Below, piece after piece: positions 1-64,000 of a stretch of 64,000 bases of DNA. The stretch is taken from positions 2,857,910 to 2,921,909 of the forward strand of contig NZ_CP031165.1 in assembly GCF_003344865.1 (NCBI RefSeq), written 5' to 3'. Position 1 is the first letter of the stretch. Each line of letters starts with the position of its first letter. This DNA is from Euzebya pacifica (GTDB lineage Bacteria; Actinomycetota; Nitriliruptoria; Euzebyales; Euzebyaceae). Both the position numbers and the translations under genes were made by a program. The notes below the pieces were generated by a model. The model did no database searches. It was given only the letters and a program-made list of their open reading frames with translations, and was not told where the DNA came from.

Positions 1-1304
1 TCCACCCGATGTGGATGCGGCCCGGCATGGTGCGTGACGGATGCGGCCCGGTCGCGGCCGAACGCCAGCAGGTGCAGCCGCAGCGCGTACACCGCCGACA
101 GCAGACCCGCCAGGAACGCGAGAACCCCCATGACCGGGCCGGCGGTGACGGTGGCGGCGACGATCTGCTCCTTGGTCCACGCCGCGCCCAGCGGCGGGGC
201 GGCGGCCAGCGCCAGCGCACCGACCGCCGCGGCGACCGCCACCGTCGGCATGCGGCCGCCCAGCCGCCAGCGACGCACGTCCCCGGTGCCCGTCGCCGAC
301 ATCCCCACGCCGATGGCGAGGAACAGCTGGGACTTCAGCAACGCGTGGGCGGCGAGGTGCGCCACCGCCGCACCCGGGGCGCCCACCCCGACGGCGGTGA
401 ACATCAGCCCGTACTGCGCGGCGGTGGAGGCGGCGAGGATCCGCTTGCCGTGGACCTCACCGAGCGCGACCACACCACCGATCAGCGCCGTGGCCAACCC
501 GACCGCCGTGACCACCGGTCCGAACCAGCCCACGGTCGCAAGCGATGGACCGAGGACGATCAGGGCGTAGGCTCCCGCAGCGACCATGGTCGCGGAGTGC
601 AGCAGCGCCGACACCGACGTCGGTCCCGCCATGGCTGAGAACAGCCATGGCGAGAAGGGCAGCTGGGCCGACTTCGACATCGCCGCAAGCAGGACGCCGC
701 CGGCCACGACGTCGAGCATGGGCCGGGGGACGTCACCGATGGCGTCGTAGGCGAACGATCCGGTCGTGGCGAAGGCGGCCCCGGCCGCGACGATCAGGCC
801 GATGCTGCCGACGCGGGTGGCGTTGAAGGCGTGCGCGGCCTTGCCGACCGCATCGCGGGAGTTCCAAGCCGAGCCGATCAGCGCCCAGGAGCAGACGGCG
901 ACGAGCTCCCAGCCGATGGTGAGGGCGAGCAGGTCGGCGGCGAGCACCACCAGTTGCATGGCGCCGGTGAAGGCCACCATCAGGCCCAGCAGCCGCGGCA
1001 ACCCCCCGACGTCCTCGTGCACGCTGGCATAGGCCGTGACCACGATGGCCACTGCCGGCACGAGGACGGCGACGATCCCTGCGACGCCGTCGGCGGTGAA
1101 GGTCAACGACAGTTGTGCCGACCAGACGACGTCCAGTCGGCCGTCGGTGACGGCGGCCACGGCGGCCGCCGTGAGGCTGGCGGCCAGGAGGCCGACGGCG
1201 GCGGCCCCGAGCGCCCCCCGCCGACGGCGAGGTGCGATCCGAACGCCCAGTGGCCACAGAACGGCGCCGCCCAGCACCGGCAGCAGGATGGCGGCGGCGA
1301 TCAC
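1..1304 (-). CDS. nuoL: NuoL-like proton-pumping subunit, partial (runs off the window start)
   Basis: Membrane antiporter-like subunit of a complex I-type enzyme, carrying a proton channel. The minus-strand translation from a GTG at 1304 shows the family signatures: KSAQLPFSPWL, LLHSATMVAAGAY and HLAAHALLKSQLFL, with the lysines and histidines of the proton path, among many hydrophobic helices. The GTG overlaps the nuoK stop (GTGA), so the two are translationally coupled. The C-terminal part lies outside the window. NuoM/NuoN-type relatives are possible, but position after nuoK and the motifs favour NuoL. Confidence 0.85.
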   Translation of the reverse strand, partial: MIAAAILLPVLGGAVLWPLGVRIAPRRRRGALGAAAVGLLAASLTAAAVAAVTDGRLDVVWSAQLSLTFTADGVAGIVAVLVPAVAIVVTAYASVHEDVGGLPRLLGLMVAFTGAMQLVVLAADLLALTIGWELVAVCSWALIGSAWNSRDAVGKAAHAFNATRVGSIGLIVAAGAAFATTGSFAYDAIGDVPRPMLDVVAGGVLLAAMSKSAQLPFSPWLFSAMAGPTSVSALLHSATMVAAGAYALIVLGPSLATVGWFGPVVTAVGLATALIGGVVALGEVHGKRILAASTAAQYGLMFTAVGVGAPGAAVAHLAAHALLKSQLFLAIGVGMSATGTGDVRRWRLGGRMPTVAVAAAVGALALAAAPPLGAAWTKEQIVAATVTAGPVMGVLAFLAGLLSAVYALRLHLLAFGRDRAASVTHHAGPHPHRV

Positions 1305-1606
1305 CCGCGGAGCCGCTTCGTCTTCTCGGTGATGTCGGCCTTGCGGACCCGGTAGATGCCCACCATGACCGCGAAGCCCAGCGCGGCCTCGACCGCCATG
1401 ACGGTCAGGACGACCACCCCGAGCATCTGCCCCTTGGGGACGCCCCCCGCCGCGTGCGCCCACAGCGCCGCACCGGCCAGCAGCGCGCCGTTGATGATCA
1501 GCTCGATGCCCATCATGATCATCACGAAGGACTGCTGGCTGATCGCGCCGTACACGCCGACACCCACGAGTGCGGCGGCGACGACCATCAGCACGTCCAG
1601 CGTCAT
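1301..1606 (-). CDS. nuoK: NADH-quinone oxidoreductase subunit K
   Basis: Small membrane subunit of complex I, 101 residues, the usual family length. Three hydrophobic helices are visible. The conserved glutamates of the proton path are present in MMGIELIINGALL (helix 2) and VMAVEAALGFAV (helix 3). The ATG overlaps the nuoJ stop by four bases and the stop overlaps the nuoL start, so it sits in a tightly coupled A-BD-H-J-K-L operon. Confidence 0.93.
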   Translation of the reverse strand: MTLDVLMVVAAALVGVGVYGAISQQSFVMIMMGIELIINGALLAGAALWAHAAGGVPKGQMLGVVVLTVMAVEAALGFAVMVGIYRVRKADITEKTKRLRG

Positions 1607-2187
1607 GACGCCTCCGCCGACGTGTCAGCGGCCGGAGGTACCAGTGAGGGCGGCGCGGACCCCTCCTCCGCGTTGCCATAGCGGCCGCGGCGGCTGGTGA
1701 GGGCGATCGATCCGATCATCGTGGCCAGCAGCGTCGCACCGGCGGTCTGGAACACCAGCATCGAGTCGCCCAGCTCCTCGATCCCCAGCTGCTCGGTGAC
1801 CTCAGCCGACGTCTGCGTGGCCGGCTGGTCGGGGAAGTCGACCAGCACCCCGACGACGGCCAGGGCGAGGAAGGCCACCACCCCGGAGACCTTTGCGACG
1901 GTGTGCTGGTGCACCATCGTCATGGGGTTGAGCCCGGCGGGGTTCATCATCAGCATCACCATGAAGATGGCCATCACGGCCATCTCACCCGCCATCATCA
2001 GCATCACCGAGAAGCCCAGGAACCGGGCGTTCAGCAGCACCAGGATCCCGCCGACGCTGACGAAGGACGCCAGCAGCCAGAACGAGGCGCGGACCATCGA
2101 ATCGGTGCGGAACACCAGCCAACCCGTCAGCACCGCGACGGCGCCCAGGACGACGCCGATGCCATGGGCCACCAGACCGAAGCTCAC
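1603..2187 (-). CDS. nuoJ: NADH-quinone oxidoreductase subunit J
   Basis: Complex I membrane subunit, 194 residues from a GTG at 2187 that overlaps the nuoH stop (GTGA). Five hydrophobic segments are visible, with the family-like stretch SVGGILVLLNARFLGFSVML, followed by a hydrophilic tail rich in Glu, Ala and Pro. NuoI, which normally lies between H and J, is absent: H and J overlap directly. An upstream extension of the frame is not used, because it would lie inside nuoH. Confidence 0.85.
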   Translation of the reverse strand: MSFGLVAHGIGVVLGAVAVLTGWLVFRTDSMVRASFWLLASFVSVGGILVLLNARFLGFSVMLMMAGEMAVMAIFMVMLMMNPAGLNPMTMVHQHTVAKVSGVVAFLALAVVGVLVDFPDQPATQTSAEVTEQLGIEELGDSMLVFQTAGATLLATMIGSIALTSRRGRYGNAEEGSAPPSLVPPAADTSAEAS

Positions 2188-3089
2188 AGGAGCCACCAGC
2201 CGGTGAGGAACACGTCGAGCAGCGCCAGCGGCAGCAACCCCACCCACGCCAGGACGACGTAGCGCTCGATCCTGACGCGCGGCAGCAGGTGACGGGCCGC
2301 TGACAGGACGGCGAGCAGCGCGAGTGTCTTGATGACCACCCACACCACGCCCGGCAGGAGGGGCCCGTGCCAGCCGCCGAGGAACACCGATGCCCCCACG
2401 GCACAGGCGCCGACGACCACGCCGCGGTGGGCGATCCGCCACAGGAGCAGTTGGACGCCCGATGCCTCGAGCTCCACCCCGCCTGCCAGGTCAGCGCCTG
2501 CAGGCGTGGCGAGCGGGCCGTAGAACAGCACGCCGACCGCCGCTGCCAGGTAGATCGGCAGCCCGAGCGGCTGACGGACGACGTTCCACAGGCCCTCCTG
2601 ATCGACCACGATCGCGTCGACGCCGAGAGACTTTGCAGGAAGGGCCGTGCCGATCAGCACCAACGCGAACGGGATCATGGCCGACAACGCCTGGGCGAAC
2701 ATGCGGTAGCCCCCGATCATCGGGAACGGGCTGTTGGGGGACCAGCCCTGCAGGAACGCCGCGATCAGCACCAGCGCGGCGGCGGCGCCGAACAACACGA
2801 TGCCGTGGGACAGCGGCGCCAGCACGGTGTCCGGGGCGATCGGCACGACCGAGACCATGACCGCGGCGAGTCCCAGCAGCAGCGCAGGAGCCACGGCCCA
2901 TGCCTGCGCATCAGGTCGCTCGGTGGCGATGCGCTGCTGCACGAGTTGCAGCGCGCCGCGCCGCCACGGCTGTCGCAACGCAGGACCGACGGGGGAGCGG
3001 GCCACCCCCGCGCCGACGGCTGCATCGAGTGCGGCGAAGGCGATGACCCCGACGGCCAGGCCGACAGCGACCCAGATGACGCCGATCAC
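2184..3089 (-). CDS. nuoH: NuoH-like quinone-site membrane subunit (divergent)
   Basis: Membrane subunit that in canonical complex I lines the quinone channel; 301 residues from a GTG at 3089 overlapping the upstream stop. About eight hydrophobic helices are visible. The family segment FPMIGGYRMFAQALSAMIPF is recognisable. The loop that normally reads DLAEAESELVAGY is reduced to DLAGGVELEASGVQ, so the acidic quinone/proton loop is altered. It belongs to the reduced nuo operon, and divergence here matches that of the B/D-like partner. Confidence 0.82.
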   Translation of the reverse strand: MIGVIWVAVGLAVGVIAFAALDAAVGAGVARSPVGPALRQPWRRGALQLVQQRIATERPDAQAWAVAPALLLGLAAVMVSVVPIAPDTVLAPLSHGIVLFGAAAALVLIAAFLQGWSPNSPFPMIGGYRMFAQALSAMIPFALVLIGTALPAKSLGVDAIVVDQEGLWNVVRQPLGLPIYLAAAVGVLFYGPLATPAGADLAGGVELEASGVQLLLWRIAHRGVVVGACAVGASVFLGGWHGPLLPGVVWVVIKTLALLAVLSAARHLLPRVRIERYVVLAWVGLLPLALLDVFLTGWWLL

Positions 3090-4348
3090 GTCGCCGCCTG
3101 GTCGACGGGAACGGTGCGGCGCAGGTCCAGGTCCAGGCTGTCCACGACCGCGACGGCATCCCCCCACTCCAGCCCCACGAGGAGGTCGGGCAACACCGGC
3201 AGCAGCTCGGCGGTGACCGATGCCGGATTCTCCACGACCGAGCCGGGTTCGTGCAGACGCGCACCCGCCGCCGCAGCGAGGGCGATCGACTGGTCGATCT
3301 CGGCCAGCCGCTGACGCCACCGGGCCCTGACGTCACCGTCTTCGCCACACACCGGGGTGAAGCCGAGGTTGTCGTAGGACGGGTCAGCAGACCGGGCATC
3401 CCTGCAGGATCCGGCGGCACGTGCCGCGAACCCGTGCCCGTCCCATGCGGTGTCCACAAGCGTGCCGCACGGGGGCAGGGACCGTTCCACTGAGGTCCGG
3501 CGCAGCAGCCGCACCAGCCCAGGACCGGCAGAGAGCAGCGCCTCGGGCGGCCCGTCGGTGTGCTGCACCATCCGTGCCGCGAGGGCGTGCAGACCGAGGA
3601 GGCGCAGGGTGCGGGCGATGGCCTGCAGGTGGTGGACCACGCGGGCGTGCTCCAGGGCGGCGACCCGCACCGGTTCGGTGGCCGCGCGAGCGAAGACGTC
3701 GGTGGGGGAGGAGGACACGGCCAGGAAGGGGTTGCCGTGGACGTGCACCTCCTGGACGAGGTCGCCCTGCAGGACCACGTCGAGCATCAGCCCCACGGGG
3801 AACGGCGCGTAGAACGGACCGACGGGAACCGACAGGACATCCAGCTTCAGACCGTCCCGCAGGTCGTCGGCGCGATCGGGCAACGGCCGGCCGTGTGGCA
3901 CCCCGCCGGTCATCCCCGACCCGCCATGACCGAAGGGCCCGACGCCACGCCAGGGCTCACGACTGGTCGACGACATCAGGGGCGGTTCCGAGCCCCGGGT
4001 GCCGTCGATGAGGCCACGGTGCACCTCGAGGACCGCCGCGGCGACGTCGTCTCCGCTCGCCGTGGGTGGCAACTCCGACGGCGTCCCCCATCCGTCGTCC
4101 GCATCCCCCCAACGGACGGTGCCCCGCGGGTGTGGAAGCGCGTCGTGCACGAGTGCTGCAGGTTCATGGAGCTCCGGCGGCAGTGCCCCCGCCACCAGCA
4201 GGACGGTTGCGTGGCGGGGGGAGTCGACGAGCTCCAGCCGCGGATCGCACCGCAGGAGTTCGGCGTCACCGGCAGGCCCCGCATCACTGCCCTGCAGGGC
4301 GAAGACCGGGACGGGGGCGGCCGCCGCGAAGCGGCGCACCACGTCCAT
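3086..4348 (-). CDS. Fused NuoB-like/NuoD-like protein without Fe-S cysteines
   Basis: A 420-residue soluble protein between nuoA and nuoH. The first ~110 residues look like a NuoB/hydrogenase small-subunit fold (ELVDSPRHATVLLVAGALP, then PHPRGTVRWG), but none of the cysteines that bind cluster N2 is present. The rest resembles the NuoD/hydrogenase large-subunit scaffold (DVLSVPVGPFYAPFPVGL, then an HLQAIARTLRLLGLHALAARM helix). Start ATG 4348 shares one base with the nuoA stop. By context it should be the peripheral arm, but without cysteines it cannot carry out the normal electron transfer. Fusion and cofactor loss are seen directly; function is unknown. Confidence 0.7.
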   Translation of the reverse strand: MDVVRRFAAAAPVPVFALQGSDAGPAGDAELLRCDPRLELVDSPRHATVLLVAGALPPELHEPAALVHDALPHPRGTVRWGDADDGWGTPSELPPTASGDDVAAAVLEVHRGLIDGTRGSEPPLMSSTSREPWRGVGPFGHGGSGMTGGVPHGRPLPDRADDLRDGLKLDVLSVPVGPFYAPFPVGLMLDVVLQGDLVQEVHVHGNPFLAVSSSPTDVFARAATEPVRVAALEHARVVHHLQAIARTLRLLGLHALAARMVQHTDGPPEALLSAGPGLVRLLRRTSVERSLPPCGTLVDTAWDGHGFAARAAGSCRDARSADPSYDNLGFTPVCGEDGDVRARWRQRLAEIDQSIALAAAAGARLHEPGSVVENPASVTAELLPVLPDLLVGLEWGDAVAVVDSLDLDLRRTVPVDQAAT

Positions 4349-4704
4349 CACTGCCACGACAGCGCGCCCTCGCGCCATGCGTACAGCACGCCGACGAGCA
4401 GGATGACGATGAACATCAGCATCTCGATGAGCGCGGTCACACCCTCCTGCACGTACACGACCGCCCACGGGTACATGAAGACCATTTCCATGTCGAAGGC
4501 CAGGAACAGCACCGCCATCGTGTAGTAGCGCACGTGGTAGCGGTTCCATGCATGCGTCTGCGGCTCGCGGCCCCCGGTGAACGGGACAATCTGCGATTCC
4601 GAGAGGGGGGCACGACCGAGTGCGCCGTCGACCCAGCGGCCCACGAGCACCGCAGCCGACGCCCCCAGGAACAGGGTCAGGACACCCGCGAGTGGGAGCA
4701 GCAT
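4348..4704 (-). CDS. nuoA: NADH-quinone oxidoreductase subunit A
   Basis: Three-helix membrane subunit of complex I, 118 residues, first nuo gene of this operon. The conserved end of the loop and helix 2 (RYYTMAVLFLAFDMEMVFMYPWAV) is clear. The loop that usually contains a YECG cysteine reads PFTGG here, so the cysteine involved in the active/deactive switch region is missing. That fits the altered B/D and H subunits downstream. The gene lies 17 bp after the YHS gene on the same strand. Confidence 0.88.
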   Translation of the reverse strand: MLLPLAGVLTLFLGASAAVLVGRWVDGALGRAPLSESQIVPFTGGREPQTHAWNRYHVRYYTMAVLFLAFDMEMVFMYPWAVVYVQEGVTALIEMLMFIVILLVGVLYAWREGALSWQ

Positions 4705-4721
4705 CGTCTACGGGCTGGGCG

Positions 4722-4862
4722 TCAGGTGTAGTCCTCGGGGTTCTCCTCGAACTCCTCCGCACAGTCCTTGCTGCAGAAGTAGTACGTCGAGCCGTCGTGG
4801 TCTACCGTCGCGACGGCGTCGCCCTCCTCAACCATCATGTTGCAGACCGGATCCTTCGCCAT
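4722..4862 (-). CDS. Small YHS-domain metal-binding protein
   Basis: A 46-residue protein made of a single YHS domain: DPVCNMMVEEGDA near the start and YYFCSKDCAEEFEENPE near the end. The family binds soft metal ions through cysteines and often accompanies copper or heavy-metal ATPases. The start at 4862 is fixed by an AGGAG about 6 bases upstream; the longer frame upstream does not look like protein. It is on the nuo strand, 17 bp before nuoA, so it may share that transcript. Confidence 0.85.
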   Translation of the reverse strand: MAKDPVCNMMVEEGDAVATVDHDGSTYYFCSKDCAEEFEENPEDYT

Positions 4863-5004
4863 CGCATCTCCTATTCGTCGTCGTAGCGTGCACTGGATCG
4901 TCGGTACCCTACCGCACGGACTGGACACCAACCATCGGCTTGCCGGTCATCACCTTCCCTGAAGGCCCGGGCAGAGAACCCTGGATCACGACGGGGCGGC
5001 AGAC

Positions 5005-5293
5005 GTGGAGATCGCGATGGTCGGGCTCGGCAGGATGGGCGCGAACATGGCCGAGCGGCTGCGACGGGCCGGTCACGACGTCGTGGGCTACGACCGTGAT
5101 CCCGAACGCTCCGACGTCGGGACGCTCACGGGGACGGTGGCGGCTCTGGACGGTGAACCGCGTCGGGTCGCGGCTGATGGTCCCGGCAGGCGATCCGACC
5201 AACTCGACCGTCGAGGCGCTCGCCGGCCTGCTGTCCGCCGGCCTGGCCGATGATCCGGGGCTGGCCTCGGTGCGCGGCTACGCGGAGGATTAG
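5005..5293 (+). pseudogene. Decayed 6-phosphogluconate dehydrogenase-like gene
   Basis: From GTG 5005 the frame reads a Rossmann N-terminus (MEIAMVGLGRMGANMAERLR, then VVGYDRDPERSDVGTL) typical of the YqeC/GND-type 6-phosphogluconate dehydrogenases. Around 5150-5175 the homology jumps to the next frame (LMVPAGDPTNSTVEALAGLL), so there is a frameshift. Right after LLSAG it joins DPGLASVRGYAED, which corresponds to a region near the C-terminus of the intact enzyme, so most of the catalytic domain has been deleted. About 95 codons remain of roughly 300. Non-functional. Confidence 0.8.
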
Positions 5294-5499
5294 GGGGGGC
5301 TCCACGACCTGCCGTCGTCGTGACCAAGCGCCGGAACTGCCCGGCAGCGTTGACTACGACTGCGAGTAGTGGTTGAGCTGGGAACGACGGCGTGGGCAGT
5401 AGTGCCCAGGGCGATGACAAGAGGACGTCCCCTGCTACGTGCCAGAGGTTCTTGGGCGGCTCAGGACTCGCTCTGGTGATGGAGCGGAGGTGGATGGCG

Positions 5500-6097
5500 A
5501 TGACACAGACCACTCAACAGCTTCCTCCGAGAGTTCGGCGCGAAGGTCGGTCGGGCCCCGACCGCCGGACCTTCCCTGCGCAACTCCTGGCTGCTCGGCA
5601 TGGGTGGGACGCTCGGCGCCTTCGGGCTCGCGAGCATCGGCTTCCTGTGGCCCCGACTCGGCAGCGGTTTCGGCGCCGACATCAACCTCGGTCCGCTCGA
5701 CGCGCTGCTCGAGGAGATCGATGCGGGCGGTGGCCGCCTGGAGTACCCGGCCGGGCGTCCGTACATGGTGCGTTACGACCGCGCGGCGGATCCTGAGGGG
5801 GTCTACGGCGATCTCACCGGTGGCGCGCCGGTGATGGCGCTGTACCAGAAGTGCGTCCACCTGGGATGCCGAGTGCCGTGGTGTGCATCGTCGAACTGGT
5901 TCGAGTGCCCGTGCCACGGGTCCCAGTACAACCGCTGGGGCGAGTACCGGTTCGGCCCTGCACCGCGCGGCCTGGACCGCTTCCCCACCGAGCTCGTCGA
6001 CGGGGAGGTCCACGTCAACACCAGCCAGATCGTGACCGGTCCGAGCCGGACCACCAACGTCCTCGGAGAGCCGCCGACCGGCGAACACTGCACATAG
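5500..6097 (+). pseudogene. Rieske 2Fe-2S protein with an apparent 5' frameshift
   Basis: The Rieske domain is intact: CVHLGC and CPCHGS supply the two Cys and two His ligands of the cluster, after an N-terminal helix ([21 protein letters not shown]) that would anchor or export it. The ribosome-binding site GGAGG (5486-5490) points to ATG 5500, but that frame leaves the domain frame. Dropping one base near 5518 gives [20 protein letters not shown], which runs smoothly into the domain. In-frame ATG 5600 would cut the membrane helix. Either a true +1 frameshift or a sequencing error. Normal role: electron transfer in bc-type or related respiratory chains. Confidence 0.7.
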
Positions 6098-6116
6098 GAG
6101 CCTGAGCAGGTGAAGC

Positions 6117-6335
6117 TCAGCGGATCCGCAGGATCAACTTCTCGAGTTCGGCGAGGGTGAGCGGCGGCATGACCATGATGGCGGCCGCCGCCATGCCCAT
6201 GCCGAGGATGCTGGACTCCGGCGCCGCCCCCTGGATGAGCCTGGAGATCGCGTCGTAGCTGCTGTAGGCGGCCAGGACGACGAACAACACGCCGACGACG
6301 CCCTCCACGACGTCCCAGGCGACGCTGAAGGTCAT
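6117..6335 (-). pseudogene. Remnant of a CDF-type cation transporter
   Basis: A 72-residue frame with a good GAGGAA ribosome-binding site. Its start (VAWDVVEGVVGV) matches the first helix of the complete transporter at 17124-17762 (GYNVVEGVIAV). It then jumps to a stretch like that protein's middle helices (LAAYSSYDAISRLIQG and PESSILGMGMAAAAIMVMPPL against LAAYVTVEGVIRLLG and DASPIGVALTGASVVIMPWL). Roughly 70 internal residues and the C-terminus are missing. It reads as an internally deleted paralogue; a two-helix small protein may still be made. Confidence 0.65.
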
Positions 6336-6431
6336 CTGTTCCTCGCGGCGGAGCAGGTTGTCACGCGAGGTCGTGTCGTCGTGGCGGCGGACGACGTTCC
6401 ATCGGTGTTCTGCGATGACATCGCTAAACGC

Positions 6432-6470
6432 TATGATCCAAACCTGGTCGTACGAACCAGGTTGGAAGGA
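6432..6470 (+). promoter_or_regulatory. Promoter, operator palindrome and RBS of the CmtR-like repressor
   Basis: A TATGAT -10 hexamer (6432-6437) is followed at 6441-6463 by a perfect inverted repeat, AACCTGGT-N7-ACCAGGTT, whose spacer CGTACGA is itself nearly palindromic. GGAAGGA (6464-6470) is the ribosome-binding site for ATG 6477. A repeat between -10 and start is where an ArsR/SmtB repressor would bind to shut off its own operon. No clear -35 was seen. Confidence 0.7.
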
Positions 6471-6476
6471 TCTGGC

Positions 6477-6824
6477 ATGGCGGTCGGGGTATCGACGGTG
6501 GAGGTGGCCACAGCAGCGAAGCTGTTCCGCGGGTTCGCCGATCCCACCCGCTTGGGGATCGTGTTGGCCCTGCTCGAGGAGGGGGAGCTGCGCGTGAAGG
6601 ACCTCGTGGCGCGGCTCGGGTGTTCGCAGGCCAACGTGTCCGCACACCTCGCGTGCCTGAAGGAGTGCGAGCTGGTGGCCGACAGACCTGAGGGACGGGC
6701 GGTGTACTACCGGATCGCTCAGCCAGAGGTGGTGGAGCTGCTGCGCGCCGCCGAGGTGCTGTTGGCGGCAACCGGTTCGCAGATCGCGCTGTGCGACAAC
6801 TACACCGCATCGGAGGACGCGTGA
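6477..6824 (+). CDS. ArsR/SmtB-family soft-metal sensor, CmtR type
   Basis: Winged-helix repressor, 115 residues, that should release DNA on binding Cd(II)/Pb(II)-like metals. The recognition region is CSQANVSAHLACLKEC. The two cysteines spaced CLKEC correspond to Cys57 and Cys61 of Mycobacterium CmtR, and the C-terminal QIALCDNY supplies a third, like Cys102. The start ATG 6477 has a strong RBS; the longer upstream frame overlaps the promoter. The stop shares a base with the ATPase start, so the repressor and exporter form one operon. It is paralogous to the repressor at 17759-18121. Confidence 0.88.
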   Translation: MAVGVSTVEVATAAKLFRGFADPTRLGIVLALLEEGELRVKDLVARLGCSQANVSAHLACLKECELVADRPEGRAVYYRIAQPEVVELLRAAEVLLAATGSQIALCDNYTASEDA

Positions 6825-8746
6825 TGACCGACGTGGGGCAGACGACGCGACAGGACCCGCCGACGGTGGAGCGGCCGTGGCAGTCACGTCCGGTCCGGTG
6901 GTCGGTGAGCGCAGGCGTGCTGCTCGCAGCTGGCTTCGTCGCCGGGCTGGCCGGAGCGCCGACGTCGCTGGTGACCGGCATCTACGTGGTCGCGACCGTC
7001 GTCGGCGCCCGCTTCTTCGCCGCCGAGGCGGTGGAGGAGCTGTGGGAGGACCACGAGATCGGCATCGAGCTGCTGATGACGGTCGCCACGGTGGTCGCGG
7101 GGCTGCTGGGCGAGTGGGGCGAGGCCGCATCGCTTGCGTTCCTGTACTCCATCTCCGAGGCGCTGGAGGAGTTCACCGAGGACCGCACACGAGCGGCGAT
7201 CAACAAGCTGCTGGACCTCGCGCCCAGGCGGGTGACCCGCCTGCGTGCGGACGGCACCGAGGAGGAGGTCGAGCTTGACGCCATCGTCGTCGGCGACCGC
7301 TTCGTGGTGCGCCCGGGGCAGAACGTGGCGACCGATGGCATGGTCGAGCAGGGACGGACCGCGATCGATGAGTCGGCGGTCACCGGGGAGTCGGTTCCGG
7401 TCGAGAAGCAGGCCGGTGACCGCGTGTTCGCCGGCACGTCCAACGCCCAGGGGGCACTGGTGGTGACGGCAACCGCCACCGCATCGGACAACACGCTGGC
7501 CCAGGTCGTGAAGCTGGTCAGCGAGGCGCAGGAGCGCAAGGGCCGTGGCGAGCAGTTCATGGAGCGCTTCGCCGGGATCTACTCGCCAGCGGTCCTGGCC
7601 GTCGGTGCCCTTGTGGCCCTGGTCGGTGGGGCGCTGACGGGGGACTGGGACGTATGGCTGCTGCGGTCGGCGACGGTGCTGGTCGCCGCGGCACCGTGCG
7701 CGCTGGTGATCTCCGTCCCCGTCACCTACGTGGCGGCGATCGGCAGCGCCAGCCGCAAGGGCGTGCTGATCAAGGGCGGGATCTACCTGGAGGAGCTGGG
7801 ACGGCTGCGTGCGGTGGCAATGGACAAGACCGGCACCCTCACCCGTGGGGCACCGGAGGTCGTCGACATCCGAGCCACCGGCGCCGGCGGCAGCGAGGAC
7901 GACGTCCTGGTGCGGGCTGCGGCGGTGGAGCGGCGCTCCGAGCACCCGCTGGCACGCGCGGTGCTGGCCGCCGCCGACGACCGCCGCCTCGTGGTCCCAG
8001 AGGCCACGGCGTTCGAGGCGGTCACCGGTGGCGGCGCACGGGCGACGGTGGACGGCACGGTCCACCGCATCGGCTCACCTGCGTTCGTCGAGGGCGAAGG
8101 ATGTGACCTGACCGCGGTGCGCGCAGAGATCGACGAGTTGGAGGCGAAGGGCCGCACCGTCGTGGTGCTGGCGGACGCCCACCAGGTGATCGGGATCCTC
8201 GCGATCGCCGACACGGTCCGCGAGCAGTCGGCCCGCACCGTGGAGGAACTGCATCGCCTGGGGATCGAGCGGGTGGTCATGCTGACCGGAGACAACCCCC
8301 GCACCGCACGGTTCATCGCCGACCAGGTCGGCATCGACGAGGCCGGCGCAGCCCTGTCACCCCAGGACAAGGCGGAGTACGTGCAGGACCTGATGGATCG
8401 CTTCGGGCATGTGGCCATGGTCGGCGACGGGATCAACGACGCCCCCCCGCTTGCCACCGCATCGGTGGGCATCGCGATGGGCACCGCCGGCAGTGACATC
8501 GCGATCGAGACCGCGGACGTCGCCTTGATGGCCGACGACCTCGGAAGGCTCACCGACGCGATCCGCATCGGGCGGCGGACCCGCCGCGTCGTCCGGCAGA
8601 ACCTCGTGCTGTCGTTCATCATCCTCGCCGTGCTGGTCCCAGGCGCGCTGTTCGGGGTGATCGGGCTGCCACTGGCGGTGCTCGCCCATGAGCTGTCGGA
8701 GCTCGTCGTCATCGTCAACGGCACCCGCCTGGCACGGGCGTCATGA
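6824..8746 (+). CDS. P1B-type heavy-metal exporting ATPase with an APC motif
   Basis: Membrane ATPase of 640 residues that should pump soft divalent metals out of the cell. Visible motifs: TGES in the actuator domain (AVTGESVPVEK), DKTGTLT phosphorylation site, HP locus (SEHPLARAV), GDGINDAPP hinge. The transmembrane metal-site motif is APCALVIS instead of the usual CPC. No N-terminal HMA domain or CxxC is present. Cotranscribed with the upstream CmtR-like sensor (1-base overlap) and the downstream signal peptidase (ATGA). CmtR is known to control a P-type ATPase in mycobacteria, so Cd/Pb export is likely; the exact metal is inference. Confidence 0.88.
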   Translation: MTDVGQTTRQDPPTVERPWQSRPVRWSVSAGVLLAAGFVAGLAGAPTSLVTGIYVVATVVGARFFAAEAVEELWEDHEIGIELLMTVATVVAGLLGEWGEAASLAFLYSISEALEEFTEDRTRAAINKLLDLAPRRVTRLRADGTEEEVELDAIVVGDRFVVRPGQNVATDGMVEQGRTAIDESAVTGESVPVEKQAGDRVFAGTSNAQGALVVTATATASDNTLAQVVKLVSEAQERKGRGEQFMERFAGIYSPAVLAVGALVALVGGALTGDWDVWLLRSATVLVAAAPCALVISVPVTYVAAIGSASRKGVLIKGGIYLEELGRLRAVAMDKTGTLTRGAPEVVDIRATGAGGSEDDVLVRAAAVERRSEHPLARAVLAAADDRRLVVPEATAFEAVTGGGARATVDGTVHRIGSPAFVEGEGCDLTAVRAEIDELEAKGRTVVVLADAHQVIGILAIADTVREQSARTVEELHRLGIERVVMLTGDNPRTARFIADQVGIDEAGAALSPQDKAEYVQDLMDRFGHVAMVGDGINDAPPLATASVGIAMGTAGSDIAIETADVALMADDLGRLTDAIRIGRRTRRVVRQNLVLSFIILAVLVPGALFGVIGLPLAVLAHELSELVVIVNGTRLARAS

Positions 8747-9228
8747 GCCGACACCATCGAGGGCTTCTCGCCGTCGCGATCACCGCTGTGGCGCTGGACG
8801 CCGGCACCAAGCTGGCCGCGCTGCGATGGCTGCGCGAACCGGTCGACCTCGCGGTGGTCCGCCTGCGGGTGGCCTACAACACCGGCGTTGCGTTCAGCTT
8901 CGGTGCCGACCAGCCGCGTGCGTTGGTCCTGGGCCTGACTGGCACGGCGGTTCTCGTGCTGGCCGTCGCCGCGTGGCGCGGGCACCTCGGCGGCCCCATC
9001 CCCGCGGGGCTCATCGTCGGCGGTGGCCTGGCCAACCTGATCGACCGCGCCACCGGCGGCAGCGTCGTGGACCTCGTCGACCCGGGGTGGTTCGCGGTGT
9101 TCAACCTCGCCGACGTCTTCATCACCACCGGCGTCCTGCTGCTCTTCCTCACGATGGCCATCGACGACTCGACCCGGTCCGACGCAGCTGAGGAGGAAGC
9201 GACGGACGACTTCGCCCGACAGCGGTGA
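8743..9228 (+). CDS. lspA: Signal peptidase II (lipoprotein signal peptidase)
   Basis: Four-helix membrane aspartic protease, 161 residues, that cleaves prolipoprotein signal peptides. The family motifs are present: AYNTGVAFSF, NLIDRATGGSVVDLVD with the first catalytic Asp, and FNLADVFI with the second. ATG overlaps the ATPase stop by 4 bases. Extra lspA copies linked to metal-export ATPases are known from metal-resistance loci (the pbr-type arrangement), so this is probably an accessory copy, not the housekeeping one. The C-terminus is acidic and cytoplasmic. Confidence 0.9.
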   Translation: MSRHHRGLLAVAITAVALDAGTKLAALRWLREPVDLAVVRLRVAYNTGVAFSFGADQPRALVLGLTGTAVLVLAVAAWRGHLGGPIPAGLIVGGGLANLIDRATGGSVVDLVDPGWFAVFNLADVFITTGVLLLFLTMAIDDSTRSDAAEEEATDDFARQR

Positions 9229-9244
9229 TCCAAGGAGTTCCGAC

Positions 9245-10501
9245 ATGCCCGAGTTGCCACACGACCGCCTGCCCGACAGCACGCTCGCATTCCTCCGTGA
9301 GGGGTATGCGTTCATCGCCAACCGGTCTCGCCGGTACCGCTCGGACGTGTTCGAGACCCGGCTGCTGCTGCAGCCGGTGACCTGCGTGCGCGGCGCCGAT
9401 GCGGCCCGCGTGTTCTACAGCGACCGGTTCCAGCGCGACGGCGCGTCCCCGGCGGTCGCTCGCAGGACCCTGTTCGGGGAGGGCGGCGTCCAGGGACTGG
9501 ACGACGCGCCGCACCACCACCGCAAGCAGATGTTCATGTCGCTGATGACGCCCGCGGCGATCGACGACCTGGCCGACCGGTTTGCGACCGGTTGGCGGGA
9601 CGCGACCACCCGGTGGTCCCAGCACGAGGAAGTCGTGCTGTACGACGAAGTGGCCCGACTGCTGTGCGAGGCGGTGTGCGCCTGGGCGGGGGTGCCGCTA
9701 CCAGAGGAGGAGGTGGCACAGCGGACCGATGACCTGGTGGCGCTGTTCCACCCGGCAGGGTTCCCCCACGTCCCCTACCTTTCGGCCCGCCGCGCCCGTC
9801 GCCGGACCGACGCATGGATCGGCGACCTCGTCGAGCAGACCCGTGGTGGGGCGCTGCAGCCTCCGGCAGGCAGCGCCCTGCAGGTCGTGGCGACGCACCG
9901 CGACCCCGCGGCCCGGCTGCTCCCCACGGAGGTCGCAGCGGTGGAGGTCATCAACGTGCTGCGCCCGACCGTGGCGATCACCAACTACATCGTCTTCGCC
10001 GCCCTGGCCCTGCACGAGCACCCCGGGTGGCGTGACCGGCTCGCCGGCGGTCCGGAGGAGGAGGTGGAGTGGTTCGTGCAGGAGGTCCGCCGCACCGCCC
10101 CGTTCTTCCCCGCCGCCGTCGCGAGGGTCCGCCACGACTTCGACTGGGACGGTGCCCGGTTCCCGGCGGGTCGCCGGGTGCTGCTGGACCTGTACGGCAC
10201 CAACCGGCATCCAGGCCTGTGGGACGACCCCGACCGGTTCGACCCGGAGCGGTTCGCCACCTGGGACGGCAACCCCTTCACCCTCATCCCGCAGGGCGGC
10301 GGCGACCACCACACCGGACACCGCTGTGCCGGGGAGTGGGTCACCATCCGGCTCATGCAGACCGCCGTGAGGCTGCTGACGCGCGAGATGGCCTACACCG
10401 TGCCCCACCAGGACCTGCAGGTGAGCCTGTCACGGATGCCCGCGCGTCCGCGAAGCGGCGTCGTGATCCGCGACGTGCGCCCTGTGGAGGCGCGGGGCTG
10501 A
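9245..10501 (+). CDS. CYP152-type cytochrome P450 (fatty-acid peroxygenase-like)
   Basis: Haem protein of 418 residues. The haem-binding loop is GGGDHHTGHRCAGEWVTIRL, with the thiolate Cys at residue 361. The I-helix segment NVLRPTVAITNYIVFAALAL contains the Arg-Pro pair that in CYP152 enzymes holds the fatty-acid carboxylate and replaces the usual acid-alcohol pair; such enzymes use hydrogen peroxide instead of reductase partners. RBS AAGGAG lies before ATG 9245. Its stop overlaps the methyltransferase start. Substrate is not shown by sequence; a fatty acid is the family expectation. Confidence 0.87.
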   Translation: MPELPHDRLPDSTLAFLREGYAFIANRSRRYRSDVFETRLLLQPVTCVRGADAARVFYSDRFQRDGASPAVARRTLFGEGGVQGLDDAPHHHRKQMFMSLMTPAAIDDLADRFATGWRDATTRWSQHEEVVLYDEVARLLCEAVCAWAGVPLPEEEVAQRTDDLVALFHPAGFPHVPYLSARRARRRTDAWIGDLVEQTRGGALQPPAGSALQVVATHRDPAARLLPTEVAAVEVINVLRPTVAITNYIVFAALALHEHPGWRDRLAGGPEEEVEWFVQEVRRTAPFFPAAVARVRHDFDWDGARFPAGRRVLLDLYGTNRHPGLWDDPDRFDPERFATWDGNPFTLIPQGGGDHHTGHRCAGEWVTIRLMQTAVRLLTREMAYTVPHQDLQVSLSRMPARPRSGVVIRDVRPVEARG

Positions 10502-11112
10502 TGCGGATGAACCGGACCGAGACCGTACTGGTCAACAGCCCACCACGACGATGGCTGCAGCGTGTCGTGGAGGCGCCCGTCCTCCTGCGGCTGGGTGGGC
10601 GGATGGCCGGCGGGACGGCCCTGGAGCTGGGGTGCGGACGGGGTGCGGGCATCGAGCTCATCCTCGACCGGTTCGGCGCCGACCGCGTCATCGGCTTCGA
10701 CCTCGACGAGGCGATGGTCGCCCGTGCCCGCCGCCGGCTCGCCGGCCGCAGCGACGTCGATGTCCGCGTCGGGGATGCCGTGGCGATCGACCTGCCGGAT
10801 GCCAGCGTCGACGCGGTGTTCGACTTCGCCATCATCCACCACGTTCCCGACTGGCGGACCGCCGTCGGGGAGATCCGCAGGGTCCTGCGACCCGGCGGCC
10901 GCCTCTACTACAGCGAGGTCACCAAGCACGCACTGGACCGGCCGACCTACCGGGTGTTGTTCGACCACCCCGACCACGACCGGTTCACCGCAAGCGACTT
11001 CGTCGCCGCGCTCGAGGACCACGACCTGCGCGTCGGCGATCGACACCGCACGCTGATCGCGGGCGACTACGCACTCGGCGTCGCCGAACGGATGCCGCAC
11101 AGCCCGTTCTGA
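10501..11112 (+). CDS. Class I SAM-dependent methyltransferase
   Basis: Soluble protein of 203 residues. The SAM-binding glycine loop is ALELGCGRGAGIEL, the acidic residue after strand 2 is in IGFDLDEAMVARARRR, and motif IV/V regions VDAVFDFAIIHHVPDW and RVLRPGGRLYYSEV follow. ATG 10501 shares a base with the P450 stop, so both are translated together; that suggests the P450 and methyltransferase act on one lipid-like or small-molecule substrate. The acceptor is not identifiable. A frame that continues upstream lies inside the P450 and is not used. Confidence 0.85.
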   Translation: MRMNRTETVLVNSPPRRWLQRVVEAPVLLRLGGRMAGGTALELGCGRGAGIELILDRFGADRVIGFDLDEAMVARARRRLAGRSDVDVRVGDAVAIDLPDASVDAVFDFAIIHHVPDWRTAVGEIRRVLRPGGRLYYSEVTKHALDRPTYRVLFDHPDHDRFTASDFVAALEDHDLRVGDRHRTLIAGDYALGVAERMPHSPF

Positions 11113-11154
11113 CCCCCCCGCCCTGTAACCGCACGACGAACGGAAGGAACCCCG

Positions 11155-11730
11155 ATGCAGAACCGTCTGGACCGTCAGGTGCCCGGCACCCTCGACGACA
11201 TCGCCCAGCAACTCCTCGAGGTACTCGACCGCCACGGGTTCACGGTCAGCCAACCCGACACCGGGGACTCAGCTGACGTGCGCATCCTGCAGATCACCGA
11301 CCCCGACGGCATCACGCCCGCAACAGACGTCGATCCTGACGCCGCCACGACGGCCACGGCGGCCATCAGCCTCCGCCGGACCGACGACGGCGTTCAGATC
11401 GCCCTCACCGAACCTGTCGCCGCGGCGACCCTGACCGAGGAGGCCGGGCTGTTGGACCCGGCACAACAGCTCCAGCAGGGCATCATCGCAGCCCTGGACG
11501 CGCTCGCCGCCGCGCAGGGGGAGGAGTCGGAGCAGCAGGATGCGCACGGCGAGCAGGTCGGGGAGCCCCGGGTGCGCCGCGCCCTCATGGACGGCATACA
11601 CCAGACCACCAGGTCTCTAGGAGAACTGGACGTGCAGGCCCGTGCTGACACGCTCTTCGTCCTCGCCAAGGCCTACACCGCCATCGTGTCGCTCGAGCGG
11701 ACCGAAGAGGTCGAACTGCACCTCGCGTGA
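11155..11730 (+). CDS. Hypothetical protein following the P450-methyltransferase pair
   Basis: A 191-residue acidic, soluble protein with no signal peptide or membrane helix. Start ATG 11155 has a good GGAAGGA site. The first half alternates short strands (VRILQITDP, AAISLRRTDDGVQIALTEP) in a way faintly like DUF302-type domains; the C-terminal half is helical (RVRRALMDGIHQTTRSLGEL, RADTLFVLAKAYTAIVSLER). There are no cysteines, so direct soft-metal binding is unlikely. Same strand and 42 bp behind the methyltransferase, so probably cotranscribed. Family not recognised. Confidence 0.6.
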   Translation: MQNRLDRQVPGTLDDIAQQLLEVLDRHGFTVSQPDTGDSADVRILQITDPDGITPATDVDPDAATTATAAISLRRTDDGVQIALTEPVAAATLTEEAGLLDPAQQLQQGIIAALDALAAAQGEESEQQDAHGEQVGEPRVRRALMDGIHQTTRSLGELDVQARADTLFVLAKAYTAIVSLERTEEVELHLA

Positions 11731-11826
11731 CGCGGGTACCGATCCCGGCGTGATGCGGTCCTCGAGCGGCCGACGTAATCACCAACGCGTCGATGCGCCA
11801 GACTCGACTGCCAGCGAGATGCGCCG

Positions 11827-13194
11827 TCAGGTCAGCATCGATCCGAGGTCGGAGCCGACGGTGGGGTAGGCGGCGGTCATGGACTTGAGCTGGCGGGTGG
11901 TGAGCCCGGTCGTCATGGCCAGCGCGAGGATGTTGATGAGCTCGGCGTATTCCGGACCAAGGAGGTGGGCCCCGACGATCGTGTCGGTGGCCGGGTCGAC
12001 CAGGATCTTGGCTGCGGCGGTGGTCTCGCCGATGCGGTAGTTGGAGAACCAGCCGCTGGTGTCGTGGTGGTGCACCTCGACGTCGATGTCGCGATCTCGG
12101 GCGTCGTCCTCGAGCAGTCCGAGTCGGGTCAGCTCGGGGATGGTGAACACGGTGGTCGGCACGCCGTCGTAGTCGGGGGTGGTGGTGTGGCCTTTGAGCA
12201 TGTTGGAGGCGGCGACCTTGCCCTCGAACACCGCCACCGGGGTCAGGGGCGCCCCGGCGGTGTCGGCGGCGTCACCGGCGGCGTAGACCGCAGGGTTGGT
12301 GGTGCTCTGCAGGTGACCAGCGACCGACACGCCCCGTTCGCCGTGGGCGATCTCGGCGGCATCGAGGTTCAGGTCGGCCAGATGCGGGACGCGGCCAGCG
12401 CCGTGAACCACCAGGTCGGTGTCGACGGTGGTGGTGTCGCCGTCGGTGGTCAGGGTCACCCGGTAGCCACGGTCGAGTGGCTCGATGGCGCTGATGGCGG
12501 TGTTGCGGCGCATGTCGATGCCGACGTCGGTCCCCCGGTCGACGAGGCGCTCGACGAGGTCGGGATCGAAGCCCTTCAGCGGCCGTGGGCCGCGGTCGAC
12601 GATGATCGGGTGGCTGCCGGCGCGGGCGGCGATGTGGGCGAACTCGAAGGAGATGTAGCCGCCGCCGATGAACAGCACCCGGTCGGGCAGGTCGGTGAGG
12701 TTGAGGAAGTCGGTGCTGTCGATGACGTGCTCACTACCGGGCAGGTCGAGTGGTCGCGGTCGTGCGCCGGTGGCAATGAGGGCGTGCCGGAACGTCAGCG
12801 TCCTGCCGTCCACGGTGAGCCGGTTGTGGGCGGTGAAGGCGGCGGTGCCGTGCAGGGTCGTCACGCCGTTGCCGGTCAGGCCGTCCTCCATCCGTTGTGG
12901 GACGGGGTCGGTGAACCCGCGCTTGTGGGCCATCAGGTCGGCCCAGTCGATGGACAGGCCGCCCTGGTCGATGCCCTTGCCGGCCAGCAGCCGTGCGCTG
13001 TCGATGATCTCCGCGCCCCGTCGCAGGATCTTCTTGGGGTCGCACCCGCGCAGCGCACAGGTGCCGCCGTAGGGCAGGGCGTCGACGATGGCGACCCGCC
13101 AGCCGGCCGCGGCGCACTTGTTGGCCGCGGAGACGCCGGCCATGCCGGCGCCGATCACGATCAGGTCGTAGGTGTCGGTGGAGGTGTCGGACAT
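11827..13194 (-). CDS. Mercuric-reductase/glutathione-reductase-like flavoprotein
   Basis: FAD-dependent pyridine nucleotide-disulphide oxidoreductase, 455 residues. Visible: N-terminal FAD site DLIVIGAGMAGVSAANKCAA, redox-active CALRGC with two cysteines four residues apart in GGTCALRGCDPKK, NAD(P) site FIGGGYISFEFAHIAARAG, second FAD motif YAAGDAADT and a C-terminal dimerisation domain. It lacks the N-terminal HMA domain and the C-terminal CC pair of true MerA, so it is not clearly mercury-specific. Start ATG 13194 has an AGGAG site. It lies behind a MerR-type promoter and the merR-like gene on the same strand. Confidence 0.85.
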   Translation of the reverse strand: MSDTSTDTYDLIVIGAGMAGVSAANKCAAAGWRVAIVDALPYGGTCALRGCDPKKILRRGAEIIDSARLLAGKGIDQGGLSIDWADLMAHKRGFTDPVPQRMEDGLTGNGVTTLHGTAAFTAHNRLTVDGRTLTFRHALIATGARPRPLDLPGSEHVIDSTDFLNLTDLPDRVLFIGGGYISFEFAHIAARAGSHPIIVDRGPRPLKGFDPDLVERLVDRGTDVGIDMRRNTAISAIEPLDRGYRVTLTTDGDTTTVDTDLVVHGAGRVPHLADLNLDAAEIAHGERGVSVAGHLQSTTNPAVYAAGDAADTAGAPLTPVAVFEGKVAASNMLKGHTTTPDYDGVPTTVFTIPELTRLGLLEDDARDRDIDVEVHHHDTSGWFSNYRIGETTAAAKILVDPATDTIVGAHLLGPEYAELINILALAMTTGLTTRQLKSMTAAYPTVGSDLGSMLT

Positions 13195-13231
13195 CGCGAA
13201 TCTCCTGCAGGGGTCGATGGGCGTCCGGTCG

Positions 13232-13263
13232 ACCGTAGGGCTTCCCGTACGCTGGAAGGTCAA
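13232..13263 (-). promoter_or_regulatory. MerR-type promoter with over-long spacer and dyad operator
   Basis: On the minus strand TTGACC (-35, 13263-13258) and CTACGG/TACGGT (-10, near 13238-13232) are 19-20 bp apart instead of 17. The spacer contains the dyad CTTCC-N8-GGAAG (13241-13258) with a CGTACG centre. This is the hallmark of promoters activated by MerR-family proteins, which twist the DNA to realign the hexamers. It faces the flavoprotein gene at 13194, and the merR-like gene lies just upstream. Confidence 0.75.
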
Positions 13264-13299
13264 CCCCAGCGTGCCGATGTCGACCGCGGTCGACGGACG

Positions 13300-13704
13300 T
13301 CAGTCCGCGGACGGGGACATCGCTGAGCAGATGACCGACGGGTCACATTCGGCGGGGTCCAGCGCATCGAGGCGCCGGCGCAGGCTGTCGAGGGCGGTCC
13401 GTGTCTGCTCGAGCTCGCGCAGTCGCGTGTCGATGTCGGTGAGGCGTTCGCCGAGGAGATCGGCGGCGTGGCGGCACGGTGCACGGCTGTCGTCGCGGAT
13501 GGCGATGACCTCCTTGATCTGACGCAGCGTCAGCCCCGCCGTCTGGGCGTGGCAGATGAACGCGATTATGTCGATGATGTCGTCGGCGTAGTCGCGGTAG
13601 GCGCCGGTGGTGCGGGCCGGCTCGTTGAGAAGCCGTTCGGCCTCCCACTGGCGCAGGGTCTTGGCGGGGACGCCGGTGGCGTTCGCCAGGGCACCGATGA
13701 GCAT
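13300..13704 (-). CDS. MerR-family soft-metal regulator
   Basis: Regulator of 134 residues. The N-terminal helix-turn-helix (LANATGVPAKTLRQWEAERL), the wing and the dimerisation helix with a TLRQIKEVIAIRDD motif are clear. Three cysteines are placed like the metal ligands of MerR/PbrR-type sensors: one in SRAPCRHAA before the long helix and two in the C-terminal ECDPSVICS loop. Start ATG 13704 is set by GAGGAGGG (13713-13720). The gene lies upstream of the flavoprotein, whose promoter carries a matching operator. Its own upstream region is only a few bases, because a truncated ATPase gene begins there. Confidence 0.85.
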   Translation of the reverse strand: MLIGALANATGVPAKTLRQWEAERLLNEPARTTGAYRDYADDIIDIIAFICHAQTAGLTLRQIKEVIAIRDDSRAPCRHAADLLGERLTDIDTRLRELEQTRTALDSLRRRLDALDPAECDPSVICSAMSPSAD

Positions 13705-13707
13705 GGC

Positions 13708-15165
13708 ATGGACCCTCCTCAAGAAGGTCGCTTGGTCCCCACCGACGGTGTCGTCGAGGACGGGGCCAGCGCCGTCGATGAGTCGATGCTGACCGGTGAG
13801 TCGGTGCCGGTGGAGAAGACCACCGGTTCGACGGTGACCGGGGCGACGGTGAACGCCAGCGGGGTGCTGGTCGTCCGAGCGACCGCCGTGGGGGCCGAGA
13901 CCGCGCTGTCGCAGATCGTCAAGCTGGTGGCCGACGCCCAGGCCGGCAAGGGTGAGGCGCAGCGGCTGGCCGACCGGATCTCCGCCGTCTTCGTGCCCGT
14001 GGTCCTGGTGCTGGCCCTACTGACCTTCGCCGGATGGACGGTCGTGGCCGGCGATCCGGTCGGTGGGCTGGTCGCCGCGGTGGCGGTGCTGATCATCGCG
14101 TGTCCCTGCGCCCTGGGCCTGGCGACCCCCACCGCGATCATGGTGGGGACGGGCCGCGGGGCGGACCTCGGAATCCTCATCAAGGGCGTGGAGGTGCTGG
14201 AGCGGACCCGCACCATCACCACGGTGGTGTTCGACAAGACCGGAACCCTGACCACGGGGCGGATGTCGCTGACCGACGTCCAGGCCGCTGCCACCACGGA
14301 GGAGGAGCTGCTGCGCCGCGTCGGTGCGGTCGAGGCCGACAGCGAGCACCCCATCGGTCAGGCCATCACCACGGCTGCGCGGTCCCGGGTCGGCACCCTC
14401 CCAGCGGCGGGCGACTTTGAGGCGCTCGCCGGGCATGGCGTGCGTGCGGACGTCGATGGCGCCACGGTCTGGGTCGGTCGACGCAAGCTGCTGGCCGAGG
14501 CCGGCCTGATCCTCGCCGAGGACCTCGACGACCGGGCCCGGGCGCTGGAGTCCGCCGGCAAGACGGCGGTCTTCGCCGGCTGGGAGGGTGAGGTGCGGGG
14601 GGTCCTGGCGGTGGCCGACACCGTCAAGGATGACGCCGCGGCGATCGTCGACCGGCTGCACGACATGGGCCTGACGGTGGCCATGATCACCGGCGACAAC
14701 GCCCGGACCGCACAGGCGGTGGCCGACAGCGTGGGCATCGACCGGGTGATGGCCGAGGTCCTGCCCTCCGACAAGCAGTCGGAGGTGCAGCGACTGCAGG
14801 CGCAGGGCGAGGTCGTGGCGATGGTCGGGGACGGCGTCAACGACGCCCCTGCGCTGGTGCAGGCCGACCTGGGCATCGCCATCGGCACCGGCACCGACGT
14901 GGCGATCGAGTCCAGCGACCTGACGCTGATGCGTGGCGACCTGGCCGGTGTGGCGACCGCCATCCAGCTGTCGCGACGGACCTACCGGACCATCCTGCAG
15001 AACCTCGGTTGGGCGTTCGGCTACAACACCCTCGCCATCCCCCTGGCGGCCCTCGGCCTGCTGAACCCCATCATCGCCGGCGCGGCCATGGCGTTCTCAA
15101 GCGTCAGCGTGGTCACGAACTCCCTGCGGCTGCGCCGCTTCGGCAAGGGCCGTACGGCGACGTGA
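13708..15165 (+). pseudogene. CopA-type copper ATPase truncated at the N-terminus
   Basis: The frame carries a CopA-like P1B-1 core: MLTGESVPVEK, IIACPCALGLATPTA (Cu site), [25 protein letters not shown], and the C-terminal pair of helices with YNTLAIP and the MAFSSVSVVTNSLRLRR ending. Homology begins only at VPTDGVVEDG in the actuator domain; the HMA domain and first four helices (about 250 residues) are absent. Residues before that (from ATG 13708) are the reverse complement of the merR leader. 485 codons remain of about 750. The core is otherwise undamaged, so truncation is probably recent. Unlikely to transport. Confidence 0.8.
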
Positions 15166-15224
15166 TCTACTACGCCGTATAGTGGTTAGTGCGCCGACAA
15201 GGGCGCCTTCGACTGGAGTCCACG

Positions 15225-15524
15225 ATGAAGATGCTGAAGATGTGCATGCACCCCAAGGTGATCGCCGCGATGGTGGCCGTCGCCGCCGGTGTGTGGCTCG
15301 TCGCGCCCGGCTGGTTCGCTGCGGCGCTGCCGATCCTGTTCCTCGCGATCTGCCCGCTGTCGATGGTCGTCATGATGAAGATGATGATGCCGGGTGACGC
15401 TGCGAAGGAGGACACGGCCGACGACTCGTCGGAGGAGTCCCTCCGGGAGCGGTTGCGCCAGCTCGAATCCCAGCAGGCCGCGGTGTCCGAGCAGCTTCGG
15501 ACCCACCGCCAGCCGCAGGGCTGA
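15225..15524 (+). CDS. Small membrane protein, DUF2933-like
   Basis: 99 residues. Two adjacent hydrophobic segments (VIAAMVAVAAGVWLVAPGWF and ALPILFLAICPLSMVVMM) followed by a methionine-rich turn and a charged C-terminal helix predicted as coiled coil (SLRERLRQLESQQAAVSEQL). The CPLSMVVMMKM stretch is like DUF2933 proteins that travel with copper genes; Met/Cys could bind Cu(I). A TATAGT -10-like hexamer is at 15178-15183, just after the truncated ATPase. Four bases separate it from the thioredoxin gene. Confidence 0.7.
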   Translation: MKMLKMCMHPKVIAAMVAVAAGVWLVAPGWFAAALPILFLAICPLSMVVMMKMMMPGDAAKEDTADDSSEESLRERLRQLESQQAAVSEQLRTHRQPQG

Positions 15525-15528
15525 CCCG

Positions 15529-16164
15529 ATGTCGCTGGGGCTGCCCGACGCGAACGACCTGGGGACGACCGATCGTGGTCGTCGTCCGGTCGCGCGGTGG
15601 GCGGTCCTCGGACTGGTCGTCCTGGTCGTCGCGGGCGTCGGTGCCGCCGTCGTCGCCGGGCTGCGGTCCGACGGTGGCGTGGCGACGGTCTTCCAGCCAC
15701 AGCTGTCCACGCCACCCGGACTCGGTCCGGCGGTCGAGGAGGTGCCGGAGGACCTACTCCCGGGGCCGCTGCTCCCCTTGGGTCTTGGACCGGAGGTGGA
15801 CCTGAGTGCCTACGAGGGGCGGCCGCTGCTGGTCAACTTCTGGGCCACGTGGTGCGGACCCTGTGTGGAGGAGATGCCCGTCCTGCGAGATACGGAACGG
15901 CACCTTGGGGAAGAGGTGGCGTTCATCGGGATCAACGTGCAGGACAACGAGGAGGCCGCCCTGGAGTTCCTGTCCGAACTGGACGTCACCTACGACCAGG
16001 CTCGCGATCCGATGGCCGAGTACTTCACGGCGATCGGTGGCTTCGGCATGCCGACCACGCTGCTCGTCGACGCCGACGGTCAGATCACCTACCGCCACAC
16101 CGGCGCCGTCGAGGCCGCCCAGCTGGACGACCTGTTGGCGGCGCATCTGGGGGTCTCGCCATGA
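15529..16164 (+). CDS. Membrane-anchored TlpA/ResA-like thiol-disulphide protein
   Basis: 211 residues: cytoplasmic N-terminus, one membrane helix (residues about 22-46), then an extracytoplasmic thioredoxin fold. The redox motif is WATWCGPCVEEMP, and the cis-proline loop is GGFGMPTTLLV. Proteins of this kind reduce or isomerise disulphides outside the membrane, for example on apocytochromes or metal-damaged proteins. It is cotranscribed with the upstream DUF2933-like gene and overlaps the hydrolase start (ATGA). Its own partner membrane reductase (CcdA) is not in the window. Confidence 0.86.
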   Translation: MSLGLPDANDLGTTDRGRRPVARWAVLGLVVLVVAGVGAAVVAGLRSDGGVATVFQPQLSTPPGLGPAVEEVPEDLLPGPLLPLGLGPEVDLSAYEGRPLLVNFWATWCGPCVEEMPVLRDTERHLGEEVAFIGINVQDNEEAALEFLSELDVTYDQARDPMAEYFTAIGGFGMPTTLLVDADGQITYRHTGAVEAAQLDDLLAAHLGVSP

Positions 16165-17123
16165 GGCCGTCTCCGCCGGCGGCCGTGGCGTCGGTCGTTG
16201 CGCTGGCTGCGGGCTCCTGGCTGGTGCGCCACGTGACCTCGCCGGCGGTCCGCGGCTGGTCGCCACCGTCGGGTGAGCGCGGGCGGGCCGGCGGGCTGGC
16301 CGTACGGCGTCTGGGTGCCGGCGAGGATCGGCCGGTCATCGTGCTGTTGCACGGCTTGACCGCGTCGGGTGACTGGTGGGGCGGCGGCTACGACGTCCTC
16401 GCGGAGGACGCGGAGGTGGTGGTGCCGGACCTCCTCGGCTTCGGCGCATCGATGGACGTCGACCGCGGCGACTTCTCCCGGGAGGCACACCTGGATGCGC
16501 TGGACGCGATGGTGGACGAGCTGGGTCTGACCGGCCGCCCCCTGACGGTGGTCGGGCACTCCATGGGGACGCTGGTGGCACTGCACTGGGCTGCCCGTCG
16601 TCCGGAGACCGTCCGGGTGGTCGCGTTCAGCGCCCCGCTGTACGACAGCCGGGAGGAGGCTGAGCGGCACATCGCCCGCCTGGGCCCGCTCGAGCGGTTC
16701 TTCGGGCTGGACACCGGGTTGGCCGAGCGCACCTGCGCACTGATGTGTGAGTACCGCAGCACCGCGCAGTGGCTGTGGACCGCGGTGTCGCCGCAGTGGC
16801 CGGTGCGGTTGGCCCGACACGGGGTGCTGCACACCTGGCCGGCCTACCTGGGCGGCATGGAGGGGCTGATCATCCGTGGCGAGTGGGAGACCGCACTGGA
16901 GCAGCTCGACGAACGGGGGGTGCCGGTGCTGCTGGCCGAGGGGGCAGAGGATCCCATCCCGGTGGCCGGGCGGGCGCAGCGGCTGGCCAGCGCCCACCGG
17001 TGCGTGCGGACAGCCCGACACCCGTCCGCCGCACACGACCTGCCCGCTGCCTACCCCAACTGGTCGCGTGAGCAGGTGCGAGCGGCTGCGACGGGGACCG
17101 ATCCATCGATCGATCTCGGCTGA
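16161..17123 (+). CDS. Alpha/beta hydrolase
   Basis: 320 residues with a short hydrophobic N-terminus (VASVVALAAGSWLVRHV) that may act as a membrane anchor or signal. The fold is clear: oxyanion loop VLLHGLTASGDWW, nucleophile elbow TVVGHSMGTLVALHWA with the catalytic Ser, acid in LLAEGAEDPIP and catalytic His in SAAHDLP. Substrate unknown. Overlaps the TlpA-like gene by four bases, and its stop directly abuts the stop of the convergent CDF gene. Confidence 0.83.
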   Translation: MRPSPPAAVASVVALAAGSWLVRHVTSPAVRGWSPPSGERGRAGGLAVRRLGAGEDRPVIVLLHGLTASGDWWGGGYDVLAEDAEVVVPDLLGFGASMDVDRGDFSREAHLDALDAMVDELGLTGRPLTVVGHSMGTLVALHWAARRPETVRVVAFSAPLYDSREEAERHIARLGPLERFFGLDTGLAERTCALMCEYRSTAQWLWTAVSPQWPVRLARHGVLHTWPAYLGGMEGLIIRGEWETALEQLDERGVPVLLAEGAEDPIPVAGRAQRLASAHRCVRTARHPSAAHDLPAAYPNWSREQVRAAATGTDPSIDLG

Positions 17124-17762
17124 TCAACCGCACGCATCGTCACCGCAGTCGATCTTGCCCTCCCAGGCCTCGCGTCCCTCCATCACCGCGAAGCCGGCGA
17201 TGACGAAGCCGGCCAGGGCGTCCAGCCACGTCCAGCCGAACAGGCTGAAGGCCAGCAGACCGGCGAAGGTGGAGACCGACAGCCATGCGCACAGCCGTGT
17301 CTCGGCGGCGTCGGCGATGACCAGTCTGGAGCCGAGTGCCTCACCGGCGCGGCGCTTGGCGCGGGCCAGCCACGGCATGATGACCACCGAAGCGCCGGTC
17401 AGGGCGACACCGATTGGGCTGGCGTCTGGCGTCTCATCCCCGAGCAGGCGGATGACGCCCTCGACTGTGACGTAGGCCGCCAGGGCGAAGAACGTCGCGG
17501 CGATGAACTTGAGCGATCGCCGTTCAGCGGCTTCGTCCACCTCACCACCGCGCAGCTCGGAGAGCAGTCGGTGCAGCACCACGCCGGCGGCGGCCACCTC
17601 GATGCCAGAGTCCACCCCGAAGCCGATCAGTGACACCAGGCCCGCGGCCACGCCTGCGCCGACGGCGATGACGCCCTCGACCACGTTGTAGCCGATGGTC
17701 AGCTGCTCCAGCCGCACCGCGCGACGCGCAGGGCCACGTTGCCGGAGGTCGGTCGCCGTCAT
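17124..17762 (-). CDS. Short CDF-family cation efflux transporter
   Basis: 212 residues, all membrane domain: six helices, starting GYNVVEGVIAV and SLIGFGVDSGIEVAAAGVVL with the Asp of the helix-2 metal site, and ending in a cysteine-containing tail (IDCGDDACG). It lacks the cytoplasmic C-terminal domain of long CDF proteins, as many actinobacterial members do. Expected role: proton-coupled export of divalent metal. The ATG overlaps the stop of the CmtR-like repressor gene (ATGA), so they form a two-gene operon. A deleted paralogue lies at 6117-6335. Confidence 0.83.
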   Translation of the reverse strand: MTATDLRQRGPARRAVRLEQLTIGYNVVEGVIAVGAGVAAGLVSLIGFGVDSGIEVAAAGVVLHRLLSELRGGEVDEAAERRSLKFIAATFFALAAYVTVEGVIRLLGDETPDASPIGVALTGASVVIMPWLARAKRRAGEALGSRLVIADAAETRLCAWLSVSTFAGLLAFSLFGWTWLDALAGFVIAGFAVMEGREAWEGKIDCGDDACG

Positions 17763-18121
17763 CCCGTCACCGCGTCGCCGTAGGCGGGGCACAGGGCGAC
17801 GGCGTGACCGGTCGCGGCCAGTAGATCCTCCGCAGCGGCCAGCAGGCGCCGTAGCTCCACCTCCGGCGCCAGGGCGTACACCGTCGCCCGTCCCTCCGGC
17901 CGACCGACGATCAGGCCGCAGTCCCGCAGGCACGCGCAGTGCGCTGAGACGGTGGACTGGGCCAGCTCGAGCTGGCCGGTCAGGTCCACGACCCGCTGGG
18001 CGCGGCCGGCGAGCAGCTGGAGGATCGCCAGCCGCGTCGGGTCCCCGAGGCTCCGGAACAAGCTGGTCGCGCTCGAGAACAACGCCGGTTCAGTATCTAC
18101 ATCTACCGCTGTCATCGTCAT
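17759..18121 (-). CDS. ArsR/SmtB-family soft-metal sensor, second CmtR type
   Basis: 120-residue repressor with the winged-helix region QSTVSAHCACLRDCGL and a C-terminal VALCPAYGD. Cysteine spacing (CLRDC plus a C-terminal Cys) equals CmtR, with one extra Cys two residues before the pair. It controls, by position, the CDF exporter that overlaps its end. The start ATG 18121 is preceded by a TATCAT hexamer at exactly six bases with no Shine-Dalgarno, which suggests a leaderless mRNA. About 60% similar by eye to the repressor at 6477-6824. Confidence 0.87.
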   Translation of the reverse strand: MTMTAVDVDTEPALFSSATSLFRSLGDPTRLAILQLLAGRAQRVVDLTGQLELAQSTVSAHCACLRDCGLIVGRPEGRATVYALAPEVELRRLLAAAEDLLAATGHAVALCPAYGDAVTG

Positions 18122-18133
18122 ACAGCGATGATA
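18107..18133 (-). promoter_or_regulatory. Leaderless promoter and operator of the second CmtR-like repressor
   Basis: On the minus strand a TATCAT -10 hexamer (18133-18128) ends six bases before ATG 18121, the spacing expected of a leaderless actinobacterial transcript. An inverted repeat CGCTGT-N9-ACAGCG (18107-18112 with 18122-18127) straddles the start codon, so the repressor could block initiation by sitting on the start point. No ribosome-binding site is visible. Confidence 0.55.
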
Positions 18134-18179
18134 TCCGCCCGACCACGCCTGACATCGGGCAGCGCATCCAAGGGTGGTG

Positions 18180-21100
18180 TCAGATGCCACGACCGGGTCC
18201 TTCCAGGGTGCGTTGATGCCGTCTGCCCACGTCATCTGGGCGGTACTGCTCTGCGATGGCGGTCTGATGAGCGCGACGCATCGCAGCCATGGCGAAGGAG
18301 CGTCCCGGCGTCGGTTCGACGTACTGCCTTCGACCGAGTGGCGCATCGCCCGTGACGGCGTGACGGTCGCGATAGGCGGCGACGGTGGCCAGGTCACCGA
18401 ACCACTCCCGGCGTCGGTGTGCATCGACGGGGGGTCGGCCAAGGTGGCGCGTCCACCTGGCGCCATCGGCCAGAGCGGTCCGGCCGAGCTCCTCGGCGCG
18501 CTGCTGGATGAGCTGTTGACGAACGTCGAGTGCGGTTCGCATGTCGCCGGACATGGATCCTGTGACCACAGGGATCAGTCCGGCGATCAAGTCAGGTGGT
18601 CGGGCTCGGGTCTTTTTGGCCAACGTGCTCACGGCAGTCTGGGCCCGGTGGTGCAGGACCGCGGCGATGTCATCGACGTCCTCCAACGGTCGTGCGTGCA
18701 CGAGTCGTGGCAGGAGCGCGCTGACATCGAGGCGGTGGGCTTCGATGGTGCGCAGCGTGGCGCAGAGCGGTCCGAAGGCGTCAGAGGCGATGACTGCCTC
18801 CACCTGGTCCTCGCGTAGACCGCATGCACGGATGAGGGAGGTCCAGCGCGGTCGCTGTGCTGCGGCGGCGATGGTGTCGTACTCCGCGGCGAGCTGGGCG
18901 ATGCTGCCGTAGCGGTCCTGTTCGGCAGTGATCATCTGGTGAGCGGACGCCTCGGCACCGATGCGGGCGAGCACGCCGGCCAGTACCGCCCAGCCGGTCG
19001 GTGCGTCGGTGTGCTGGTGGGCTTCGATGTCGAGGGTGTCGGTGCAGGTGTAGGCGTCGTTTGACTGTCGTCCGCGGGTCATGGCGACGTACAGCGTCTC
19101 CCGGGTCATCCCCGGACCGACGATCGCGTGAGCGGTGTCCACCGTCGCGCCCTGCGCCCGGTGCACGGTCGTTGCGTAGCCCAGCTCGACGTGGGCGTCG
19201 ACGTAGCTGGCGGGCAGTCGTGTCGGGCTGCTGGACGGCAGGCGCTGGCGGCGGACGTCGACGGTGCCGTCGGGGTGCAGGGCGGTGATGCGCCAGCGGT
19301 CCCCGTTGCGGACCCACCCGCCGGCGCCGTGGAGGCGCCGGTCGTTGCGACGGGTCACCACCACGTCGCCGACCCCGGCGGTGGTGCCGTCGTGCAACGC
19401 CACCGTGTCCGCTGCGTCGACGTGGCCAGAGGCGATCAGGTCGGCCTGGGCGCGGATGTTGAGGGCGAGGACCTGATCGCGGGTGGGGGCGATGAGCAGG
19501 CTGTGCTTCCCGGCGGCCTGGTCGGTCTGCCAGGCGGTGTAGGCGGTGTTGAGCATCTGTTCGGTGTCGCCGTCGTGCAGCCGGTCGTGCTGGCTGTAGG
19601 TGTCGAGGACGGTGGGGTTGCCGTCGCGTAGTTGCAGGGTTGCGGCGGCTTCCCAGGGCTGGGTGAAGCGGCGGACGTCGGTGAGGTGTGCGACGTCGTC
19701 GCGGTCGCGGGCGAGGAGTTGCAGGGCGCCGCCGGCATCGACGGATGCGAGCTGTGCGGGGTCGCCGACGACGAGGACCTTGGCGCCGACGGTGGCGGCG
19801 TGGTCGGCGATGGTGTGCAGGCTGCGGGTGCCGGCCAGGGACGCTTCGTCGATGATGACCAGCTGCCCGGCCGTCAGGGTCGCGTTGCCGGCGTGGTGGT
19901 CGTGCAGCCACTTGGCGAGCGTGTCCGCCGGGACGCCCAGGTCCTGACCGAGGACCTCGGCGGCGGCCGCGGATGGGGCAAGGCCGATCACCGAGTTGGC
20001 GCCGTAGAGGCTGGTCCAGGCCTGGCGGAGGGTGCGCATGGCGGTGGTCTTGCCGGCGCCGGCAGGGCCGATCAGCACATCCACAACCCGCCCCGACGTC
20101 GCCACTGCGGTCACCGCGGCGGCCTGATCGTTCCCGAGCCCACCCGCCGTCACGGCCTGGTCGCTTGTGTGGGGAGGAAGGGTCGGTGCGGTGGTGGTGC
20201 GGCCGAGGTCGAGCAGCCGGTCCTCGGCGGCGAGAAGCTCGGCTGAGGTGAACACCTCACTGTGACGGGGTCGCAGAACGCTGGTCCCATCCGCACGACG
20301 CAGCTCCGCTGGCACGGTGGCGAGCTCGGGTGGCGCCAGACGAACCGACTGGTCCTGGGCGGCATCCACGATTCGGTGCAGGACGGTGGTGCGGTCGGTG
20401 TTGGTGGCGAAGCGGACCCCGGCGAGCTGGCGGGATGTCTCGGCGTGCAGGTTCCATCGGCGCCACGTCGACCGTCGCTCACCCACCACGTCCACGACCT
20501 GAGCTGCAACGCCTGCAACGGTTGCCTCCGACAGCGCGTCGGCGGTGAGCAGCTGCTGTCTGCGCTGGCCGTCGTGTAGCAGACCGGCTGCCCAGTCCTC
20601 AGCGGGCCGGGCGAGGACGGCAGAGGCCCGTTCCCGCCAGCTGGTCATCAGCGCTGCGAGTGGCGTCACCGTCTTGTCGGGCCGGGTGGCCAGGGTGGCC
20701 TGCTGCCGCAGCTTCAGCACCGTCCGGGCTGTCGGCTGGTGGCCGTGTTCGGCGACGTAGGCGGCGACCAGGTCGTCCTTGACCGCCCCGATCGCCGCAG
20801 CCCGCGACGAGAACAGCTCGAGCAGCTCCTCGGGGACGCCGGTGAGATCCCAACAGGCGTTGCGATCAGCGCCACGGTCGCGTTGGTGCCAGGTGAGCCC
20901 GAGAGTGCGGGTGAGGTGGTCGGCCAGCACCGCTCGGTAGTGCTCCGACAGCGCCACCATCGCCGCATGCACCGGCCGGCCATCCAGGGATCGCCACTTG
21001 CCATCGAGGGCGGTCTGGACCTTGTTGGCGATCACGACATGGGTGTGCAGCTGTGGATCCCCCGCACGGGAGTCGACGTGATCGAAGGCGACTGCGCTCA

Positions 21101-21719
21101 CGCCGGTGACGTCGACCTGGGCAACCGCCCCATCCCCGGCATCCGCGCCCATCCGGGTAGCGGCCACCTCCGCCTCGAACAGCCGCAGGACATCGTCGAT
21201 GGCCGCATGGTGGGCAGCGACGATCTTGGCCTGCACCTCAGCGGGGGCGAGGGCCCACAGGACCGACACCGACTTGGGGACCGAGAAGGTCAAGTCGAAC
21301 CCGGCAACTGCGCGACGGGTCGGTCGCGAGGCCTCTGCCGACTCGATCGCGGCCATGGCCGCGGCCCGCTGCTCACGATCCAGCCCCCCATCGAGCCGGG
21401 CGACCCGAGCCGCCACCCGCTCCGCCCGCGACAGGTACTGCGGGTAGGCACGACCCAGCGGGTCGCCGGTGATCGGGTCGCGCCCTTCGCCCAGCAGCAA
21501 CGCCAGCTGGGCCTCCTCCACCACATCACCTGCCCGGATGCGGCCGTCCCCGAGGCCGGCCAGGCCGCTGCCGAGCCATCGCCCGGGTGGGGTGCCGTCC
21601 GCGGTGTAGTAGGCCGTCAACGGCAACCCGGACTGACGTTGCCCATCGCCGATAGCGACCGACGACGTCAGGTACCGGTAGCCATGCCCAGCCGACATCA
21701 CCCGCATCGACACCGTCAC
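18180..21719 (-). CDS. TrwC/TraI-type conjugative relaxase-helicase (MOB_F)
   Basis: 1179 residues. N-terminal relaxase: catalytic tyrosines in GHGYRYLTSS, the AYYTADGTPPGRWLGSG motif, FDLTFSVPKSVSVLWAL and the three-His metal site in DPQLHTHVVIAN. The C-terminal half is a RecD-like helicase with Walker A LIGPAGAGKTTAMR, DEASLAGT, and GYATTVHRAQGATVD. It would nick oriT and unwind the strand for transfer. Start: GTG 21719 gives MTVSMRVMSAGHGYRYL, like family N-termini; ATG 21707 is the alternative. No coupling protein, type IV secretion gene or oriT was found nearby, so it is an orphan. Confidence 0.9.
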   Translation of the reverse strand: MTVSMRVMSAGHGYRYLTSSVAIGDGQRQSGLPLTAYYTADGTPPGRWLGSGLAGLGDGRIRAGDVVEEAQLALLLGEGRDPITGDPLGRAYPQYLSRAERVAARVARLDGGLDREQRAAAMAAIESAEASRPTRRAVAGFDLTFSVPKSVSVLWALAPAEVQAKIVAAHHAAIDDVLRLFEAEVAATRMGADAGDGAVAQVDVTGVSAVAFDHVDSRAGDPQLHTHVVIANKVQTALDGKWRSLDGRPVHAAMVALSEHYRAVLADHLTRTLGLTWHQRDRGADRNACWDLTGVPEELLELFSSRAAAIGAVKDDLVAAYVAEHGHQPTARTVLKLRQQATLATRPDKTVTPLAALMTSWRERASAVLARPAEDWAAGLLHDGQRRQQLLTADALSEATVAGVAAQVVDVVGERRSTWRRWNLHAETSRQLAGVRFATNTDRTTVLHRIVDAAQDQSVRLAPPELATVPAELRRADGTSVLRPRHSEVFTSAELLAAEDRLLDLGRTTTAPTLPPHTSDQAVTAGGLGNDQAAAVTAVATSGRVVDVLIGPAGAGKTTAMRTLRQAWTSLYGANSVIGLAPSAAAAEVLGQDLGVPADTLAKWLHDHHAGNATLTAGQLVIIDEASLAGTRSLHTIADHAATVGAKVLVVGDPAQLASVDAGGALQLLARDRDDVAHLTDVRRFTQPWEAAATLQLRDGNPTVLDTYSQHDRLHDGDTEQMLNTAYTAWQTDQAAGKHSLLIAPTRDQVLALNIRAQADLIASGHVDAADTVALHDGTTAGVGDVVVTRRNDRRLHGAGGWVRNGDRWRITALHPDGTVDVRRQRLPSSSPTRLPASYVDAHVELGYATTVHRAQGATVDTAHAIVGPGMTRETLYVAMTRGRQSNDAYTCTDTLDIEAHQHTDAPTGWAVLAGVLARIGAEASAHQMITAEQDRYGSIAQLAAEYDTIAAAAQRPRWTSLIRACGLREDQVEAVIASDAFGPLCATLRTIEAHRLDVSALLPRLVHARPLEDVDDIAAVLHHRAQTAVSTLAKKTRARPPDLIAGLIPVVTGSMSGDMRTALDVRQQLIQQRAEELGRTALADGARWTRHLGRPPVDAHRRREWFGDLATVAAYRDRHAVTGDAPLGRRQYVEPTPGRSFAMAAMRRAHQTAIAEQYRPDDVGRRHQRTLEGPGRGI

Positions 21720-21818
21720 CCACACCACCCCCGACACGCCGACCGACCAGGACGCGCGGCCCACAGCCCACCTCGAACTGCAAGACGCGTGTCTGGTGTG
21801 ACGGGGCCGAGGGGCTGT

Positions 21819-21899
21819 CTGTGTCAAGGATCCTGGAAGACGTTCGGGCGCTGCGATGGCTCGCGGTTTCGACGTGGCTGGCGGAGATTCCTGACACAG
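21819..21899. repeat. Imperfect inverted repeat pair, possible insertion-sequence ends
   Basis: CTGTGTCAAGGATCC at 21819-21833 faces GGAGATTCCTGACACAG at 21883-21899, whose complement is CTGTGTCAGGAATCTCC: eight identical bases then partial match. The 49 bases between code for nothing recognisable. The layout looks like the two ends of an insertion sequence (transposase lost) or a small non-autonomous element, located just upstream of the relaxase start. No target duplication was seen. Confidence 0.4.
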
Positions 21900-21928
21900 C
21901 ACGGGCGGTGCCTGCGTCGTAGTTCGCG

Positions 21929-22216
21929 ATGGCGACACGGCTGCCGACGAAGGCTCAGGAGGAGGGGCGCGCAAGGAGCTCGCGGTCGTCAACGTCGTCC
22001 GTCGGTACGGACGATCGCAATCCGGTCCTGCGCACGACGACGTCCTCGCCAGTTCCTGGTCGGAGCGCGACTGACGGGCGCGGCGCCACGGACGTCGCGG
22101 ACTACGTGCGCCAGGTCGTCGACCGGGCCCCACCGCTCTCGGCGGCCCAACGAGAGCTGCTCGCCGACATCCTGCAGCGCCATGACGATGCAGGCACAGC
22201 GAGCGCTCCCGCCTGA
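21929..22216 (+). CDS. Hypothetical small protein
   Basis: 95 residues. The C-terminal part (DVADYVRQVVDRAPPLSAAQRELLADIL) looks like short actinobacterial proteins found beside HTH and integrase genes of mobile elements. The N-terminal half is low-complexity Arg/Ser/Thr and may not be translated. No other ATG is available downstream in frame. Located between the relaxase and the toxin-antitoxin remnants. Function unknown. Confidence 0.4.
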   Translation: MATRLPTKAQEEGRARSSRSSTSSVGTDDRNPVLRTTTSSPVPGRSATDGRGATDVADYVRQVVDRAPPLSAAQRELLADILQRHDDAGTASAPA

Positions 22217-22230
22217 CGCGTGATGTCAGT

Positions 22231-22659
22231 GCGGGGACGTACGGTCCGGTCGATGACGTCCGGGAGCTGGCGCCGCGCGGCCACTACCTCGCTGCCGAGG
22301 TCGGCCGGCAGCCATCTGCGACGAGGTGGGCTGCGCGGCAACGTGACCTCAGCCACATCGAAGTCAACCCCGACCGGCTCTCCGGCAGCCCCGTGATCGC
22401 GGGTACGCGGAGTCCGGCTGACGACGTCGCCCGGCTCGCAGCTACGGACGACGGCGAGGCGATCCTCCGGGCTGACTACGGTCAGACCGACGAGCAGATC
22501 GCTGATGCGAGGACGTGGTGGGCCGCAGTCACGGGGTACGCCCCTGCTTGCGGCCTGACCAGCCAGGGGCATCGGGCGACTGTTGGTGATCGACGCGAGC
22601 CTGGCCTCGCGCATCGCGACCGTGCTGGCTCCACCGACCCGCTGTGGGGATCTCTCTGA
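22231..22659 (+). pseudogene. Internally deleted DUF433 (VapB-like) antitoxin
   Basis: One frame reads TYGPVDDVRELAPRGHYLAAEVGR, like the N-terminus of MerR-DUF433 antitoxins, then jumps to IEVNPDRLSGSPVIAGTR and ILRADYGQTDEQIADARTWW, the C-terminal DUF433 domain. The middle part (rest of the HTH) is missing, and no ATG/GTG/TTG precedes the first half; the only in-frame start is GTG 22393. The gene is dead or reduced to its DUF433 end. Confidence 0.6.
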
Positions 22660-22660
22660 C
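22580..22660 (+). pseudogene. Possible 5' stub of a PIN-like (DUF5615) toxin
   Basis: From TTG 22580 the frame begins LLVIDASLASRIATVLA, like the first strand and helix of DUF5615 PIN-like toxins that pair with DUF433 antitoxins. After about 17 residues the similarity ends. It overlaps the end of the antitoxin remnant in another frame, as intact pairs do. Short evidence, hence low confidence. Confidence 0.35.
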
Positions 22661-22846
22661 ACACGATGGAGGATCCGTGCATCGTCACCATGGTCGCCGT
22701 CGCTGCCGCTCTGGCCTTCGTGGGCCGCGTCGCGCTCGCTTCGTGGGCCGCTCCGATGTGACCGGTGTGATTCGTCGGCGTCATGGGTGAACTGCGCGTG
22801 AGATGTCGTTGCCTTGAGGAATCCTCGCTCGAACCCTGACCGAGCG

Positions 22847-22902
22847 TTGCCCCTTGGGGTATCCGCGACTTTGGGTCGTGCCGCAACCTGCCGATATATA
22901 GT
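22847..22902 (+). promoter_or_regulatory. Promoter region with a possible CsoR-like G/C-tract site
   Basis: TTGCCCCTTGGGGTAT (22847-22862) has the G/C-tract inverted-repeat look of CsoR/RcnR operators. A TATATA/TATAGT -10 (22895-22902) ends 4-6 bases before ATG 22907, so the transcript may be leaderless. Family assignment of the site is a guess from appearance. Confidence 0.3.
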
Positions 22903-22906
22903 CCGC

Positions 22907-23281
22907 ATGGTGCGTGTGCTCGTGCTCCTCTGCGTGAGCGTCATCGTGGTGACGCAGGGCCTTGGCGTGCTCGTGGCACATCCCCACTTCGACGCCATCG
23001 GGGACGGTGGACAACACATTCATTCCTACGTCCCTGATGCCGATGGCCACACCGGGCATCCGGAGGACGCCGCGCCGGCCGAAAGCGAGCACCGGAGGGG
23101 GCAGCCCACCGCGCGCCTGTCCGGCTTGGTGCTGCTCTGGGCTCTGGCGTTCGTCGCAGTTGTGCGCGGCAACCGGTCCGCCGATCAGTCAACCGGCCCG
23201 GTGATGCACGGCACCCGCGCAGGCCGTCCCCAGAAGCGTCATCCCGCGCGGCTCGCGCTTCTCGCCATCCTCCGGATCTAG
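22907..23281 (+). CDS. Small exported or membrane protein with a His/Asp segment
   Basis: 124 residues. An N-terminal signal-like helix (VRVLVLLCVSVIVVTQGLGVLV) is followed by a loop rich in His and Asp (HPHFDAIGDGGQHIHSY, DGHTGHPED) and a second helix (LSGLVLLWALAFVAVV), ending in a basic tail. The His loop suggests metal binding outside the membrane, as in CzcI/DUF2946-like proteins, but the family was not recognised. Probably leaderless. It lies in the metal island between the relaxase remnants and the cysteine-domain protein. Confidence 0.55.
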   Translation: MVRVLVLLCVSVIVVTQGLGVLVAHPHFDAIGDGGQHIHSYVPDADGHTGHPEDAAPAESEHRRGQPTARLSGLVLLWALAFVAVVRGNRSADQSTGPVMHGTRAGRPQKRHPARLALLAILRI

Positions 23282-23470
23282 AGGACCGCGGGTCGCCCGG
23301 CCCGTGCTGCTGCGTCCGCACCCGGCGCGCCAGCCCGCCCGGGCCTTCGTCACGCGACCACTCGTGGTTCGCGCGCACCGTTGACCCGCCTCGCTGCATT
23401 CGGGTGCGACCCGCGACCACCGGCTCCTGCCGGATGGTCCCGCCGAGTCGCGACCAAGGAACGCATCGCC

Positions 23471-23764
23471 ATGACCACCCCCAACCAGATCCGGCGACCG
23501 ATGCCGGCCAGCCTCGTGCTGCTCGGCCTGCTCGCCGCGCCCGACGCGGCCCACTCAGCGCTGCAATCCGCAGACCCCGCCCCCGACAGCGGTACAGACC
23601 AGCCCGTGGACACGCTGTCACTGTTCGCCTGGCCTATCGAGGGCCTTCGTGACTCCGTCCAGGCCACCAGCCCCGTCGGCCAGACCCAACTCGAACCAGT
23701 CGGGCCTCCGACAGCGTCGCCCCCACTCAACCGACCGCTGTGGCGAGCGGAGGCATCGTCGTGA
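23471..23764 (+). CDS. Hypothetical small protein upstream of the tandem-domain protein
   Basis: 97 residues: one hydrophobic segment (PASLVLLGLLAAPDAAHSAL) that may be a signal peptide, then a Pro/Ser/Asp-rich tail. Start ATG 23471 has an AAGGA site. Its stop overlaps the GTG of the next gene (GTGA at 23761), so the pair is translationally coupled. No family recognised. Confidence 0.5.
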   Translation: MTTPNQIRRPMPASLVLLGLLAAPDAAHSALQSADPAPDSGTDQPVDTLSLFAWPIEGLRDSVQATSPVGQTQLEPVGPPTASPPLNRPLWRAEASS

Positions 23765-24747
23765 TCCCCTCCCGTCAGGTGCCGCTTCGGCCGGGCGATC
23801 TCGTTGCGGTCAGGTCCGCCGAGGACATCATGGCGACCCTTGATGCTGACGGACGGCTTGAAGGACTGCCGTTCATGCCGGAGATGCTCACCTACTGCGG
23901 TCAGACCATGCGCGTGCACAAGACGGCGAAGGTGACCTGCGACGGCCGGGCTGACCTTCGAGAGATGGATGACGCCGTATTCCTCTCCGGCGTCCGCTGT
24001 GACGGATCTGCTCACGGCGGATGCCAGGCACGATGTCTCATCCACTGGAAGGCCGCGTGGCTGGAACGTCTTGACCCCGACAGTGTCCGGGCACTACCAG
24101 GCAGCGGTGAGCAGCTGGCGCCGTCGCAGCGGGAGCGACTCCTGCCGCTGGTGGCCCCGACCAGACGCAACACCGATGGCGAGAGCCCGGCCCATCTGTG
24201 CCAGGCCACCGAGATCCTTGACGCGACGCGCCCGTTGCCATTCACCCGACTGGCGCAGTACCCGCATCACGTGCGCAACTGGGGGCTGCGCCGGTTGGTG
24301 AAGGTCATGCTCGTCGCGCTGCTCAACAAGTACCAGGTCCTCAGCCGCCGACTCCCACGACGGCTCCGGGTTAAGGGGGGCGCGACCTTCCCGGCGGTGC
24401 AGGGCTCCCTTCGAAAGACACCGCCTGCCCCGTTCGAGCTGCGACCCGGCGACCGCGTGCGGATCAAGAGCCGAGAGGAGATCGAGGCGACCCTGGACGC
24501 GAACAACGCCAACCGCGGCCTCATCTTCGATGTCGAGGAACTCCGCTTCTGTGGACAGGAGGCCACCGTGCTCCAACGCGTCGATCGCATCATCGACGAG
24601 CGCACCGGCAGGATGATCGACTTCAAGTCTGACGCCTACGTGCTGGACGGAATCGTCTGCCCCGGCGACTACCACCGCCTCTGCGCCAGAGGCATCTACT
24701 CCTACTGGCGAGCCGTGTGGCTGGAGAAGCTCCCGCCGGCGCCGTAG
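23761..24747 (+). CDS. Protein with a tandemly duplicated cysteine domain, unknown function
   Basis: 328 residues. Two copies of a ~95-residue domain: the first from LRPGDLVAVRSAEDIMATLD through YCGQTMRV to CLIHWKAAWLERL, the second from LRPGDRVRIKSREEIEATLD through FCGQEATV to YSYWRAVWLEKL. Each has a CGQ cysteine and further Cys/His toward its end (CDGSAHGGCQARC in copy 1, CPGDYHRLC in copy 2), a possible zinc or Fe-S site. A helical linker joins them. GTG 23761 is chosen because GGAGG (23749-23753) lies 7 bases before it, against GTG 23740. No known enzyme motif. Confidence 0.7.
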   Translation: MIPSRQVPLRPGDLVAVRSAEDIMATLDADGRLEGLPFMPEMLTYCGQTMRVHKTAKVTCDGRADLREMDDAVFLSGVRCDGSAHGGCQARCLIHWKAAWLERLDPDSVRALPGSGEQLAPSQRERLLPLVAPTRRNTDGESPAHLCQATEILDATRPLPFTRLAQYPHHVRNWGLRRLVKVMLVALLNKYQVLSRRLPRRLRVKGGATFPAVQGSLRKTPPAPFELRPGDRVRIKSREEIEATLDANNANRGLIFDVEELRFCGQEATVLQRVDRIIDERTGRMIDFKSDAYVLDGIVCPGDYHRLCARGIYSYWRAVWLEKLPPAP

Positions 24748-24750
24748 GGG

Positions 24751-24791
24751 GGGTCAAACGGGTGTCCGGCGACCGGGCACCCGCTTGACCC
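24751..24791. terminator. Strong hairpin between convergent genes
   Basis: GGGTCAA (24751-24757) pairs with TTGACCC (24785-24791), and inside it GGGTG pairs with CACCC, giving a long GC-rich stem. It sits directly after the stop of the tandem-domain protein and before the end of the convergent DUF305 gene. No U-tract, as usual in high-GC actinobacteria; probably bidirectional. Confidence 0.7.
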
Positions 24792-24827
24792 GGAGGTGTC
24801 GTTGCCAGGAATATCGCGCACCACGTA

Positions 24828-25427
24828 CTACTCGGCTGGGCACTGTCGGTCGGCGGGGCGGTCGAAGTCCGGCACGGGTCGTGTGTTGGCCTCCTCGCGA
24901 GTTGTCGCGGCGCCGTTCTCGGCAATGTCCTCGATCAGCCAGTCCATCTCCAGGATCTCACGGCGCTGGGCCTCGCTGATTGCCACGGCCAGATCGCACA
25001 CTCGAACGTCGTCATTGTTGAACCGCTCGGAGCGGGTGATGGCCAAGGAGTGGTGAGGGATCATCGCCTTCATGAACGCGCCGTCATCGACAGTGGCCTG
25101 GCTGCGGTCGAGGGTCACGCCGACGGCGAAGACAAGAAGACTGACCACGACGATGGCGATGTTGACTTTGGTACTGCGGTACATGTTGAGCATCCAGGCG
25201 AGCATGACCAAGCCCATTGTGCCGCCCATGGTGATTGCCATGAACACGCGGCTCTGGCTGAAGCGGACGTGGCTCAGCTCCCACGAGCCGACGAACATGA
25301 CCCAGTACATGACCACGATCGCGGTCAGGATCATGGCGCCGAAGCGCAGGTACATGCCCTTCTGCATGCCCGAGCCGCCGTGATCACCGTCGGTTGCGTG
25401 GTGCTGGTCGGCCTGGTCGGATGTCAT
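24828..25427 (-). CDS. Membrane DUF305-domain protein
   Basis: 199 residues. His-rich cytoplasmic start (HHATDGDHGG), then about four hydrophobic helices (LRFGAMILTAIVVMYWVMFV, RVFMAITMGGTMGLVMLAWM, VNIAIVVVSLLVFAVGV), and an extracytoplasmic DUF305 helix region with FMKAMIPHHSLAITRSERF and a second EAQRREILEMDWLI helix. DUF305 proteins are four-helix, ferritin-like in shape, and usually associated with copper or other metal resistance. Start ATG 25427 has AGGAG. First of a minus-strand group of copper genes read from the cupredoxin side. Confidence 0.82.
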   Translation of the reverse strand: MTSDQADQHHATDGDHGGSGMQKGMYLRFGAMILTAIVVMYWVMFVGSWELSHVRFSQSRVFMAITMGGTMGLVMLAWMLNMYRSTKVNIAIVVVSLLVFAVGVTLDRSQATVDDGAFMKAMIPHHSLAITRSERFNNDDVRVCDLAVAISEAQRREILEMDWLIEDIAENGAATTREEANTRPVPDFDRPADRQCPAE

Positions 25428-25622
25428 CAGTTCAGCTCCTGTGCAGTCGGGTTCGGGAACGGTGCAAGTCAATCGCGGGCGAGCGACACCAGATGTCCGT
25501 GCCGCGGGCCATACCCGGACGAGTTGTCGGAATAACCCCTTCTGCCGATGCCGTGGTCCGACGCGTCTCGCCGGTGAGCACGGGTACGGTCGTCTTCCTG
25601 CACGACCGGCACCCTGCTCGCC

Positions 25623-26066
25623 TCAGGTCGGCTGGACGGTGATCACCATCCCGGAGGCGTAGTGGCCAGGTTGGTGGCAGCCGATGAGGGTGCCGTCCGG
25701 GCCGCCGGTCACGAACAGTTCGGCCGCCTCGCCGGGCTGGACGGTCACGCCGTCGGCGTCGGAGTCGTCTGTCCCGTGGTCCATGTCGGCCATCTCGGCC
25801 ATTTCCTCCTCGTGGGCGTCCTGGGCGGCCTCGTCCCCGACGAACGCGTCGTGGGCGATGGTCCCCTCGTTGGTGAACTGCACGCGGACGGTCTCGCCGT
25901 CGGCCACGGTGATGTTGGTCGGTTCGAAGGCGATGTCGCGCATCGTCACCTCGATGGTTCGGGTTGCTGCGGTGTCGGCGTCGCTGGGGGGCGAGGAGTT
26001 GCATGCGGTGGCGAGGAGGCCGAGGACGGCGAGGGCCATCCAGAGGACGCGGTGGGTGGTGGGCAT
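25623..26066 (-). CDS. Cupredoxin-like lipoprotein
   Basis: 147 residues. Signal peptide with lipobox ending in LLATAC, then a cupredoxin fold: first His in GTIAHDAFVGD, and Cys, His and Met in IGCHQPGHYASGM, the four type 1 copper ligands. An inserted acidic Met/His stretch (EEEMAEMADMDHGTDD) could bind extra Cu. It would hold copper on the outer face of the membrane. ATG 26066 is preferred over ATG 26075 because GGAG is correctly spaced only for the former. Confidence 0.84.
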   Translation of the reverse strand: MPTTHRVLWMALAVLGLLATACNSSPPSDADTAATRTIEVTMRDIAFEPTNITVADGETVRVQFTNEGTIAHDAFVGDEAAQDAHEEEMAEMADMDHGTDDSDADGVTVQPGEAAELFVTGGPDGTLIGCHQPGHYASGMVITVQPT

Positions 26067-26203
26067 GGTGATCATTCTCCGTCGAAGGTGCGAAGTCGGA
26101 GCGAGTCGACCGCGACGAACGGGCTCGAGAACCCATCGCTGCTCCGTGATGAGCGGGTCGAGGTACCCGAGCCCGCGAAGGGGGTCGTCAGTGCGGGGGC
26201 CAG

Positions 26204-26743
26204 TCAGGGCGAAGGCTCGAGCCCGGCCACCAGGTTGAATGATCCGGTGAGCACGTTCAGCGCGACCAGGGCGACGATGTCGAGGATGTCGCGGTCGGAC
26301 AGCCCCAGCGCGCGGAGCCGGGCGACGTCGTCGTCTGTGGTCGAGCCCGGGTCGACGTGGACCTGCCAGCCGAAGGCGACGATCTCGGCGAGCCGGGGGT
26401 CTGCGGAGGTTCCCTGCTTCGCCATCGCGATCTCGGCCTCGTTGATTCCAAGGCGGCGCGCGGCGTCGGTATGGGCGGCGAGGCACAGCGCGCAACCGAG
26501 GTTGGACTGCACCGCCAGCGAGATCCGCTCGGTGAGCGTTCGAGTCAGGCGGCTGCGGCCCATCGCACGGGAGAGCTCGAGGTAGCCGATCAGGGTCGAG
26601 GGGGATCCCGCCATGGTGGACACCATCGGCCCGACGGGGCCGCTGCGGGACTCCAGCTGGGCGAGGCGCTCCGCCACGCCTCCGCTGGTGCTGGCGGAGG
26701 TGTGGCGGGGGAAGCGGTCGGAGGTGGTGGTGACGGTGGACAT
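26204..26743 (-). CDS. AhpD/carboxymuconolactone decarboxylase-like peroxidase
   Basis: 179 residues, all helical. The AhpD-type active site is GCALCLAAHTDAARRLG: two cysteines in CxxC and the downstream His, preceded by the helix with ERISLAVQSN. Such proteins reduce peroxides through their CxxC pair or act as decarboxylases; with an intact CxxC, peroxidase is more likely. Good AAGGAG before ATG 26743. In the copper gene group it could counter copper-driven oxidative stress. Confidence 0.83.
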   Translation of the reverse strand: MSTVTTTSDRFPRHTSASTSGGVAERLAQLESRSGPVGPMVSTMAGSPSTLIGYLELSRAMGRSRLTRTLTERISLAVQSNLGCALCLAAHTDAARRLGINEAEIAMAKQGTSADPRLAEIVAFGWQVHVDPGSTTDDDVARLRALGLSDRDILDIVALVALNVLTGSFNLVAGLEPSP

Positions 26744-26804
26744 GTGGATGCTCCTTCAGGCGGGGGGCCGGGGGACGGCGTCATCGGGATGTGGGTCCGA
26801 GGGG

Positions 26805-27152
26805 TCAAGGGCTCCAGCCCAGCACGGCTGCCCCGAGGGTCAGGGACGCGTACCAGACGAGCAGCGCCTGGAGGACCACGAGTGGGACCAGACGGGGGTG
26901 GCGATGGCTGATCCGGGCGGCCAGCAGCGCGTGGGCGACCCACAGCGCCTGGACCACCAGGACGGCCCAGCCGGGGGCGATCAACCCGGATGCGGAGAAG
27001 GGGAAGAACCAGGTAACGATCAGGGCGGTCCAGCCGATGCCGGCGAGCGCCCGGTCGAGGAGGACGGCACCCCGTGACCGCGGCGCGTGGCCACCGAACC
27101 AGAGCGGTGGCCACGGGCGTGGGGTGGGGGCGACGGGCGGGGCGTGGGTCAC
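26805..27152 (-). CDS. Small membrane protein after the copper ATPase
   Basis: 115 residues with a Pro-rich cytoplasmic start and three helices ([60 protein letters not shown]). GTG 27152 overlaps the ATPase stop (GTGA), so it is translationally coupled to it. No cysteine, and no recognised family; by position it may assist the copper ATPase or be a general membrane protein. Confidence 0.6.
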
Positions 27153-29278
27153 CGCCGCCCTCCTGGGGCCAGGTCGAGGCGGCGCAGCAGCTGGGCGTTG
27201 GCGGCCACGACGATGGTGGACAAGCTCATCAGCGTCGCCCCGACCGCCATCGGCAGGACGAACCCGGCGAAGGCGAGGACGCCAGCGGCGAGCGGGATGG
27301 CGAGCAGGTTGTACCCGGCGGCCCACCACAGGTTCTGGATCATCTTGCGGTAGCTGGCCGCGGACAGGCGGCGCACGCCGAGAACGCCGCGGGGGTCGTC
27401 GGATGCCAGTACGACGCCGGCGGACTCGATGGCGACGTCGGTGCCGGCGCCGATGGCGATGCCGACGTCGGCGCGTGCCAGGGCAGGTGCGTCGTTGACG
27501 CCGTCGCCGACCATGGCCACCACGTGGCCGCGGGCTTGAAGCGCCGCGACTGCGGCGTCCTTGTCGGCTGGCAGCACCTCGGCGAAGACCTCGGTGAGGC
27601 CCAGCTCGTCGGCGACCGCCTCTGCCACCTGGCGGGCATCGCCGGTGATCATGCCGACGGTGATCCCCAGGCGCCGCAGCTCGGCGACCGCCTCCCGGCT
27701 CTCCGGTCGGATCTCGTCCTCCAGGGCGAGGCTGCCGAGGATGACGCCGTCGCGGATGACGTGCAGCACGGCGGAGCCTCGTCGCTCCCATCGGCTGATC
27801 TGACCGACGAGCGCCTCGGAGATTGCGACGTCCATCTCCCGGAGCAGCGCCGGACCGCCGACGGCGACGGTGGTCCCGTCGACCTCGGCACGGACACCGC
27901 GGCCGGCGAGCGGCCTGAAGCCGGTTGCCGTAGGTGCACGAAGGCCTCTTGTGGCCGCCGCAGCGACGATGGCGCGGGCGAGGGGGTGCTCGCTGTCGGC
28001 TTCGACCGCGGCGGCCAGGGCCAGGATCTCCTCGTCGTCACCGCTGACGGATGCGACGTCCACAACGGTGTGCGCGCCTCGGGTCAGCGTGCCGGTCTTG
28101 TCGAACAGCACCGCGTCGACGGTGCGCATCTGCTCCAGCGCCAGCCGGTCCTTGACCAGGATGCCGCTGCGGGCGGACTTGGCGGTCGAGATCGACGTCA
28201 CCAGCGGAATGGCCAGGCCCAGCGCGTGCGGGCAGGCGATGATGAGGACCGTGACGGCCCGTGTGAGCGCGTTGGCTGGCTGGCCGAGCAGGGTCCAGAC
28301 CAGCATGGTGAGGGCACCGCTGGCCAACGCGACGTAGAAGAGCAGCGCGGCGGCCCGGTCGGCAAGGACCTGGGTCCTGGAGCGGGATAGCTCCGCCTCC
28401 GCGACCAGGCGTTGAATGCCGGCGAGGGCCGTGTCGGCGCCGACCGCGTCGACCCGCAGACGAAGCGCGCCATCCGTGGCGACGCTGCCGGCCACGACGC
28501 GGTCGCCCTCGGCACGCGCGACGGGGTTGGACTCACCGGTCAGCATTGACTCGTCGACATCGGCGGTGCCGGAGACGATGGTGCCGTCCACTGGGATCCG
28601 ACCGCCGGGGCGGACCAGGACGACGTCAGCCATCCGCAGATCGGCGACCGCGACGCGGATGGTGCTGCCGTCCGCCGACACGCGTTCGGCGTCGTCGGGG
28701 AGGAGCTCGGCAAGGGCGGCGAGCGCGCCGCGGGCCTGGCCGATGGCGCGCATCTCCAGCCAGTGGCCAAGGAGCATGATGACGATGAGGAGGGACAGCT
28801 CCCACCAGACCTCGACAGAGAACCATCCGAGGCTGGCGGCCATGCTCGAGCCGAACGCGACGGTGATCGCCATCGAGATCAGCAGCATCATCCCCGGCGT
28901 GCGCTCGCGTGCCTCGGCGATCCCGCCGGTCAGGAACGGCCAGCCGCCGTAGAGGAACACCAGCGTGCCGAGCACGGGGGAGATCAGCGCGTCACCGGTG
29001 AAGTGCGGGAAGGAGTAACCGAACCACATCTGGAGGTTGTGGCTCATCGCGACGACCGGGATCGCCAGCAGCAGTGAGAACCAGAAGCGGTCGCGGAACA
29101 GGGCGGCGTGGTCACCGTGCCCGGCGTGTCCGGCGTGTCCGGCGTGCGCGTCGTGATCAGGGGTGTGGGTGACGGTCAGGTCGGCGGGGGCGGCCCCGTG
29201 GTGGGCAGGGCCGTGGTGGGCAGGATCGTGGTGGGCAGGGCCGTGGTGGACAGGATCTGGTGTTGTGGTGGTGCGCAT
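27149..29278 (-). CDS. copB: CopB-type P1B ATPase with His-rich N-terminus
   Basis: 709 residues. The metal-site motif is CPH ([13 protein letters not shown]), which defines the CopB/P1B-3 class linked to Cu(I)/Cu(II) export. Other motifs: [37 protein letters not shown]. The first ~70 residues are His-rich ([32 protein letters not shown]) and probably bind Cu before delivery. Full-length, unlike the CopA pseudogene in the same island. Start ATG 29278; upstream, the divergent Cys-less HMA gene is 116 bp away and the gap would hold both promoters. Confidence 0.92.
29205..29255. repeat. Short direct repeats encoding His pairs in CopB
   Basis: A 15-base unit near GTGGTGGGCAGGGCC (minus-strand product: [10 protein letters not shown]) is repeated about four times with single changes, giving the HHxPA repeats of CopB. 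Such repeats expand and contract by slippage, so the number of His pairs probably varies among strains. Confidence 0.7.
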
Positions 29279-29394
29279 GACGGCAGCATGCGGTGCCTCG
29301 CCGTCCATCGACTGTCCAGCCGCTGTCCACGCCGCCGGGCTGCGGTGCCGGAGCCGACAGGCCCCGGACATTCCCACGCGGCAACGTCGGTGTC

Positions 29395-29595
29395 ATGGAC
29401 GAGCTCGAGCTGATCGTCGTGGGTGTCGACGACCGCGAATCCCTCCGGCGGGTCAGTGCATGCATCCGCGACGTCGAGGGCGTCGTCACGCTGCTGGTCG
29501 ACGTCCGCACGGGCCGGGTCCGCATGGGTGGCACCGCCTCCCGCGACGCGGTCTGCCGGGCGATCGTCGAGGCAGGCTTCCGCATCGAGCCGTGA
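29395..29595 (+). CDS. HMA-like domain protein lacking the CxxC metal site
   Basis: 66 residues shaped like a CopZ-type chaperone: ELIVVGV strand, helix SLRRVSACIRDVEGV, VVTLLVDVRTGRVRMGG hairpin, helix DAVCRAIVEAGFRIEP. The loop that should read GMxCxxC is VGVDDRES, with no cysteines; two remaining Cys lie in the helices. It therefore cannot bind Cu(I) in the usual way. Transcribed divergently from copB and convergent with the SARP regulator. It may be a decoy, a structural partner or a degenerate chaperone. Confidence 0.65.
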   Translation: MDELELIVVGVDDRESLRRVSACIRDVEGVVTLLVDVRTGRVRMGGTASRDAVCRAIVEAGFRIEP

Positions 29596-29597
29596 CC

Positions 29598-32500
29598 TCA
29601 GGCGCAGTCCGCGCACTCCTCGACGTCGCGCTGCTGCACGGCCGGGGCCGGCAGCCGGTGCAGGCGGCGCAGCGACGAGGCCCGAGCCAGCATGGCGCTG
29701 CAGCGCACACCCTCGCCGTCGCGCGCCGCAACCCGCGCGAGCTGCTCGCAGGACGCAGCCGTGACGCCCACGTCGGCGTGCCGCTCCCCGGCGTCGAGCG
29801 CCGCCAGCAAGACCGCGGTCACCTCGCCCGGGTCCACGGCGTCGTCGTCCAGCAGCGCTGCGCCGAGCCCAACCCTCGCTGCGGCCGCGGTGATCTCGAC
29901 GCCCCCGGCGTCCAGGTGCGCGATCGCCTCGAGGTAGCGGGCCTTCGCGGCTGGACGGTCGCCTCGCAGCCGGGCTGCCGTGCCGCGGCCGAGTGCGATC
30001 AGCCCTTCGGAGGTCGCATCCGGGACCTGCACGGCGACCTGCTCGGCCTCTGACAGCTTGCGCTCCGCCGTGACGGGGTCCCCACGGTGCAATGCTGACT
30101 CGCCGAGCTCCACGAGCGCCCGCAGGAGGTTGTTCGGCAGGCCGCACTCGGTGGCGACCGACACGACCTCCGACAGGAACCGCTCGGCCTCGTCGGTCCG
30201 GCCCGCAAGACGCATCGCCATGCCCAGGTGCAGCCGCACCGCCGAGCGTCCCCAGGCGTCGCCCAGCCGATCGAAGGCCGCGGCGGCGCGCTCTCCCAGC
30301 CCGATCGCCGCATCCGGGTCTCCCGCGTGCATCCGCAGCTCCATCTCGACGAAGTCGGCCAACGCCGATCCCCAGGCGTCGCCCACGGCGGCCAGCCGAG
30401 CTCGCGCAGCCGCGGCCTCGGCCACGGACGGCAGCGGGTCGGCGGCGGCGACGCCTTCGACGGCTGCGAGCAACGCCGAGACGGCCGCGGGACCCTCTAG
30501 GCCGAGGTCCTCGAGGAGCGCGCGGCTCTCTCGCGCGGCCGCCGCGGCGTTCGCGTGGGGGTGCACGATGCAGCCGGCGGGGCGCAGCACCAAGGACAGC
30601 GACTGCAGCGCCCGCGCGCGTGCCTCCGACGGGCGCGGCGGCGCGGCGGCGAGCATGGTGGCCAGCCGCCCTCGTCCGTCGGCTTGTCGGCCGACGTACC
30701 AGTACCAGCCGAGCGAGGCGGTCAGCCGCAGCCCGAGGTCGGCCTCGTGCTCGGTGTGCGCCTCGGCCCAGTCCAGAGCTGCCCGCAGGTTCGCCTCCTC
30801 CGCGCCCACCAGCAGCAGCCAGCGCCGCTGGTCGGGGCCGCGGAGTCCTTGTTCGGCGTCCTCGGCGAACCGGGTGAAGAAGTCCGCGAGGCGTCGGCCG
30901 GTGCGCTCGGCGTCGTCGGGGTCGGCGCGGAGCTGCTCGGCGGCGTACAGCCGGACGGTCTGCAGCAGGCCGAACCGGCCGTCGTCGGTGAGGGTGACCA
31001 TCGACTGCGCGACGAGCCGGTCGAGCAGGTCGAGGACGACGACCCCGCGTTCGGCACACACGTCTTCGGCCGCCTCCACCGTCCAGCCACCGGCGAAGAC
31101 GGACAGCCGGCGCACCAGGCGTTTCGCCTCCTCCGACAGCAGGTCGTAGCTCCAGTCGATGACCGCCCGGAGCGTCTGGTGACGTGCCTCCGCGGTCCGG
31201 GGTCCCGCGGTGAGGACGCCGAAGCTGTCGTCCAGACGTGCCAGCAGCTTCTCGGGGACCAGGACGCCGACGCGCGCCGCGGCGAGCTCGATGGCCAGGG
31301 GCATGCCGTCAAGACGCTCGCAGATCTGCGCCACCACGGGGTCGTCCTCGGAGATGCCAAGCCCGGGTCGCACCGCGTGGGCGCGGGCGACGAACAGCCT
31401 GGAGCCGTCGGCCGGGGGCAGTGGCGGCAGCGGCACCTGCACCTCCCCGTGCACGCCGAGCGCCTCACGGCTGGTGGCGAGGACGCGGACGCCGTCGCCG
31501 GCGCCAAGCAGGTCCTCGACCACGTGCGCACACGCGTCGATGAGATGCTCGCAGTTGTCCAGCAGCAGCAGGACCCGGCGCTCGTGCACCCAACGGCGGA
31601 CATGGGTAGACGGATCGGCGTCGGGCCCGACGTCGAGGCCGATAGCCCGCGCGATCGCGGCCGGGATCGCCGCGCCGTCGTCCAGCTCAGCGAGGCGCAC
31701 CAGCCAGCAGCCGTCACGGTGGGCGCTGGTCAGTTCGCGCGCGAGCGCCAGCGCGACGGTGGTCTTGCCCGCACCTCCCGGACCGGTGACCGTGACGACG
31801 CGGTGTACCGCGAGCGCCTCGCGCATCTGAACCAACTCGGCCTGGCGTCCGATCAGCGGGTGCAGGGCGGCTCCGATGTTGCCGCTGGTCGCCTGCGCGG
31901 CTGCCGGCGGCGCGAGCGCGGGGTCGTCGGCCAGGATCTGGCCCTGCAGCTGCCGGAGCGCGGCCGACGGCGGGAGACCGAAGCCCTCGTCGAGCACGCG
32001 GTAGCCGTCCTGGTAGATCTCCAGCGCCTCGGCGGTGCGGCCGCTGCGGTGCAGCGCCAGCATCAGCTGGCCGCGGAGCCGCTCCCGCAATGGATGCGCG
32101 GCAAGCAACGCCCGAGCCTCGCCGATGACCTGCTGGTGGCCACCTGCGGCCAGGCGCTGCTCCAGCAGCTCCTCCAGCGCGTGCGCGTGCAACTCCAGCA
32201 GCCTGGTGCTCTCGGTCCGGGCCCAGTCCAGCTCGATCATCTCCAGGAACGGGTCGCCACGCCACAGCGCCAGCGCCTCGGTGAACCGCCTGGCCGCCAG
32301 GAGCCGCTCGAACGCCACGAGGTCGACCTCGACCCCGTCGGCGAGGCGGTAGCCGGGCGGCTCGTGGATCACGGCCCCCGGAAGCGCCCGGCGCAGCTTG
32401 GCGACGCGCACCTGCAGCGCGTTGACCGGGTCGGCAGGCAGGCTCGCCCCCCACAACCCGTCGATCAAGCGGTCGGCGCTGACCGCACGTCCTCCGGCCG

Positions 32501-32603
32501 TCGCCAGCATCGCCAGCAGACTCCGCTCCGCCAGAGGCAGGGGGATCGGCGGGGAGTCGGGGTCGAACCGCACCACGAACCGGCCGAGCACATCGATCTG
32601 CAC
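29598..32603 (-). CDS. AfsR/SARP-type regulator with NB-ARC ATPase and TPR-like tail
   Basis: 1001 residues. Order: winged DNA-binding domain (1-90), bacterial transcriptional activation domain (95-235), NB-ARC-type ATPase with Walker A TGPGGAGKTTVALALA (near 275) and LLLLDNCEHLI, the GMPLAIELAAA motif, then helical repeats, ending in a Cys pair (ECADCA). Such proteins switch on pathway genes after nucleotide exchange. GTG 32603 is better spaced from AGGAGG than GTG 32606. It stands among copper genes; direct targets are unknown. Its stop is 2 bp from the end of the convergent HMA-like gene. Confidence 0.88.
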   Translation of the reverse strand: MQIDVLGRFVVRFDPDSPPIPLPLAERSLLAMLATAGGRAVSADRLIDGLWGASLPADPVNALQVRVAKLRRALPGAVIHEPPGYRLADGVEVDLVAFERLLAARRFTEALALWRGDPFLEMIELDWARTESTRLLELHAHALEELLEQRLAAGGHQQVIGEARALLAAHPLRERLRGQLMLALHRSGRTAEALEIYQDGYRVLDEGFGLPPSAALRQLQGQILADDPALAPPAAAQATSGNIGAALHPLIGRQAELVQMREALAVHRVVTVTGPGGAGKTTVALALARELTSAHRDGCWLVRLAELDDGAAIPAAIARAIGLDVGPDADPSTHVRRWVHERRVLLLLDNCEHLIDACAHVVEDLLGAGDGVRVLATSREALGVHGEVQVPLPPLPPADGSRLFVARAHAVRPGLGISEDDPVVAQICERLDGMPLAIELAAARVGVLVPEKLLARLDDSFGVLTAGPRTAEARHQTLRAVIDWSYDLLSEEAKRLVRRLSVFAGGWTVEAAEDVCAERGVVVLDLLDRLVAQSMVTLTDDGRFGLLQTVRLYAAEQLRADPDDAERTGRRLADFFTRFAEDAEQGLRGPDQRRWLLLVGAEEANLRAALDWAEAHTEHEADLGLRLTASLGWYWYVGRQADGRGRLATMLAAAPPRPSEARARALQSLSLVLRPAGCIVHPHANAAAAARESRALLEDLGLEGPAAVSALLAAVEGVAAADPLPSVAEAAAARARLAAVGDAWGSALADFVEMELRMHAGDPDAAIGLGERAAAAFDRLGDAWGRSAVRLHLGMAMRLAGRTDEAERFLSEVVSVATECGLPNNLLRALVELGESALHRGDPVTAERKLSEAEQVAVQVPDATSEGLIALGRGTAARLRGDRPAAKARYLEAIAHLDAGGVEITAAAARVGLGAALLDDDAVDPGEVTAVLLAALDAGERHADVGVTAASCEQLARVAARDGEGVRCSAMLARASSLRRLHRLPAPAVQQRDVEECADCA

Positions 32604-32699
32604 CACGCCCTCCTCGCATGGACGGTCTCCACGGCCAGCCCTGGAGAGGAAAGACTAATCGCTGATCTCCGCCCTGCCCCGGTGCTTCGGAGCATTCCC

Positions 32700-33050
32700 T
32701 CACCTGACTCGCAGTCTTGCCTCCATGCCTGCTTCCCGGTGGCCTTCAAGCGCGCAGTAGACGTCGTATTCCCCGGCGGGGAGTGCGGGGAGCCGATAGG
32801 GCACCGATGCGTCCTCGAACACGGCAAGATGTACAAGGATGTCGTCGGGCAGGCCATCGACGGTGAAGTCGTGTGGAACGGTCCCTGTGTTGGTGAGGGT
32901 GAGCTCGAACCCTTCGGTGTCGGCGGGAAGGTTGATCGTGGTCGGCCGGTAGGCGAAGTCGTCCATGACCAGCTCGTTCGTGGTCACCGGTGCCTGGCAG
33001 CCGGCGCCAGCCACGGCGACGATGGCAAGGAGCACCCGAAGCGTGCGCAC
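32700..33050 (-). CDS. Small cupredoxin lipoprotein
   Basis: 116 residues. Lipoprotein signal LLAIVAVAGAGC, then a compact cupredoxin: DDFAYRPTTINLPA first strands, His in GTVPHDF, and Cys, His and Met in YCALEGHREAGM. Type 1 copper ligands are all present. GTG 33050 starts 8 bases after the cytochrome c gene stop, so both may be cotranscribed and act as an electron donor-acceptor pair outside the membrane. Confidence 0.83.
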   Translation of the reverse strand: MRTLRVLLAIVAVAGAGCQAPVTTNELVMDDFAYRPTTINLPADTEGFELTLTNTGTVPHDFTVDGLPDDILVHLAVFEDASVPYRLPALPAGEYDVYCALEGHREAGMEARLRVR

Positions 33051-33058
33051 GGGCTGGA

Positions 33059-33433
33059 CTAGTCCAGGAGGCCGGCGGCCTGCTGCTGCGCACGGACGTA
33101 GGCGACGATGTCGGTCACGTCGTCGTCGCTGACCCCGTCGATCGGGGGCATCGGCCCGAAGCTCCAGTGGTGCGGCTGGACGCCGTTGCGGACGGCGAAG
33201 AGAAATGAGATGTCGGCGTGATGGTTGGGGAGGTAGACGGCGTCGAGGTGCGGCGGTCCTTGGTCGGTTCCGCGCAGGTCGGCGCCGTGGCACTGAGCGC
33301 AGTTGGCTTGGTACAACTCCTCACCGACGGCGACATCGGCGGTGGCCCCGTCGATCGGTCCGTCCGTTGAGGGAGTGCCGGCGCAGCCGGCGAGGAGCAC
33401 GAGCAGGGCGGCCGCCGGGAGATGTGCGCGCAT
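33059..33433 (-). CDS. Lipoprotein cytochrome c
   Basis: 124 residues. Signal peptide with LLAGC lipobox, one haem motif CAQCH in ANCAQCHGADLRGT, and a distal Met in FGPMPPIDG, as in class I cytochromes c. It would carry electrons on the outer membrane face. Start ATG 33433 (not the upstream ATGs, which precede the signal). Followed at once by the small cupredoxin gene. Confidence 0.87.
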   Translation of the reverse strand: MRAHLPAAALLVLLAGCAGTPSTDGPIDGATADVAVGEELYQANCAQCHGADLRGTDQGPPHLDAVYLPNHHADISFLFAVRNGVQPHHWSFGPMPPIDGVSDDDVTDIVAYVRAQQQAAGLLD

Positions 33434-33465
33434 ACCCCCCAAAAGGTATCGCGGAGCGTGACGTG

Positions 33466-34125
33466 TCACCATCCACGCTCCCGCCACTCGTCCAGCTTGG
33501 GCCGTTCAGCCCCCAACGTCGTGTCATCACCATGACCCGGGTAAACCCACGTCTCATCGTCTAGAATGAAGAGACGCTCGGTCACGGCCCGATACGCAGA
33601 GTCAAATTCCTCGGGACTTGTGGTCCTGCCAATCCCGCCCGGGAACAGGGTGTCGCCGGTGAAGAGGTGGCGGTCGCCCAGCAGGGCCGACGTCGACCCG
33701 GGGGTGTGGCCGGGGTTGTGGATCAGCCGCACCGACGCCTCACCGAACGTCAGCACGTCGCCGTCGTCGACATGACGGGACGCCTCGACCGGGATCATCT
33801 CGGCGTCCGCTGCGTGGTGCACCACCGCCGCGCCCGTGGCCGAGGCGACCGCCTCCAGCGCTTGCCAGTGGTCGCCATGCCCATGCGTAGTCAGGATCGT
33901 CGTCACCGTCACCCCCGCGTCGGCGATCGTGGCCAGCAGGGCCTCGGCGTCGTTGGCCGCGTCGATCAGCAGGCCCTCGCCCGCCGAGGACAGCAGGTAG
34001 GCGTTGTTGTCCATCGGGCCGACCGACTGCTTGCGGACGACCACCTCGGTGCCGTCCTCCAGGGTGACCGTTCGCTGGGCTGCCGCGCCGCCGGATTCCA
34101 CGTGACCGTTCTCGGGATACGTCAT
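33466..34125 (-). CDS. Metallo-beta-lactamase-fold hydrolase, glyoxalase II-like
   Basis: 219 residues. The binuclear metal site is in TTHGHGDHWQAL (HxHxDH), with further ligands in NPGHTPGSTS, FTGDTLF and YPGHGDD. That set is typical of glyoxalase II and related thioester hydrolases. There is no signal peptide, so it is cytoplasmic. Situated between cytochrome c and a divergently transcribed protease; role in detoxification is inference. Confidence 0.88.
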   Translation of the reverse strand: MTYPENGHVESGGAAAQRTVTLEDGTEVVVRKQSVGPMDNNAYLLSSAGEGLLIDAANDAEALLATIADAGVTVTTILTTHGHGDHWQALEAVASATGAAVVHHAADAEMIPVEASRHVDDGDVLTFGEASVRLIHNPGHTPGSTSALLGDRHLFTGDTLFPGGIGRTTSPEEFDSAYRAVTERLFILDDETWVYPGHGDDTTLGAERPKLDEWRERGW

Positions 34126-34242
34126 GGCGTCGTTCTACCCGACGCACCCACCGCAGAAATGTTCCTCGCCCGTGTTAACGAAACGACGGTTGCGCCGTCT
34201 ACCCGTCGATACGCCGCACCACCTACTCAAGGACACCTGCTC

Positions 34243-35106
34243 GTGACCGCTGCCCGCCGCTCCCTGCTCGCGCCTGCCCTGGCGACCCTCGTCGTCCTGC
34301 TGCTGACCCTCGCCTCGACCCCGGCCACCGCCGACCCCCAGTGGGCATCCGTGGACGACGCCACCATCCACCCCGGGGTGCAGATGTACACCGACGGCGC
34401 CCAGTGCACCGCCAACTTCATCTTCTACTCCACCGATGCCCAGACCGGTGACGTGGCCGACATGTACATCGGCTACGCCGCCCACTGTGCGGGCCTCGGC
34501 AGCCAGACAGACACCAACGGGTGCACCACCCAGTCCCTGGCCTACGGCACCGAGGTCGACATCGCCGGCGCAAGCCAGCCCGGCACCCTCGCCTACTCGT
34601 CGTGGCAGGCCATGCAGGACGCCAACGAGACCGACGCCAACGCCTGCGCCGGCAACGACTTCGCCCTGGTCCTGATCGACCCGGCCGACCACGACAAGGT
34701 CAACCCCTCCATCCCGTTCTGGGGCGGTCCGCAGGGCATCAACACCGATGGCGTCTCCCTCGGTGAGCGCATCTTCTCCTACGGCAACTCCAGCCTTCGT
34801 CCCACCGACTCGATCCTCTCCCGCAAGGAGGGCTACGCCGTCCAGACCGGATCCGGCGGCTGGCTGCACACCGTCTACACCACCAGCCCCGGCATCCCCG
34901 GTGACTCCGGCTCCGCCTACCTCGACAGCGAGGGTCGCGCCCTCGGCGTCGTCTCCACCCTGGCCCTGGCCCCCCTGGCCCTGTCCAACAACGTCAGCGA
35001 CCTGAACAAGGCGCTGGACTACGCGATCACCAACGGCGGCCTCGACATCCAGCTGGCCGAGGGGACCGAGGTGTTCGCCCCCGGTCTCGGCACGATGCTC
35101 GGCTGA
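34243..35106 (+). CDS. Secreted trypsin-like serine protease
   Basis: 287 residues with a signal peptide (SLLAPALATLVVLLLTLASTPATA). The S1 triad is visible: His in GYAAHCAGL, Asp in GNDFALVLID and Ser in PGDSGSAYLD; pairs of Cys (QCTANF/AHCAG and GCTTQ/ACAGN) should form disulphides. GTG 34243 is chosen because AAGGA lies 9 bases upstream and the signal peptide starts there; an upstream ATG near 34159 lacks a signal. It lacks a long propeptide. Confidence 0.83.
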   Translation: MTAARRSLLAPALATLVVLLLTLASTPATADPQWASVDDATIHPGVQMYTDGAQCTANFIFYSTDAQTGDVADMYIGYAAHCAGLGSQTDTNGCTTQSLAYGTEVDIAGASQPGTLAYSSWQAMQDANETDANACAGNDFALVLIDPADHDKVNPSIPFWGGPQGINTDGVSLGERIFSYGNSSLRPTDSILSRKEGYAVQTGSGGWLHTVYTTSPGIPGDSGSAYLDSEGRALGVVSTLALAPLALSNNVSDLNKALDYAITNGGLDIQLAEGTEVFAPGLGTMLG

Positions 35107-35126
35107 TCCGCCTCAGCACGACATCA

Positions 35127-35166
35127 CGCCGCAGGGCCGACCCGGGGAGGGGAGGCCCTGCTGGCG
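35127..35166. terminator. Hairpin terminator after the protease
   Basis: GCAGGGCC (35131-35138) pairs with GGCCCTGC (35154-35161), extended by CGCC/GGCG with one bulge. GC-rich stem without U-tract, 25 bp after the protease stop and before the uvrA promoter. Confidence 0.6.
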
Positions 35167-35181
35167 TTTCGGGACCCAACT

Positions 35182-35195
35182 CGTACACTCGTTCG
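35182..35195 (+). promoter_or_regulatory. LexA (SOS) box upstream of uvrA
   Basis: CGTACACTCGTTCG fits the Gram-positive/actinobacterial LexA consensus CGAAC-N4-GTTCG with one mismatch (T for A). It lies 76 bp before the uvrA GTG, the usual promoter distance, and predicts DNA-damage induction of uvrA. Confidence 0.72.
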
Positions 35196-35270
35196 AGTGA
35201 CACCTGCACCATTCCGGCACGAGGATTGCCATGTGGCTCCCGTTGCCGCCACGGGTAGGTTGGGCAAGCC

Positions 35271-38141
35271 GTGACTTCAGCCCGCCCCAGCCCCGTTTCC
35301 GCCCCAGCTGACACGCTCCGCATCGCCGGCGCCCGAGAGCACAACCTCAAGGACGTCGACCTGGAGCTTCCCCGTGATGCCCTGATCGTGTTCAGCGGTC
35401 TGTCGGGCTCCGGCAAGTCGAGCCTCGCCTTCGACACGATCTACGCCGAGGGACAACGTCGCTACGTCGAGTCGCTGTCCGCCTACGCCCGCCAGTTCCT
35501 GGGGCAGATGGACAAGCCGGACGTCGACTTCATCGAGGGCCTCTCCCCGGCGATCTCGATCGACCAGAAGACGACCTCGAAGAACCCCCGGTCGACCGTC
35601 GGCACGATCACGGAGGTCTACGACTACCTCCGCCTGCTGTTCGCGCGCATCGGCAAGCCGCACTGCCCCAGGTGCGGCCGACCGATCACCCGGCAGTCCG
35701 CCGAGCAGATCGTCGACCAGCTCGAGGCGATGCCCGAGGGCGAACGGTTCATGGTCCTGGCCCCGGTGGTCCGCGGCCGCAAGGGCAACTACTCCACGCT
35801 GATGAAGGAGCTGTCGGCCAAGGGCTTCGCCCGTGGCCGCGTCAACGGCGAGATCGTCGACCTGGCCGACCCACCGGACCTCGAGCGCTACGAGCAGCAC
35901 GACATCGAGGTGGTCGTCGACCGGCTCGTCGCCAAGGGCAGCGAGAACCGGCGCCGCCTGACCGACTCCGTCGAGCAGGCGCTGGACCTGGCCGAGGGCG
36001 TGGTCGCGGTGCTCACGGTCCCGAAGGAGGGCGAGGGGGAGCACACGATCTACTCCGAGCACCTCGCCTGCCCCTACGACGGCCTCAGCTTCGACAAGCT
36101 CGAACCGCGGTCGTTCTCCTTCAACACCCCTTATGGCGCCTGCACGGCCTGTGACGGCTTGGGCATCCGCAAGGAGGTCGACCCCGAGCTGGTCATCGCC
36201 GGTGAGGACATCTCCATCGCCGACGGGGTCCTCATCCCGTTCTCCACCGGACCGCAGCAGCGCTACTTCGCCCAGGTCCTGACCGCCGTCGGCGAGGTCA
36301 AGGGCTTCGACGTCACCACCCCGTGGAAGAAGCTCAAGGCGCAGCACAAGCGGGTGCTGCTGCACGGCATGGACAAGAAGGTCCACGTCTCCTACAAGAA
36401 CCGCTACGGCCGCCAGCGCAGCTACAACGCCCAGTTCGAGGGTGCGATCCCGTGGCTGCAGCGCAAGTACCTCGAGACCGACTCCGACTACCAGCGGGAC
36501 AAGATCGAGGAGTTCATGCGGGAGGTGCCCTGCCCCACCTGCAGCGGTGCCCGCCTGCGTCCCCTTCCGCTGCACGTCCTCATCGACGGCAAGTCGATCG
36601 CCGACGTGTCGGCCCAGTCGATCCTGGAGTCCGAGGCGTTCTTCGCTGGCCTCGAGCTCGACGCCCGCGACTCGATGATCGCCGCACCCGTGCTCAAGGA
36701 GATCCAGGAGCGCCTGCGGTTCCTCCTCGACGTCGGCCTGGACTACCTGACCCTCAGCCGTGCGGCGGGCACCCTCGCCGGCGGCGAGGCCCAGCGCATC
36801 CGCCTGGCCACGCAGATCGGTTCCGGCCTGGTCGGCTGCCTCTACGTCCTCGACGAACCCTCCATCGGGCTGCACCAGCGCGACAACGAGCGGCTGATCG
36901 AGACGTTGATCCGGCTCAGGGACCTCGGCAACACCGTGCTCGTCGTCGAACACGACCGCGCGACCATGGAGGCCGCCGACCACGTGGTCGAGATCGGCCC
37001 CGGTGCGGGGGAGCACGGCGGCGAGATCGTCCACACCGGCACGCTCAAGGGGCTGATGGACAACGAGAAGTCCATCACCGGTGCCTACCTGTCCGGCAGG
37101 CGTCGCATCGAGATCCCCGAGACCCGACGCAAGCCGAGGAAGGGCCACCACCTGACGGTGCGGGGTGCCCGCGAGCACAACCTGCAGAACGTTTCGGTCA
37201 AGTTCCCGCTCGGCGTGTTCACGGCCGTCACCGGCGTGTCCGGCAGCGGCAAGTCCACCCTGGTCAACGACATCCTCAAGCGCTCGCTCATGCGGCACGT
37301 GTACGGCTCCCGTGTCGTCCCCGGCGCCCATCGCGGCATCGACGGCCTCGAGCAGGTCGACAAGATCGTCGGCATCGACCAGTCGCCCATCGGGCGGACC
37401 CCACGGTCCAACCCGGCCACCTACACCGGTGTCTTCGACCACATCCGCAAGCTCTTCGCCGCCACCCAGGAGGCCAAGGTCCGCGGCTACCAGCCGGGAC
37501 GCTTCTCCTTCAACGTCAAGGGTGGCCGCTGCGAGAACTGCAAGGGCGACGGCACGATCAAGATCGACATGCAGTTCCTGCCCGACATCTACGTGCCGTG
37601 CGAGGTCTGCAAGGGAGCGCGCTACAACCGCGAGACGCTGCAGGTGCACTACAAGGGCAAGACGATCGCCGACGTCCTCGACATGCCGATCGAGGAAGCC
37701 CTCGGCTTCTTCTCCAACCTGACCGCCATCGCCTCGCACATGCAGACGCTGGTCGACGTCGGCCTCGGCTACGTCCGGCTGGGCCAGGCCGCCACGACCC
37801 TGTCGGGCGGCGAGGCACAGCGCGTCAAGCTGGCGTCGGAGCTGCGCAAGCGCTCGACGGGCCAGACCGTCTACATCCTCGACGAGCCGACGACCGGCCT
37901 GCACTTCGAGGACGTGCGTCGCCTGCTCGACGTCCTGCACCGCCTGGTCGACAAGGGCAACACCGTCATCGTCATCGAGCACGACCTCGAGGTCGTCAAG
38001 ACGGCCGACTGGATCATCGATCTCGGTCCCGAGGGCGGGTCCGGTGGCGGCACCATCGTCGGTGAGGGTGCGCCCGAGAAGATCGTGGAGACCCCCAACA
38101 GCTACACCGGCAAGTTCTTGGCACCGCTGCTCCAGGGCTGA
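35271..38141 (+). CDS. uvrA: Excinuclease ABC subunit A
   Basis: Nucleotide-excision-repair damage sensor, 956 residues, normal length. Two ABC ATPase modules: Walker [17 protein letters not shown] and [16 protein letters not shown], signatures [18 protein letters not shown] and [16 protein letters not shown], Walker [13 protein letters not shown] and [12 protein letters not shown]. Zinc-finger cysteines appear in [14 protein letters not shown]...CTACDG and CENCKGDG...[12 protein letters not shown] 35271 is accepted; its RBS is weak. A LexA box precedes it. uvrC is 14.5 kb downstream. Confidence 0.97.
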
Positions 38142-38162
38142 TCGGCAGCGGTCCGGGGCGTG

Positions 38163-38789
38163 TCAGTCCTCGTCGGCGAAGCCCGCTTCGCCGATGAGGG
38201 GCACGAAGCGGACCTGCATCAGCTGTTCTGGCCCGACCGACTCGGTTCCCCGCCGGATCCAGCGCTGCAGGCTCGACCGGTTGGGTGGTCCCACGGGGAT
38301 CACCAGGCGTCCCCCGTCGGCAAGCTGCGCCAGGAGTGCCGGGGGCACCTGCGGTCCGGTCGCGCCGACCGTGATCGCGTCGTAGGGGGCGAGGTCCGGC
38401 CAGCCGAGCGTGCCGTCACCGACGACCAGCACGACGTTGTCGAGGCCGCCCAGTGCAGCCGTCGCCGAATCGACCAACGACGGGTGGCGGTCGATGGACA
38501 CCACCGACCGCGCCAGCCGCGACAGGATCGCCGTCTGGTAGCCCGAGCCGGTCCCCACCTCCAGCACCGTCTCGTCGCCGGTCAGGTGCAGCGCCTGCAC
38601 CATCCGGGCGATCAACGACGGCTGGCTGGTCGTCTGGCCGTCCCCGATCGGCAACGGCGCGTCGCGGGTGGCGGACGGCTTCTGGGCGCTCGGGAGGAAG
38701 GCCGTTCGATCGACGGCCCGGACGGCATCGAGGACCCGTTCGTCCTCCACACCAGCCTGGCGACAGGCGTGGACGAGCGAGGCGGTCAC
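38163..38789 (-). CDS. pcm: Protein-L-isoaspartate O-methyltransferase
   Basis: 208 residues; repairs isoaspartyl residues in aged proteins using SAM. The family SAM motif VLEVGTGSGYQTAILSRLA is intact, with the substrate-side segment IGDGQTTSQPSLIARMVQAL and the C-terminal DGGRLVIPVG. GTG 38789 has AAGGAG upstream; the longer upstream frame is noise. Convergent with uvrA, 21 bp apart. Confidence 0.92.
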   Translation of the reverse strand: MTASLVHACRQAGVEDERVLDAVRAVDRTAFLPSAQKPSATRDAPLPIGDGQTTSQPSLIARMVQALHLTGDETVLEVGTGSGYQTAILSRLARSVVSIDRHPSLVDSATAALGGLDNVVLVVGDGTLGWPDLAPYDAITVGATGPQVPPALLAQLADGGRLVIPVGPPNRSSLQRWIRRGTESVGPEQLMQVRFVPLIGEAGFADED

Positions 38790-38990
38790 GACGGCTCCTT
38801 CCGGTTGGCGTGTCGACCACGACCATAGGTGGACCAACGGCGTTCGTGCGGCGCGCGCCGAAGCCTGAACGAGCTTCAGTATGTCTGGACGGGATGATGA
38901 TCGCGGGCGTACGGTGGCGCTGGAGGGTCGATTCGTGGCCCCCGCGCGCCACCCTCCCGTCCCATCGTCCGGCAAGAGGAGGATCCCGAC

Positions 38991-39467
38991 ATGAACGCTC
39001 GACCCGGTGGCCGGATCTGCGTGAACTCGTCCAGCCCGTCCGCACCGCCACGGATGGGAACCGTGCTGGACGTCAAGCCCGGGGTGACCTCGCCCTTGTA
39101 CCGGGTGGCGTGGGACGACGGGAGCGAGACCACCCTCGTCCCCAGCATGGGCGCGGCGGTCGTCACCGCCGACCATGCCCACCACGACGAGGTGCCCGAG
39201 GCGACCTTCGGGTGCCGCATCGACGTGACCATGCGGGAGAAGGACGGCGAGTGCCTGGCGGTAGCCACCCTCGTCACCCCGCGGGGGTCGTTCAGCGGCG
39301 AGGGTGAGTCCCACCGCCACCCCGACGACACCGACGTCCCGATGATCGGTGAGGAGCTGGCGATGGGGCGTGCGCTGAAGCACCTCGGCAGGAACCTCAC
39401 CGCGGCAGCCATGGAAGCCATCGAGGACCACGAGTCGCGGCCCATCCACCTCCTCAACCCCATCTGA
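38991..39467 (+). CDS. DUF1918-DUF1876 protein
   Basis: 158 residues with two domains known in actinobacteria: DUF1918 (about 1-60; GRICVNSSS, RMGTVLDV, YRVAWDDGSETTLVPS), a small beta barrel, and DUF1876 (about 72-150; VTMREKDGECLAVATLVT, MGRALKHLGRNLTAAAM), a compact alpha/beta domain. Neither has an established function. A strong GAGGAGG site precedes ATG 38991, and TACGGT at about 38917 could be its -10. Stands alone between pcm and the FAD oxidase. Confidence 0.83.
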   Translation: MNARPGGRICVNSSSPSAPPRMGTVLDVKPGVTSPLYRVAWDDGSETTLVPSMGAAVVTADHAHHDEVPEATFGCRIDVTMREKDGECLAVATLVTPRGSFSGEGESHRHPDDTDVPMIGEELAMGRALKHLGRNLTAAAMEAIEDHESRPIHLLNPI

Positions 39468-39604
39468 GGAACGCCGGACGACGACCCGCCCCGGCCAGCC
39501 GACCGGGCGGCTCGGCATGCGCGTGTGCCTAGGCTCTGTGCAGCCATGCCCTCCCTCCGTTCCCCGATCGCCACCCCCCACCACGTCCGCCGACGGGGGG
39601 CCTC

Positions 39605-40975
39605 GTGACGGCGTCGACGGAGGTGCTGGTCGTCGGTGGGGGACCAGCTGGGCTGGCTGCCGCCTTCCTGGCCGCCCGCGAAGGACACCGTGTCGTGCTC
39701 CTCGAGGCCGGGCACCGAGTGGGGGGCATGGCGGCCAGCGTCGACATCGCAGGGCAACGGGTCGACCTCGGCAGCCACCGCCTGCACCCTGCCGCGTCGC
39801 CCGGGTCGATGGGACTGCTCCGCGAGCTGCTGGGCGATGACCTCCAGGAGCGCCAGCGCCGCGGACGCCTCCGGCTGCAGCAGCGTTGGGTGAAGTTCCC
39901 CCTCCAGCCGCCGGACCTCGCCCGCAGCCTGCCACCGAGGACAGCGGCATCGATCGGCACCGACCTGCTGACCGGCGCGATGCGGCGCGAGCGACCCGCC
40001 AGGGACACCTACGCCGACGTCGTCAGGGCGAGGCTCGGCCCGACCGTCCTCCGGGACTTCCACGGGCCGTACGCCCGCAAGCTCTGGGGTGTCGAACCCG
40101 AGACGCTGGCCGGTGAGCTGGCCCGGCGACGCATCGCCCTGACCGGGCTCGGCGACGTGGTGGCCAAGCTGCGTCGGACGGCGACGCCGACCGGGCGACG
40201 GTTCCTGTATCCGCGGTTGGGCTACGGCCAGATCGTCGATCGCCTGGCCGAGGAAGCGGCCCGCAGCGGCGCCGACGTGCGGATCGGCAGCCGCCCCGTG
40301 GCCGTGGTGCCCGGCAAGGACGGCGTCGAGGCGACGCTGGCCGACGGGACCTGCATCCGTGCCGGCCGGGTGCTGTGGACTGCCCCGCCGACGGCGCTGG
40401 CGGCCGCCACCGGGCTGCCGGAGGTGCCACTGGCGCACCGCGGTGTCGCGCTGGTCTACCTGGTGGTCGAGGCGGACCGGTGGCTGGACTGGGACGCCCA
40501 CTACGTGCCGACGCCCGAGGTGGGTTTCGTCAGGCTCTCGGAGCCGAAGAACTACCGCGACGGCCCTGATCCCGACGGGGTCACGGTGCTGTGCGCCGAG
40601 GTGCCCTGCACGGCCGGCGACGAGACCTGGTCGGCCAGCGACGACGAGTTGGGCGCCATGGTGCTCGACGGCATGGCCCGGCTGGACCTGCCGCTGCCGC
40701 ACGTCGCCGCGGTCGAGGTCATCCGCCTGCCGAACGTCTACCCCCTGCTCACCGTCGACGGAATCCAGGAGGTCGCCGCCGCACAACGCCGGACCGAACG
40801 GCTCGACGGGATCACCGTCCTGGGCCGACAGGGCCTCGGCGTGGCCGACAACCTGCACCACGTCCTGGACATGTCGCGGGCCGCTGTCGCGTGCCTGCGC
40901 CCGGACGGCGGCTGGGACGCGCGTCGGTGGGCCCGTGCCCGGGCGGGGTTCGACGACCACGTCGTGGAGGACTGA
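39605..40975 (+). CDS. FAD-dependent amine-oxidase/protoporphyrinogen-oxidase-like protein
   Basis: 456 residues. N-terminal dinucleotide fold EVLVVGGGPAGLAAAFLAAR and VVLLEAGHRVGGMA, then LGSHRLHP, and a C-terminal FAD motif around GQGLGVADNLHHVLDMS. Architecture resembles the flavin amine oxidase / UDP-galactopyranose mutase / protoporphyrinogen oxidase superfamily; no residue set fixes the substrate. GTG 39605 with a G-rich RBS. A TAGGCT hexamer at 39530-39535 may be the -10 of its promoter. Confidence 0.75.
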   Translation: MTASTEVLVVGGGPAGLAAAFLAAREGHRVVLLEAGHRVGGMAASVDIAGQRVDLGSHRLHPAASPGSMGLLRELLGDDLQERQRRGRLRLQQRWVKFPLQPPDLARSLPPRTAASIGTDLLTGAMRRERPARDTYADVVRARLGPTVLRDFHGPYARKLWGVEPETLAGELARRRIALTGLGDVVAKLRRTATPTGRRFLYPRLGYGQIVDRLAEEAARSGADVRIGSRPVAVVPGKDGVEATLADGTCIRAGRVLWTAPPTALAAATGLPEVPLAHRGVALVYLVVEADRWLDWDAHYVPTPEVGFVRLSEPKNYRDGPDPDGVTVLCAEVPCTAGDETWSASDDELGAMVLDGMARLDLPLPHVAAVEVIRLPNVYPLLTVDGIQEVAAAQRRTERLDGITVLGRQGLGVADNLHHVLDMSRAAVACLRPDGGWDARRWARARAGFDDHVVED

Positions 40976-41056
40976 GCGCCCACAGGACTGTTCACTTACG
41001 GCACTGCACACAGCAGGACGGGCCGCCCGAGGTGGGCGACCCGTCGGTTGCTTGGT

Positions 41057-41074
41057 ACGTGACCGCTGTCACGT
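41057..41074. terminator. Perfect hairpin between convergent genes
   Basis: ACGTGAC-CGCT-GTCACGT, seven-base stem and four-base loop, between the stops of the FAD oxidase and the CWB2 protein. Another GC hairpin (GGGcc-GCCC/GGGC-gaCCC) lies about 20 bases upstream. Likely bidirectional terminator. Confidence 0.6.
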
Positions 41075-41099
41075 GGGGGGTGGGGTCAACCAGGTGGGA

Positions 41100-42677
41100 T
41101 CAGGTCCACTCGGCCTTGCCCACGCCGTACTTCTCCACGGGGGTGCCGTTGGCGTCGAGGTCCAGCGCACCGTTGCCGTTGCCGTCCACGACGACCAGCA
41201 CGGTGCAGTCCGGGGACTGCGAGGCAAGGCGAACGTCGATGTCGCCGTCCTCGTCGACCTCGGCCAGGAAGATGGCGCTGTCGTCCACGTCCACACCGTT
41301 GACCTGCGCGATGCGAGCCTGGCCGGTGTCGGTCGTGGCGAACCCGTCGGCATCGCCGTCGTTGTCGGCGTCGACGAACGTGTCGACGTCCGAGCCGGTC
41401 ACGTCGGCGTTCTCGCACGGGAAGAGCACGAGGTCCAGCGGACCGTCGATCGGCTCTCCGTCGTAGCGGCGGGCCATCGTGAAGTCGTGCACGCCCGGGG
41501 CCTCGGTGCTGAGGGCCTGCTGCGGCGTGACCGTGTAGGTCTGCGTCACGGCCGGGGTGTCGTCACCCCCGTCGCCGTTGTCGGCGCAGGACTCGGCGAG
41601 CCCTTCGGCACCGTTGGCGACATCGACGGACACGGCTTCGGGGCCACCAACGATCTGCAGGACCTCGAGGGTCGGGCAGCTTTCGGTGAACCACGAGCCG
41701 GCCTGTTCGCCGAGCAGGTCGCGGTTGGCGGTCAGCAGGATGGGCGCCTCGAGCTGGCCGGACAGCTGTCCAGCGGTCACGGCATCGGGGAAGGCATCGC
41801 CTGCGGCAAGGATGGCGGTGGTGTCCTCGAACCAGCCGGCGTCGAGGAACCAGTCGGCCACGATCGCGGCGGTGTCGGTACGGTTGATGCCACCCAAGCG
41901 GGTCGTCAGGCGGCCGTCGCGTTCGATCTCGTCGAGGACGTCATCGCTGATGGCGTCGGGGCCACCGATGGCGATCACGTGTTCGGGATCGAGGTCGACG
42001 AGCGCATCCCGGGTTGCCTCGGGAAGACTGGTCGGGTCGGTCAGCAGCAGCGGGATGGCGCCGTCGTTGGCGGGACCGCTGATGGAGAGGGCGTCGGGGA
42101 AGTCGGTGCCGCTTGCGAGCACGACGGTGGGCAGGTCCTCTGCCCCGAGCTCGGGCAGGCCACCGGCGATGGAGCGGGTGGTCTGGGCGATGTTCGCCGC
42201 GGACTCGTAGGGGTCGTCGTCGCCGACGCGGGTGACGGCGTAGTCCTCGGCGAGCTCGTCCTCGACGTCGCTGGTGATGGCCGCAGGGCCGCCCAGCAGG
42301 GTCACGCGCTCCGCGGCCATGGTCCGCAGGGCGTCAGCGGTGGTGTCGGCGAGGAAGTCCGGCGGGGTCAGCAGCATGGGTGCATCGAGCGCACCGGCAA
42401 GCGCGGCCCCCGCAAGGGTGTGGGTGAAGTCATCGGACGGACCGACGACGACTTCGTCGCTGCCCTCGGGATAGGCACGTTCGGCAGTGGCGACGGCGGT
42501 CTCGAGCCGGGTGGGTCCCTCGGCACGGGCCGGCTGCACGTCCTCGACGGCCGAGGCGATCGGGGCGACGACGAGGCTGGCCGCGGCCAACGCGAGGATC
42601 GCGAGGACGACCACCAACGACGCGCGGACTCCGCTGCGCATCGGACGGTGCGAAAGGTGTTCGGTCAGGGTGTTCAA
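41100..42677 (-). CDS. Secreted protein with cell-wall-binding repeats 2 (CWB2)
   Basis: 525 residues. Signal peptide (LVVVLAILALAAASLVVAPIASA), then three CWB2-type repeats of about 95 residues (landmarks VVVGPSDDFTHTLAG/VTLLGGPAAITSDVEDEL; VVLASGTDFPDALSIS/VIAIGGPDAISDDVLDEI; AILAAGDAFPDAVTAG/LQIVGGPEAVSVDVAN), and a C-terminal domain of Asp-rich strands. CWB2 repeats bind anionic wall polymers in other Gram-positives. TTG 42677 is chosen because GAGGAG lies 7 bases upstream; other candidates (42692, 42641) are poorer. Stands alone. Confidence 0.85.
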   Translation of the reverse strand: MNTLTEHLSHRPMRSGVRASLVVVLAILALAAASLVVAPIASAVEDVQPARAEGPTRLETAVATAERAYPEGSDEVVVGPSDDFTHTLAGAALAGALDAPMLLTPPDFLADTTADALRTMAAERVTLLGGPAAITSDVEDELAEDYAVTRVGDDDPYESAANIAQTTRSIAGGLPELGAEDLPTVVLASGTDFPDALSISGPANDGAIPLLLTDPTSLPEATRDALVDLDPEHVIAIGGPDAISDDVLDEIERDGRLTTRLGGINRTDTAAIVADWFLDAGWFEDTTAILAAGDAFPDAVTAGQLSGQLEAPILLTANRDLLGEQAGSWFTESCPTLEVLQIVGGPEAVSVDVANGAEGLAESCADNGDGGDDTPAVTQTYTVTPQQALSTEAPGVHDFTMARRYDGEPIDGPLDLVLFPCENADVTGSDVDTFVDADNDGDADGFATTDTGQARIAQVNGVDVDDSAIFLAEVDEDGDIDVRLASQSPDCTVLVVVDGNGNGALDLDANGTPVEKYGVGKAEWT

Positions 42678-42774
42678 CGTGTCACTCCTCACTGGATCGC
42701 GTGAAGTGGCTGTACTCGAACGCCTACCCGGGACCCCCGGGGGACCGAAACATCGCGCTGGCCGACCAGGCCGA

Positions 42775-44439
42775 TCAGGCCAGCGCGTCGGTGCGGCGCA
42801 GCACCAGCAGCCAGGTCAGCACGCCGGACAGCAGCACCAGCACCAGGGCGACGATGCTGGCCTCGGCCCAGAACGCGTCCTGTGTGGCTGCCCACACGTC
42901 GGTGGCCAGCGCGCGGAAACCTGGCGGGCTCAGCAGCAGTGTGGCGGGGAGCTCCTTCAGGGTCGACAGCAGCACCAGGCCACCGCCGGCCAGCACCGAC
43001 GGCAGCATCATCGGCAGCTCGACCCGGACGAGTCGCCTGAACCGACCGGCCCCGAGCGTGCGGGCGGCCTCGACGACGCTGTCGGGCAGCGCCTCGACCC
43101 CGACCTGGGACGCTCGCAGCGACTGTGCGCCGAAGTGCACGACGTAGGCGATCACCAGCAACGGCAGCGTCTGGTACAGCGCTGCGACGACGCTGGGGCC
43201 GCGGAGGACGAAGAACGAGAGGCTCAGCGCGATGATCAGGCCGGGCAGCGCGAACCCGGTGATGACCAGCCCGTTGGCGGTGTCGGCCGCACGACCGCGA
43301 CGTCGGACGGTCAGGAACGCGATCGGCAGGACCACCACGGCGGCCACCACCGCCGCGAGGATGCCGGCGGTGGCGCTGCCCAGCAGCGGCGACAGCAGCT
43401 GCGACGGATCGCTGAGGACCGAACTCGCCCGGGTGCTGCCGGCCGACAGGCCGCGGACGGCCCAGTAGACCAGCACGACGAGGGGGCCCACCAGCGCAGC
43501 CGTCGTCACGCCGGCCACGAACAGCAGGCCCAGCGGGCGTCGACGGCCCATCGCCCAGCGCAACCCGGTACGCCCCCGCACCGAGGACTGTCTGTCGAGC
43601 CCCCGCAGCCGGCTCGTGGCCGCCCGTTCCAGCGCCGCGGTCAGCAGGGCCAGCACGCCCAGCTGCAGGGCGAACGCGCTGGACACCGGTCGATCCAGCA
43701 GGTTGCCGAAGATCACGCGGGTGAGGGTGTCGTAGCGGAGCAGCTGGGGCAGGCCGAAGTCGGAGACGGCGTACAGGAACACCAGCAGCGCCCCGGCGAG
43801 GATGGCCGGCGTCACCTGCGGCAGGACGACCCGGCGGAAGATGGTCGCCGGTGACGTGCCGAGCAACCGGGCGGACTCCTCGAGGTTGGCGGGCAGCTGC
43901 CGCAGTCGGGCGACGACCAGCAGGAAGACGTAGGGGTAGGTCAGCAGCGTCAGGATGGCAAGCGCCGCCCAGAAACCCTCCACCGCGGGCAGGGACAGCC
44001 CGAGGACCTCGTCGGTCAGGCCGCCGGGTGCCAGGGCCGCCTGGATCGTGAACGCGCCGATGTAGGACGGCAGCACCAACGGCAGCGCCAGCATGATTCC
44101 CCATGCCCTGGCGCCCGGCAGGTCGGTGCGTGCGACCAGCCAGGCGCACGCCGTTCCCAGGACCGAGGTGGTCAGCGCCACGCTCGCCCCGAGCACGAGG
44201 CTGCGCCACAGCGGTGCGAGGTTCGACGGGTCCGTCAACGCCTCGACGACCGGGGCACCGAGGGTCCACGACTGCTGGACGAGGAACAGCAGCGGCAGGG
44301 CGAACACCGCCGCGAGCGCCAGGGATCCGACGCGCAGCCCACGGCCGCCGGTGTCGCCGGCCGCGGTCCGGGGCGCACCGTCGTCGGCCCCGTCCACAGG
44401 GGACGGGGCCGTCGTGATCGGATCAGCTGGCGAGGCCAC
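42775..44439 (-). CDS. Iron(III) ABC transporter permease, FbpB-like fused two-domain
   Basis: 554 residues, about 12 helices in two halves, each with the ABC-permease EAA loop (ESARLLGTSPATIFRRVVLPQ and EAARTLGAGRFRRLVRVELPM). A fused double permease is normal for the FbpB/ThiP class importing Fe(III). GTG 44439 overlaps the binding-protein gene by 17 bases. Together with the lipoprotein before it and the ATPase at 51506 it makes a complete importer. Confidence 0.9.
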   Translation of the reverse strand: MASPADPITTAPSPVDGADDGAPRTAAGDTGGRGLRVGSLALAAVFALPLLFLVQQSWTLGAPVVEALTDPSNLAPLWRSLVLGASVALTTSVLGTACAWLVARTDLPGARAWGIMLALPLVLPSYIGAFTIQAALAPGGLTDEVLGLSLPAVEGFWAALAILTLLTYPYVFLLVVARLRQLPANLEESARLLGTSPATIFRRVVLPQVTPAILAGALLVFLYAVSDFGLPQLLRYDTLTRVIFGNLLDRPVSSAFALQLGVLALLTAALERAATSRLRGLDRQSSVRGRTGLRWAMGRRRPLGLLFVAGVTTAALVGPLVVLVYWAVRGLSAGSTRASSVLSDPSQLLSPLLGSATAGILAAVVAAVVVLPIAFLTVRRRGRAADTANGLVITGFALPGLIIALSLSFFVLRGPSVVAALYQTLPLLVIAYVVHFGAQSLRASQVGVEALPDSVVEAARTLGAGRFRRLVRVELPMMLPSVLAGGGLVLLSTLKELPATLLLSPPGFRALATDVWAATQDAFWAEASIVALVLVLLSGVLTWLLVLRRTDALA

Positions 44440-45445
44440 TCTCCCGGATCAGCTCCAGCGTGTGTTCGAGTCCGCCACCGAGCTCGTCGATGTCGAAGGG
44501 GGGAACGTCCAGCGTAGCCAGCGGCGGGACGCCGTCGGCAGGCTCCACTCCGACGGCCAGCGGGTACTCGAAGGTCTCCTCGGCGAAGTAGGTCTGTGCC
44601 TCCGCCGCCAGGAGGAACTCGACCAGCTGCCGGGCCTCGTCGGCCTGGTCGGTGCCCTCGACGACGCTGATGGGCGAGGCGATCAGGAGGGCGCCGATGT
44701 CGTCGCCGGCCAGCAGGTGGTTGCGCGAGGGCAGACCGGGGTCCTCCTCGAGGAACCGGTAGTTGTAGTAGTGGTTGACCAGGCCCATCGCGACCTCGCC
44801 GCGGCCGACGGCCTCGACGATGGCGTTGTTGTTGGCGTAGGTGGGCGCGCCCGTCTCGACCAGCCCCTCGAGGAACTCCACGGTCCGCGCCTCGCCCTCG
44901 ACCTGCACCATCGCGGTCACGAAGTCCTGGAACGAGCCGTTGGAGGGGGCGACGGCGACCCGCCCGGCAAGCGGCGGCTCGAGGATCTCGAAGACCGACT
45001 CGGGCAGCTCGGCCGGATCGACGAGGTCCTCGTTGTGGACGAGGACACGCTGTCGACCGCTCACACCGACCCACAGGCCGTCGGCGTTGCGGAAGCGCTC
45101 GTCGACGAGGTCGAGGGTCTCCTGTGGCAGCGGCGCGAGCATGCCCTCACCGGACAGGAACCCGGTCGCGCCGGGGGACTGGCTGTAGAAGACGTCGGCG
45201 GGAGTCCGGTCACCCTCCTGCTGGATCAGCAGGGCAAGCTCCGCGGAGTCGCCGTAGCGGACCTCCACCGAGATGCCAGTCTCCTCGGCGAACTGCTCGA
45301 GGATCGGGTTGACCAGGCTGGAACCCCGCCCCGAGTAGATGGTGACGACGTCGTCGCCGCCAGTGGAGCAGGCGCCGAGCGTCAGCAGCATGGCTGCGGC
45401 GAGGACGACCCTCACGATGCGGGTGGAGGTGGTGGGGCGGCTCAC
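44423..45445 (-). CDS. Iron(III)-binding lipoprotein, FbpA/FutA-like
   Basis: 340 residues. Lipobox LLTLGAC, then a periplasmic-binding fold: VVTIYSGRGSSLVNPILEQF at the start, VEVRYGDSAEL, ADVFYSQSPGATG. The tyrosine cluster VNHYYNYRFLEED supplies the iron phenolate ligands of this class. GTG 45445 overlaps the stop of the FEA1-family gene (GTGA). Captures ferric iron for the FbpB-like permease. Confidence 0.9.
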   Translation of the reverse strand: MSRPTTSTRIVRVVLAAAMLLTLGACSTGGDDVVTIYSGRGSSLVNPILEQFAEETGISVEVRYGDSAELALLIQQEGDRTPADVFYSQSPGATGFLSGEGMLAPLPQETLDLVDERFRNADGLWVGVSGRQRVLVHNEDLVDPAELPESVFEILEPPLAGRVAVAPSNGSFQDFVTAMVQVEGEARTVEFLEGLVETGAPTYANNNAIVEAVGRGEVAMGLVNHYYNYRFLEEDPGLPSRNHLLAGDDIGALLIASPISVVEGTDQADEARQLVEFLLAAEAQTYFAEETFEYPLAVGVEPADGVPPLATLDVPPFDIDELGGGLEHTLELIRESGLAS

Positions 45446-46668
45446 GACAGGGTGCCGATCTCGGCGTCGTCGATGCCCAGCTCGGCCAGCGCGGGCGCCA
45501 GTGCCTCGCGGACCACGTCGCCGTCGCCGGTGCCCGGCTCGGCCGACAGGTCGTAGATGGCGTCGATGGCGGTCAGGTCGAGCGTGGACAGGTCGACGCC
45601 GGCGTCGGCCAGCAGCGGCCGCAGGACGCGGAAGAAGGCCAGGCCCTCGGCCTGGTGGGCCGCGGCGGCCTCGAGGTCGCCCTCGGCGACGTCCTGGGCG
45701 GCGACGGTGGCGTAGCGCACGCTCGCCTGCGTGTAGGTGACGATCAGGTTGCGGAGGATCTCCTCACGGGCGGCGACGGCGGCGTCGACGTCACCCTCGA
45801 GCAGGGCATCGCGCCCGGCTTCCATGGCCGCGAGGATCGCGACGTTGGACTGCGCGGTCCCGTCGTCGGTGGCGGTGCCGAAGTTGTCGGCCCGGCTGTC
45901 GGCGGTGGCGTAGGGGGCGCAGCCCGGCTCGGCCCCGTGGTAGAAGGCCCAGGCCTCGTCCCAGTTGTGCGGGGCACCCTCATCGGCGTCCAGCTCGCCT
46001 GCCTCGGCCTTGTCGATGGCGGCGTTCAGCTCGTGCACGGTCCAGGCGACCATGATCTGGTTCTGGACACCCTTGGCGATGCCCTGAGCGCGGGCACCGT
46101 CGCCGGCGTCGGCGAAGATCCCCTCACCATCGAGGGCGGCCGTCACGAAGTCGTCGAGCGGGGTCGCGGCGTCGAAGGTGGCGGCGACGGCGTTGTTGCG
46201 GTCCTCCGCCGTGGCGAAGCCGGCCAGGGAGCGGACCGAGCCATCGCTGTTCACGGAGTGCACACCGTCGGTGTAGATCTCGCGGATGGCGTCGTAGTCG
46301 ATCGGGTCGGCGCTGCGGAGCTCGTTGATCACGCAGACGTCGCGGACCACGAGCCGGTGGGCGGAGACGTCGGAGGCGTAGGTGTAGCCACCGTCGCCGT
46401 CGACTTGCTCGACCTCGGGCGCCGTCCCATCTGCAGCGGTGCCGCTGGCCGACCCGCTGCCGGATGCCGGCGCGCTGGCGGAGCCGCTGCCGGATGCGCT
46501 GCCCGACGAGGACGCGCTGCTGCCGTCCTCGGTGCCGATCTCGCGGACGGTGGCGCCGTCGTCGGTGGCGCAGGCACCCAGGAGCAGGGCGCCGGAGAGG
46601 GACATCGCGATGGCGACCGTCCGCAGGCGCGGCGAGGCGAGGCGGTCAGGCATGGAGTGGGAACGCAC
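45442..46668 (-). CDS. FEA1-family iron-assimilation lipoprotein
   Basis: 408 residues. Lipobox LSGALLLGAC, a short motif DDGATVREIGTEDGSS, a Ser/Gly/Ala-rich linker, then a helical domain with the FEA1 signature PHNWDEAWAFYHG and YTQASVRYATVAAQDV. FEA1/H43 proteins were described in green algae as low-iron-induced extracellular iron-assimilation proteins. GTG 46668 has AGGAAG 8 bases upstream. Coupled to the iron-binding lipoprotein by GTGA overlap, so iron function is well supported by context. The conserved acids/His may bind Fe(II). Confidence 0.82.
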   Translation of the reverse strand: MRSHSMPDRLASPRLRTVAIAMSLSGALLLGACATDDGATVREIGTEDGSSASSSGSASGSGSASAPASGSGSASGTAADGTAPEVEQVDGDGGYTYASDVSAHRLVVRDVCVINELRSADPIDYDAIREIYTDGVHSVNSDGSVRSLAGFATAEDRNNAVAATFDAATPLDDFVTAALDGEGIFADAGDGARAQGIAKGVQNQIMVAWTVHELNAAIDKAEAGELDADEGAPHNWDEAWAFYHGAEPGCAPYATADSRADNFGTATDDGTAQSNVAILAAMEAGRDALLEGDVDAAVAAREEILRNLIVTYTQASVRYATVAAQDVAEGDLEAAAAHQAEGLAFFRVLRPLLADAGVDLSTLDLTAIDAIYDLSAEPGTGDGDVVREALAPALAELGIDDAEIGTLS

Positions 46669-46732
46669 GGTGGGGTCTTCCTGTCGATCGTTGGGGCTGT
46701 GGACTGGGCGTCGGGCGGTGGGCAACGGTCAC

Positions 46733-49700
46733 CTACGCGGCGAGTCGAGGGGAGTTCAGCTGCCGCCACACGGTCGGGACGACCCGACGCAGGTAGCGAC
46801 CGAGGCGAACGAAGCTGCGCCCGGACTCGCGGAAGCGGTAGGTGATGGGCACCTCGGCGTAGCGGTAGCCACGGCCGAGCAGGTCGATGGTGAGGACCTG
46901 GGCGTAGTTGTAGTCGTGCGGGATTTGGGCGTCGGCGGCGGCGCCGGGGGAGAAGGCCCGGTAGCCGGTCTGGCCATCGCTGACGGGTTGGCGGACGGTC
47001 CAGCGGACCCACGCCGTCAGGACGAGGTTGCCTGCACGACGATGGGGCCGCATCCACTCGATGTCTCCGGCGAACCGGCTGCCGCCCACGTAGTCGGCGT
47101 CACCGTCCAGGATCGGGGCGACCAGGTTGCCGAGCTCCGCGGGGTCGTACTCGCCATCGGCATCGCAGAAGGCGACCGCAGCTGCGTGCTGCTCGACCGC
47201 CCAGCCGAGCCCGGTCCGCACCGCCGCGCCGAGGCCCAGGTTGGTGGGGTGGGGGACGACCACGGCGCCGGCGGCGACCGCCTCGGCCACCGTGTCGTCG
47301 GTCGACCCGTCGTCGATGACGGCGACGACCACCGGGTGGCCATGCACGGTGGAGGGGGCGCGACGGACGACGTCGGCCACCCGCGGGCCCTCGTTGTGCG
47401 CGGGCATGAACAGCACGACCGGGGCATCCGGTTCGGTGGCCCTCGCCGGGACGGGACGCTCGACGGCTCGCCGCGGCAGCCGGAGGTTGCCGAGCAGGCC
47501 GGGTGAGGGGACCCAGAGGGCCACGGCCCCGACCGCGATGCTGTAGGCGGTCTTCACGGCGTGCAGGCCGATCGCGATGGCGAGGCCCGTGGCGACGGGA
47601 ACCCCGGCGGCAGCCAGCCCGGCGGTGGCAGCGGCCTCGTAGGAGCCGATACCGCCCGGCGCGACCGCGACGAGCTGGCCTGCGATGGCGGCGGCCAGCA
47701 CCACGACGGACTCCGCGGCGGTCAGCTGGACCCCGAAGACGCCCGCGACCTGGTGGACGAGGACGGCCTCCAGCAGCCAGGCAGCGGCGGTCAGGCCGAT
47801 GACCGACAGGCCCGGCAGCCCCCCTGCGGGGAGAGGACCGGCGGCTGCCGACGTGGGGGAGGTGCGGCGGGCGATGACCAGCCAAGCGGCCACACCGAGG
47901 GCCGCGACGATGCCGGCGACGACCCCACCGATGGGCCCCAGCATGCGGGTGACGACGGCCGGGCCGGCCAGCATCCCGAGGACCAGGAGGACCAGGACGT
48001 CGCCGCTGCGCAGCAGCACGGTCGACGCCGTCGCCGCCCCGGCCTCGACGCCCGCGCGGCGGACGACGGACACCACACGCAGGGGTTCGCCCATCCGCAG
48101 CGGGAGGACGTGGTTGCCGCCCAGCGCCAGGTGGATGCCCGCCAGGGCCTGGCCGAACGACAGGCGGGGGAGGACTCGCTGCCAGGCGACCGCTCGCAGG
48201 ACGAACGCCAGGCCGAAGGACGCCAGGCCCAGCAGCAGCCGTCCGGGCGATGCCGACAGCGTGTCCCACGCGGTTCGAAGGGCAGCGGTGTCGACGGTCC
48301 GGACGCCCCACACGGTGACGCCGACCGCCAGCACCGACCCGACGGCGATCGCACCCGCGCGGACGAGTCGCCGCACGTCGACGGCCTCGTCCGACGCCGT
48401 CACGACGTCGGCACGACCGGCGCGGCGCCACGCGGCCACGGCCGACCCGACCAGCAGCACGGCCCAGACGAGCAGGAGGACGTCGTCGGCGACCCCCGCG
48501 CGCCGGCCGTCCGGCAGGAGCCCGATCAGCGCCCGCCGGATCGGCGATCCCGACTCGGCGAAGTCCACGATCAGGACCGGTCCGCCGGTCGTGGCCTCCA
48601 CGGCCAGCCAGACCCATCCGACGATGCCGCTCAGCAGGGCAGCGAGCCCGGCGGTGAACGCCGTTCGGGACCGCAGCAGCGTGTCCGCGGCCCGGGCGAG
48701 GACGATCACCAGCAGCGGCAGGACGACCACGACCTGCCGGCCGGGGGACCACCAACCGTGCATGGTCAGGGCGACGAAGGTGGCCGTCAGCCAGCCGCCG
48801 GCGGCAGGGGCGAGCAGCGCCCAGCGGTCGGTCACCCGCTGGCGCAGCACCACGGCGACGGCTGCCGGCAGGGCGAACCACGCCGGTGTCCACGCGGCGA
48901 TGCCGAAGTCGGCGTCGACCAGCAGCCCGACCAGGCGCTTGGCACGTCCGAACGGGTTGGGGGCGTTGCCGACCACCGACAGCTCCCCCCCGGACACGAA
49001 GTGATCGCCAGCGGCGTAGACGGTCCAGCCGCCGTACCAGAGCTGGTGGAGCCCGAGATAGGCGATCCCCGCCAGGCCGAGGAGGCCCGCACCCACCCAG
49101 ACGAGCTGTCGGTGCCCGTCACGCCACCATCGGACTCCCGCGAGCAGCACCACCACGGCCGCGACGGGCGCGTACTTCACCGCAAGCCACGGCAGGGCAA
49201 CGATGGCGGCGACGAACCCGAGGACATGGCGCAGCCCGACACGCGGGGCGGTCAGCACGGCCACGGCGACCATGACGGCGAGGGCCGCGGGCACCTCCGG
49301 ATAGACCTGTGTGCCGTAGCTGGCCAGCGGCATCGCCGCGGACAGGCCACCGACGACCAACCCGGCAACCGCCGGTCGCACCTCGAAGCGCCGCACGGCG
49401 ACCCAGGTGGTCAGCCCGGCCAGCAGGGCGGCGAGGATCGCCAGGGTGGCCTTGGCCGCCGGCCACGCCGCGTCCGGTGGCAGGGCCATGGCGGGGGCCA
49501 GCAGCACACCCAGCAGTGGGTCGTGCGGGCTGACTCGTCGGCCGCTCGCGTCCAGCGGGGTGGTCTGCTCGTCGAGCGCGATCTCGTGGAAGGGCCGGAA
49601 GGCCTCCTCCTCGATCTCGTCGGCGATGTCGAGGCTGCCGTCCCGGGCCAGGCCCAGCGCGGTGAGCAGGTAGTAGGGCTCGTCGCCCGACGTCCGTGCG

Positions 49701-49825
49701 CCGTAGGTGGCCCGAGCGCCAACGCCCACGAGGGATCCGACCAGCGCCACGAGGGCGCTGGCCACGACCCAACGGGTCAGGAGGGCGCGGCCGGTGGCCT
49801 GCCCGGCACGGACGTCGGTCATCAT
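46733..49825 (-). CDS. Three-module membrane glycosyltransferase fusion
   Basis: 1030 residues. (1) Residues 1-~480: GT-C-like membrane module with the acidic loop TSGDEPYYLLTALGLARDGS near residue 46 and ~11 helices. (2) ~490-785: LPG_synthase_TM/UPF0104 module with eight helices (GGNHVLPLRMGEPLRVV, VAVAPGGIGSYEAA). (3) ~800-1030: cytoplasmic GT2 (DPM1-like) with PAHNEGPRVADVV, VIDDGSTDDT and CDADGEYDP. Normally these are separate genes of polyprenyl-phosphate sugar transfer; fusing synthesis, flipping-type and transfer modules in one chain is unusual. Sits inside the iron locus. Confidence 0.82.
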   Translation of the reverse strand: MMTDVRAGQATGRALLTRWVVASALVALVGSLVGVGARATYGARTSGDEPYYLLTALGLARDGSLDIADEIEEEAFRPFHEIALDEQTTPLDASGRRVSPHDPLLGVLLAPAMALPPDAAWPAAKATLAILAALLAGLTTWVAVRRFEVRPAVAGLVVGGLSAAMPLASYGTQVYPEVPAALAVMVAVAVLTAPRVGLRHVLGFVAAIVALPWLAVKYAPVAAVVVLLAGVRWWRDGHRQLVWVGAGLLGLAGIAYLGLHQLWYGGWTVYAAGDHFVSGGELSVVGNAPNPFGRAKRLVGLLVDADFGIAAWTPAWFALPAAVAVVLRQRVTDRWALLAPAAGGWLTATFVALTMHGWWSPGRQVVVVLPLLVIVLARAADTLLRSRTAFTAGLAALLSGIVGWVWLAVEATTGGPVLIVDFAESGSPIRRALIGLLPDGRRAGVADDVLLLVWAVLLVGSAVAAWRRAGRADVVTASDEAVDVRRLVRAGAIAVGSVLAVGVTVWGVRTVDTAALRTAWDTLSASPGRLLLGLASFGLAFVLRAVAWQRVLPRLSFGQALAGIHLALGGNHVLPLRMGEPLRVVSVVRRAGVEAGAATASTVLLRSGDVLVLLVLGMLAGPAVVTRMLGPIGGVVAGIVAALGVAAWLVIARRTSPTSAAAGPLPAGGLPGLSVIGLTAAAWLLEAVLVHQVAGVFGVQLTAAESVVVLAAAIAGQLVAVAPGGIGSYEAAATAGLAAAGVPVATGLAIAIGLHAVKTAYSIAVGAVALWVPSPGLLGNLRLPRRAVERPVPARATEPDAPVVLFMPAHNEGPRVADVVRRAPSTVHGHPVVVAVIDDGSTDDTVAEAVAAGAVVVPHPTNLGLGAAVRTGLGWAVEQHAAAVAFCDADGEYDPAELGNLVAPILDGDADYVGGSRFAGDIEWMRPHRRAGNLVLTAWVRWTVRQPVSDGQTGYRAFSPGAAADAQIPHDYNYAQVLTIDLLGRGYRYAEVPITYRFRESGRSFVRLGRYLRRVVPTVWRQLNSPRLAA

Positions 49826-49835
49826 GAGTCGTCGA

Positions 49836-50447
49836 TCAGGAGACGGTGAGCGTGCCCTGCATGCCCAGCTCGTAGTGGGTCTCGCCGTCAGCGGTCTCGA
49901 TGATGCAGAAGAGGGTGTACTCGCCCGGCTCGAGGTCGTAGGTGGCGTTGCAGGTCTGGCCGGAGCTGAAGGCCTCGAGCTCGAAGGCGCCGGCGTCCTC
50001 GAGCGCAGCCTCGTCAGGGGCGCCGTCGGTGAAGGGCACCTCGCCGCCGCCGGGCAGGAACGCCAGCTCGTGGTTCTCCGCGCCCTGGTTGTCCAACGCG
50101 AACGTCACGATGCCTGAGGGTGCCTCGACGGACTCGGGCTCGTAGCCGTAGTCGACGGCGACGATGTCGATGGTCTCGATCGCGTCGGCTTCCATGTCGG
50201 GGTTGACGGGGGCACAGGCCAGCTCGCCGGTGCCGGTCGCCGACGCCGAGGACGAGGCCGACGACGAGGAGGAGCCGGACGCCGACGATGACGAACTGCC
50301 GTCCTCCTCACCGAGCGTGGTGACCGACGCACCGTCGTCGCTGCCGCACGCCGTCAGGGCGAGGGCCGACACGAGGGCGAGGGCAAGCACACGCCGCGTC
50401 GTGCGGGCGGTGCGCCTGGGGCGGGGAGACGCGGTGGTCACGGGCAT
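49836..50447 (-). CDS. Cupredoxin lipoprotein of the iron locus
   Basis: 203 residues. Lipobox SALALTAC, then GASVTTLGEEDGSS and a long Ser/Ala linker, then a cupredoxin: His in NHELAFLPG, and Cys, His and Met in LFCIIETADGETHYELGM. The leader-plus-linker is strikingly like that of the FEA1 lipoprotein (GATVREIGTEDGSS). The separate cupredoxin next to a FEA1 protein recalls the EfeO arrangement, where a cupredoxin domain helps handle iron. ATG 50447. Confidence 0.8.
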   Translation of the reverse strand: MPVTTASPRPRRTARTTRRVLALALVSALALTACGSDDGASVTTLGEEDGSSSSSASGSSSSSASSSASATGTGELACAPVNPDMEADAIETIDIVAVDYGYEPESVEAPSGIVTFALDNQGAENHELAFLPGGGEVPFTDGAPDEAALEDAGAFELEAFSSGQTCNATYDLEPGEYTLFCIIETADGETHYELGMQGTLTVS

Positions 50448-50502
50448 GGTCGTTCCAGTCACTGCGGATCGGGGGTGATCGGGGTTGGTGTGGCGGATGC
50501 GG

Positions 50503-51480
50503 TCAGGTACGGCCCGGCGCCGACAACGAGGACTCGGCGAGCAGGTCAGCGCCATCCCGGGCGAGCTGGTCGCGCAGCCCGTCGAGGAGGCCGGTACGGG
50601 GCTGCCAGCCGAGCAGCCGCTCGGCCCGGTCGAGGTCGGCCCAGGTCCGCCGGGGGTCGCCGGGGACTGCGCCCACCGGCACGACGGGGACCGGCCGACC
50701 GCAGAGGCGGCCGACGGCGTCCAGGGTCTCGGAGAGCGTGACGGGAGTCCCGCTGCCGACGTTGACGACCGTGCCCGGTCGCAGCTCGACCTCGAGCGTC
50801 CGCATCGTGGCCTCCACGACGTCGTCGACGTGGGTCATGTCGCGGGCCTGGGTGCCGTCCCCGCGAAGGGGGAAGGGCGCACCGCCCCGCAGGGCCTCGA
50901 CCATCCGTGCGACGGCCATGTCGGGCCGCTGGCGTCGGCCGTACACGCTGAAGTAGCGCAGCGCGACGGCGGGAACGCCACGGAGGGCGTAGGTGCCGAC
51001 CAGCATCTCCAGGGTGGCCTTGGACACGCCGTAGGGGCTGATCGGTCGCAGCGTCACGTCCTCGCGGACCGGGCCGTCGCCGCCGGCCTCGCCGTAGACC
51101 GAGCTGGAGGACGCCATGACGATCGTCTGCAGCGGTGCGTCGAGCGCGGCCTCCAGCAGGTGCTGGGACAGCGCGACGTTCTCCTGCAGGTGGTCCTCGA
51201 ACCCCTCGGCCCAGCTCGTCTGCACGCCGGGGCGACCGGCCAGGTGGACGACCGCATCGACGCGACGCAGCAGCGACGGAAGGTCGAGGTCGGCGAGGTC
51301 CGCCACGACGACCTCGAGCATCCCGGGTCCGGCCCGCTCGGTGAGTTCGGCCACGGTGCGACCGCGGCGGGCATCGGGCACACGGTCGACGACGACGACA
51401 CGGTGGCCGTCGTCCAGCAGGCGGGTGCACAGGGACGCACCGATGAAGCCGGCGCCGCCCGTGACGAGTACGGATGACAT
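50503..51480 (-). CDS. NDP-sugar epimerase/dehydratase (extended SDR)
   Basis: 325 residues. NAD site VLVTGGAGFIGASLCTRLL, active-site ASSSSVYG Ser and SPYGVSKATLE Tyr-x3-Lys, substrate loop RDMTHVDDVV. Similar to UDP-glucose 4-epimerases and related enzymes; substrate not resolved. It begins 10 bases downstream of an iron box. Probably feeds sugar to the glycosyltransferase two genes later. Confidence 0.85.
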   Translation of the reverse strand: MSSVLVTGGAGFIGASLCTRLLDDGHRVVVVDRVPDARRGRTVAELTERAGPGMLEVVVADLADLDLPSLLRRVDAVVHLAGRPGVQTSWAEGFEDHLQENVALSQHLLEAALDAPLQTIVMASSSSVYGEAGGDGPVREDVTLRPISPYGVSKATLEMLVGTYALRGVPAVALRYFSVYGRRQRPDMAVARMVEALRGGAPFPLRGDGTQARDMTHVDDVVEATMRTLEVELRPGTVVNVGSGTPVTLSETLDAVGRLCGRPVPVVPVGAVPGDPRRTWADLDRAERLLGWQPRTGLLDGLRDQLARDGADLLAESSLSAPGRT

Positions 51481-51489
51481 CGCGAGAAG

Positions 51490-51510
51490 GTTAGGTGAAC
51501 CTGACCTAAC
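51490..51510 (-). promoter_or_regulatory. IdeR/DtxR-type iron box (epimerase-FEA1-Fbp unit)
   Basis: GTTAGGT-GAACCTG-ACCTAAC: a 21-base palindrome matching the iron-box consensus TTAGGTTAGGCTAACCTAA in both outer arms. It overlaps the fbpC-like stop codon and sits 10 bases before the epimerase start. Predicts repression when iron is plentiful. Confidence 0.82.
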
Positions 51511-52570
51511 TTGTCGAATCGGCGCGGTACGCCGCCGTGGGGGGACCGTCGTAGGTCAGCGCCACGGGGTCGCCAGCCCGGTAGGGCGGCAGCGACATCG
51601 TGCGAACCCGCAGGGTCCCGGCCGGCCCGGTCAGCTCGGTGATGGCGTCGTGGCCGTAGTACTCCACCGCGCGGACCGTCATGGGCCCTCCCGGCGTCAT
51701 GCGGAGGTGTTCGGGCCGGACGAGCACGTCCATCGCCCCGGTCGCGTCGGCAGCCAGCGGGACCGCGCCCAGCATCGTCTCGGCCGCCGTGCCCGACGCG
51801 TGGCCGGCGACGAGGTTGGCATCGCCGAGGAACTCGGCGACCTCCCGTGTCGCGGGGGCGGCGTAGATGTCGGCGGGGTGTGCCTGCTGGTGGATGCGAC
51901 CGGCGATCATGACGGCCACCTCGTGGCCCAGGAGGAACGCTTCCTCCTGGTCATGGGTGACGACGACCGCGGTGATCTCCAGCTCGGTCAGCAGGCGGGC
52001 GACGTCGGCGCGGATCTGGCCGCGCAGGCCGGCGTCGAGGGAGGAGAAGGGTTCGTCCAGCAGCAGCACCCGTGGCTGGGCAACCAGGGCGCGCGCCAGC
52101 GCAACCCGTTGCTGCTGCCCGCCGGACAGGGTGCTCGGCATGCGCGGCCCGAAGCCGGCCAGGCCGACCATCTCCAGCGCCTCGTCGACCGCCGGCCCCC
52201 GGCGTGCGGCCCGGTCCAGCCCGAAGCCGACGTTGGCCGCCACGGTCATGTGGGGGAACAGGGCGCCGTCCTGGAAGACCATCCCGACGTTGCGGCGTTC
52301 GGCCGGCACGTCGGTGATGTCGTCCTCGCCGACGTGGATCCGGCCGGTGGACAGGTGCTGCAGGCCGGCAACCGCGCGAAGCAGCGTGGTCTTGCCGCAG
52401 CCGCTGGGACCCAGCAGCGCGAGGGTTCGTCCGGTCGGTACCTGCAGGTCGACCCCGTGCAGGATCTCCACGCCGCCCAGGTGGACCCGCGCGTCGGTGA
52501 CATGCAGGGATGCCGCCCCGGGCACGAGGTGCCGGGCAGGCGAGGACGGCTGGATGTCGACGGCGGTCAC
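51506..52570 (-). CDS. Iron(III) ABC transporter ATP-binding protein, FbpC-like
   Basis: 354 residues. Walker A LLGPSGCGKTTLLRAVAG, Q-loop GMVFQDGALFPHMTV, signature TLSGGQQQRVALARAL, Walker B VLLLDEPFSSLDA, H-loop VVVTHDQEEAFLL, and a C-terminal TOBE-like domain (VLVRPEHLRMTP). Powers the FbpB-like permease, whose gene lies 7 kb downstream on the same strand. GTG 52570 has no RBS; TACCAT about 8 bases upstream suggests a leaderless or very short leader, with an iron box above. Confidence 0.9.
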   Translation of the reverse strand: MTAVDIQPSSPARHLVPGAASLHVTDARVHLGGVEILHGVDLQVPTGRTLALLGPSGCGKTTLLRAVAGLQHLSTGRIHVGEDDITDVPAERRNVGMVFQDGALFPHMTVAANVGFGLDRAARRGPAVDEALEMVGLAGFGPRMPSTLSGGQQQRVALARALVAQPRVLLLDEPFSSLDAGLRGQIRADVARLLTELEITAVVVTHDQEEAFLLGHEVAVMIAGRIHQQAHPADIYAAPATREVAEFLGDANLVAGHASGTAAETMLGAVPLAADATGAMDVLVRPEHLRMTPGGPMTVRAVEYYGHDAITELTGPAGTLRVRTMSLPPYRAGDPVALTYDGPPTAAYRADSTS

Positions 52571-52594
52571 GGAGGCCGATGGTAACGACTTCGG

Positions 52595-52613
52595 TGAGGT
52601 AAGGCACACCTAA
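52595..52613 (-). promoter_or_regulatory. IdeR/DtxR-type iron box (fbpC-like gene)
   Basis: TGAGGTAAGGCACACCTAA: aligns to TTAGGTTAGGCTAACCTAA with about four mismatches, retaining AGGT and ACCTAA arms. It ends 25 bases before the GTG at 52570, covering the -35 region of its promoter. Confidence 0.68.
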
Positions 52614-52685
52614 GGGGCGGCGCGGGTCACCAGGGGTGCGAGTGATGGGCTGTCCGCTGCGCCGGCTGGCAGGCTGGGAGGGCCG

Positions 52686-54680
52686 ATGGTGTCCAACCCC
52701 GCACTCTCCTTCAGACCCGATCCCGGCACGATCCCGACGGACCCGGGCTGCTACCTGTGGCGTGACCGCCACGGGCGCGTGGTGTACGTCGGGAAGGCCA
52801 AGAACCTGCGGGCCCGGCTGTCGTCGTACTTCCAGGACGTCAGCAACCTGCACCAGCGCACCCGGGGGATGCTGGAGGTCGCCGCGTCCGTCGAGTGGAT
52901 CATCGTCGCCTCCGACGTCGAGTCGCTGCACCTCGAGTACAACCTCATCAAGCAGCACCGGCCGCGGTTCAACGTCCGCTACAACGACGACAAGTCCTAC
53001 CCCTACCTCGCGATCACGCTGGGGGAGGAGGTGCCGCGGGCGATGGTGCGGCGCAACCCGCGCAACGACGGCAGCCGCTACTTCGGGCCGTTCGCGCACG
53101 CCTACGCGATTCGCGACACCCTCGACATGCTGCTGCGCGTCTACCCGGTCCGGACCTGCAGCAAGGGTGTCTTCGATCGGCACCAGCGTGCCGGCCGACC
53201 CTGCCTGCTGTTCCACATCGGCAAGTGCAGCGGCCCGTGCACCGGTGAGGTGTCACCCGAGGAGCACCTCGCGCTCGTCGAGGACCTCATGGCCTTCGTC
53301 GACGGTGACACCGAAGGGGCGGTCGAGGCGCTGGAGGCCGCCATGGCCTCCGAGGCGGAGAAGCAGAACTACGAGGCGGCCGCCCGGATCCGTGACCAGC
53401 TGAAGGCCATGCGGACGGCGCTGGCCAAGCAGGTCATGGTGACCGGCAAGCGTGAGGACCTCGACGCCATCTCGTGGCACGCCGACGAGCTCGAGGTCGC
53501 CTTCCAGGTCTTCTTCGTGCGCAACGGCCGGGTCGTCGGCCGCAAGGGCTGGACCGTGGATCGGGTGGAGGCGCTCGACATGGCCGGTCTGGTTCAGCGG
53601 TTCATGGTCCAGGTCTACTCCGAGCGGGCCCACACGCTGGGCAGCGGGGCGAAGGCCCTGACCGCCACCGCCAAGGGCGGAGCCGACGGCCTCATCAAGG
53701 AGCCCGAGGGTGACGCCACCCACCTGGTGGGCAAGGAGGTCCTCGTCCCCGAGCTGCCCGAGGACCACGAGACGCTGGAGGAGCTCCTGTCGGAGCTGCG
53801 CGGCTCCCGGGTGGTCATCCGCGTGCCCCAGCGGGGTGCGAAGCGGGCGTTCCTCGACACGGTGGAGGAGAACGCCCGCGAGGCGTTCCAGCAGCACCGG
53901 TTGAAGCGGGCCAAGGACTTCAACGCCCGATCGCAGGCGCTCAAGGAGCTGCAGGAGGGCCTGGGCCTCGAGCAGGCGCCGCTGCGCATCGAGTGCTACG
54001 ACATCTCCACCCTGCAGGGGACCAACTCCGTCGCGTCGATGGTGGTGATGGAGGACGGGTTGCCCCGCAAGTCGGAGTACCGCCGCTTCAGGATCAACGG
54101 GGTGGTCGGACAGGACGACTTCGCGATGATGCACGAGGTCATCACCCGGCGGTTCAAGCGGTACCTGGCCGAACGTGACCTGCCGCTGGAGGACGAGGAC
54201 GGCAAACCCCGCAAGTTCGCCTACCCACCCAACCTGGTGCTGATCGACGGCGGCAAGGGGCAGCTCAACGCTGCCAACCGTGCGCTGGAGGAGCTCGGGA
54301 TCGAAGGGGTCGAGCTGGCGTCGCTGGCCAAGAAGATGGAGGAGGTGTTCCGGCCCGGGCGTTCGGAGTCGGTCATGCTCCCCAGGTCCTCCGAGGCCCT
54401 GTTCCTCGTCATGCGGATCCGCGACGAGGCCCACCGGTTCGCCATCACCTACCACCGCAGCCTGCGCGGCAAGGAGATGGTGGAGAGCGTCTTCGACGAG
54501 ATCCCCGGCGTCGGCCCGGCGCGACGCAAGGCGCTGCTCGGCCACTTCGGCACGGTCCGGGCGATGAAGGAGGCCACCGTCGCGGACCTCGAGGAGGTCC
54601 CGGGCATCAGCGAGGGGTTGGCCCGCACGATCCACGACCACCTGCGGCCGGGGCGCCGGCGCACCCCGGTGGAGCGGTAG
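52686..54680 (+). CDS. uvrC: Excinuclease ABC subunit C
   Basis: 664 residues; makes both incisions in nucleotide excision repair. N-terminal GIY-YIG nuclease (GCYLWRDRHGRVVYVGKAKNL), central UvrB-binding region (YEAAARIRDQLKAM), RNase H-like C-terminal nuclease (IECYDISTLQGTNSVASMVV; NLVLIDGGKGQLNAA) and HhH pair (IPGVGPARRKALLGHFG; VPGISEGLARTIHDHL). ATG 52686 with a GGGAGG site. Starts the uvrC-rapZ-yvcK-whiA cluster typical of Gram-positives. Confidence 0.97.
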   Translation: MVSNPALSFRPDPGTIPTDPGCYLWRDRHGRVVYVGKAKNLRARLSSYFQDVSNLHQRTRGMLEVAASVEWIIVASDVESLHLEYNLIKQHRPRFNVRYNDDKSYPYLAITLGEEVPRAMVRRNPRNDGSRYFGPFAHAYAIRDTLDMLLRVYPVRTCSKGVFDRHQRAGRPCLLFHIGKCSGPCTGEVSPEEHLALVEDLMAFVDGDTEGAVEALEAAMASEAEKQNYEAAARIRDQLKAMRTALAKQVMVTGKREDLDAISWHADELEVAFQVFFVRNGRVVGRKGWTVDRVEALDMAGLVQRFMVQVYSERAHTLGSGAKALTATAKGGADGLIKEPEGDATHLVGKEVLVPELPEDHETLEELLSELRGSRVVIRVPQRGAKRAFLDTVEENAREAFQQHRLKRAKDFNARSQALKELQEGLGLEQAPLRIECYDISTLQGTNSVASMVVMEDGLPRKSEYRRFRINGVVGQDDFAMMHEVITRRFKRYLAERDLPLEDEDGKPRKFAYPPNLVLIDGGKGQLNAANRALEELGIEGVELASLAKKMEEVFRPGRSESVMLPRSSEALFLVMRIRDEAHRFAITYHRSLRGKEMVESVFDEIPGVGPARRKALLGHFGTVRAMKEATVADLEEVPGISEGLARTIHDHLRPGRRRTPVER

Positions 54681-54703
54681 CCACGATGCGGCGGACCATC
54701 CCG

Positions 54704-54719
54704 CCCGGGCCGGCCCGGG
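54704..54719. repeat. Perfect 16-bp GC palindrome between uvrC and rapZ
   Basis: CCCGGGCCGGCCCGGG, fully self-complementary, 24 bases after the uvrC stop and just before a TAGGCT -10-like hexamer (54725-54730) of rapZ. Could be a terminator/attenuator stem or a protein site. Confidence 0.5.
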
Positions 54720-54738
54720 CCGGTTAGGCTCGGCGCCG

Positions 54739-55599
54739 ATGCAGCCCACCATCGCGATCATCACCGGGATGTCCGGTGCCGGCCGGACGACCGCCGCCAA
54801 GGTCCTGGAGGACCTCGGCTACTTCGTCATCGACAACATGCCGCCGCAGCTGCTGGACTCGGTGGTCGAGCTCGCCACCGGCCCGGGCGCCGACGTCAGC
54901 CGCATCGCCCTCGTCATGGACGTGCGTGGACGGGCGTTCTTCGGTGACCTGCGCCAGACCATCCGTTCGCTGGAGGAACGTGGCCTGAGCGTGCGGATGC
55001 TGTACCTCGAGGCATCCACCCAGGCGCTGGTCCAGCGCTACGAGGCGGCCCGCCGCGTCCACCCCATGGCCGGGAGTGACCGGGTCGTGGAGGGCATCGC
55101 CCGCGAGCGCGAGCTGCTCGCCGAGCTGCGCGCCGACGCGGACCTGGTCGTGGACACCACTCGCCTGAACGTGCACGAGCTCCGGGACAAGCTCGTCGAC
55201 GCCTTCGGCAACCCCGGCGACACGGTGATGGTCACCAACGTGGTGTCGTTCGGGTTCAAGCACGGCACCCCGCGGGACGCCGACCTCGTCCTCGACGTTC
55301 GTTTCCTGCCGAACCCGCACTGGGTCCCCGAGCTGAAGCCCTTCACGGGCCTCGACGCGCCGGTGCGCGACTACGTGCTGGGCCAGGACGAAGCGCAGGG
55401 GTTCCTCGACCGGCTGCTGCCGCTGCTGGACCTCATGGTCCCGGCGTTCAGGCGGGAAGGCAAGCGGTACCTCACCATCGCCATCGGCTGCACCGGCGGC
55501 AAGCACCGCTCGGTTGCCCTGTCGGAGGAGGTGGCCAGGCATCTCCGCGAGGGTGGCCAGACCGTGCAGGTCGACCACCGCGACCGGTTGCGGGAGTAG
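54739..55599 (+). CDS. rapZ: RapZ-family nucleotide-binding RNase adapter
   Basis: 286 residues. N-terminal P-loop ITGMSGAGRTTAAKVLED, mid-region LVVDTTRLNVHELRDKL, and the C-terminal RapZ signature FKHGTPRDADLVLDVRFLPNP and IAIGCTGGKHRSVAL. In E. coli RapZ guides RNase E to a regulatory RNA; in actinobacteria the family's role is less clear. Three bases separate it from yvcK. Confidence 0.95.
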   Translation: MQPTIAIITGMSGAGRTTAAKVLEDLGYFVIDNMPPQLLDSVVELATGPGADVSRIALVMDVRGRAFFGDLRQTIRSLEERGLSVRMLYLEASTQALVQRYEAARRVHPMAGSDRVVEGIARERELLAELRADADLVVDTTRLNVHELRDKLVDAFGNPGDTVMVTNVVSFGFKHGTPRDADLVLDVRFLPNPHWVPELKPFTGLDAPVRDYVLGQDEAQGFLDRLLPLLDLMVPAFRREGKRYLTIAIGCTGGKHRSVALSEEVARHLREGGQTVQVDHRDRLRE

Positions 55600-55602
55600 C
55601 CG

Positions 55603-56529
55603 ATGGGCAGAGCCGAACGCGTCGTGGCCATCGGGGGCGGACATGGGTTGTCCCGGACCCTCGAGGCGCTGCGACTGATGGAGGTCCACACCACCGCGGT
55701 CGTGACGGTCGCCGACGACGGTGGATCCTCCGGCCGGCTGCGTCGCGAGCGCGGGATCATCGCCCTCGGTGACATGCGGATGGGGCTCCTGGCCCTCGCA
55801 CCGGCCGGACCGCTCCAGGAGGTCTTCGGCCACCGGTTCAACGGGGGCGGTCTCGACGGACACTCGTTGGGCAACCTCGCCCTCGTCGCCATGATCGAAC
55901 AGGCCGGTGGTGACGTGCTGGTCGCCATGGATCATGCTGCCCGCCTGCTGGACTGCCGCGGCCGGGTCTGGCCCTGCACCACCGACGACGTGACGCTCGT
56001 GGCAGCGATCGACGGGACCGAGGTCGAGGGCCAGGTCGCCGTGGCAACCACCGAGGGGCGTGACCGACGCGTGTGGCTCGAACCGGCCGAACCCACCGCG
56101 TGTCCGCTGGCCATGGAGGCCATCGACGCGGCCGACCTCGTCGTGCTGGGGCCCGGCAGCCTGTTCACCAGCATCATCCCCAACCTGCTGGTGCCCGGGA
56201 TCGCCGAGGCGCTCGACGACACCGACGCGCGGCTGGTCTACGCCGCCAACCTGACGGCCCAGGCGGGGGAGACTGCGGGCATGTCGGCTCGCGATCACGT
56301 CGACGCCCTCCTCGACTACCTTCCCGAGCGGACCTCGATCGAGGTGCTGTGCCATGCGGGCCCGGGACCCGATGGGTCCGGGCCGGCCCTGCAACCGGAC
56401 GTGGCCGGCCGAGGGGTCCGCGCCATCCACCACGCCGACCTGGCCGAGGGCGACGGGGACCATCGCGTCGGGGCACACGACCCCGTTCGGCTGGCGGCCG
56501 CGATCGGGCGACTGCTCGACCATCCATGA
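55603..56529 (+). CDS. yvcK: YvcK/CofD-like gluconeogenesis factor
   Basis: 308 residues. Family motifs VVAIGGGHGLSRTLEALR, TVADDGGSSGRLRRERG, GHSLGNLALVAMIE, VLGPGSLFTSIIPNLL and YAANLTAQAGETAGMS. YvcK binds UDP-sugars and affects cell shape and carbon flow. Overlaps whiA by four bases (ATGA). The P-loop-lacking fold is full length. Confidence 0.95.
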   Translation: MGRAERVVAIGGGHGLSRTLEALRLMEVHTTAVVTVADDGGSSGRLRRERGIIALGDMRMGLLALAPAGPLQEVFGHRFNGGGLDGHSLGNLALVAMIEQAGGDVLVAMDHAARLLDCRGRVWPCTTDDVTLVAAIDGTEVEGQVAVATTEGRDRRVWLEPAEPTACPLAMEAIDAADLVVLGPGSLFTSIIPNLLVPGIAEALDDTDARLVYAANLTAQAGETAGMSARDHVDALLDYLPERTSIEVLCHAGPGPDGSGPALQPDVAGRGVRAIHHADLAEGDGDHRVGAHDPVRLAAAIGRLLDHP

Positions 56530-57413
56530 GCCTGACGGTTGCGCTGCGGGAGGAGCTGGCCCACATCGAGGACGTGGGGACCGCCCGTCGCCTTGCCGAG
56601 GCACGGGCGATGGTCGACCTCGCCGGCACGCTGCGCGTCAGGGGCAGCGACACCGGCCCCAACGTCTCCGTGGTGGTCCGCTGTGCCGTCGGCGCGGTGG
56701 CGCGGCGGCTGCGCGGGACGCTGGTCGACGTGGCCGGGGTGCCACCGGGACTGGCCCGACGCCAGGGCGGCAACCTCCGGGGCGGTGACGCCTACCTGGT
56801 CGACGTGGCAGGGGACGCCCTCCACGTGCTCGGGGTGCTCGACGACGACGGTCGACCCGTGCGGCGTCGCCCGGAGGACATCGATCCCACCGAGGGGTAC
56901 CTGGCCGGCGGGCTGATGGTGGCCGGCACGCTCAGCGGGGTCAACGCACCCGTGCACCTGGAGATCCGCACGCCCGACGACCGTCGTGCCGCCGAGCTGT
57001 CGCCGCTGGTGCCCGCCTCCGCCGTCGTGGGCGACCGGATCGTCGTCAAGTCCGGTGACGCCGTGGCCGAGCTGCTGGCCGTCGTGGGTGCCCACCAGAC
57101 CTTCCTCGCCTTCGACGGGGGTCGCATGCGCCGCGAGCTTCGCCGCAAGGTCACGCGAGCGGTCAACGCCGATCGGGCGAACCTGCGGCGCGCCACCGCC
57201 GCGGCCGGGGCCCACATCACGGCCATCGAGCACCTGGTGGCCGTGCTGGGGTGGGACGGCCTGCCCGAGGACCTGGCCGATGTGGCCCTGGCCCGGGTCG
57301 CCAACCCCGAGGCGTCGCTCACCGAGCTCGGTGAGCTGCTCGACCCGCCCGTCGGGAAGGCGACGGTGCACCGGCGCCTCAAGCGCCTGATCGTGCTGGC
57401 CGAGGACGCCTGA
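56526..57413 (+). CDS. whiA: WhiA-type DNA-binding regulator
   Basis: 295 residues: N-terminal degenerate LAGLIDADG homing-endonuclease-like domain (GYLAGGLMVAGTLS replaces the catalytic motif) and a C-terminal helix-turn-helix (SLTELGELLDPPVGKATVHRRLKRL). WhiA controls sporulation or cell-division genes in actinobacteria and is essential to chromosome segregation in Bacillus. The usual whiA-downstream position of gap is kept here. Confidence 0.94.
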   Translation: MSLTVALREELAHIEDVGTARRLAEARAMVDLAGTLRVRGSDTGPNVSVVVRCAVGAVARRLRGTLVDVAGVPPGLARRQGGNLRGGDAYLVDVAGDALHVLGVLDDDGRPVRRRPEDIDPTEGYLAGGLMVAGTLSGVNAPVHLEIRTPDDRRAAELSPLVPASAVVGDRIVVKSGDAVAELLAVVGAHQTFLAFDGGRMRRELRRKVTRAVNADRANLRRATAAAGAHITAIEHLVAVLGWDGLPEDLADVALARVANPEASLTELGELLDPPVGKATVHRRLKRLIVLAEDA

Positions 57414-57452
57414 ACCGTCCGCTCGGACGCAGGACTGTCCGGCCGCCGGATG

Positions 57453-57480
57453 ATGACGAGCTGATCGAGTGGGTTAGGCT
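57453..57480 (+). promoter_or_regulatory. Promoter of the gap-pgk-tpiA operon
   Basis: ATGACG (57453-57458) and TAGGCT (57475-57480), spacer 16, before a ~75-base leader. A small hairpin CGTCCG-CT-CGGACG (57416-57429) just after the whiA stop may end the upstream operon. TAGGCT also precedes rapZ. Confidence 0.55.
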
Positions 57481-57508
57481 CGCGCGGCACCGGCGCCAAC
57501 GTGCTTGA

Positions 57509-58564
<1,056 letters not shown>

Positions 58565-58609
58565 CTCGAGATCCGACCCAGCACGACACCCGACGGGAAC
58601 GACATCACC

Positions 58610-59794
58610 GTGAGCCAGGTACCGGGCCTGGACCAGCTGGACGCCGCAGGGCGAACCGTGCTGGTCCGGGCCGATCTCAACGTCCCACTCGACGGCGGCC
58701 GCATCACCGACGAGCTGCGCATCACCGCCTCGCTGCCCACCATCCGGGCGCTCCGCGAGGCCGGCGCACGCGTCGTGCTGATGAGCCACCTCGGCCGGCC
58801 CAAGGGCCAGGTCGTGGACGAGCTGCGGCTCGGCCCCGTGTCCCAGCGGCTCTCCGAGCTGCTGGACATCGACGTCCGCTACGCCCGCGACACCGTGGGC
58901 GACGACGCCCGTGCCGCCGTGGCCAGCCTGGAGGACGGTGGGGTCGCCCTGCTGGAGAACCTCCGGTTCGAGGCCGGCGAGACGGCCAACGACCCGGCGT
59001 TCGCCGACGCGCTGGCGTCCCTGGGGGACGCCTACGTGTCGGACGCGTTCGGTGCCGCCCACCGGGCGCACGCCTCCATCGTCGGCGTGCCCGAACGGCT
59101 CGACGACGCCGTCGCCGGGCACCTGCTGCAGGCCGAGATCACCGCGCTGTCCAAGCTCCTGGACGCCCCCGCCACGCCGTTCACGGCGATCCTCGGCGGG
59201 TCCAAGGTGAGCGACAAGCTCAGCGTGATCGACAACCTGATGCCACGTGTCGACGCGTTGGTCATCGGCGGGGCCATGTGCTTCACCTTCCTGGCGGCGA
59301 CAGGCGGCGACGTCGGTGGCTCCCGGGTGGAGGAGGACATGATCGACACCGCTCGCGAGGTCCTGGAGAAGGCCGAGGCACAGGGGGTGACCGTGCACCT
59401 GCCGACCGACGTGGTCGCCGCGGAGGCGTTCGCCGCCGACGCCGCGCACGAGGTCGTCCCCGCCACCGCCATCCCTGCCGGCACCATGGGCCTGGACATC
59501 GGTCCGGAGACCGTCGCGGAGTACGCACACGTCGTCGCCGCCTCGCGGACGGTGCTGTGGAACGGCCCCATGGGTGTCTTCGAGTGGCCGCCCTTCGCCA
59601 GCGGGACGATGGGCGTCGCCGAGGCCATGGCCGACGTCGACGGCTTCACCGTCATCGGTGGCGGCGACAGCGCCGCCGCAGTCCGGCAGATGGGCCTGGC
59701 CGACCGCATCGACCACGTGTCCACCGGCGGCGGGGCGTCGCTGGAGTTCCTGGAGGGCATCGACCTCCCGGGCGTCGCGGTACTGCGGCGCTGA
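58610..59794 (+). CDS. pgk: Phosphoglycerate kinase
   Basis: 394 residues. VLVRADLNVPLDGGRITDELR, LMSHLGRPKG, LLENLRFEAGE, AILGGSKVSDKL, WNGPMGVFE and GGGDSAAAV define PGK. GTG 58610, 45 bp after gap. Makes ATP from 1,3-bisphosphoglycerate. Confidence 0.97.
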   Translation: MSQVPGLDQLDAAGRTVLVRADLNVPLDGGRITDELRITASLPTIRALREAGARVVLMSHLGRPKGQVVDELRLGPVSQRLSELLDIDVRYARDTVGDDARAAVASLEDGGVALLENLRFEAGETANDPAFADALASLGDAYVSDAFGAAHRAHASIVGVPERLDDAVAGHLLQAEITALSKLLDAPATPFTAILGGSKVSDKLSVIDNLMPRVDALVIGGAMCFTFLAATGGDVGGSRVEEDMIDTAREVLEKAEAQGVTVHLPTDVVAAEAFAADAAHEVVPATAIPAGTMGLDIGPETVAEYAHVVAASRTVLWNGPMGVFEWPPFASGTMGVAEAMADVDGFTVIGGGDSAAAVRQMGLADRIDHVSTGGGASLEFLEGIDLPGVAVLRR

Positions 59795-59834
59795 CCAACC
59801 ACGCGTCACCACCCATCCACCAGAGGAACCGCAC

Positions 59835-60608
59835 ATGAGTCGCAAGCCCGTCATCGCCGGCAACTGGAAGATGAACCTCACCCACCTCGAGGGCATCCAG
59901 CTGGTCCAGAACCTCGCCTACCACCTCGACAGCACGGACTTCGACAAGGCCGACGTGGCGGTCATCCCGCCGTTCACGTCGCTGCGGTCCATCCAGACGC
60001 TGATCGAGGGCGACCGGCTGGACCTCACGCTGGGGGCACAGTCGTGCCACCACGAGACCAGCGGCGCCTACACGGGAGAGATCTCCCCGACCATGCTGTC
60101 GGCGCTCGGCTGCAGCTGGGTGATCGCCGGCCACTCCGAGCGTCGCACCCTGTTCGGTGAGACCGACGAGGTCGTCAACGCCAAGGTCAAGGCCATCATC
60201 GCGGCGGAGATGACGCCGATCCTGTGCGTCGGCGAGACGCTGGAGCAGCGCGAGGCGGGCGAGGCCGAGGCCGTCATCCGGGGCCAGGTCACGGGCAGCC
60301 TCGCGGGGGTCTCCGCGGAGCAGGTCGCGGACCTGGTGATCGCCTACGAACCCATCTGGGCCATCGGCACCGGACGCACGGCCCTGCCGTCGGACGCCGA
60401 TGGCGGCTGCGCCACCGTCCGGGCGACCGTCGCCGAGCTCCACGGCACCGAGACCGCCGAGGCCGTTCGCATCCAGTACGGGGGGTCGGTGAAGCCCGGC
60501 AACGTCGCCGAGCTGATGTCGCAGCCCAACATCGACGGGGCCCTGGTGGGTGGCGCGAGCCTCAACGCCGACGATTTCGCAGTTATCGCACGTTTCCACC
60601 GCCTGTAA
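59835..60608 (+). CDS. tpiA: Triosephosphate isomerase
   Basis: 257 residues. GNWKMN at the start, catalytic His in IAGHSERR, catalytic Glu in AYEPIWAIGTG, phosphate loop YGGSVKPGN and GGASL. AGAGGAA precedes ATG 59835. Interconverts the two triose phosphates; last gene of the glycolytic string. Confidence 0.98.
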   Translation: MSRKPVIAGNWKMNLTHLEGIQLVQNLAYHLDSTDFDKADVAVIPPFTSLRSIQTLIEGDRLDLTLGAQSCHHETSGAYTGEISPTMLSALGCSWVIAGHSERRTLFGETDEVVNAKVKAIIAAEMTPILCVGETLEQREAGEAEAVIRGQVTGSLAGVSAEQVADLVIAYEPIWAIGTGRTALPSDADGGCATVRATVAELHGTETAEAVRIQYGGSVKPGNVAELMSQPNIDGALVGGASLNADDFAVIARFHRL

Positions 60609-60712
60609 GGGTTCGCGGGGGTCCGACAGCGGTAGGATCAGGCGAACAACGACCGACACAGCCGGCCCTCCACGCAGGACCGACCGAGCCCTCCGCAACG
60701 GGGGAGGACGCC

Positions 60713-61120
60713 ATGGCAAAGCGCAACAAGCAGCTGCAGGGCCTGCTGGGCCCTCTCGAGACCGACGTCATGGAAATGGTCTGGCGCCTCGGCGACGCGA
60801 CCGTGCGCGATGTCCACGAAGAGCTGCGCAACCGGCGTGACCTGGCCTACACCACGATCATGACCACGATGGCTCGCCTGGCGAGCAAGGGGCTGCTCGA
60901 ACGGGACACCTCTGGCCTGGCCCATCGCTACCGTCCGACGGTCAGCCGCGAGGTCTACGCGAAGTCCACCGTCACCTCCGTCGTCGACTGGCTCGTCCAG
61001 TCCTTCCCCGAGCCGGCCATGAGCTACTTCGTGGAGAAGATCGACGACTCGGGTGACCCGGATGTACTCTCCGCGTTGCGGGCAAGCATCGACGCGCAAC
61101 GTTCTGACGAGGACGACTGA
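60713..61120 (+). CDS. BlaI/MecI-family repressor
   Basis: 135 residues with a winged helix: LGPLETDVMEMVWRLGDATVRDV, then ELRNRRDLAYTTIMTTMARLASKGLL. The C-terminal helix forms the dimer cleaved when the partner protease is activated. TAGGAT (60633-60638) is a likely -10 and GGGGAGG the RBS. Followed by an M56 metalloprotease, its usual partner. Inserted between tpiA and secG, which are often adjacent. Confidence 0.9.
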   Translation: MAKRNKQLQGLLGPLETDVMEMVWRLGDATVRDVHEELRNRRDLAYTTIMTTMARLASKGLLERDTSGLAHRYRPTVSREVYAKSTVTSVVDWLVQSFPEPAMSYFVEKIDDSGDPDVLSALRASIDAQRSDEDD

Positions 61121-61174
61121 CCCGATGCCCCGCTGAGGGATGACCGGCAACCGGCATTGGGAGCGTTCGTACGC

Positions 61175-62605
61175 ATGACAGATGGTGTCGTAGGGCTTCG
61201 CGACGTCACTGACGGACTGGGACTACTGCTCAGCACCCAGTCGTTCGCCGCCCGCGCACTCATCGGGTCACTGGTCGCCGCGGCGTTGGCTGCGGCAGCC
61301 GTCCGACTCGGGTGGCTGAAGTCCCGCCGCGCCCGCCGCGGGCTGGTCCTGGCGCCCATCGCGACCGCGGTCGCAGCGGCCGTTGCAAGCGCGGGGGATG
61401 CCTTCCTGCCGCCGCTCGTGGTCGCCACGACCGGCGCGGGGGAGTCCTGGGAGTTCTTCGGGCAGGAGTACCGCGTGCTCCAGCTGGAGTGGTTGCTGAT
61501 CGCCTACGTGGCGGTCGCGTCGTTCCTGTTGCTGCGCCGAGGCCTCAGCCACCTCGCCATCCGCATGTACGTCCGCGGGGCGGTGCCCTGCGACGACCCG
61601 GCCGTCATCGCCAGCGTGCGACGCATCGCCTCCAAGCTGGGGCTGACGTCCCCCTCGCTGCTGCTGATCCCCGACTGCCCCGGCGGCGCGTTCACCACGG
61701 GGCTGCGGCACCCGGTCGTGTGCGTCGACCCCGACCTCGTGGAGCAGCTCGACACCCGTGAGCTCGAGGGCCTCCTCGCCCACGAGCTGGCCCACATCGC
61801 CCGACGGGACGTGCCGCTGAACGTGGCCATCGGCGTCATCCGCGACCTGACGTTCTTCGTCCCGCCACTCCACCTCGCGGCCCGTTGGCTGCGGCAGGAG
61901 CAGGAGCACGCCGCCGACGACCTCGCGTCGGACTCCACGGGACGACCGGCTGCGCTTGCCTCCTCGATCCTCAAGGTGTGGGAAGGTGCATCGCGTCGCG
62001 GCGTCACCGTCGTCGCCTCGATGGCCTGCGCCACCATGGTGCCCGCGCCCCTGCCGGTGCCGGCCGGCATGCCCGCGCGCATCCTGCGTCAGGGGGGCCT
62101 GCGCGGCGGCGCCAAGCAGATCGCCGCACGGGTCGTCCGCCTCATCGAGGGTGAGGCCCGCGCCACCAGAACCCGCGAACGCATCGAGTTGCTGGCGCTG
62201 GCAGTGGTCCTGACCGCCCTCACCGCGGTCACCGTCGTGCTCCCCGCCCAGCTCGCCGACTCCTCCCTGCTGCTCGGCCAGTGGTCGCGCCCGGTCGCCC
62301 GTCCCGTGGAGTCGCCAGCACTGCAGACCTTCCGCACGCTGACGATCACCGAGACGACGGCCTTCGGCACCAGCGTTGCGCGACCGGCTCGGGCGGCCAC
62401 CTGTGAGGACTGCCTCACCGTGGAGTCCACGGCTGACTGGCGCCGCGGGGTCGCCCCGGCCGCACCGGTGCGAACCGCAGGATGGGCCCACGGCGGCTAC
62501 GTGTGGGAGGACGGCAGCCCGGTGCTCGTCACCGCTCCCCGCGCCGAACCGCTCTGGGGTGTCGACGCCCGCACGACCCGCGTCGGCGTCTTCGTCGTAC
62601 GCTGA
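61175..62605 (+). CDS. M56 (BlaR1-like) membrane metalloprotease
   Basis: 476 residues. About four helices and a cytoplasmic zinc-protease domain with LLAHELAHIARRD (HExxH) and the third ligand in QEQEHAADDLA. It lacks a C-terminal penicillin-binding sensor: after the last helix the tail is ~100 residues with CEDC and no SxxK-type motif. ATG 61175 is preferred over TTG 61157. It probably cleaves the BlaI-like repressor in response to an unknown envelope signal. Confidence 0.85.
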   Translation: MTDGVVGLRDVTDGLGLLLSTQSFAARALIGSLVAAALAAAAVRLGWLKSRRARRGLVLAPIATAVAAAVASAGDAFLPPLVVATTGAGESWEFFGQEYRVLQLEWLLIAYVAVASFLLLRRGLSHLAIRMYVRGAVPCDDPAVIASVRRIASKLGLTSPSLLLIPDCPGGAFTTGLRHPVVCVDPDLVEQLDTRELEGLLAHELAHIARRDVPLNVAIGVIRDLTFFVPPLHLAARWLRQEQEHAADDLASDSTGRPAALASSILKVWEGASRRGVTVVASMACATMVPAPLPVPAGMPARILRQGGLRGGAKQIAARVVRLIEGEARATRTRERIELLALAVVLTALTAVTVVLPAQLADSSLLLGQWSRPVARPVESPALQTFRTLTITETTAFGTSVARPARAATCEDCLTVESTADWRRGVAPAAPVRTAGWAHGGYVWEDGSPVLVTAPRAEPLWGVDARTTRVGVFVVR

Positions 62606-62755
62606 CCGGGGTGGTCCGGGGAAGCGTGAGGGGCGGCGGACCGCTGCATCGCGATCGGCCCGGTGGTGGGCTACCATCGACGGTCGTTCACCGGATCGAC
62701 CGTTCCGGGTCCGGCCGTCGTGCGCCGGACAGTCCCGAACCTGCGGAGCCCCCAA

Positions 62756-62986
62756 GTGCTGAACATCATCCTCACCGTGCTGCATGTGATCGTGTCGATC
62801 CTGCTGATCATGTTCATCCTGCTGAAGTCGGGCAAGGGCGGCGGGCTGTCGGACATGTTCGGTGGCGGCAGCATGTCCGGTGGCGGCGGCTCGACCATCG
62901 CGGAGAAGAACCTGGACCGCATCACCGTCCTCACCGCCGTGGTGTTCGCCGTGACCACCATGGCGCTGGCGCTGCGCCTGGTCTGA
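62756..62986 (+). CDS. secG: Preprotein translocase subunit SecG
   Basis: 76 residues: two helices (NIILTVLHVIVSILLIMFIL and ITVLTAVVFAVTTMALAL) joined by a Gly-rich cytoplasmic loop (LLKSGKGGGLSDMFGGGSM), as in SecG. GTG 62756 with GGAG upstream; upstream residues in the same frame are not part of SecG. Confidence 0.93.
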   Translation: MLNIILTVLHVIVSILLIMFILLKSGKGGGLSDMFGGGSMSGGGGSTIAEKNLDRITVLTAVVFAVTTMALALRLV

Positions 62987-62996
62987 CGGGACCGGT

Positions 62997-64000
62997 CTGA
63001 CGACCCCCCGCATCCGCTCCGGGGTCCTCGCCGGGCTCCTGCTCCTCGCGCTCGCCGCGACGGGCTGTACCCCGCCGGCGCGACAGGCGCCGCCGGCACC
63101 CCTGCCAGCCGCGCCGACGGCATCCGCCGGTCCTGTGACCGTCGCCGGAGGCACGTTCAGGTGGGCGATCGGCGAGCCCACGAGCATCCTGCCGCCGATG
63201 GCGTCGACGACCGACGACTTCGCGGTCGTCGACGCGCTCTTCGACTCGTTGACGACGGCGGGCGTGGCCGGTCGACCCGCGCCGTCGGCGGCCACGGAGT
63301 GGTCGGCCAACGACGACGCCACCGTGTGGACGTTCCACCTGCGGCCCGGCGCGACGTTCCAGGACGGGACCCCCGTCACCGCCGAGGCCTTCGTCGAGGC
63401 CTGGAGCACGCTCGTCGCGGCAGGGCCGATGCAGCACCTGCTGCGCGACGTGGTCGGGCACGCCGCCGTCGCCAGCGGTGCAGCGACGACGTTGTCGGGC
63501 ATGCGAGCCACCTCCGAGGACACCCTGGAGGTCACCCTCTCCAGGCCGCGTGGTGACTTCCCGATCCTGACCAGCCATCCGTCGCTCGGGCCCGTGCAGC
63601 CGTCGGCCGTCGCGGCCGACCCAGCGGCGCACGCCCTGCAGCCGGTCGGCAACGGCCCCTTCCGTGCCAGCGAGCCGTGGGTGCCCGGGGAGTTCGTGCG
63701 CGCGGCACGCTGGGACGGCTGGACCAACGGCGATCGGCCGGAGGACGGCATCGGGGAGGTCGTGTTCCGCATCGCCGACCTCGACACGAACTTCCTGGCG
63801 TTCCGCCAGGGACGACGCGACCTGGCCCGGGTGCCGCCGGAGGCCCTGGAGCTTGCGGCCGAGGAGTATCCCGCCTCTCCCGGCAGCTACACCGGTCCCG
63901 GACTGGTGACCGGGGCGACGCCCGAGACCTACCTGCTGGCGATCGACCGGTCGGTGGAGCCCTACGAGGAGCTGGAGGTGCGGGAGGCCGCCAGCCTGTT
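62997..64000 (+). CDS. Peptide/nickel ABC transporter substrate-binding lipoprotein, partial
   Basis: Runs off the window end. Lipobox LLLALAATGC, Ala/Pro linker, then the SBP_bac_5 (OppA/DppA) fold: GGTFRWAIGEPTSILPP, WTFHLRPGATFQDGTPVTAEAFVEAW, GNGPFRASEPW. No ATG, GTG or TTG precedes the signal peptide in frame: the only candidate is CTG 62997, unless GTG 63135 (after the lipobox) is used, which would lose the signal. Confidence 0.8.
   Translation, partial: MTTPRIRSGVLAGLLLLALAATGCTPPARQAPPAPLPAAPTASAGPVTVAGGTFRWAIGEPTSILPPMASTTDDFAVVDALFDSLTTAGVAGRPAPSAATEWSANDDATVWTFHLRPGATFQDGTPVTAEAFVEAWSTLVAAGPMQHLLRDVVGHAAVASGAATTLSGMRATSEDTLEVTLSRPRGDFPILTSHPSLGPVQPSAVAADPAAHALQPVGNGPFRASEPWVPGEFVRAARWDGWTNGDRPEDGIGEVVFRIADLDTNFLAFRQGRRDLARVPPEALELAAEEYPASPGSYTGPGLVTGATPETYLLAIDRSVEPYEELEVREAASL

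Follow-up and report, generated by a model that had tools for sequence, protein, structure and literature searches.

A gene at positions 23761-24747 on the forward strand of the window, the 64,000-nucleotide stretch of Euzebya pacifica DNA analysed here, encodes a 328-aa protein from an unnamed, widespread and uncharacterised family. The protein, here called X, contains two cysteine-bearing repeats that are predicted to be SH3-like, and most of the family belongs by gene context to Wzx/Wzy polysaccharide loci. The function of X is tied in this way to a process, surface-polysaccharide assembly, and not to a mechanism. With regard to the mechanism, we tentatively propose that X may be a cytoplasmic, metal-structured adaptor for Wzx/Wzy polysaccharide assembly.

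The open frame of gene X has 328 codons, starts with a GTG that is preceded at a distance of 7 nt by a Shine-Dalgarno-like GGAGG (23749-23753, forward strand), and ends with a stop codon at 24745-24747, so the coordinates given in the earlier note were right. Two copies in another genome of the same genus (G022) allowed a comparison of substitution rates, and this showed dN/dS ratios of 0.085 against the 98%-identical relative and 0.118 against the 92%-identical relative. The neighbouring genes that were compared in the same island had ratios of 0.17-0.51, every one above that of gene X. Gene X is under strong purifying selection, and its two ratios identify it as a real, constrained gene.

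The two halves of the protein aligned with each other at 38.6% over 114 aa (E 1.6e-15), and profiles of the two halves, built from 62 relatives, matched with a probability of 99.8% and an E value of 1.9e-28 over 102 of about 108 columns. The duplication is thus not due to chance, and the description in the earlier note of two copies of a Cys-containing domain was borne out. Repeat 1 (about residues 6-106; 23776-24078, forward strand) carries C46, C60, C80, H85, C88, C92, W96 and W100, and repeat 2 (about residues 224-326; 24430-24738, forward strand) carries C264, C300, C308, W316 and W320. The motifs that the note had listed were all present in both halves, namely LRPGD-x-V (LRPGDLV and LRPGDRV), EEI-ATLD (AEDIMATLD and REEIEATLD), CGQ (at C46 and C264) and (Y/H)W+A-WLE+L (HWKAAWLERL and YWRAVWLEKL). 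The further cysteines that it mentioned are C80 and C88 in the first half and C300 and C308 in the second. C46/C264, C80/C300 and C88/C308 are equivalent between the repeats, and C60 and C92 are extra cysteines of repeat 1. The repeats are joined by a linker (about residues 113-212; 24097-24396, forward strand) with an invariant C147-Q148-x-T150 and a helix at residues 176-195, which might be amphipathic.

The internal duplication with conserved cysteines was confirmed, and seven cysteines (C60, C80, C88, C92, C147, C300 and C308) were invariant in 67/67 aligned family members. Equally invariant were LPFMP (36-40), R79-C80-D81-G82, G87-C88, W100, C147-Q148-x-T150, N173, N251-R252-G253, E280, R310, W316-R317 and W320-L321. 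E151, the last residue of the linker motif C147-Q-A-T-E, was nearly invariant, and C46 was less strictly kept across the family than C147, Q148 and T150. Repeat 2 usually has an extra cysteine at position 292 and often one at 277; the window protein has Ala at 292 and Ile at 277, and the Mesorhizobium and Bosea proteins likewise lack these cysteines.

The structure prediction proposed in the earlier note gave an AlphaFold2 model (62 sequences, mean pLDDT 90.3, pTM 0.86) in which two SH3-like barrels are joined by the helical linker. The REP domain of Mind bomb 1 was the top structural match for repeat 2 (Z 7.6, 2.3 Å over 70 residues) and, when the N-terminal part of the protein was modelled alone, for repeat 1 (Z 6.4, 2.4 Å over 71 residues); both matches are weak, since the Z values fall below 8, a range that may mean merely a common arrangement. 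Weak sequence matches to the corresponding Pfam family, SH3_15, were found in 14/67 members (best E 1.2e-5), but members with a match scored only about 13 bits when scanned singly, below the cut-off of 24, and the window protein did not match SH3_15. Each score alone is modest, and together they point to SH3-like barrels in both repeats. The structure comparison bore on the barrels and barely covered the fold of the linker. Foldseek searches against the PDB gave no significant hits, the best being the nitrile hydratase beta subunit (E 0.015), and the search of a viral library was led by matches of low TM-score. No enzyme fold was recognised for the protein by sequence or structure searches.

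Among known structures, the REP domain of Mind bomb 1 (Pfam SH3_15; PDB 4XI6, 4XI7 and 4TSE) resembles the predicted fold of X in its tandem SH3-like barrels. In contrast to Mind bomb 1, X is bacterial, lacks ubiquitin-ligase domains, and has the invariant cysteines and the C-Q-A-T-E linker. An SH3-like barrel would also be shared with the nitrile hydratase beta and thiocyanate hydrolase subunits, but the TM-scores were low and the match was not significant. The genes that recur near X included none recognised as a nitrile hydratase gene.

A five-member profile, used in a single scan of 84,980 GTDB species genomes, detected at least 315 related loci, and the best 80 of these were used further. 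These 80 came mostly from Actinomycetota (Streptosporangiaceae, Pseudonocardiaceae, Micromonosporaceae, Nocardioides and Rhodococcus) with one Gemmatimonadetes assembly, and plasmid records added relatives in Mesorhizobium and Bosea. An even sample of the phylum contained X in 3/396 genomes, and the family is therefore widespread but sporadic. No relatives were found in phage records or viral contigs. The tree placed the window protein and the two other copies from the genus in one clade, whose long branch (0.99) lies among actinobacterial sequences. Protein X matched no family over the cut-off in Pfam, NCBIfam, PHROGs or PADLOC, sequence searches of the PDB gave only chance-level hits, and no characterised family covering the full domain was found in any of these. 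Our literature search found no papers describing an X-like protein. The remark in the earlier note that the domain had no nameable function thus still holds at the level of the family, but gene context now names the process.

The neighbourhood search suggested there was carried out on 85 loci, in which genes were called by codon usage, clustered, and identified by Pfam, and polysaccharide genes adjoined X in most of them. Many of the 85 loci are close relatives, and the neighbour counts that follow are therefore not independent. The commonest upstream order was a C-methyltransferase (Methyltransf_13/14) at position -5 (53 loci), a nucleotidyltransferase at -4 (51), a PIG-L deacetylase at -3 (52), an epimerase at -2 (55) and DUF4910 directly before X at -1 (54), which places X inside a fixed sugar-modifying cassette in about 55/85 loci. 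Downstream, a Wzx-type flippase (Pfam Polysacc_synt_3, E 1.9e-54) occupied position +1 in 60/85 loci, in 59 of which it was the immediate neighbour on the same strand, and a family 2 glycosyltransferase followed at +2 in 47. Then came O-antigen ligase/Wzy genes and Wzz-like genes, the latter labelled from sequence appearance with no Pfam hit. A Wzx gene was found within six genes of X in 67/85 loci, and some core polysaccharide gene within the same distance in 74/85. Subfamilies that lack the cassette also showed the adjacency, with GNAT and glycosyltransferase genes beside X as one example; in Mesorhizobium, the genes for X and the flippase share 4 bp, and in Bosea the two are divergent. The neighbourhood is evidence on the process and not on the molecular role of X.

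Several loci departed from the common order. In two Crossiella loci (L065 and L080), X is an orphan whose neighbours are housekeeping and transporter genes (YdcZ, folD-like), and no polysaccharide gene lies close to it. At L102:9821-13604 (G225), X lies beside a class-III aminotransferase gene followed by a C-methyltransferase gene, a variant of the cassette in a genome without DUF4910. Locus L040 has two X paralogs (29-1222 and 2076-3230), and the 273-aa gene between them has a glycosyltransferase-like start.

DUF4910 was considered as an obligate partner of X, and this was rejected because 17 of 18 genomes chosen for having no DUF4910 near X had none anywhere. In the phylum sample, just 2/15 genomes with a DUF4910 match over the cut-off had X. 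The genome that contains the window carries most of the DUF4910 cassette 1.95 Mb from X, where genes for PIG-L, C-methyltransferase, DUF4910, class-III aminotransferase, nucleotidyltransferase and rfbC lie together (C1:925-931 kb), just preceded by Wzx, Wzz-like and glycosyltransferase genes, the whole spanning about 900-931 kb of C1. Elsewhere in the genus X occurs only in G022, which carries this cassette too; DUF4910 is absent from the two members of the genus that lack X. This co-occurrence within the genus, based on four genomes, is suggestive only.

The window copy of X is an orphan in a copper-resistance/relaxase island. A relaxase gene (18180-21707) flanks it on one side, and DUF305, cupredoxin, CMD-family and P-type ATPase genes flank it on the other (the relaxase and the ATPase were named from their sequence); X and the adjacent copper genes are encoded on opposite strands. 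No polysaccharide gene adjoins this copy or either G022 copy. The island as a whole (window 15030-33885) is of the copper-resistance type, with P-type ATPases, cupredoxins, DUF305, a BTAD/STAND regulator and the relaxase, and G022 has it twice (L088 and L089), 98% and about 90% identical to the window.

A small ORF on the forward strand directly upstream of X (23471-23764, or from an alternative start at 23381) shares the letters GTGA with the start of X. The second G022 copy, where X is 92% identical, has an intact class I SAM methyltransferase gene (L089_12) with the same GTGA overlap, and about 1.06 kb with this gene are missing from the window and from the first G022 copy. The junction lies near 23692-23726, where the last codons of the methyltransferase gene are fused to DNA that originates about 250 bp upstream of it, and the tail of the ORF (RPLWRAEASS) aligns with the methyltransferase tail (RPMGRTGASS). 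The ORF is best explained, as judged from these alignments, as the fusion product of a deletion, and we infer that the derived state is this deletion, shared by the window and the first G022 copy, and not an insertion in the second. Comparison of the ORF with the other loci found no match. It had been thought to be a small, possibly exported protein coupled to X, but with a methyltransferase tail at its end and no match elsewhere it was rejected as a conserved exported partner. The G022 methyltransferase (L089:10809-11666) has a 60% identical paralog at G022:C14:50228-51037, with no X beside it.

How X might act was considered in the light of these results. As an adaptor, X would assist the Wzx/Wzy-type assembly of cell-surface polysaccharides from within the cytoplasm, and no signal peptide was apparent by eye. 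Its two SH3-like barrels, of the Mind bomb-repeat type, would be binding modules. Invariance of C60, C80, C88 and C92 in all 67 members makes metal or Fe-S binding plausible; in the adaptor these cysteines of repeat 1 would hold a structural metal, most likely zinc, as would C264, C300 and C308, possibly with C147, in the second half. The helical linker may lie against the membrane or a partner, and X would connect the Wzx flippase with sugar-modifying enzymes or glycosyltransferases, or would regulate the flippase. In the genus of the window, the gene would have left the polysaccharide locus for the copper-resistance island and would act in trans on C1:900-931 kb. The adaptor is supported by the same-strand downstream Wzx gene (59/85 loci) and the nearby core polysaccharide genes (74/85), by the repetition of this adjacency in Alphaproteobacteria (Mesorhizobium and Bosea), and by the polysaccharide cassette in the window's own genome and in G022. 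The predicted fold, with only SH3-like barrels and no enzyme fold, and the seven cysteines invariant in the alignment also support it, and the fold agrees with the suggestion of a scaffold in the earlier note. Against it stand the copies in the window, G022 (both) and Crossiella (two) that lie away from polysaccharide genes, the low structural Z values, and the fact that DUF4910 is not obligatory.

The main rival, which we regard as rather unlikely, is that X is an enzyme of the modified-sugar pathway, with C147-Q-A-T-E, together with E280, R317 or other residues, as a thiol active site for a nucleotide sugar, lipid-linked sugar or acyl group, and with the barrels framing the site. The strict conservation of C147, Q148 and T150 and near-invariance of E151, compared with the laxer C46, would fit such a site, as would the position of X inside the sugar-modifying cassette, but the searches recognised no enzyme fold and X also occurs in polysaccharide loci without the cassette. 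It is improbable that X senses thiol redox state or metals and adjusts polysaccharide assembly in response, with the cysteines as switches and not fixed ligands; many of them lie outside known zinc motifs, and positions 46, 277 and 292 vary while others are fixed, but family library searches found no DNA-binding or signalling domain. A role of X in copper or heavy-metal handling in this genus, like its neighbours DUF305, cupredoxin and P-type ATPase, is a lesser and quite improbable rival, suggested solely by the local island. This copper-type island surrounds X in each of the three genus copies, and the Bosea plasmid has a heavy-metal ATPase gene at about 8 kb from X; however, the family-wide neighbours are polysaccharide genes, the strand of X is opposite to that of the adjacent copper genes, and its invariant cysteines are the same as in members from polysaccharide loci. 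The alternative raised in the earlier note, an iron-sulphur protein, has the four invariant cysteines of repeat 1 in its favour and is very improbable, as no known Fe-S family was matched and no redox partner genes recurred near X.

Taken across the family, it is possible, if doubtful, that X represents a family not described before, either of tandem SH3 adaptors with bound metal or of thiol enzymes, which is a dedicated partner of some Wzx flippases in Actinomycetota and Rhizobiales and which in one lineage moved to a metal-resistance island and still serves the polysaccharide locus in trans. The usual description of polysaccharide flippases has them work without soluble helpers. A conserved unnamed protein beside flippases in more than 50 genomes, actinobacterial and rhizobial, would be a candidate for such a helper or for a modifying enzyme, and the surface sugars concerned govern symbiosis and cell-surface properties. 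The X loci resemble the DUF4910 operons (CA_C2195, PDB 3K9T) in their epimerase, nucleotidyltransferase, methyltransferase, glycosyltransferase and export protein, but X is present in many genomes without DUF4910. From such operons, DUF4910 was proposed to help make a modified surface sugar, in passages on DUF4910 that mention no X-like protein (Das et al. 2014, PMC4000134). With X, the DUF4910 sugar operons of the 2014 proposal (PMC4000134) would gain a second unknown partner, and both can be tested together.

Follow-up and report, generated by a model that had tools for sequence, protein, structure and literature searches.

Gene content of the locus

The window, a 64,000-nucleotide stretch of the Euzebya pacifica genome, contains an iron locus of seven minus-strand genes accompanied by two DtxR/IdeR-type boxes (Table 1), the ORFs lying where the original prediction had placed them. 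Third-position G+C of the locus ORFs, all on the minus strand, is 89-93%. The components named in that prediction (FEA1, cupredoxin, a ferric ABC importer, an epimerase and a large glycosyltransferase) were all matched by Pfam or NCBIfam models. Likely starts were chosen by eye: a GTG at 52570 for fbpC, whose ORF is open from 52609, position 50447 for the cupredoxin and a GTG at 46668 for FEA1. The plus-strand flavoenzyme gene is without a box of its own in this window and is placed in the set because its neighbourhood is conserved; homologues occur in module loci of other genera. Membership of the CWB2 protein in the iron set is uncertain; it is 87% alike in genome G022, and 35% and 32% alike in stretches of G023 and G024.

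Table 1. Features of the iron locus and its flanks (positions within the window)
Feature	Position	Strand	Evidence or remark
DtxR/IdeR-type iron box TTAGGTGTGCCTTACCTCA	52595-52613	-	Upstream of fbpC; 4 mismatches to 19-mer
fbpC, ATPase of the ferric ABC importer (TOBE domain)	51506-52570	-	Pfam ABC_tran 6.8e-37, TOBE_2 2.7e-06
Iron box TTAGGTCAGGTTCACCTAA	51491-51509	-	Overlaps fbpC stop; 10 bp upstream of epimerase start
NAD-dependent sugar epimerase/dehydratase	50503-51480	-	Pfam Epimerase 3.2e-50
Cupredoxin lipoprotein	49836-50447	-	Pfam Cupredoxin_1 3.6e-07
Cupredoxin tag C-GS-DDGASVTTL and Ser-rich stalk	50226-50348	-
GT-C membrane transferase domain of 1030-aa fusion (residues 1-480)	48386-49825	-	Assigned by fold
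LPG_synthase_TM (flippase-like) domain of fusion	47528-48349	-	Pfam PF03706 9.8e-25
GT2 domain of fusion, polyprenyl-phosphate-sugar-synthase-like	46733-47410	-	Pfam PF00535 7.9e-20
FEA1-related lipoprotein	45442-46668	-	NF038033 1.4e-177, PF07692 5.8e-27
FEA1 tag C-AT-DDGATVREI and Ser/Ala/Gly stalk	46423-46572	-
Ferric iron-binding lipoprotein FbpA (neither tag nor stalk)	44423-45445	-	phmmer 7w3w 6.8e-70
FbpB, double-domain permease	42775-44439	-	Pfam BPD_transp_1 in two stretches
CWB2 cell-wall-binding protein	41100-42692	-	82 bp behind fbpB; Pfam CW_binding_2 5.1e-40
FAD enzyme, distantly UDP-galactopyranose mutase-like	39605-40975	+	phmmer UGM 1.7e-08, residues 4-268

The FEA1 protein belongs to the NCBIfam family of FEA1-related lipoproteins (590.5 bits, cut-off 250). 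When its fold was compared with a view to the imelysin fold of M75 structures, it had no Foldseek match at 0.001, and imelysin 3n8u reached Z 5.0 at rank 24. In the cupredoxin the ligands typical of type-1 copper (His, Cys, His and Met) are present as H62, C117, H127 and M132, invariant in 13/13 aligned sequences. The closest solved relative of FbpA, 7w3w, is a ferric iron-binding protein, and its Tyr-Tyr pair is aligned; together with the FbpB permease and the FbpC ATPase this paired-Tyr FbpA makes up an FbpABC ferric importer.

The 1030-aa protein is a fusion of three domains: a GT-C transferase, a domain resembling flippases, and a GT2 similar to polyprenyl-phosphate-sugar synthases. Its N-terminal domain had no Pfam or NCBIfam match, PMT sequence families included. 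The best Foldseek rows were GT-C (E from 1.1e-3), and VIA gave 46 rows at Z 13.3-21.9, followed by a next row at Z 6.8 (predicted model, pLDDT 67). Acidic residues after the first helix are a motif of the GT-C superfamily, and D48-E49 of the domain is invariant in 5/5 aligned sequences. Going by its modelled fold, the domain is a member of this superfamily. The protein O-mannosyltransferase Pmt4 is among the fold matches (Z 21.0); the domain resembles PMT in fold only. The nearest NCBIfam models of the GT2 domain, PpgS and AglJ, both scored below cut-off, and the epimerase scored 152 bits against the GalE model, under its cut-off of 262.3. The alignment of the flavoenzyme to UDP-galactopyranose mutase covers part of the protein only (Table 1).

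Iron boxes and gene linkage

The box at 51491-51509 has 3 mismatches to the 19-mer, where shuffles expect 0 boxes, and the box at 52595-52613 has 2 mismatches to the degenerate form on the plus strand and 3 on the minus strand. The 6.37-Mb genome was scanned with the degenerate form TTAGGTNAGGCTNACCTAA at no more than 3 mismatches, the pattern read backward serving as control. The scan returned seven rows at five places, against 1 row for the control. The two best places are the boxes of the locus (1 and 2 mismatches), that at 51491-51509 ranking top; the other three, with 3 mismatches each, are near iron genes, at no more than 40 bp upstream of two Peripla_BP_2 genes and, for a ferritin-type gene, at about 0.3 kb. 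The DtxR/IdeR dimerisation domain has one match in the genome. With boxes above chance, other boxed genes belonging to iron metabolism and a DtxR gene present, the locus fits a DtxR/IdeR regulon; the boxes, from which repression by iron is predicted, are well supported in silico.

Boxes at no more than 4 mismatches were also counted between -100 and 250 of gene starts in 28 module and FEA1 stretches. They precede 9/24 LPGtm-GT2 genes and 14/61 glycan genes overall, compared with 10/268 other ORFs (p 6e-6 for the glycan genes); by kind of gene, 1/17 GT-C, 1/12 flavoenzyme and 3/8 epimerase genes are boxed. In nine stretches from outside the host's class, at no more than 5 mismatches, 5/8 GT2 genes are boxed compared with 2/67 other ORFs (p 6e-5), three of the five boxes having 5 mismatches; at this same limit of 5, one of six shuffled palindromes, resembling the real one, also matched ORFs of the set (1 GT2, 1 fbpA, 2 FEA1).

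The glycosyltransferase genes occur in 21/66 genomes of the host's class, and in 17 of these 21 fbpA lies within 6 kb of the glycan genes. When class FbpA proteins were ranked, the best 14 were all in glycan-gene clusters, and the next 30 were in genomes without glycan genes. Records from Acidimicrobiia and Dehalococcoidia show the glycan-fbpA link too, as do 8/9 stretches outside the class, with varying gene order. Linkage of the glycan genes to a ferric importer is well supported in silico. Glycan genes are linked to FEA1 in 8/12 distinct FEA1 loci found in Actinomycetota and Chloroflexota records. As grounds against itself the original prediction had named glycosyltransferase and epimerase genes not co-regulated by iron, or unlinked to FEA1 in relatives; judged in silico by boxes and linkage, it is not refuted on these grounds. 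The presence of iron boxes at the glycan genes is supported in silico, and the expected neighbourhood recurs as far as the link of glycosyltransferase and Fbp is concerned, but the full set of FEA1, cupredoxin, Fbp and glycosyltransferase was found in this window only. FEA1, taken at the outset as core, is optional, with no match in three genus mates and presence in 4/66 class genomes.

A common tag and stalk on lipoproteins

Lipoproteins of three families (FEA1, cupredoxin and EfeO-type M75) have a common tag, C-xx-DDGAxVRxL, after the lipidated Cys, followed by a Ser/Thr-Gly/Ala stalk. Tagged M75 parts of EfeO were found in G024, G077 and G091, and tag-only lipopeptides were also seen; the tag thus appears portable between proteins. 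Lipoproteins with the exact tag occur in 14/21 class genomes with the enzymes and 0/45 without them, and a stricter pattern in a phylum draw gave 10/25 and 0/371, three of the ten being outside the class; p-values overstate independence here, since the tag mostly occurs in physical linkage with the enzymes and the genomes share ancestry. Tag variants recognised by eye in G014, G026 and G028 would raise the class count to 17/21, a figure without control, and the stretches read of the remaining 4/21 (G027, G029, G059, G060) have no tag, even variant. On 17 genomes outside the class the class pattern gave 8 matches, one of them a lipoprotein tag (G066); other tags outside the class were obtained through a stricter-Cys pattern or by reading of loci. 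DDGAxV goes with one GT-C branch, and the variant EDRPG accompanies a distinct branch in three loci, two of them from one class.

In 21/27 tagged stalks Ser/Thr alternate, making up at least 0.55 of one phase and at most 0.25 of the other (limits chosen after the data were seen), and the fillers between them vary (Gly, Ala, Gln, His). Thr mostly replaces Ser in the stalks of L017, L065 and L068. The FEA1 protein of L017 has the stalk and lacks the tag, and that of L016 has a short Ser-Gly/Asp stretch though the enzymes are absent. The stalk alone is not specific, because a Ser-rich linker is also carried by L088, an iron-type lipoprotein of the same genome that has no tag.

Proposed function and comparison with known systems

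Drawing on the boxes, linkage, domain families, GT-C fold, tag and stalk, and co-occurrence with the enzymes observed in silico, we consider the best explanation, at a probability of roughly 0.6, to be a dedicated O-glycosylation, repressed by iron, whose targets are stalked iron-capture lipoproteins feeding FbpABC. Under iron shortage a DtxR/IdeR-type repressor would leave both boxes and the locus would be switched on. The capture lipoproteins would be displayed away from the membrane on their stalks; the cupredoxin probably acts as an Fe(II) oxidase or an electron carrier, FEA1 probably binds Fe(III), and FbpABC would import it. Handover may take place among cupredoxin, FEA1 and FbpA; between cupredoxin and FEA1 it cannot be general, because a cupredoxin domain was found in 1/12 FEA1 loci, that of the window, the only stretch found to hold both. 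The epimerase and the UGM-like flavoenzyme would shape a sugar, the GT2 domain would load it onto polyprenyl phosphate, the LPG-TM domain would flip it, and the GT-C domain, outside the membrane, would transfer it to stalk Ser/Thr, recognising the stalks via the common tag.

No finding points to the surface polysaccharide of the original prediction; synthase-like, flippase-like and GT-C domains together with tagged Ser/Thr-rich stalks argue for lipoprotein modification instead. A related reading, in which a cell-wall polymer or lipid receives the sugar under iron stress and tag and stalks are no more than flexible spacers, is unlikely. The GT-C fold matches include AftA, AftB, ArnT and PimE, which act on glycans or lipids, and the linker of the untagged lipoprotein is in keeping with a spacer, but one tag common to three families, its exact pattern found in enzyme-bearing genomes only, and alternating Ser/Thr with varying fillers would be left unexplained. 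It is distinctly improbable that the tag serves sorting or the assembly of complexes, for docking to the permease or mutually, with glycosyltransferases co-regulated for another reason: the tag adjoins the membrane anchor, and the window FbpA, obliged to dock to FbpB, has none, yet the four enzyme-bearing class genomes without nearby fbpA retain glycan genes with a box before a module gene in 4/4 (3-5 mismatches), and two of them (G023, G006) a tagged cupredoxin. Chance adjacency of an unrelated glycan operon and an iron operon, for which those same four genomes could be cited, is very improbable given linkage in the other 17, its recurrence in further classes with changing gene order, and boxes preceding GT2 genes.

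Within the preferred reading of lipoprotein glycosylation, we tentatively suggest, at somewhat less than even odds, that the N-terminal motif marks unlike iron-capture proteins for a dedicated GT-C enzyme, tag and enzyme co-evolving. We found no description of such a pairing of iron-capture proteins and glycosylation enzymes, which recurs in related bacteria. If the reading is right, iron sensing would be tied to protein glycosylation in bacteria, a short motif would predict glycosylation substrates, and there would be a hint of how thick-walled cells keep metal-capture proteins off the membrane; for bacterial FEA1, a ferric ABC importer would provide the concrete context in which to test its function.

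The importer itself is of FbpABC type (the Tyr-Tyr pair of a ferric-type FbpA, two permease domains in FbpB, TOBE in FbpC) but is embedded here among stalked capture lipoproteins and glycosylation genes. Streptococcal serine-rich-repeat adhesin systems likewise combine a Ser-rich stalk with dedicated neighbouring glycosyltransferases; the present proteins differ in being lipoproteins and in their proposed polyprenyl-phosphate chemistry and predicted iron control. EfeO, according to PMC9174327, consists of cupredoxin and M75 domains. The cupredoxins of L235 and L239 show weak similarity to the EfeO model at its N-terminal end, and the M75 lipoproteins of L067 (268.5 bits) and L272 (295.9 bits) match its M75 part only (cut-off 270); the window has no protein of this M75 kind. 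In these loci, however, cupredoxin and M75 are separate tagged lipoproteins, both occurring in G091 on different contigs, and the window has FEA1 beside cupredoxin, and an ABC importer instead. Neither an FTR1-type permease EfeU nor a DyP peroxidase EfeB was found among the eight window proteins scanned. Algal Ot-Fea1 was reported as a ferric iron binder (PMC7676907); the phytotransferrins share the domain family, the NF038033 cut-off being exceeded here, but the bacterial protein is a lipoprotein on a tagged stalk and is associated with an ABC importer rather than with endocytosis. In Streptomyces, lipoproteins, one of an iron-transport type, are O-mannosylated via Ppm1/Pmt, according to PMC6593405. 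That system and the present one have in common a polyprenyl-phosphate-sugar-synthase-like GT2, a GT-C of Pmt-like fold and, as proposed here, lipoprotein targets; the present one differs in the lack of a PMT sequence match, the fusion of three domains, the predicted iron control and the tag on its proposed targets.

Gene set of the window and its fused glycosyltransferase

The seven minus-strand genes of the original prediction are real and correctly placed, as confirmed by open reading frames (ORFs) and by Pfam and NCBIfam matches. They are arranged in the order fbpC, sugar epimerase, cupredoxin lipoprotein, a 1030-aa membrane glycosyltransferase fusion, FEA1-related lipoprotein, fbpA and fbpB. 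A phosphonate importer was ruled out for FbpABC: the NCBIfam Phn models score under their cut-offs, and the best solved relatives of FbpA are ferric-binding structures. An FAD enzyme of the window distantly resembles UDP-galactopyranose mutase and, together with the epimerase, may point, as no more than a guess, to a sugar of the galactose type. The CWB2 cell-wall-binding protein listed in the table may be a further member of the operon.

Residues 1-480 of the fusion have no family match by sequence, and this GT-C part has no solved relative by sequence up to E 1. The predicted structure of these residues (pLDDT 67, pTM 0.74) gave AftA, AglB, ALG12, ArnT and others as the best rows in Foldseek (E from 1.1e-3, probability 1.00). 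The VIA comparison returned 46 rows at Z 13.3-21.9, followed by a fall to 6.8; judging by their titles, the 46 are either GT-C enzymes or subunit U of GPI transamidase, which is GT-C-like. In fold, the model of residues 1-480 thus matches GT-C enzymes. An acidic pair behind the first helix, D48-E49, is invariant (5/5). The rest of the protein is made up of two domains: LPG_synthase_TM, which is flippase-like, and GT2, which is closest to polyprenyl- and dolichyl-phosphate-sugar synthases. All three domains are united in a single polypeptide in the window and in genomes G022 (the nearest genus mate) and G008; in the other genomes the GT-C and LPGtm-GT2 parts are two genes.

Coordinates of features in the window and in loci (L) of the genomes surveyed (G)
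Feature	Position	Strand	Remarks
FAD enzyme	window 39605-40975
CWB2 protein	window 41100-42692	-	82 bp behind fbpB; 87% alike in G022
Box	G000:C1:2746065 (L087)		before a small ORF (Bfd-like by eye, no Pfam match) and a ferritin-type gene
GT2 fused to phosphodiesterase/sulfatase-type domain	L009:4461-7646		locus with EDRPG variant of the tag
GT2 fused to phosphodiesterase/sulfatase-type domain	L242:3838-5991		locus with EDRPG variant of the tag
Lipoprotein, 747 aa	L010:7668-9908		two tandem FEA1 domains
FEA1 lipoprotein, Poseidoniales (archaeal)	L012:7854-9122		no tag; no glycosyltransferases in stretch; two weak FbpC-like ATPase ORFs farther downstream
Tagged ORF	L072:3994		ends shortly after start of Ser/Gly repeat
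Tagged ORF	L077:7702		ends shortly after start of Ser/Gly repeat
Lipopeptide	L068:13100	-	signal, tag, Thr/Ser repeat, stop; adjoins GT-C gene
Lipopeptide	L071:13452	-	signal, tag, Thr/Ser repeat, stop; adjoins GT-C gene

Linkage of the glycan genes to ferric uptake, predicted iron boxes and FEA1

The GT-C or LPGtm-GT2 part was found in 21 of 66 genomes of the class Nitriliruptoria (at least 318 bits; next genome 107), and the proposed conservation of glycan genes with Fbp is borne out, with fbpA no more than 6 kb away in 17 of these 21. When the FbpA proteins of the class were ranked, the best 14 were all in such clusters, the next 30 belonged to genomes without glycan genes, and three of the last 11 again lay inside such clusters. 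Outside the class, strong GT-C matches (at least 267 bits) occur in nine genomes of a 396-genome draw from the phylum; their stretches contain FbpA or FbpB in 8/9 cases (of a distant kind in four, 28-36% identical), the GT2 part in 8/9 and a cupredoxin in 7/9, one of these weak. Since gene order and strand are variable, this is, as read from the sequences, a recurrent association and not a single inherited block. The module counts leave out a further 17 phylum genomes whose GT-C matches are weaker (194 bits or less); BLAST found no FbpA or FbpB in any of the seven examined (L245-L251). The genome-wide LPGtm-GT2 search covered the class genomes; in the phylum set, the enzyme-positive genomes include G021, which has only the GT2 part, and G306, whose GT-C is partial. 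Many of the genomes surveyed are incomplete and fragmented.

The two iron boxes of the window are DtxR/IdeR-type palindromes, one ahead of fbpC and the other between fbpC and the epimerase. In the whole 6.37-Mb genome, five places match a degenerate 19-mer when up to three mismatches are allowed (reversed-pattern control, 1 row), the two best being those of the window; of the other three, two stand directly ahead of Peripla_BP_2 genes and one is approximately 0.3 kb ahead of a ferritin-type gene. The genome contains one DtxR-family match. Judging from this layout, one box would serve fbpC and the other epimerase-cupredoxin-fusion-fea1-fbpA-fbpB. In 28 stretches (the window, seven FEA1 loci and 20 class loci), searched with up to four mismatches from -100 to 250 of the start, boxes were found before LPGtm-GT2 genes (9/24), epimerases (3/8), fbpA (5/19), separate or fused GT-C ORFs (1/17) and flavoenzymes (1/12), as against 10/268 other ORFs (glycan genes versus others, p = 6e-6, Fisher, kinship ignored); the counts depend on our own choice of ORFs, whose starts are uncertain. 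Outside the class, where the limit was loosened to five mismatches (14 real boxes versus 0.5 per motif for shuffled palindromes), they occur at 5/8 GT2 genes versus 2/67 other ORFs. All four enzyme-bearing class genomes that lack an fbpA nearby have a box before some module gene (3-5 mismatches): before the epimerase in G023, between two glycosyltransferase genes in G028, before GT2 in G059 and before the cupredoxin in G006. In L236 and L244 the cluster is adjoined by DtxR-family genes, and in L068 the distance is approximately 6 kb. The predicted boxes track the glycosyltransferase gene.

FEA1 is an optional part of the gene set. It is present in 4/66 class genomes and 3/396 phylum genomes (G000 and G002 being common to both sets), and is absent from all three genus mates by genome search; in G022, the nearest of them, the operon has no fea1, and the fusion and fbpA are 30 bp apart. 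A peptide-pattern scan favouring near relatives gave eight loci, L005-L012: four Acidimicrobiia-type, two Dehalococcoidia, one archaeal, and L008, which is on the same contig of G306 as L017. The predicted linkage of FEA1 to the glycosyltransferase was seen in 8 of 12 distinct FEA1 loci, which have a module transferase in the same stretch (window, L005, L006, L007, L009, L010, L011, L015), and not in the other four: for two, the GT-C gene is at another place in the genome (L014 in G010; L017 in G306, partial); for the last two, no transferase was seen (L016 in G002, a genome without the genes; L012, locus view only). The FEA1-cupredoxin-Fbp-glycosyltransferase set is present in the window, but no other of the 12 fetched stretches has a cupredoxin domain (HMM above 100 bits), so that within the range examined the exact four-part set seems peculiar to this genome. 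G009 may have lost its FEA1, because a tag relic in this genome (L192) and the FEA1 gene of G010 (L014) each adjoin a permease gene with a similar N-terminal sequence. No FEA1 was found on plasmids at 1e-5, and no solved relative by profile up to E 1 or by fold at 0.001; a second fold comparison gave a best Z of 6.7, imelysin ranking 24th at Z 5.0, which was taken as the noise level.

The shared tag and stalk

The tag was discovered through a profile comparison of FEA1 with the imelysin (M75) lipoprotein of L067, in which the alignment is confined to the N-termini, that is, tag and linker. The motif, C-xx(x)-DDGAxV(R/T)x(L/I), lies directly behind the lipidated cysteine, is possible on FEA1, cupredoxin and M75 lipoproteins, and is followed by a stalk of Ser/Thr with Gly/Ala. 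FEA1 and M75 may share a distant fold; that of the cupredoxin is certainly different. The M75 lipoprotein used in the comparison is encoded within the cluster of G024, a genus mate, and has its own box. The NCBIfam model NF038033 includes the tag region and therefore also matches cupredoxin and M75 lipoproteins under its cut-off. Ser/Thr occupy one alternate phase in 21 of 27 tagged stalks, the fillers varying to Gln or His; those of L005, L006, L011, L064, L191 and L192 are outside this pattern. In L065, L068 and the untagged stalk of L017, Thr largely takes the place of Ser. Tag and stalk are both missing from the FbpA of the window; a Ser-rich linker is also found on a further, untagged lipoprotein of this genome.

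A DNA pattern of the tag gave 73 matches in 36/66 class genomes (reversed-pattern control, 8), of which 71 were fetched and the remaining two, in the window, assessed separately. A lipobox cysteine, recognized by our own regular expression, precedes the tag in 17 (15 of the 71 fetched and both in the window), all in 14 of the 21 enzyme-bearing genomes and none in the 45 class genomes without glycosylation genes (p = 1.5e-9, Fisher, kinship ignored). A stricter pattern gave 12 matches in 11 of the 396 phylum genomes; that in G123 was dropped for an in-frame stop. The other 11 have a signal-like stretch ahead and a Ser/Thr repeat behind and are spread over 10 genomes, each of them one of the 25 classed as enzyme-bearing; three of the 10 (G066, G077, G091) are outside the class. 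G077 and G091 have the tag on EfeO-type M75 proteins (in G091, 295.9 bits; cut-off 270), and in G091 a tagged cupredoxin adjoins the GT-C gene. The tagged cupredoxin (L263) and tagged M75 protein (L272) of G091, separate genes on different contigs, correspond to the two halves of EfeO.

Variants of the tag were recognized by eye, without a control, in G014, G026, G028, L235-L237, L240 and L241, and EDRPG replaces it in three loci with a divergent GT-C branch (L009, L010, L242); neither tag nor variant was found in the stretches examined of G027, G029, G059 and G060. Tagged ORFs of L191 and L192 end early like those of L072 and L077, and in L072, L077 and L191 the cupredoxin sequence resumes in a different frame; assembly error and slippage in the repeat (phase variation) are alternative explanations for the four.

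Proposed function and comparison with known systems

Among the matches listed in the open-access literature, most subscription journals lying outside it, no description was found of the cluster composition, of boxes before the glycosyltransferase, or of the tag with a linked transferase. Nor did this literature yield anything under "FEA1-related lipoprotein", "NF038033" or "bacterial FEA1", or anything combining FEA1, lipoprotein, iron and actinobacteria. The parts themselves are known families, NF038033 included.

In our reading, EfeO-like capture domains are each made as a stalked lipoprotein of their own, FEA1 takes their place or is added to them, and the whole would feed the ABC importer. 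This reading is drawn from the likeness of the cupredoxin to the N-terminal part of EfeO and of the M75 lipoproteins to its C-terminal part, the two domains that EfeO unites according to PMC9174327. All four type-1 copper ligands of the cupredoxin are kept in 13/13 sequences. Fe(II) would be oxidized by the cupredoxin, and Fe(III) bound by FEA1 and handed over to FbpA; the fusion would O-glycosylate the stalk, the tag possibly docking close to the active site of GT-C. FtrB, the cupredoxin of another iron system, oxidizes Fe(II) in vitro with different copper ligands, as described in PMC11966278, and ferric iron binding is reported for the algal Ot-Fea1 in PMC7676907. The proposed glycosylation chemistry has a precedent in Streptomyces, where a synthase/GT-C pair is known to O-mannosylate lipoproteins (PMC6593405).
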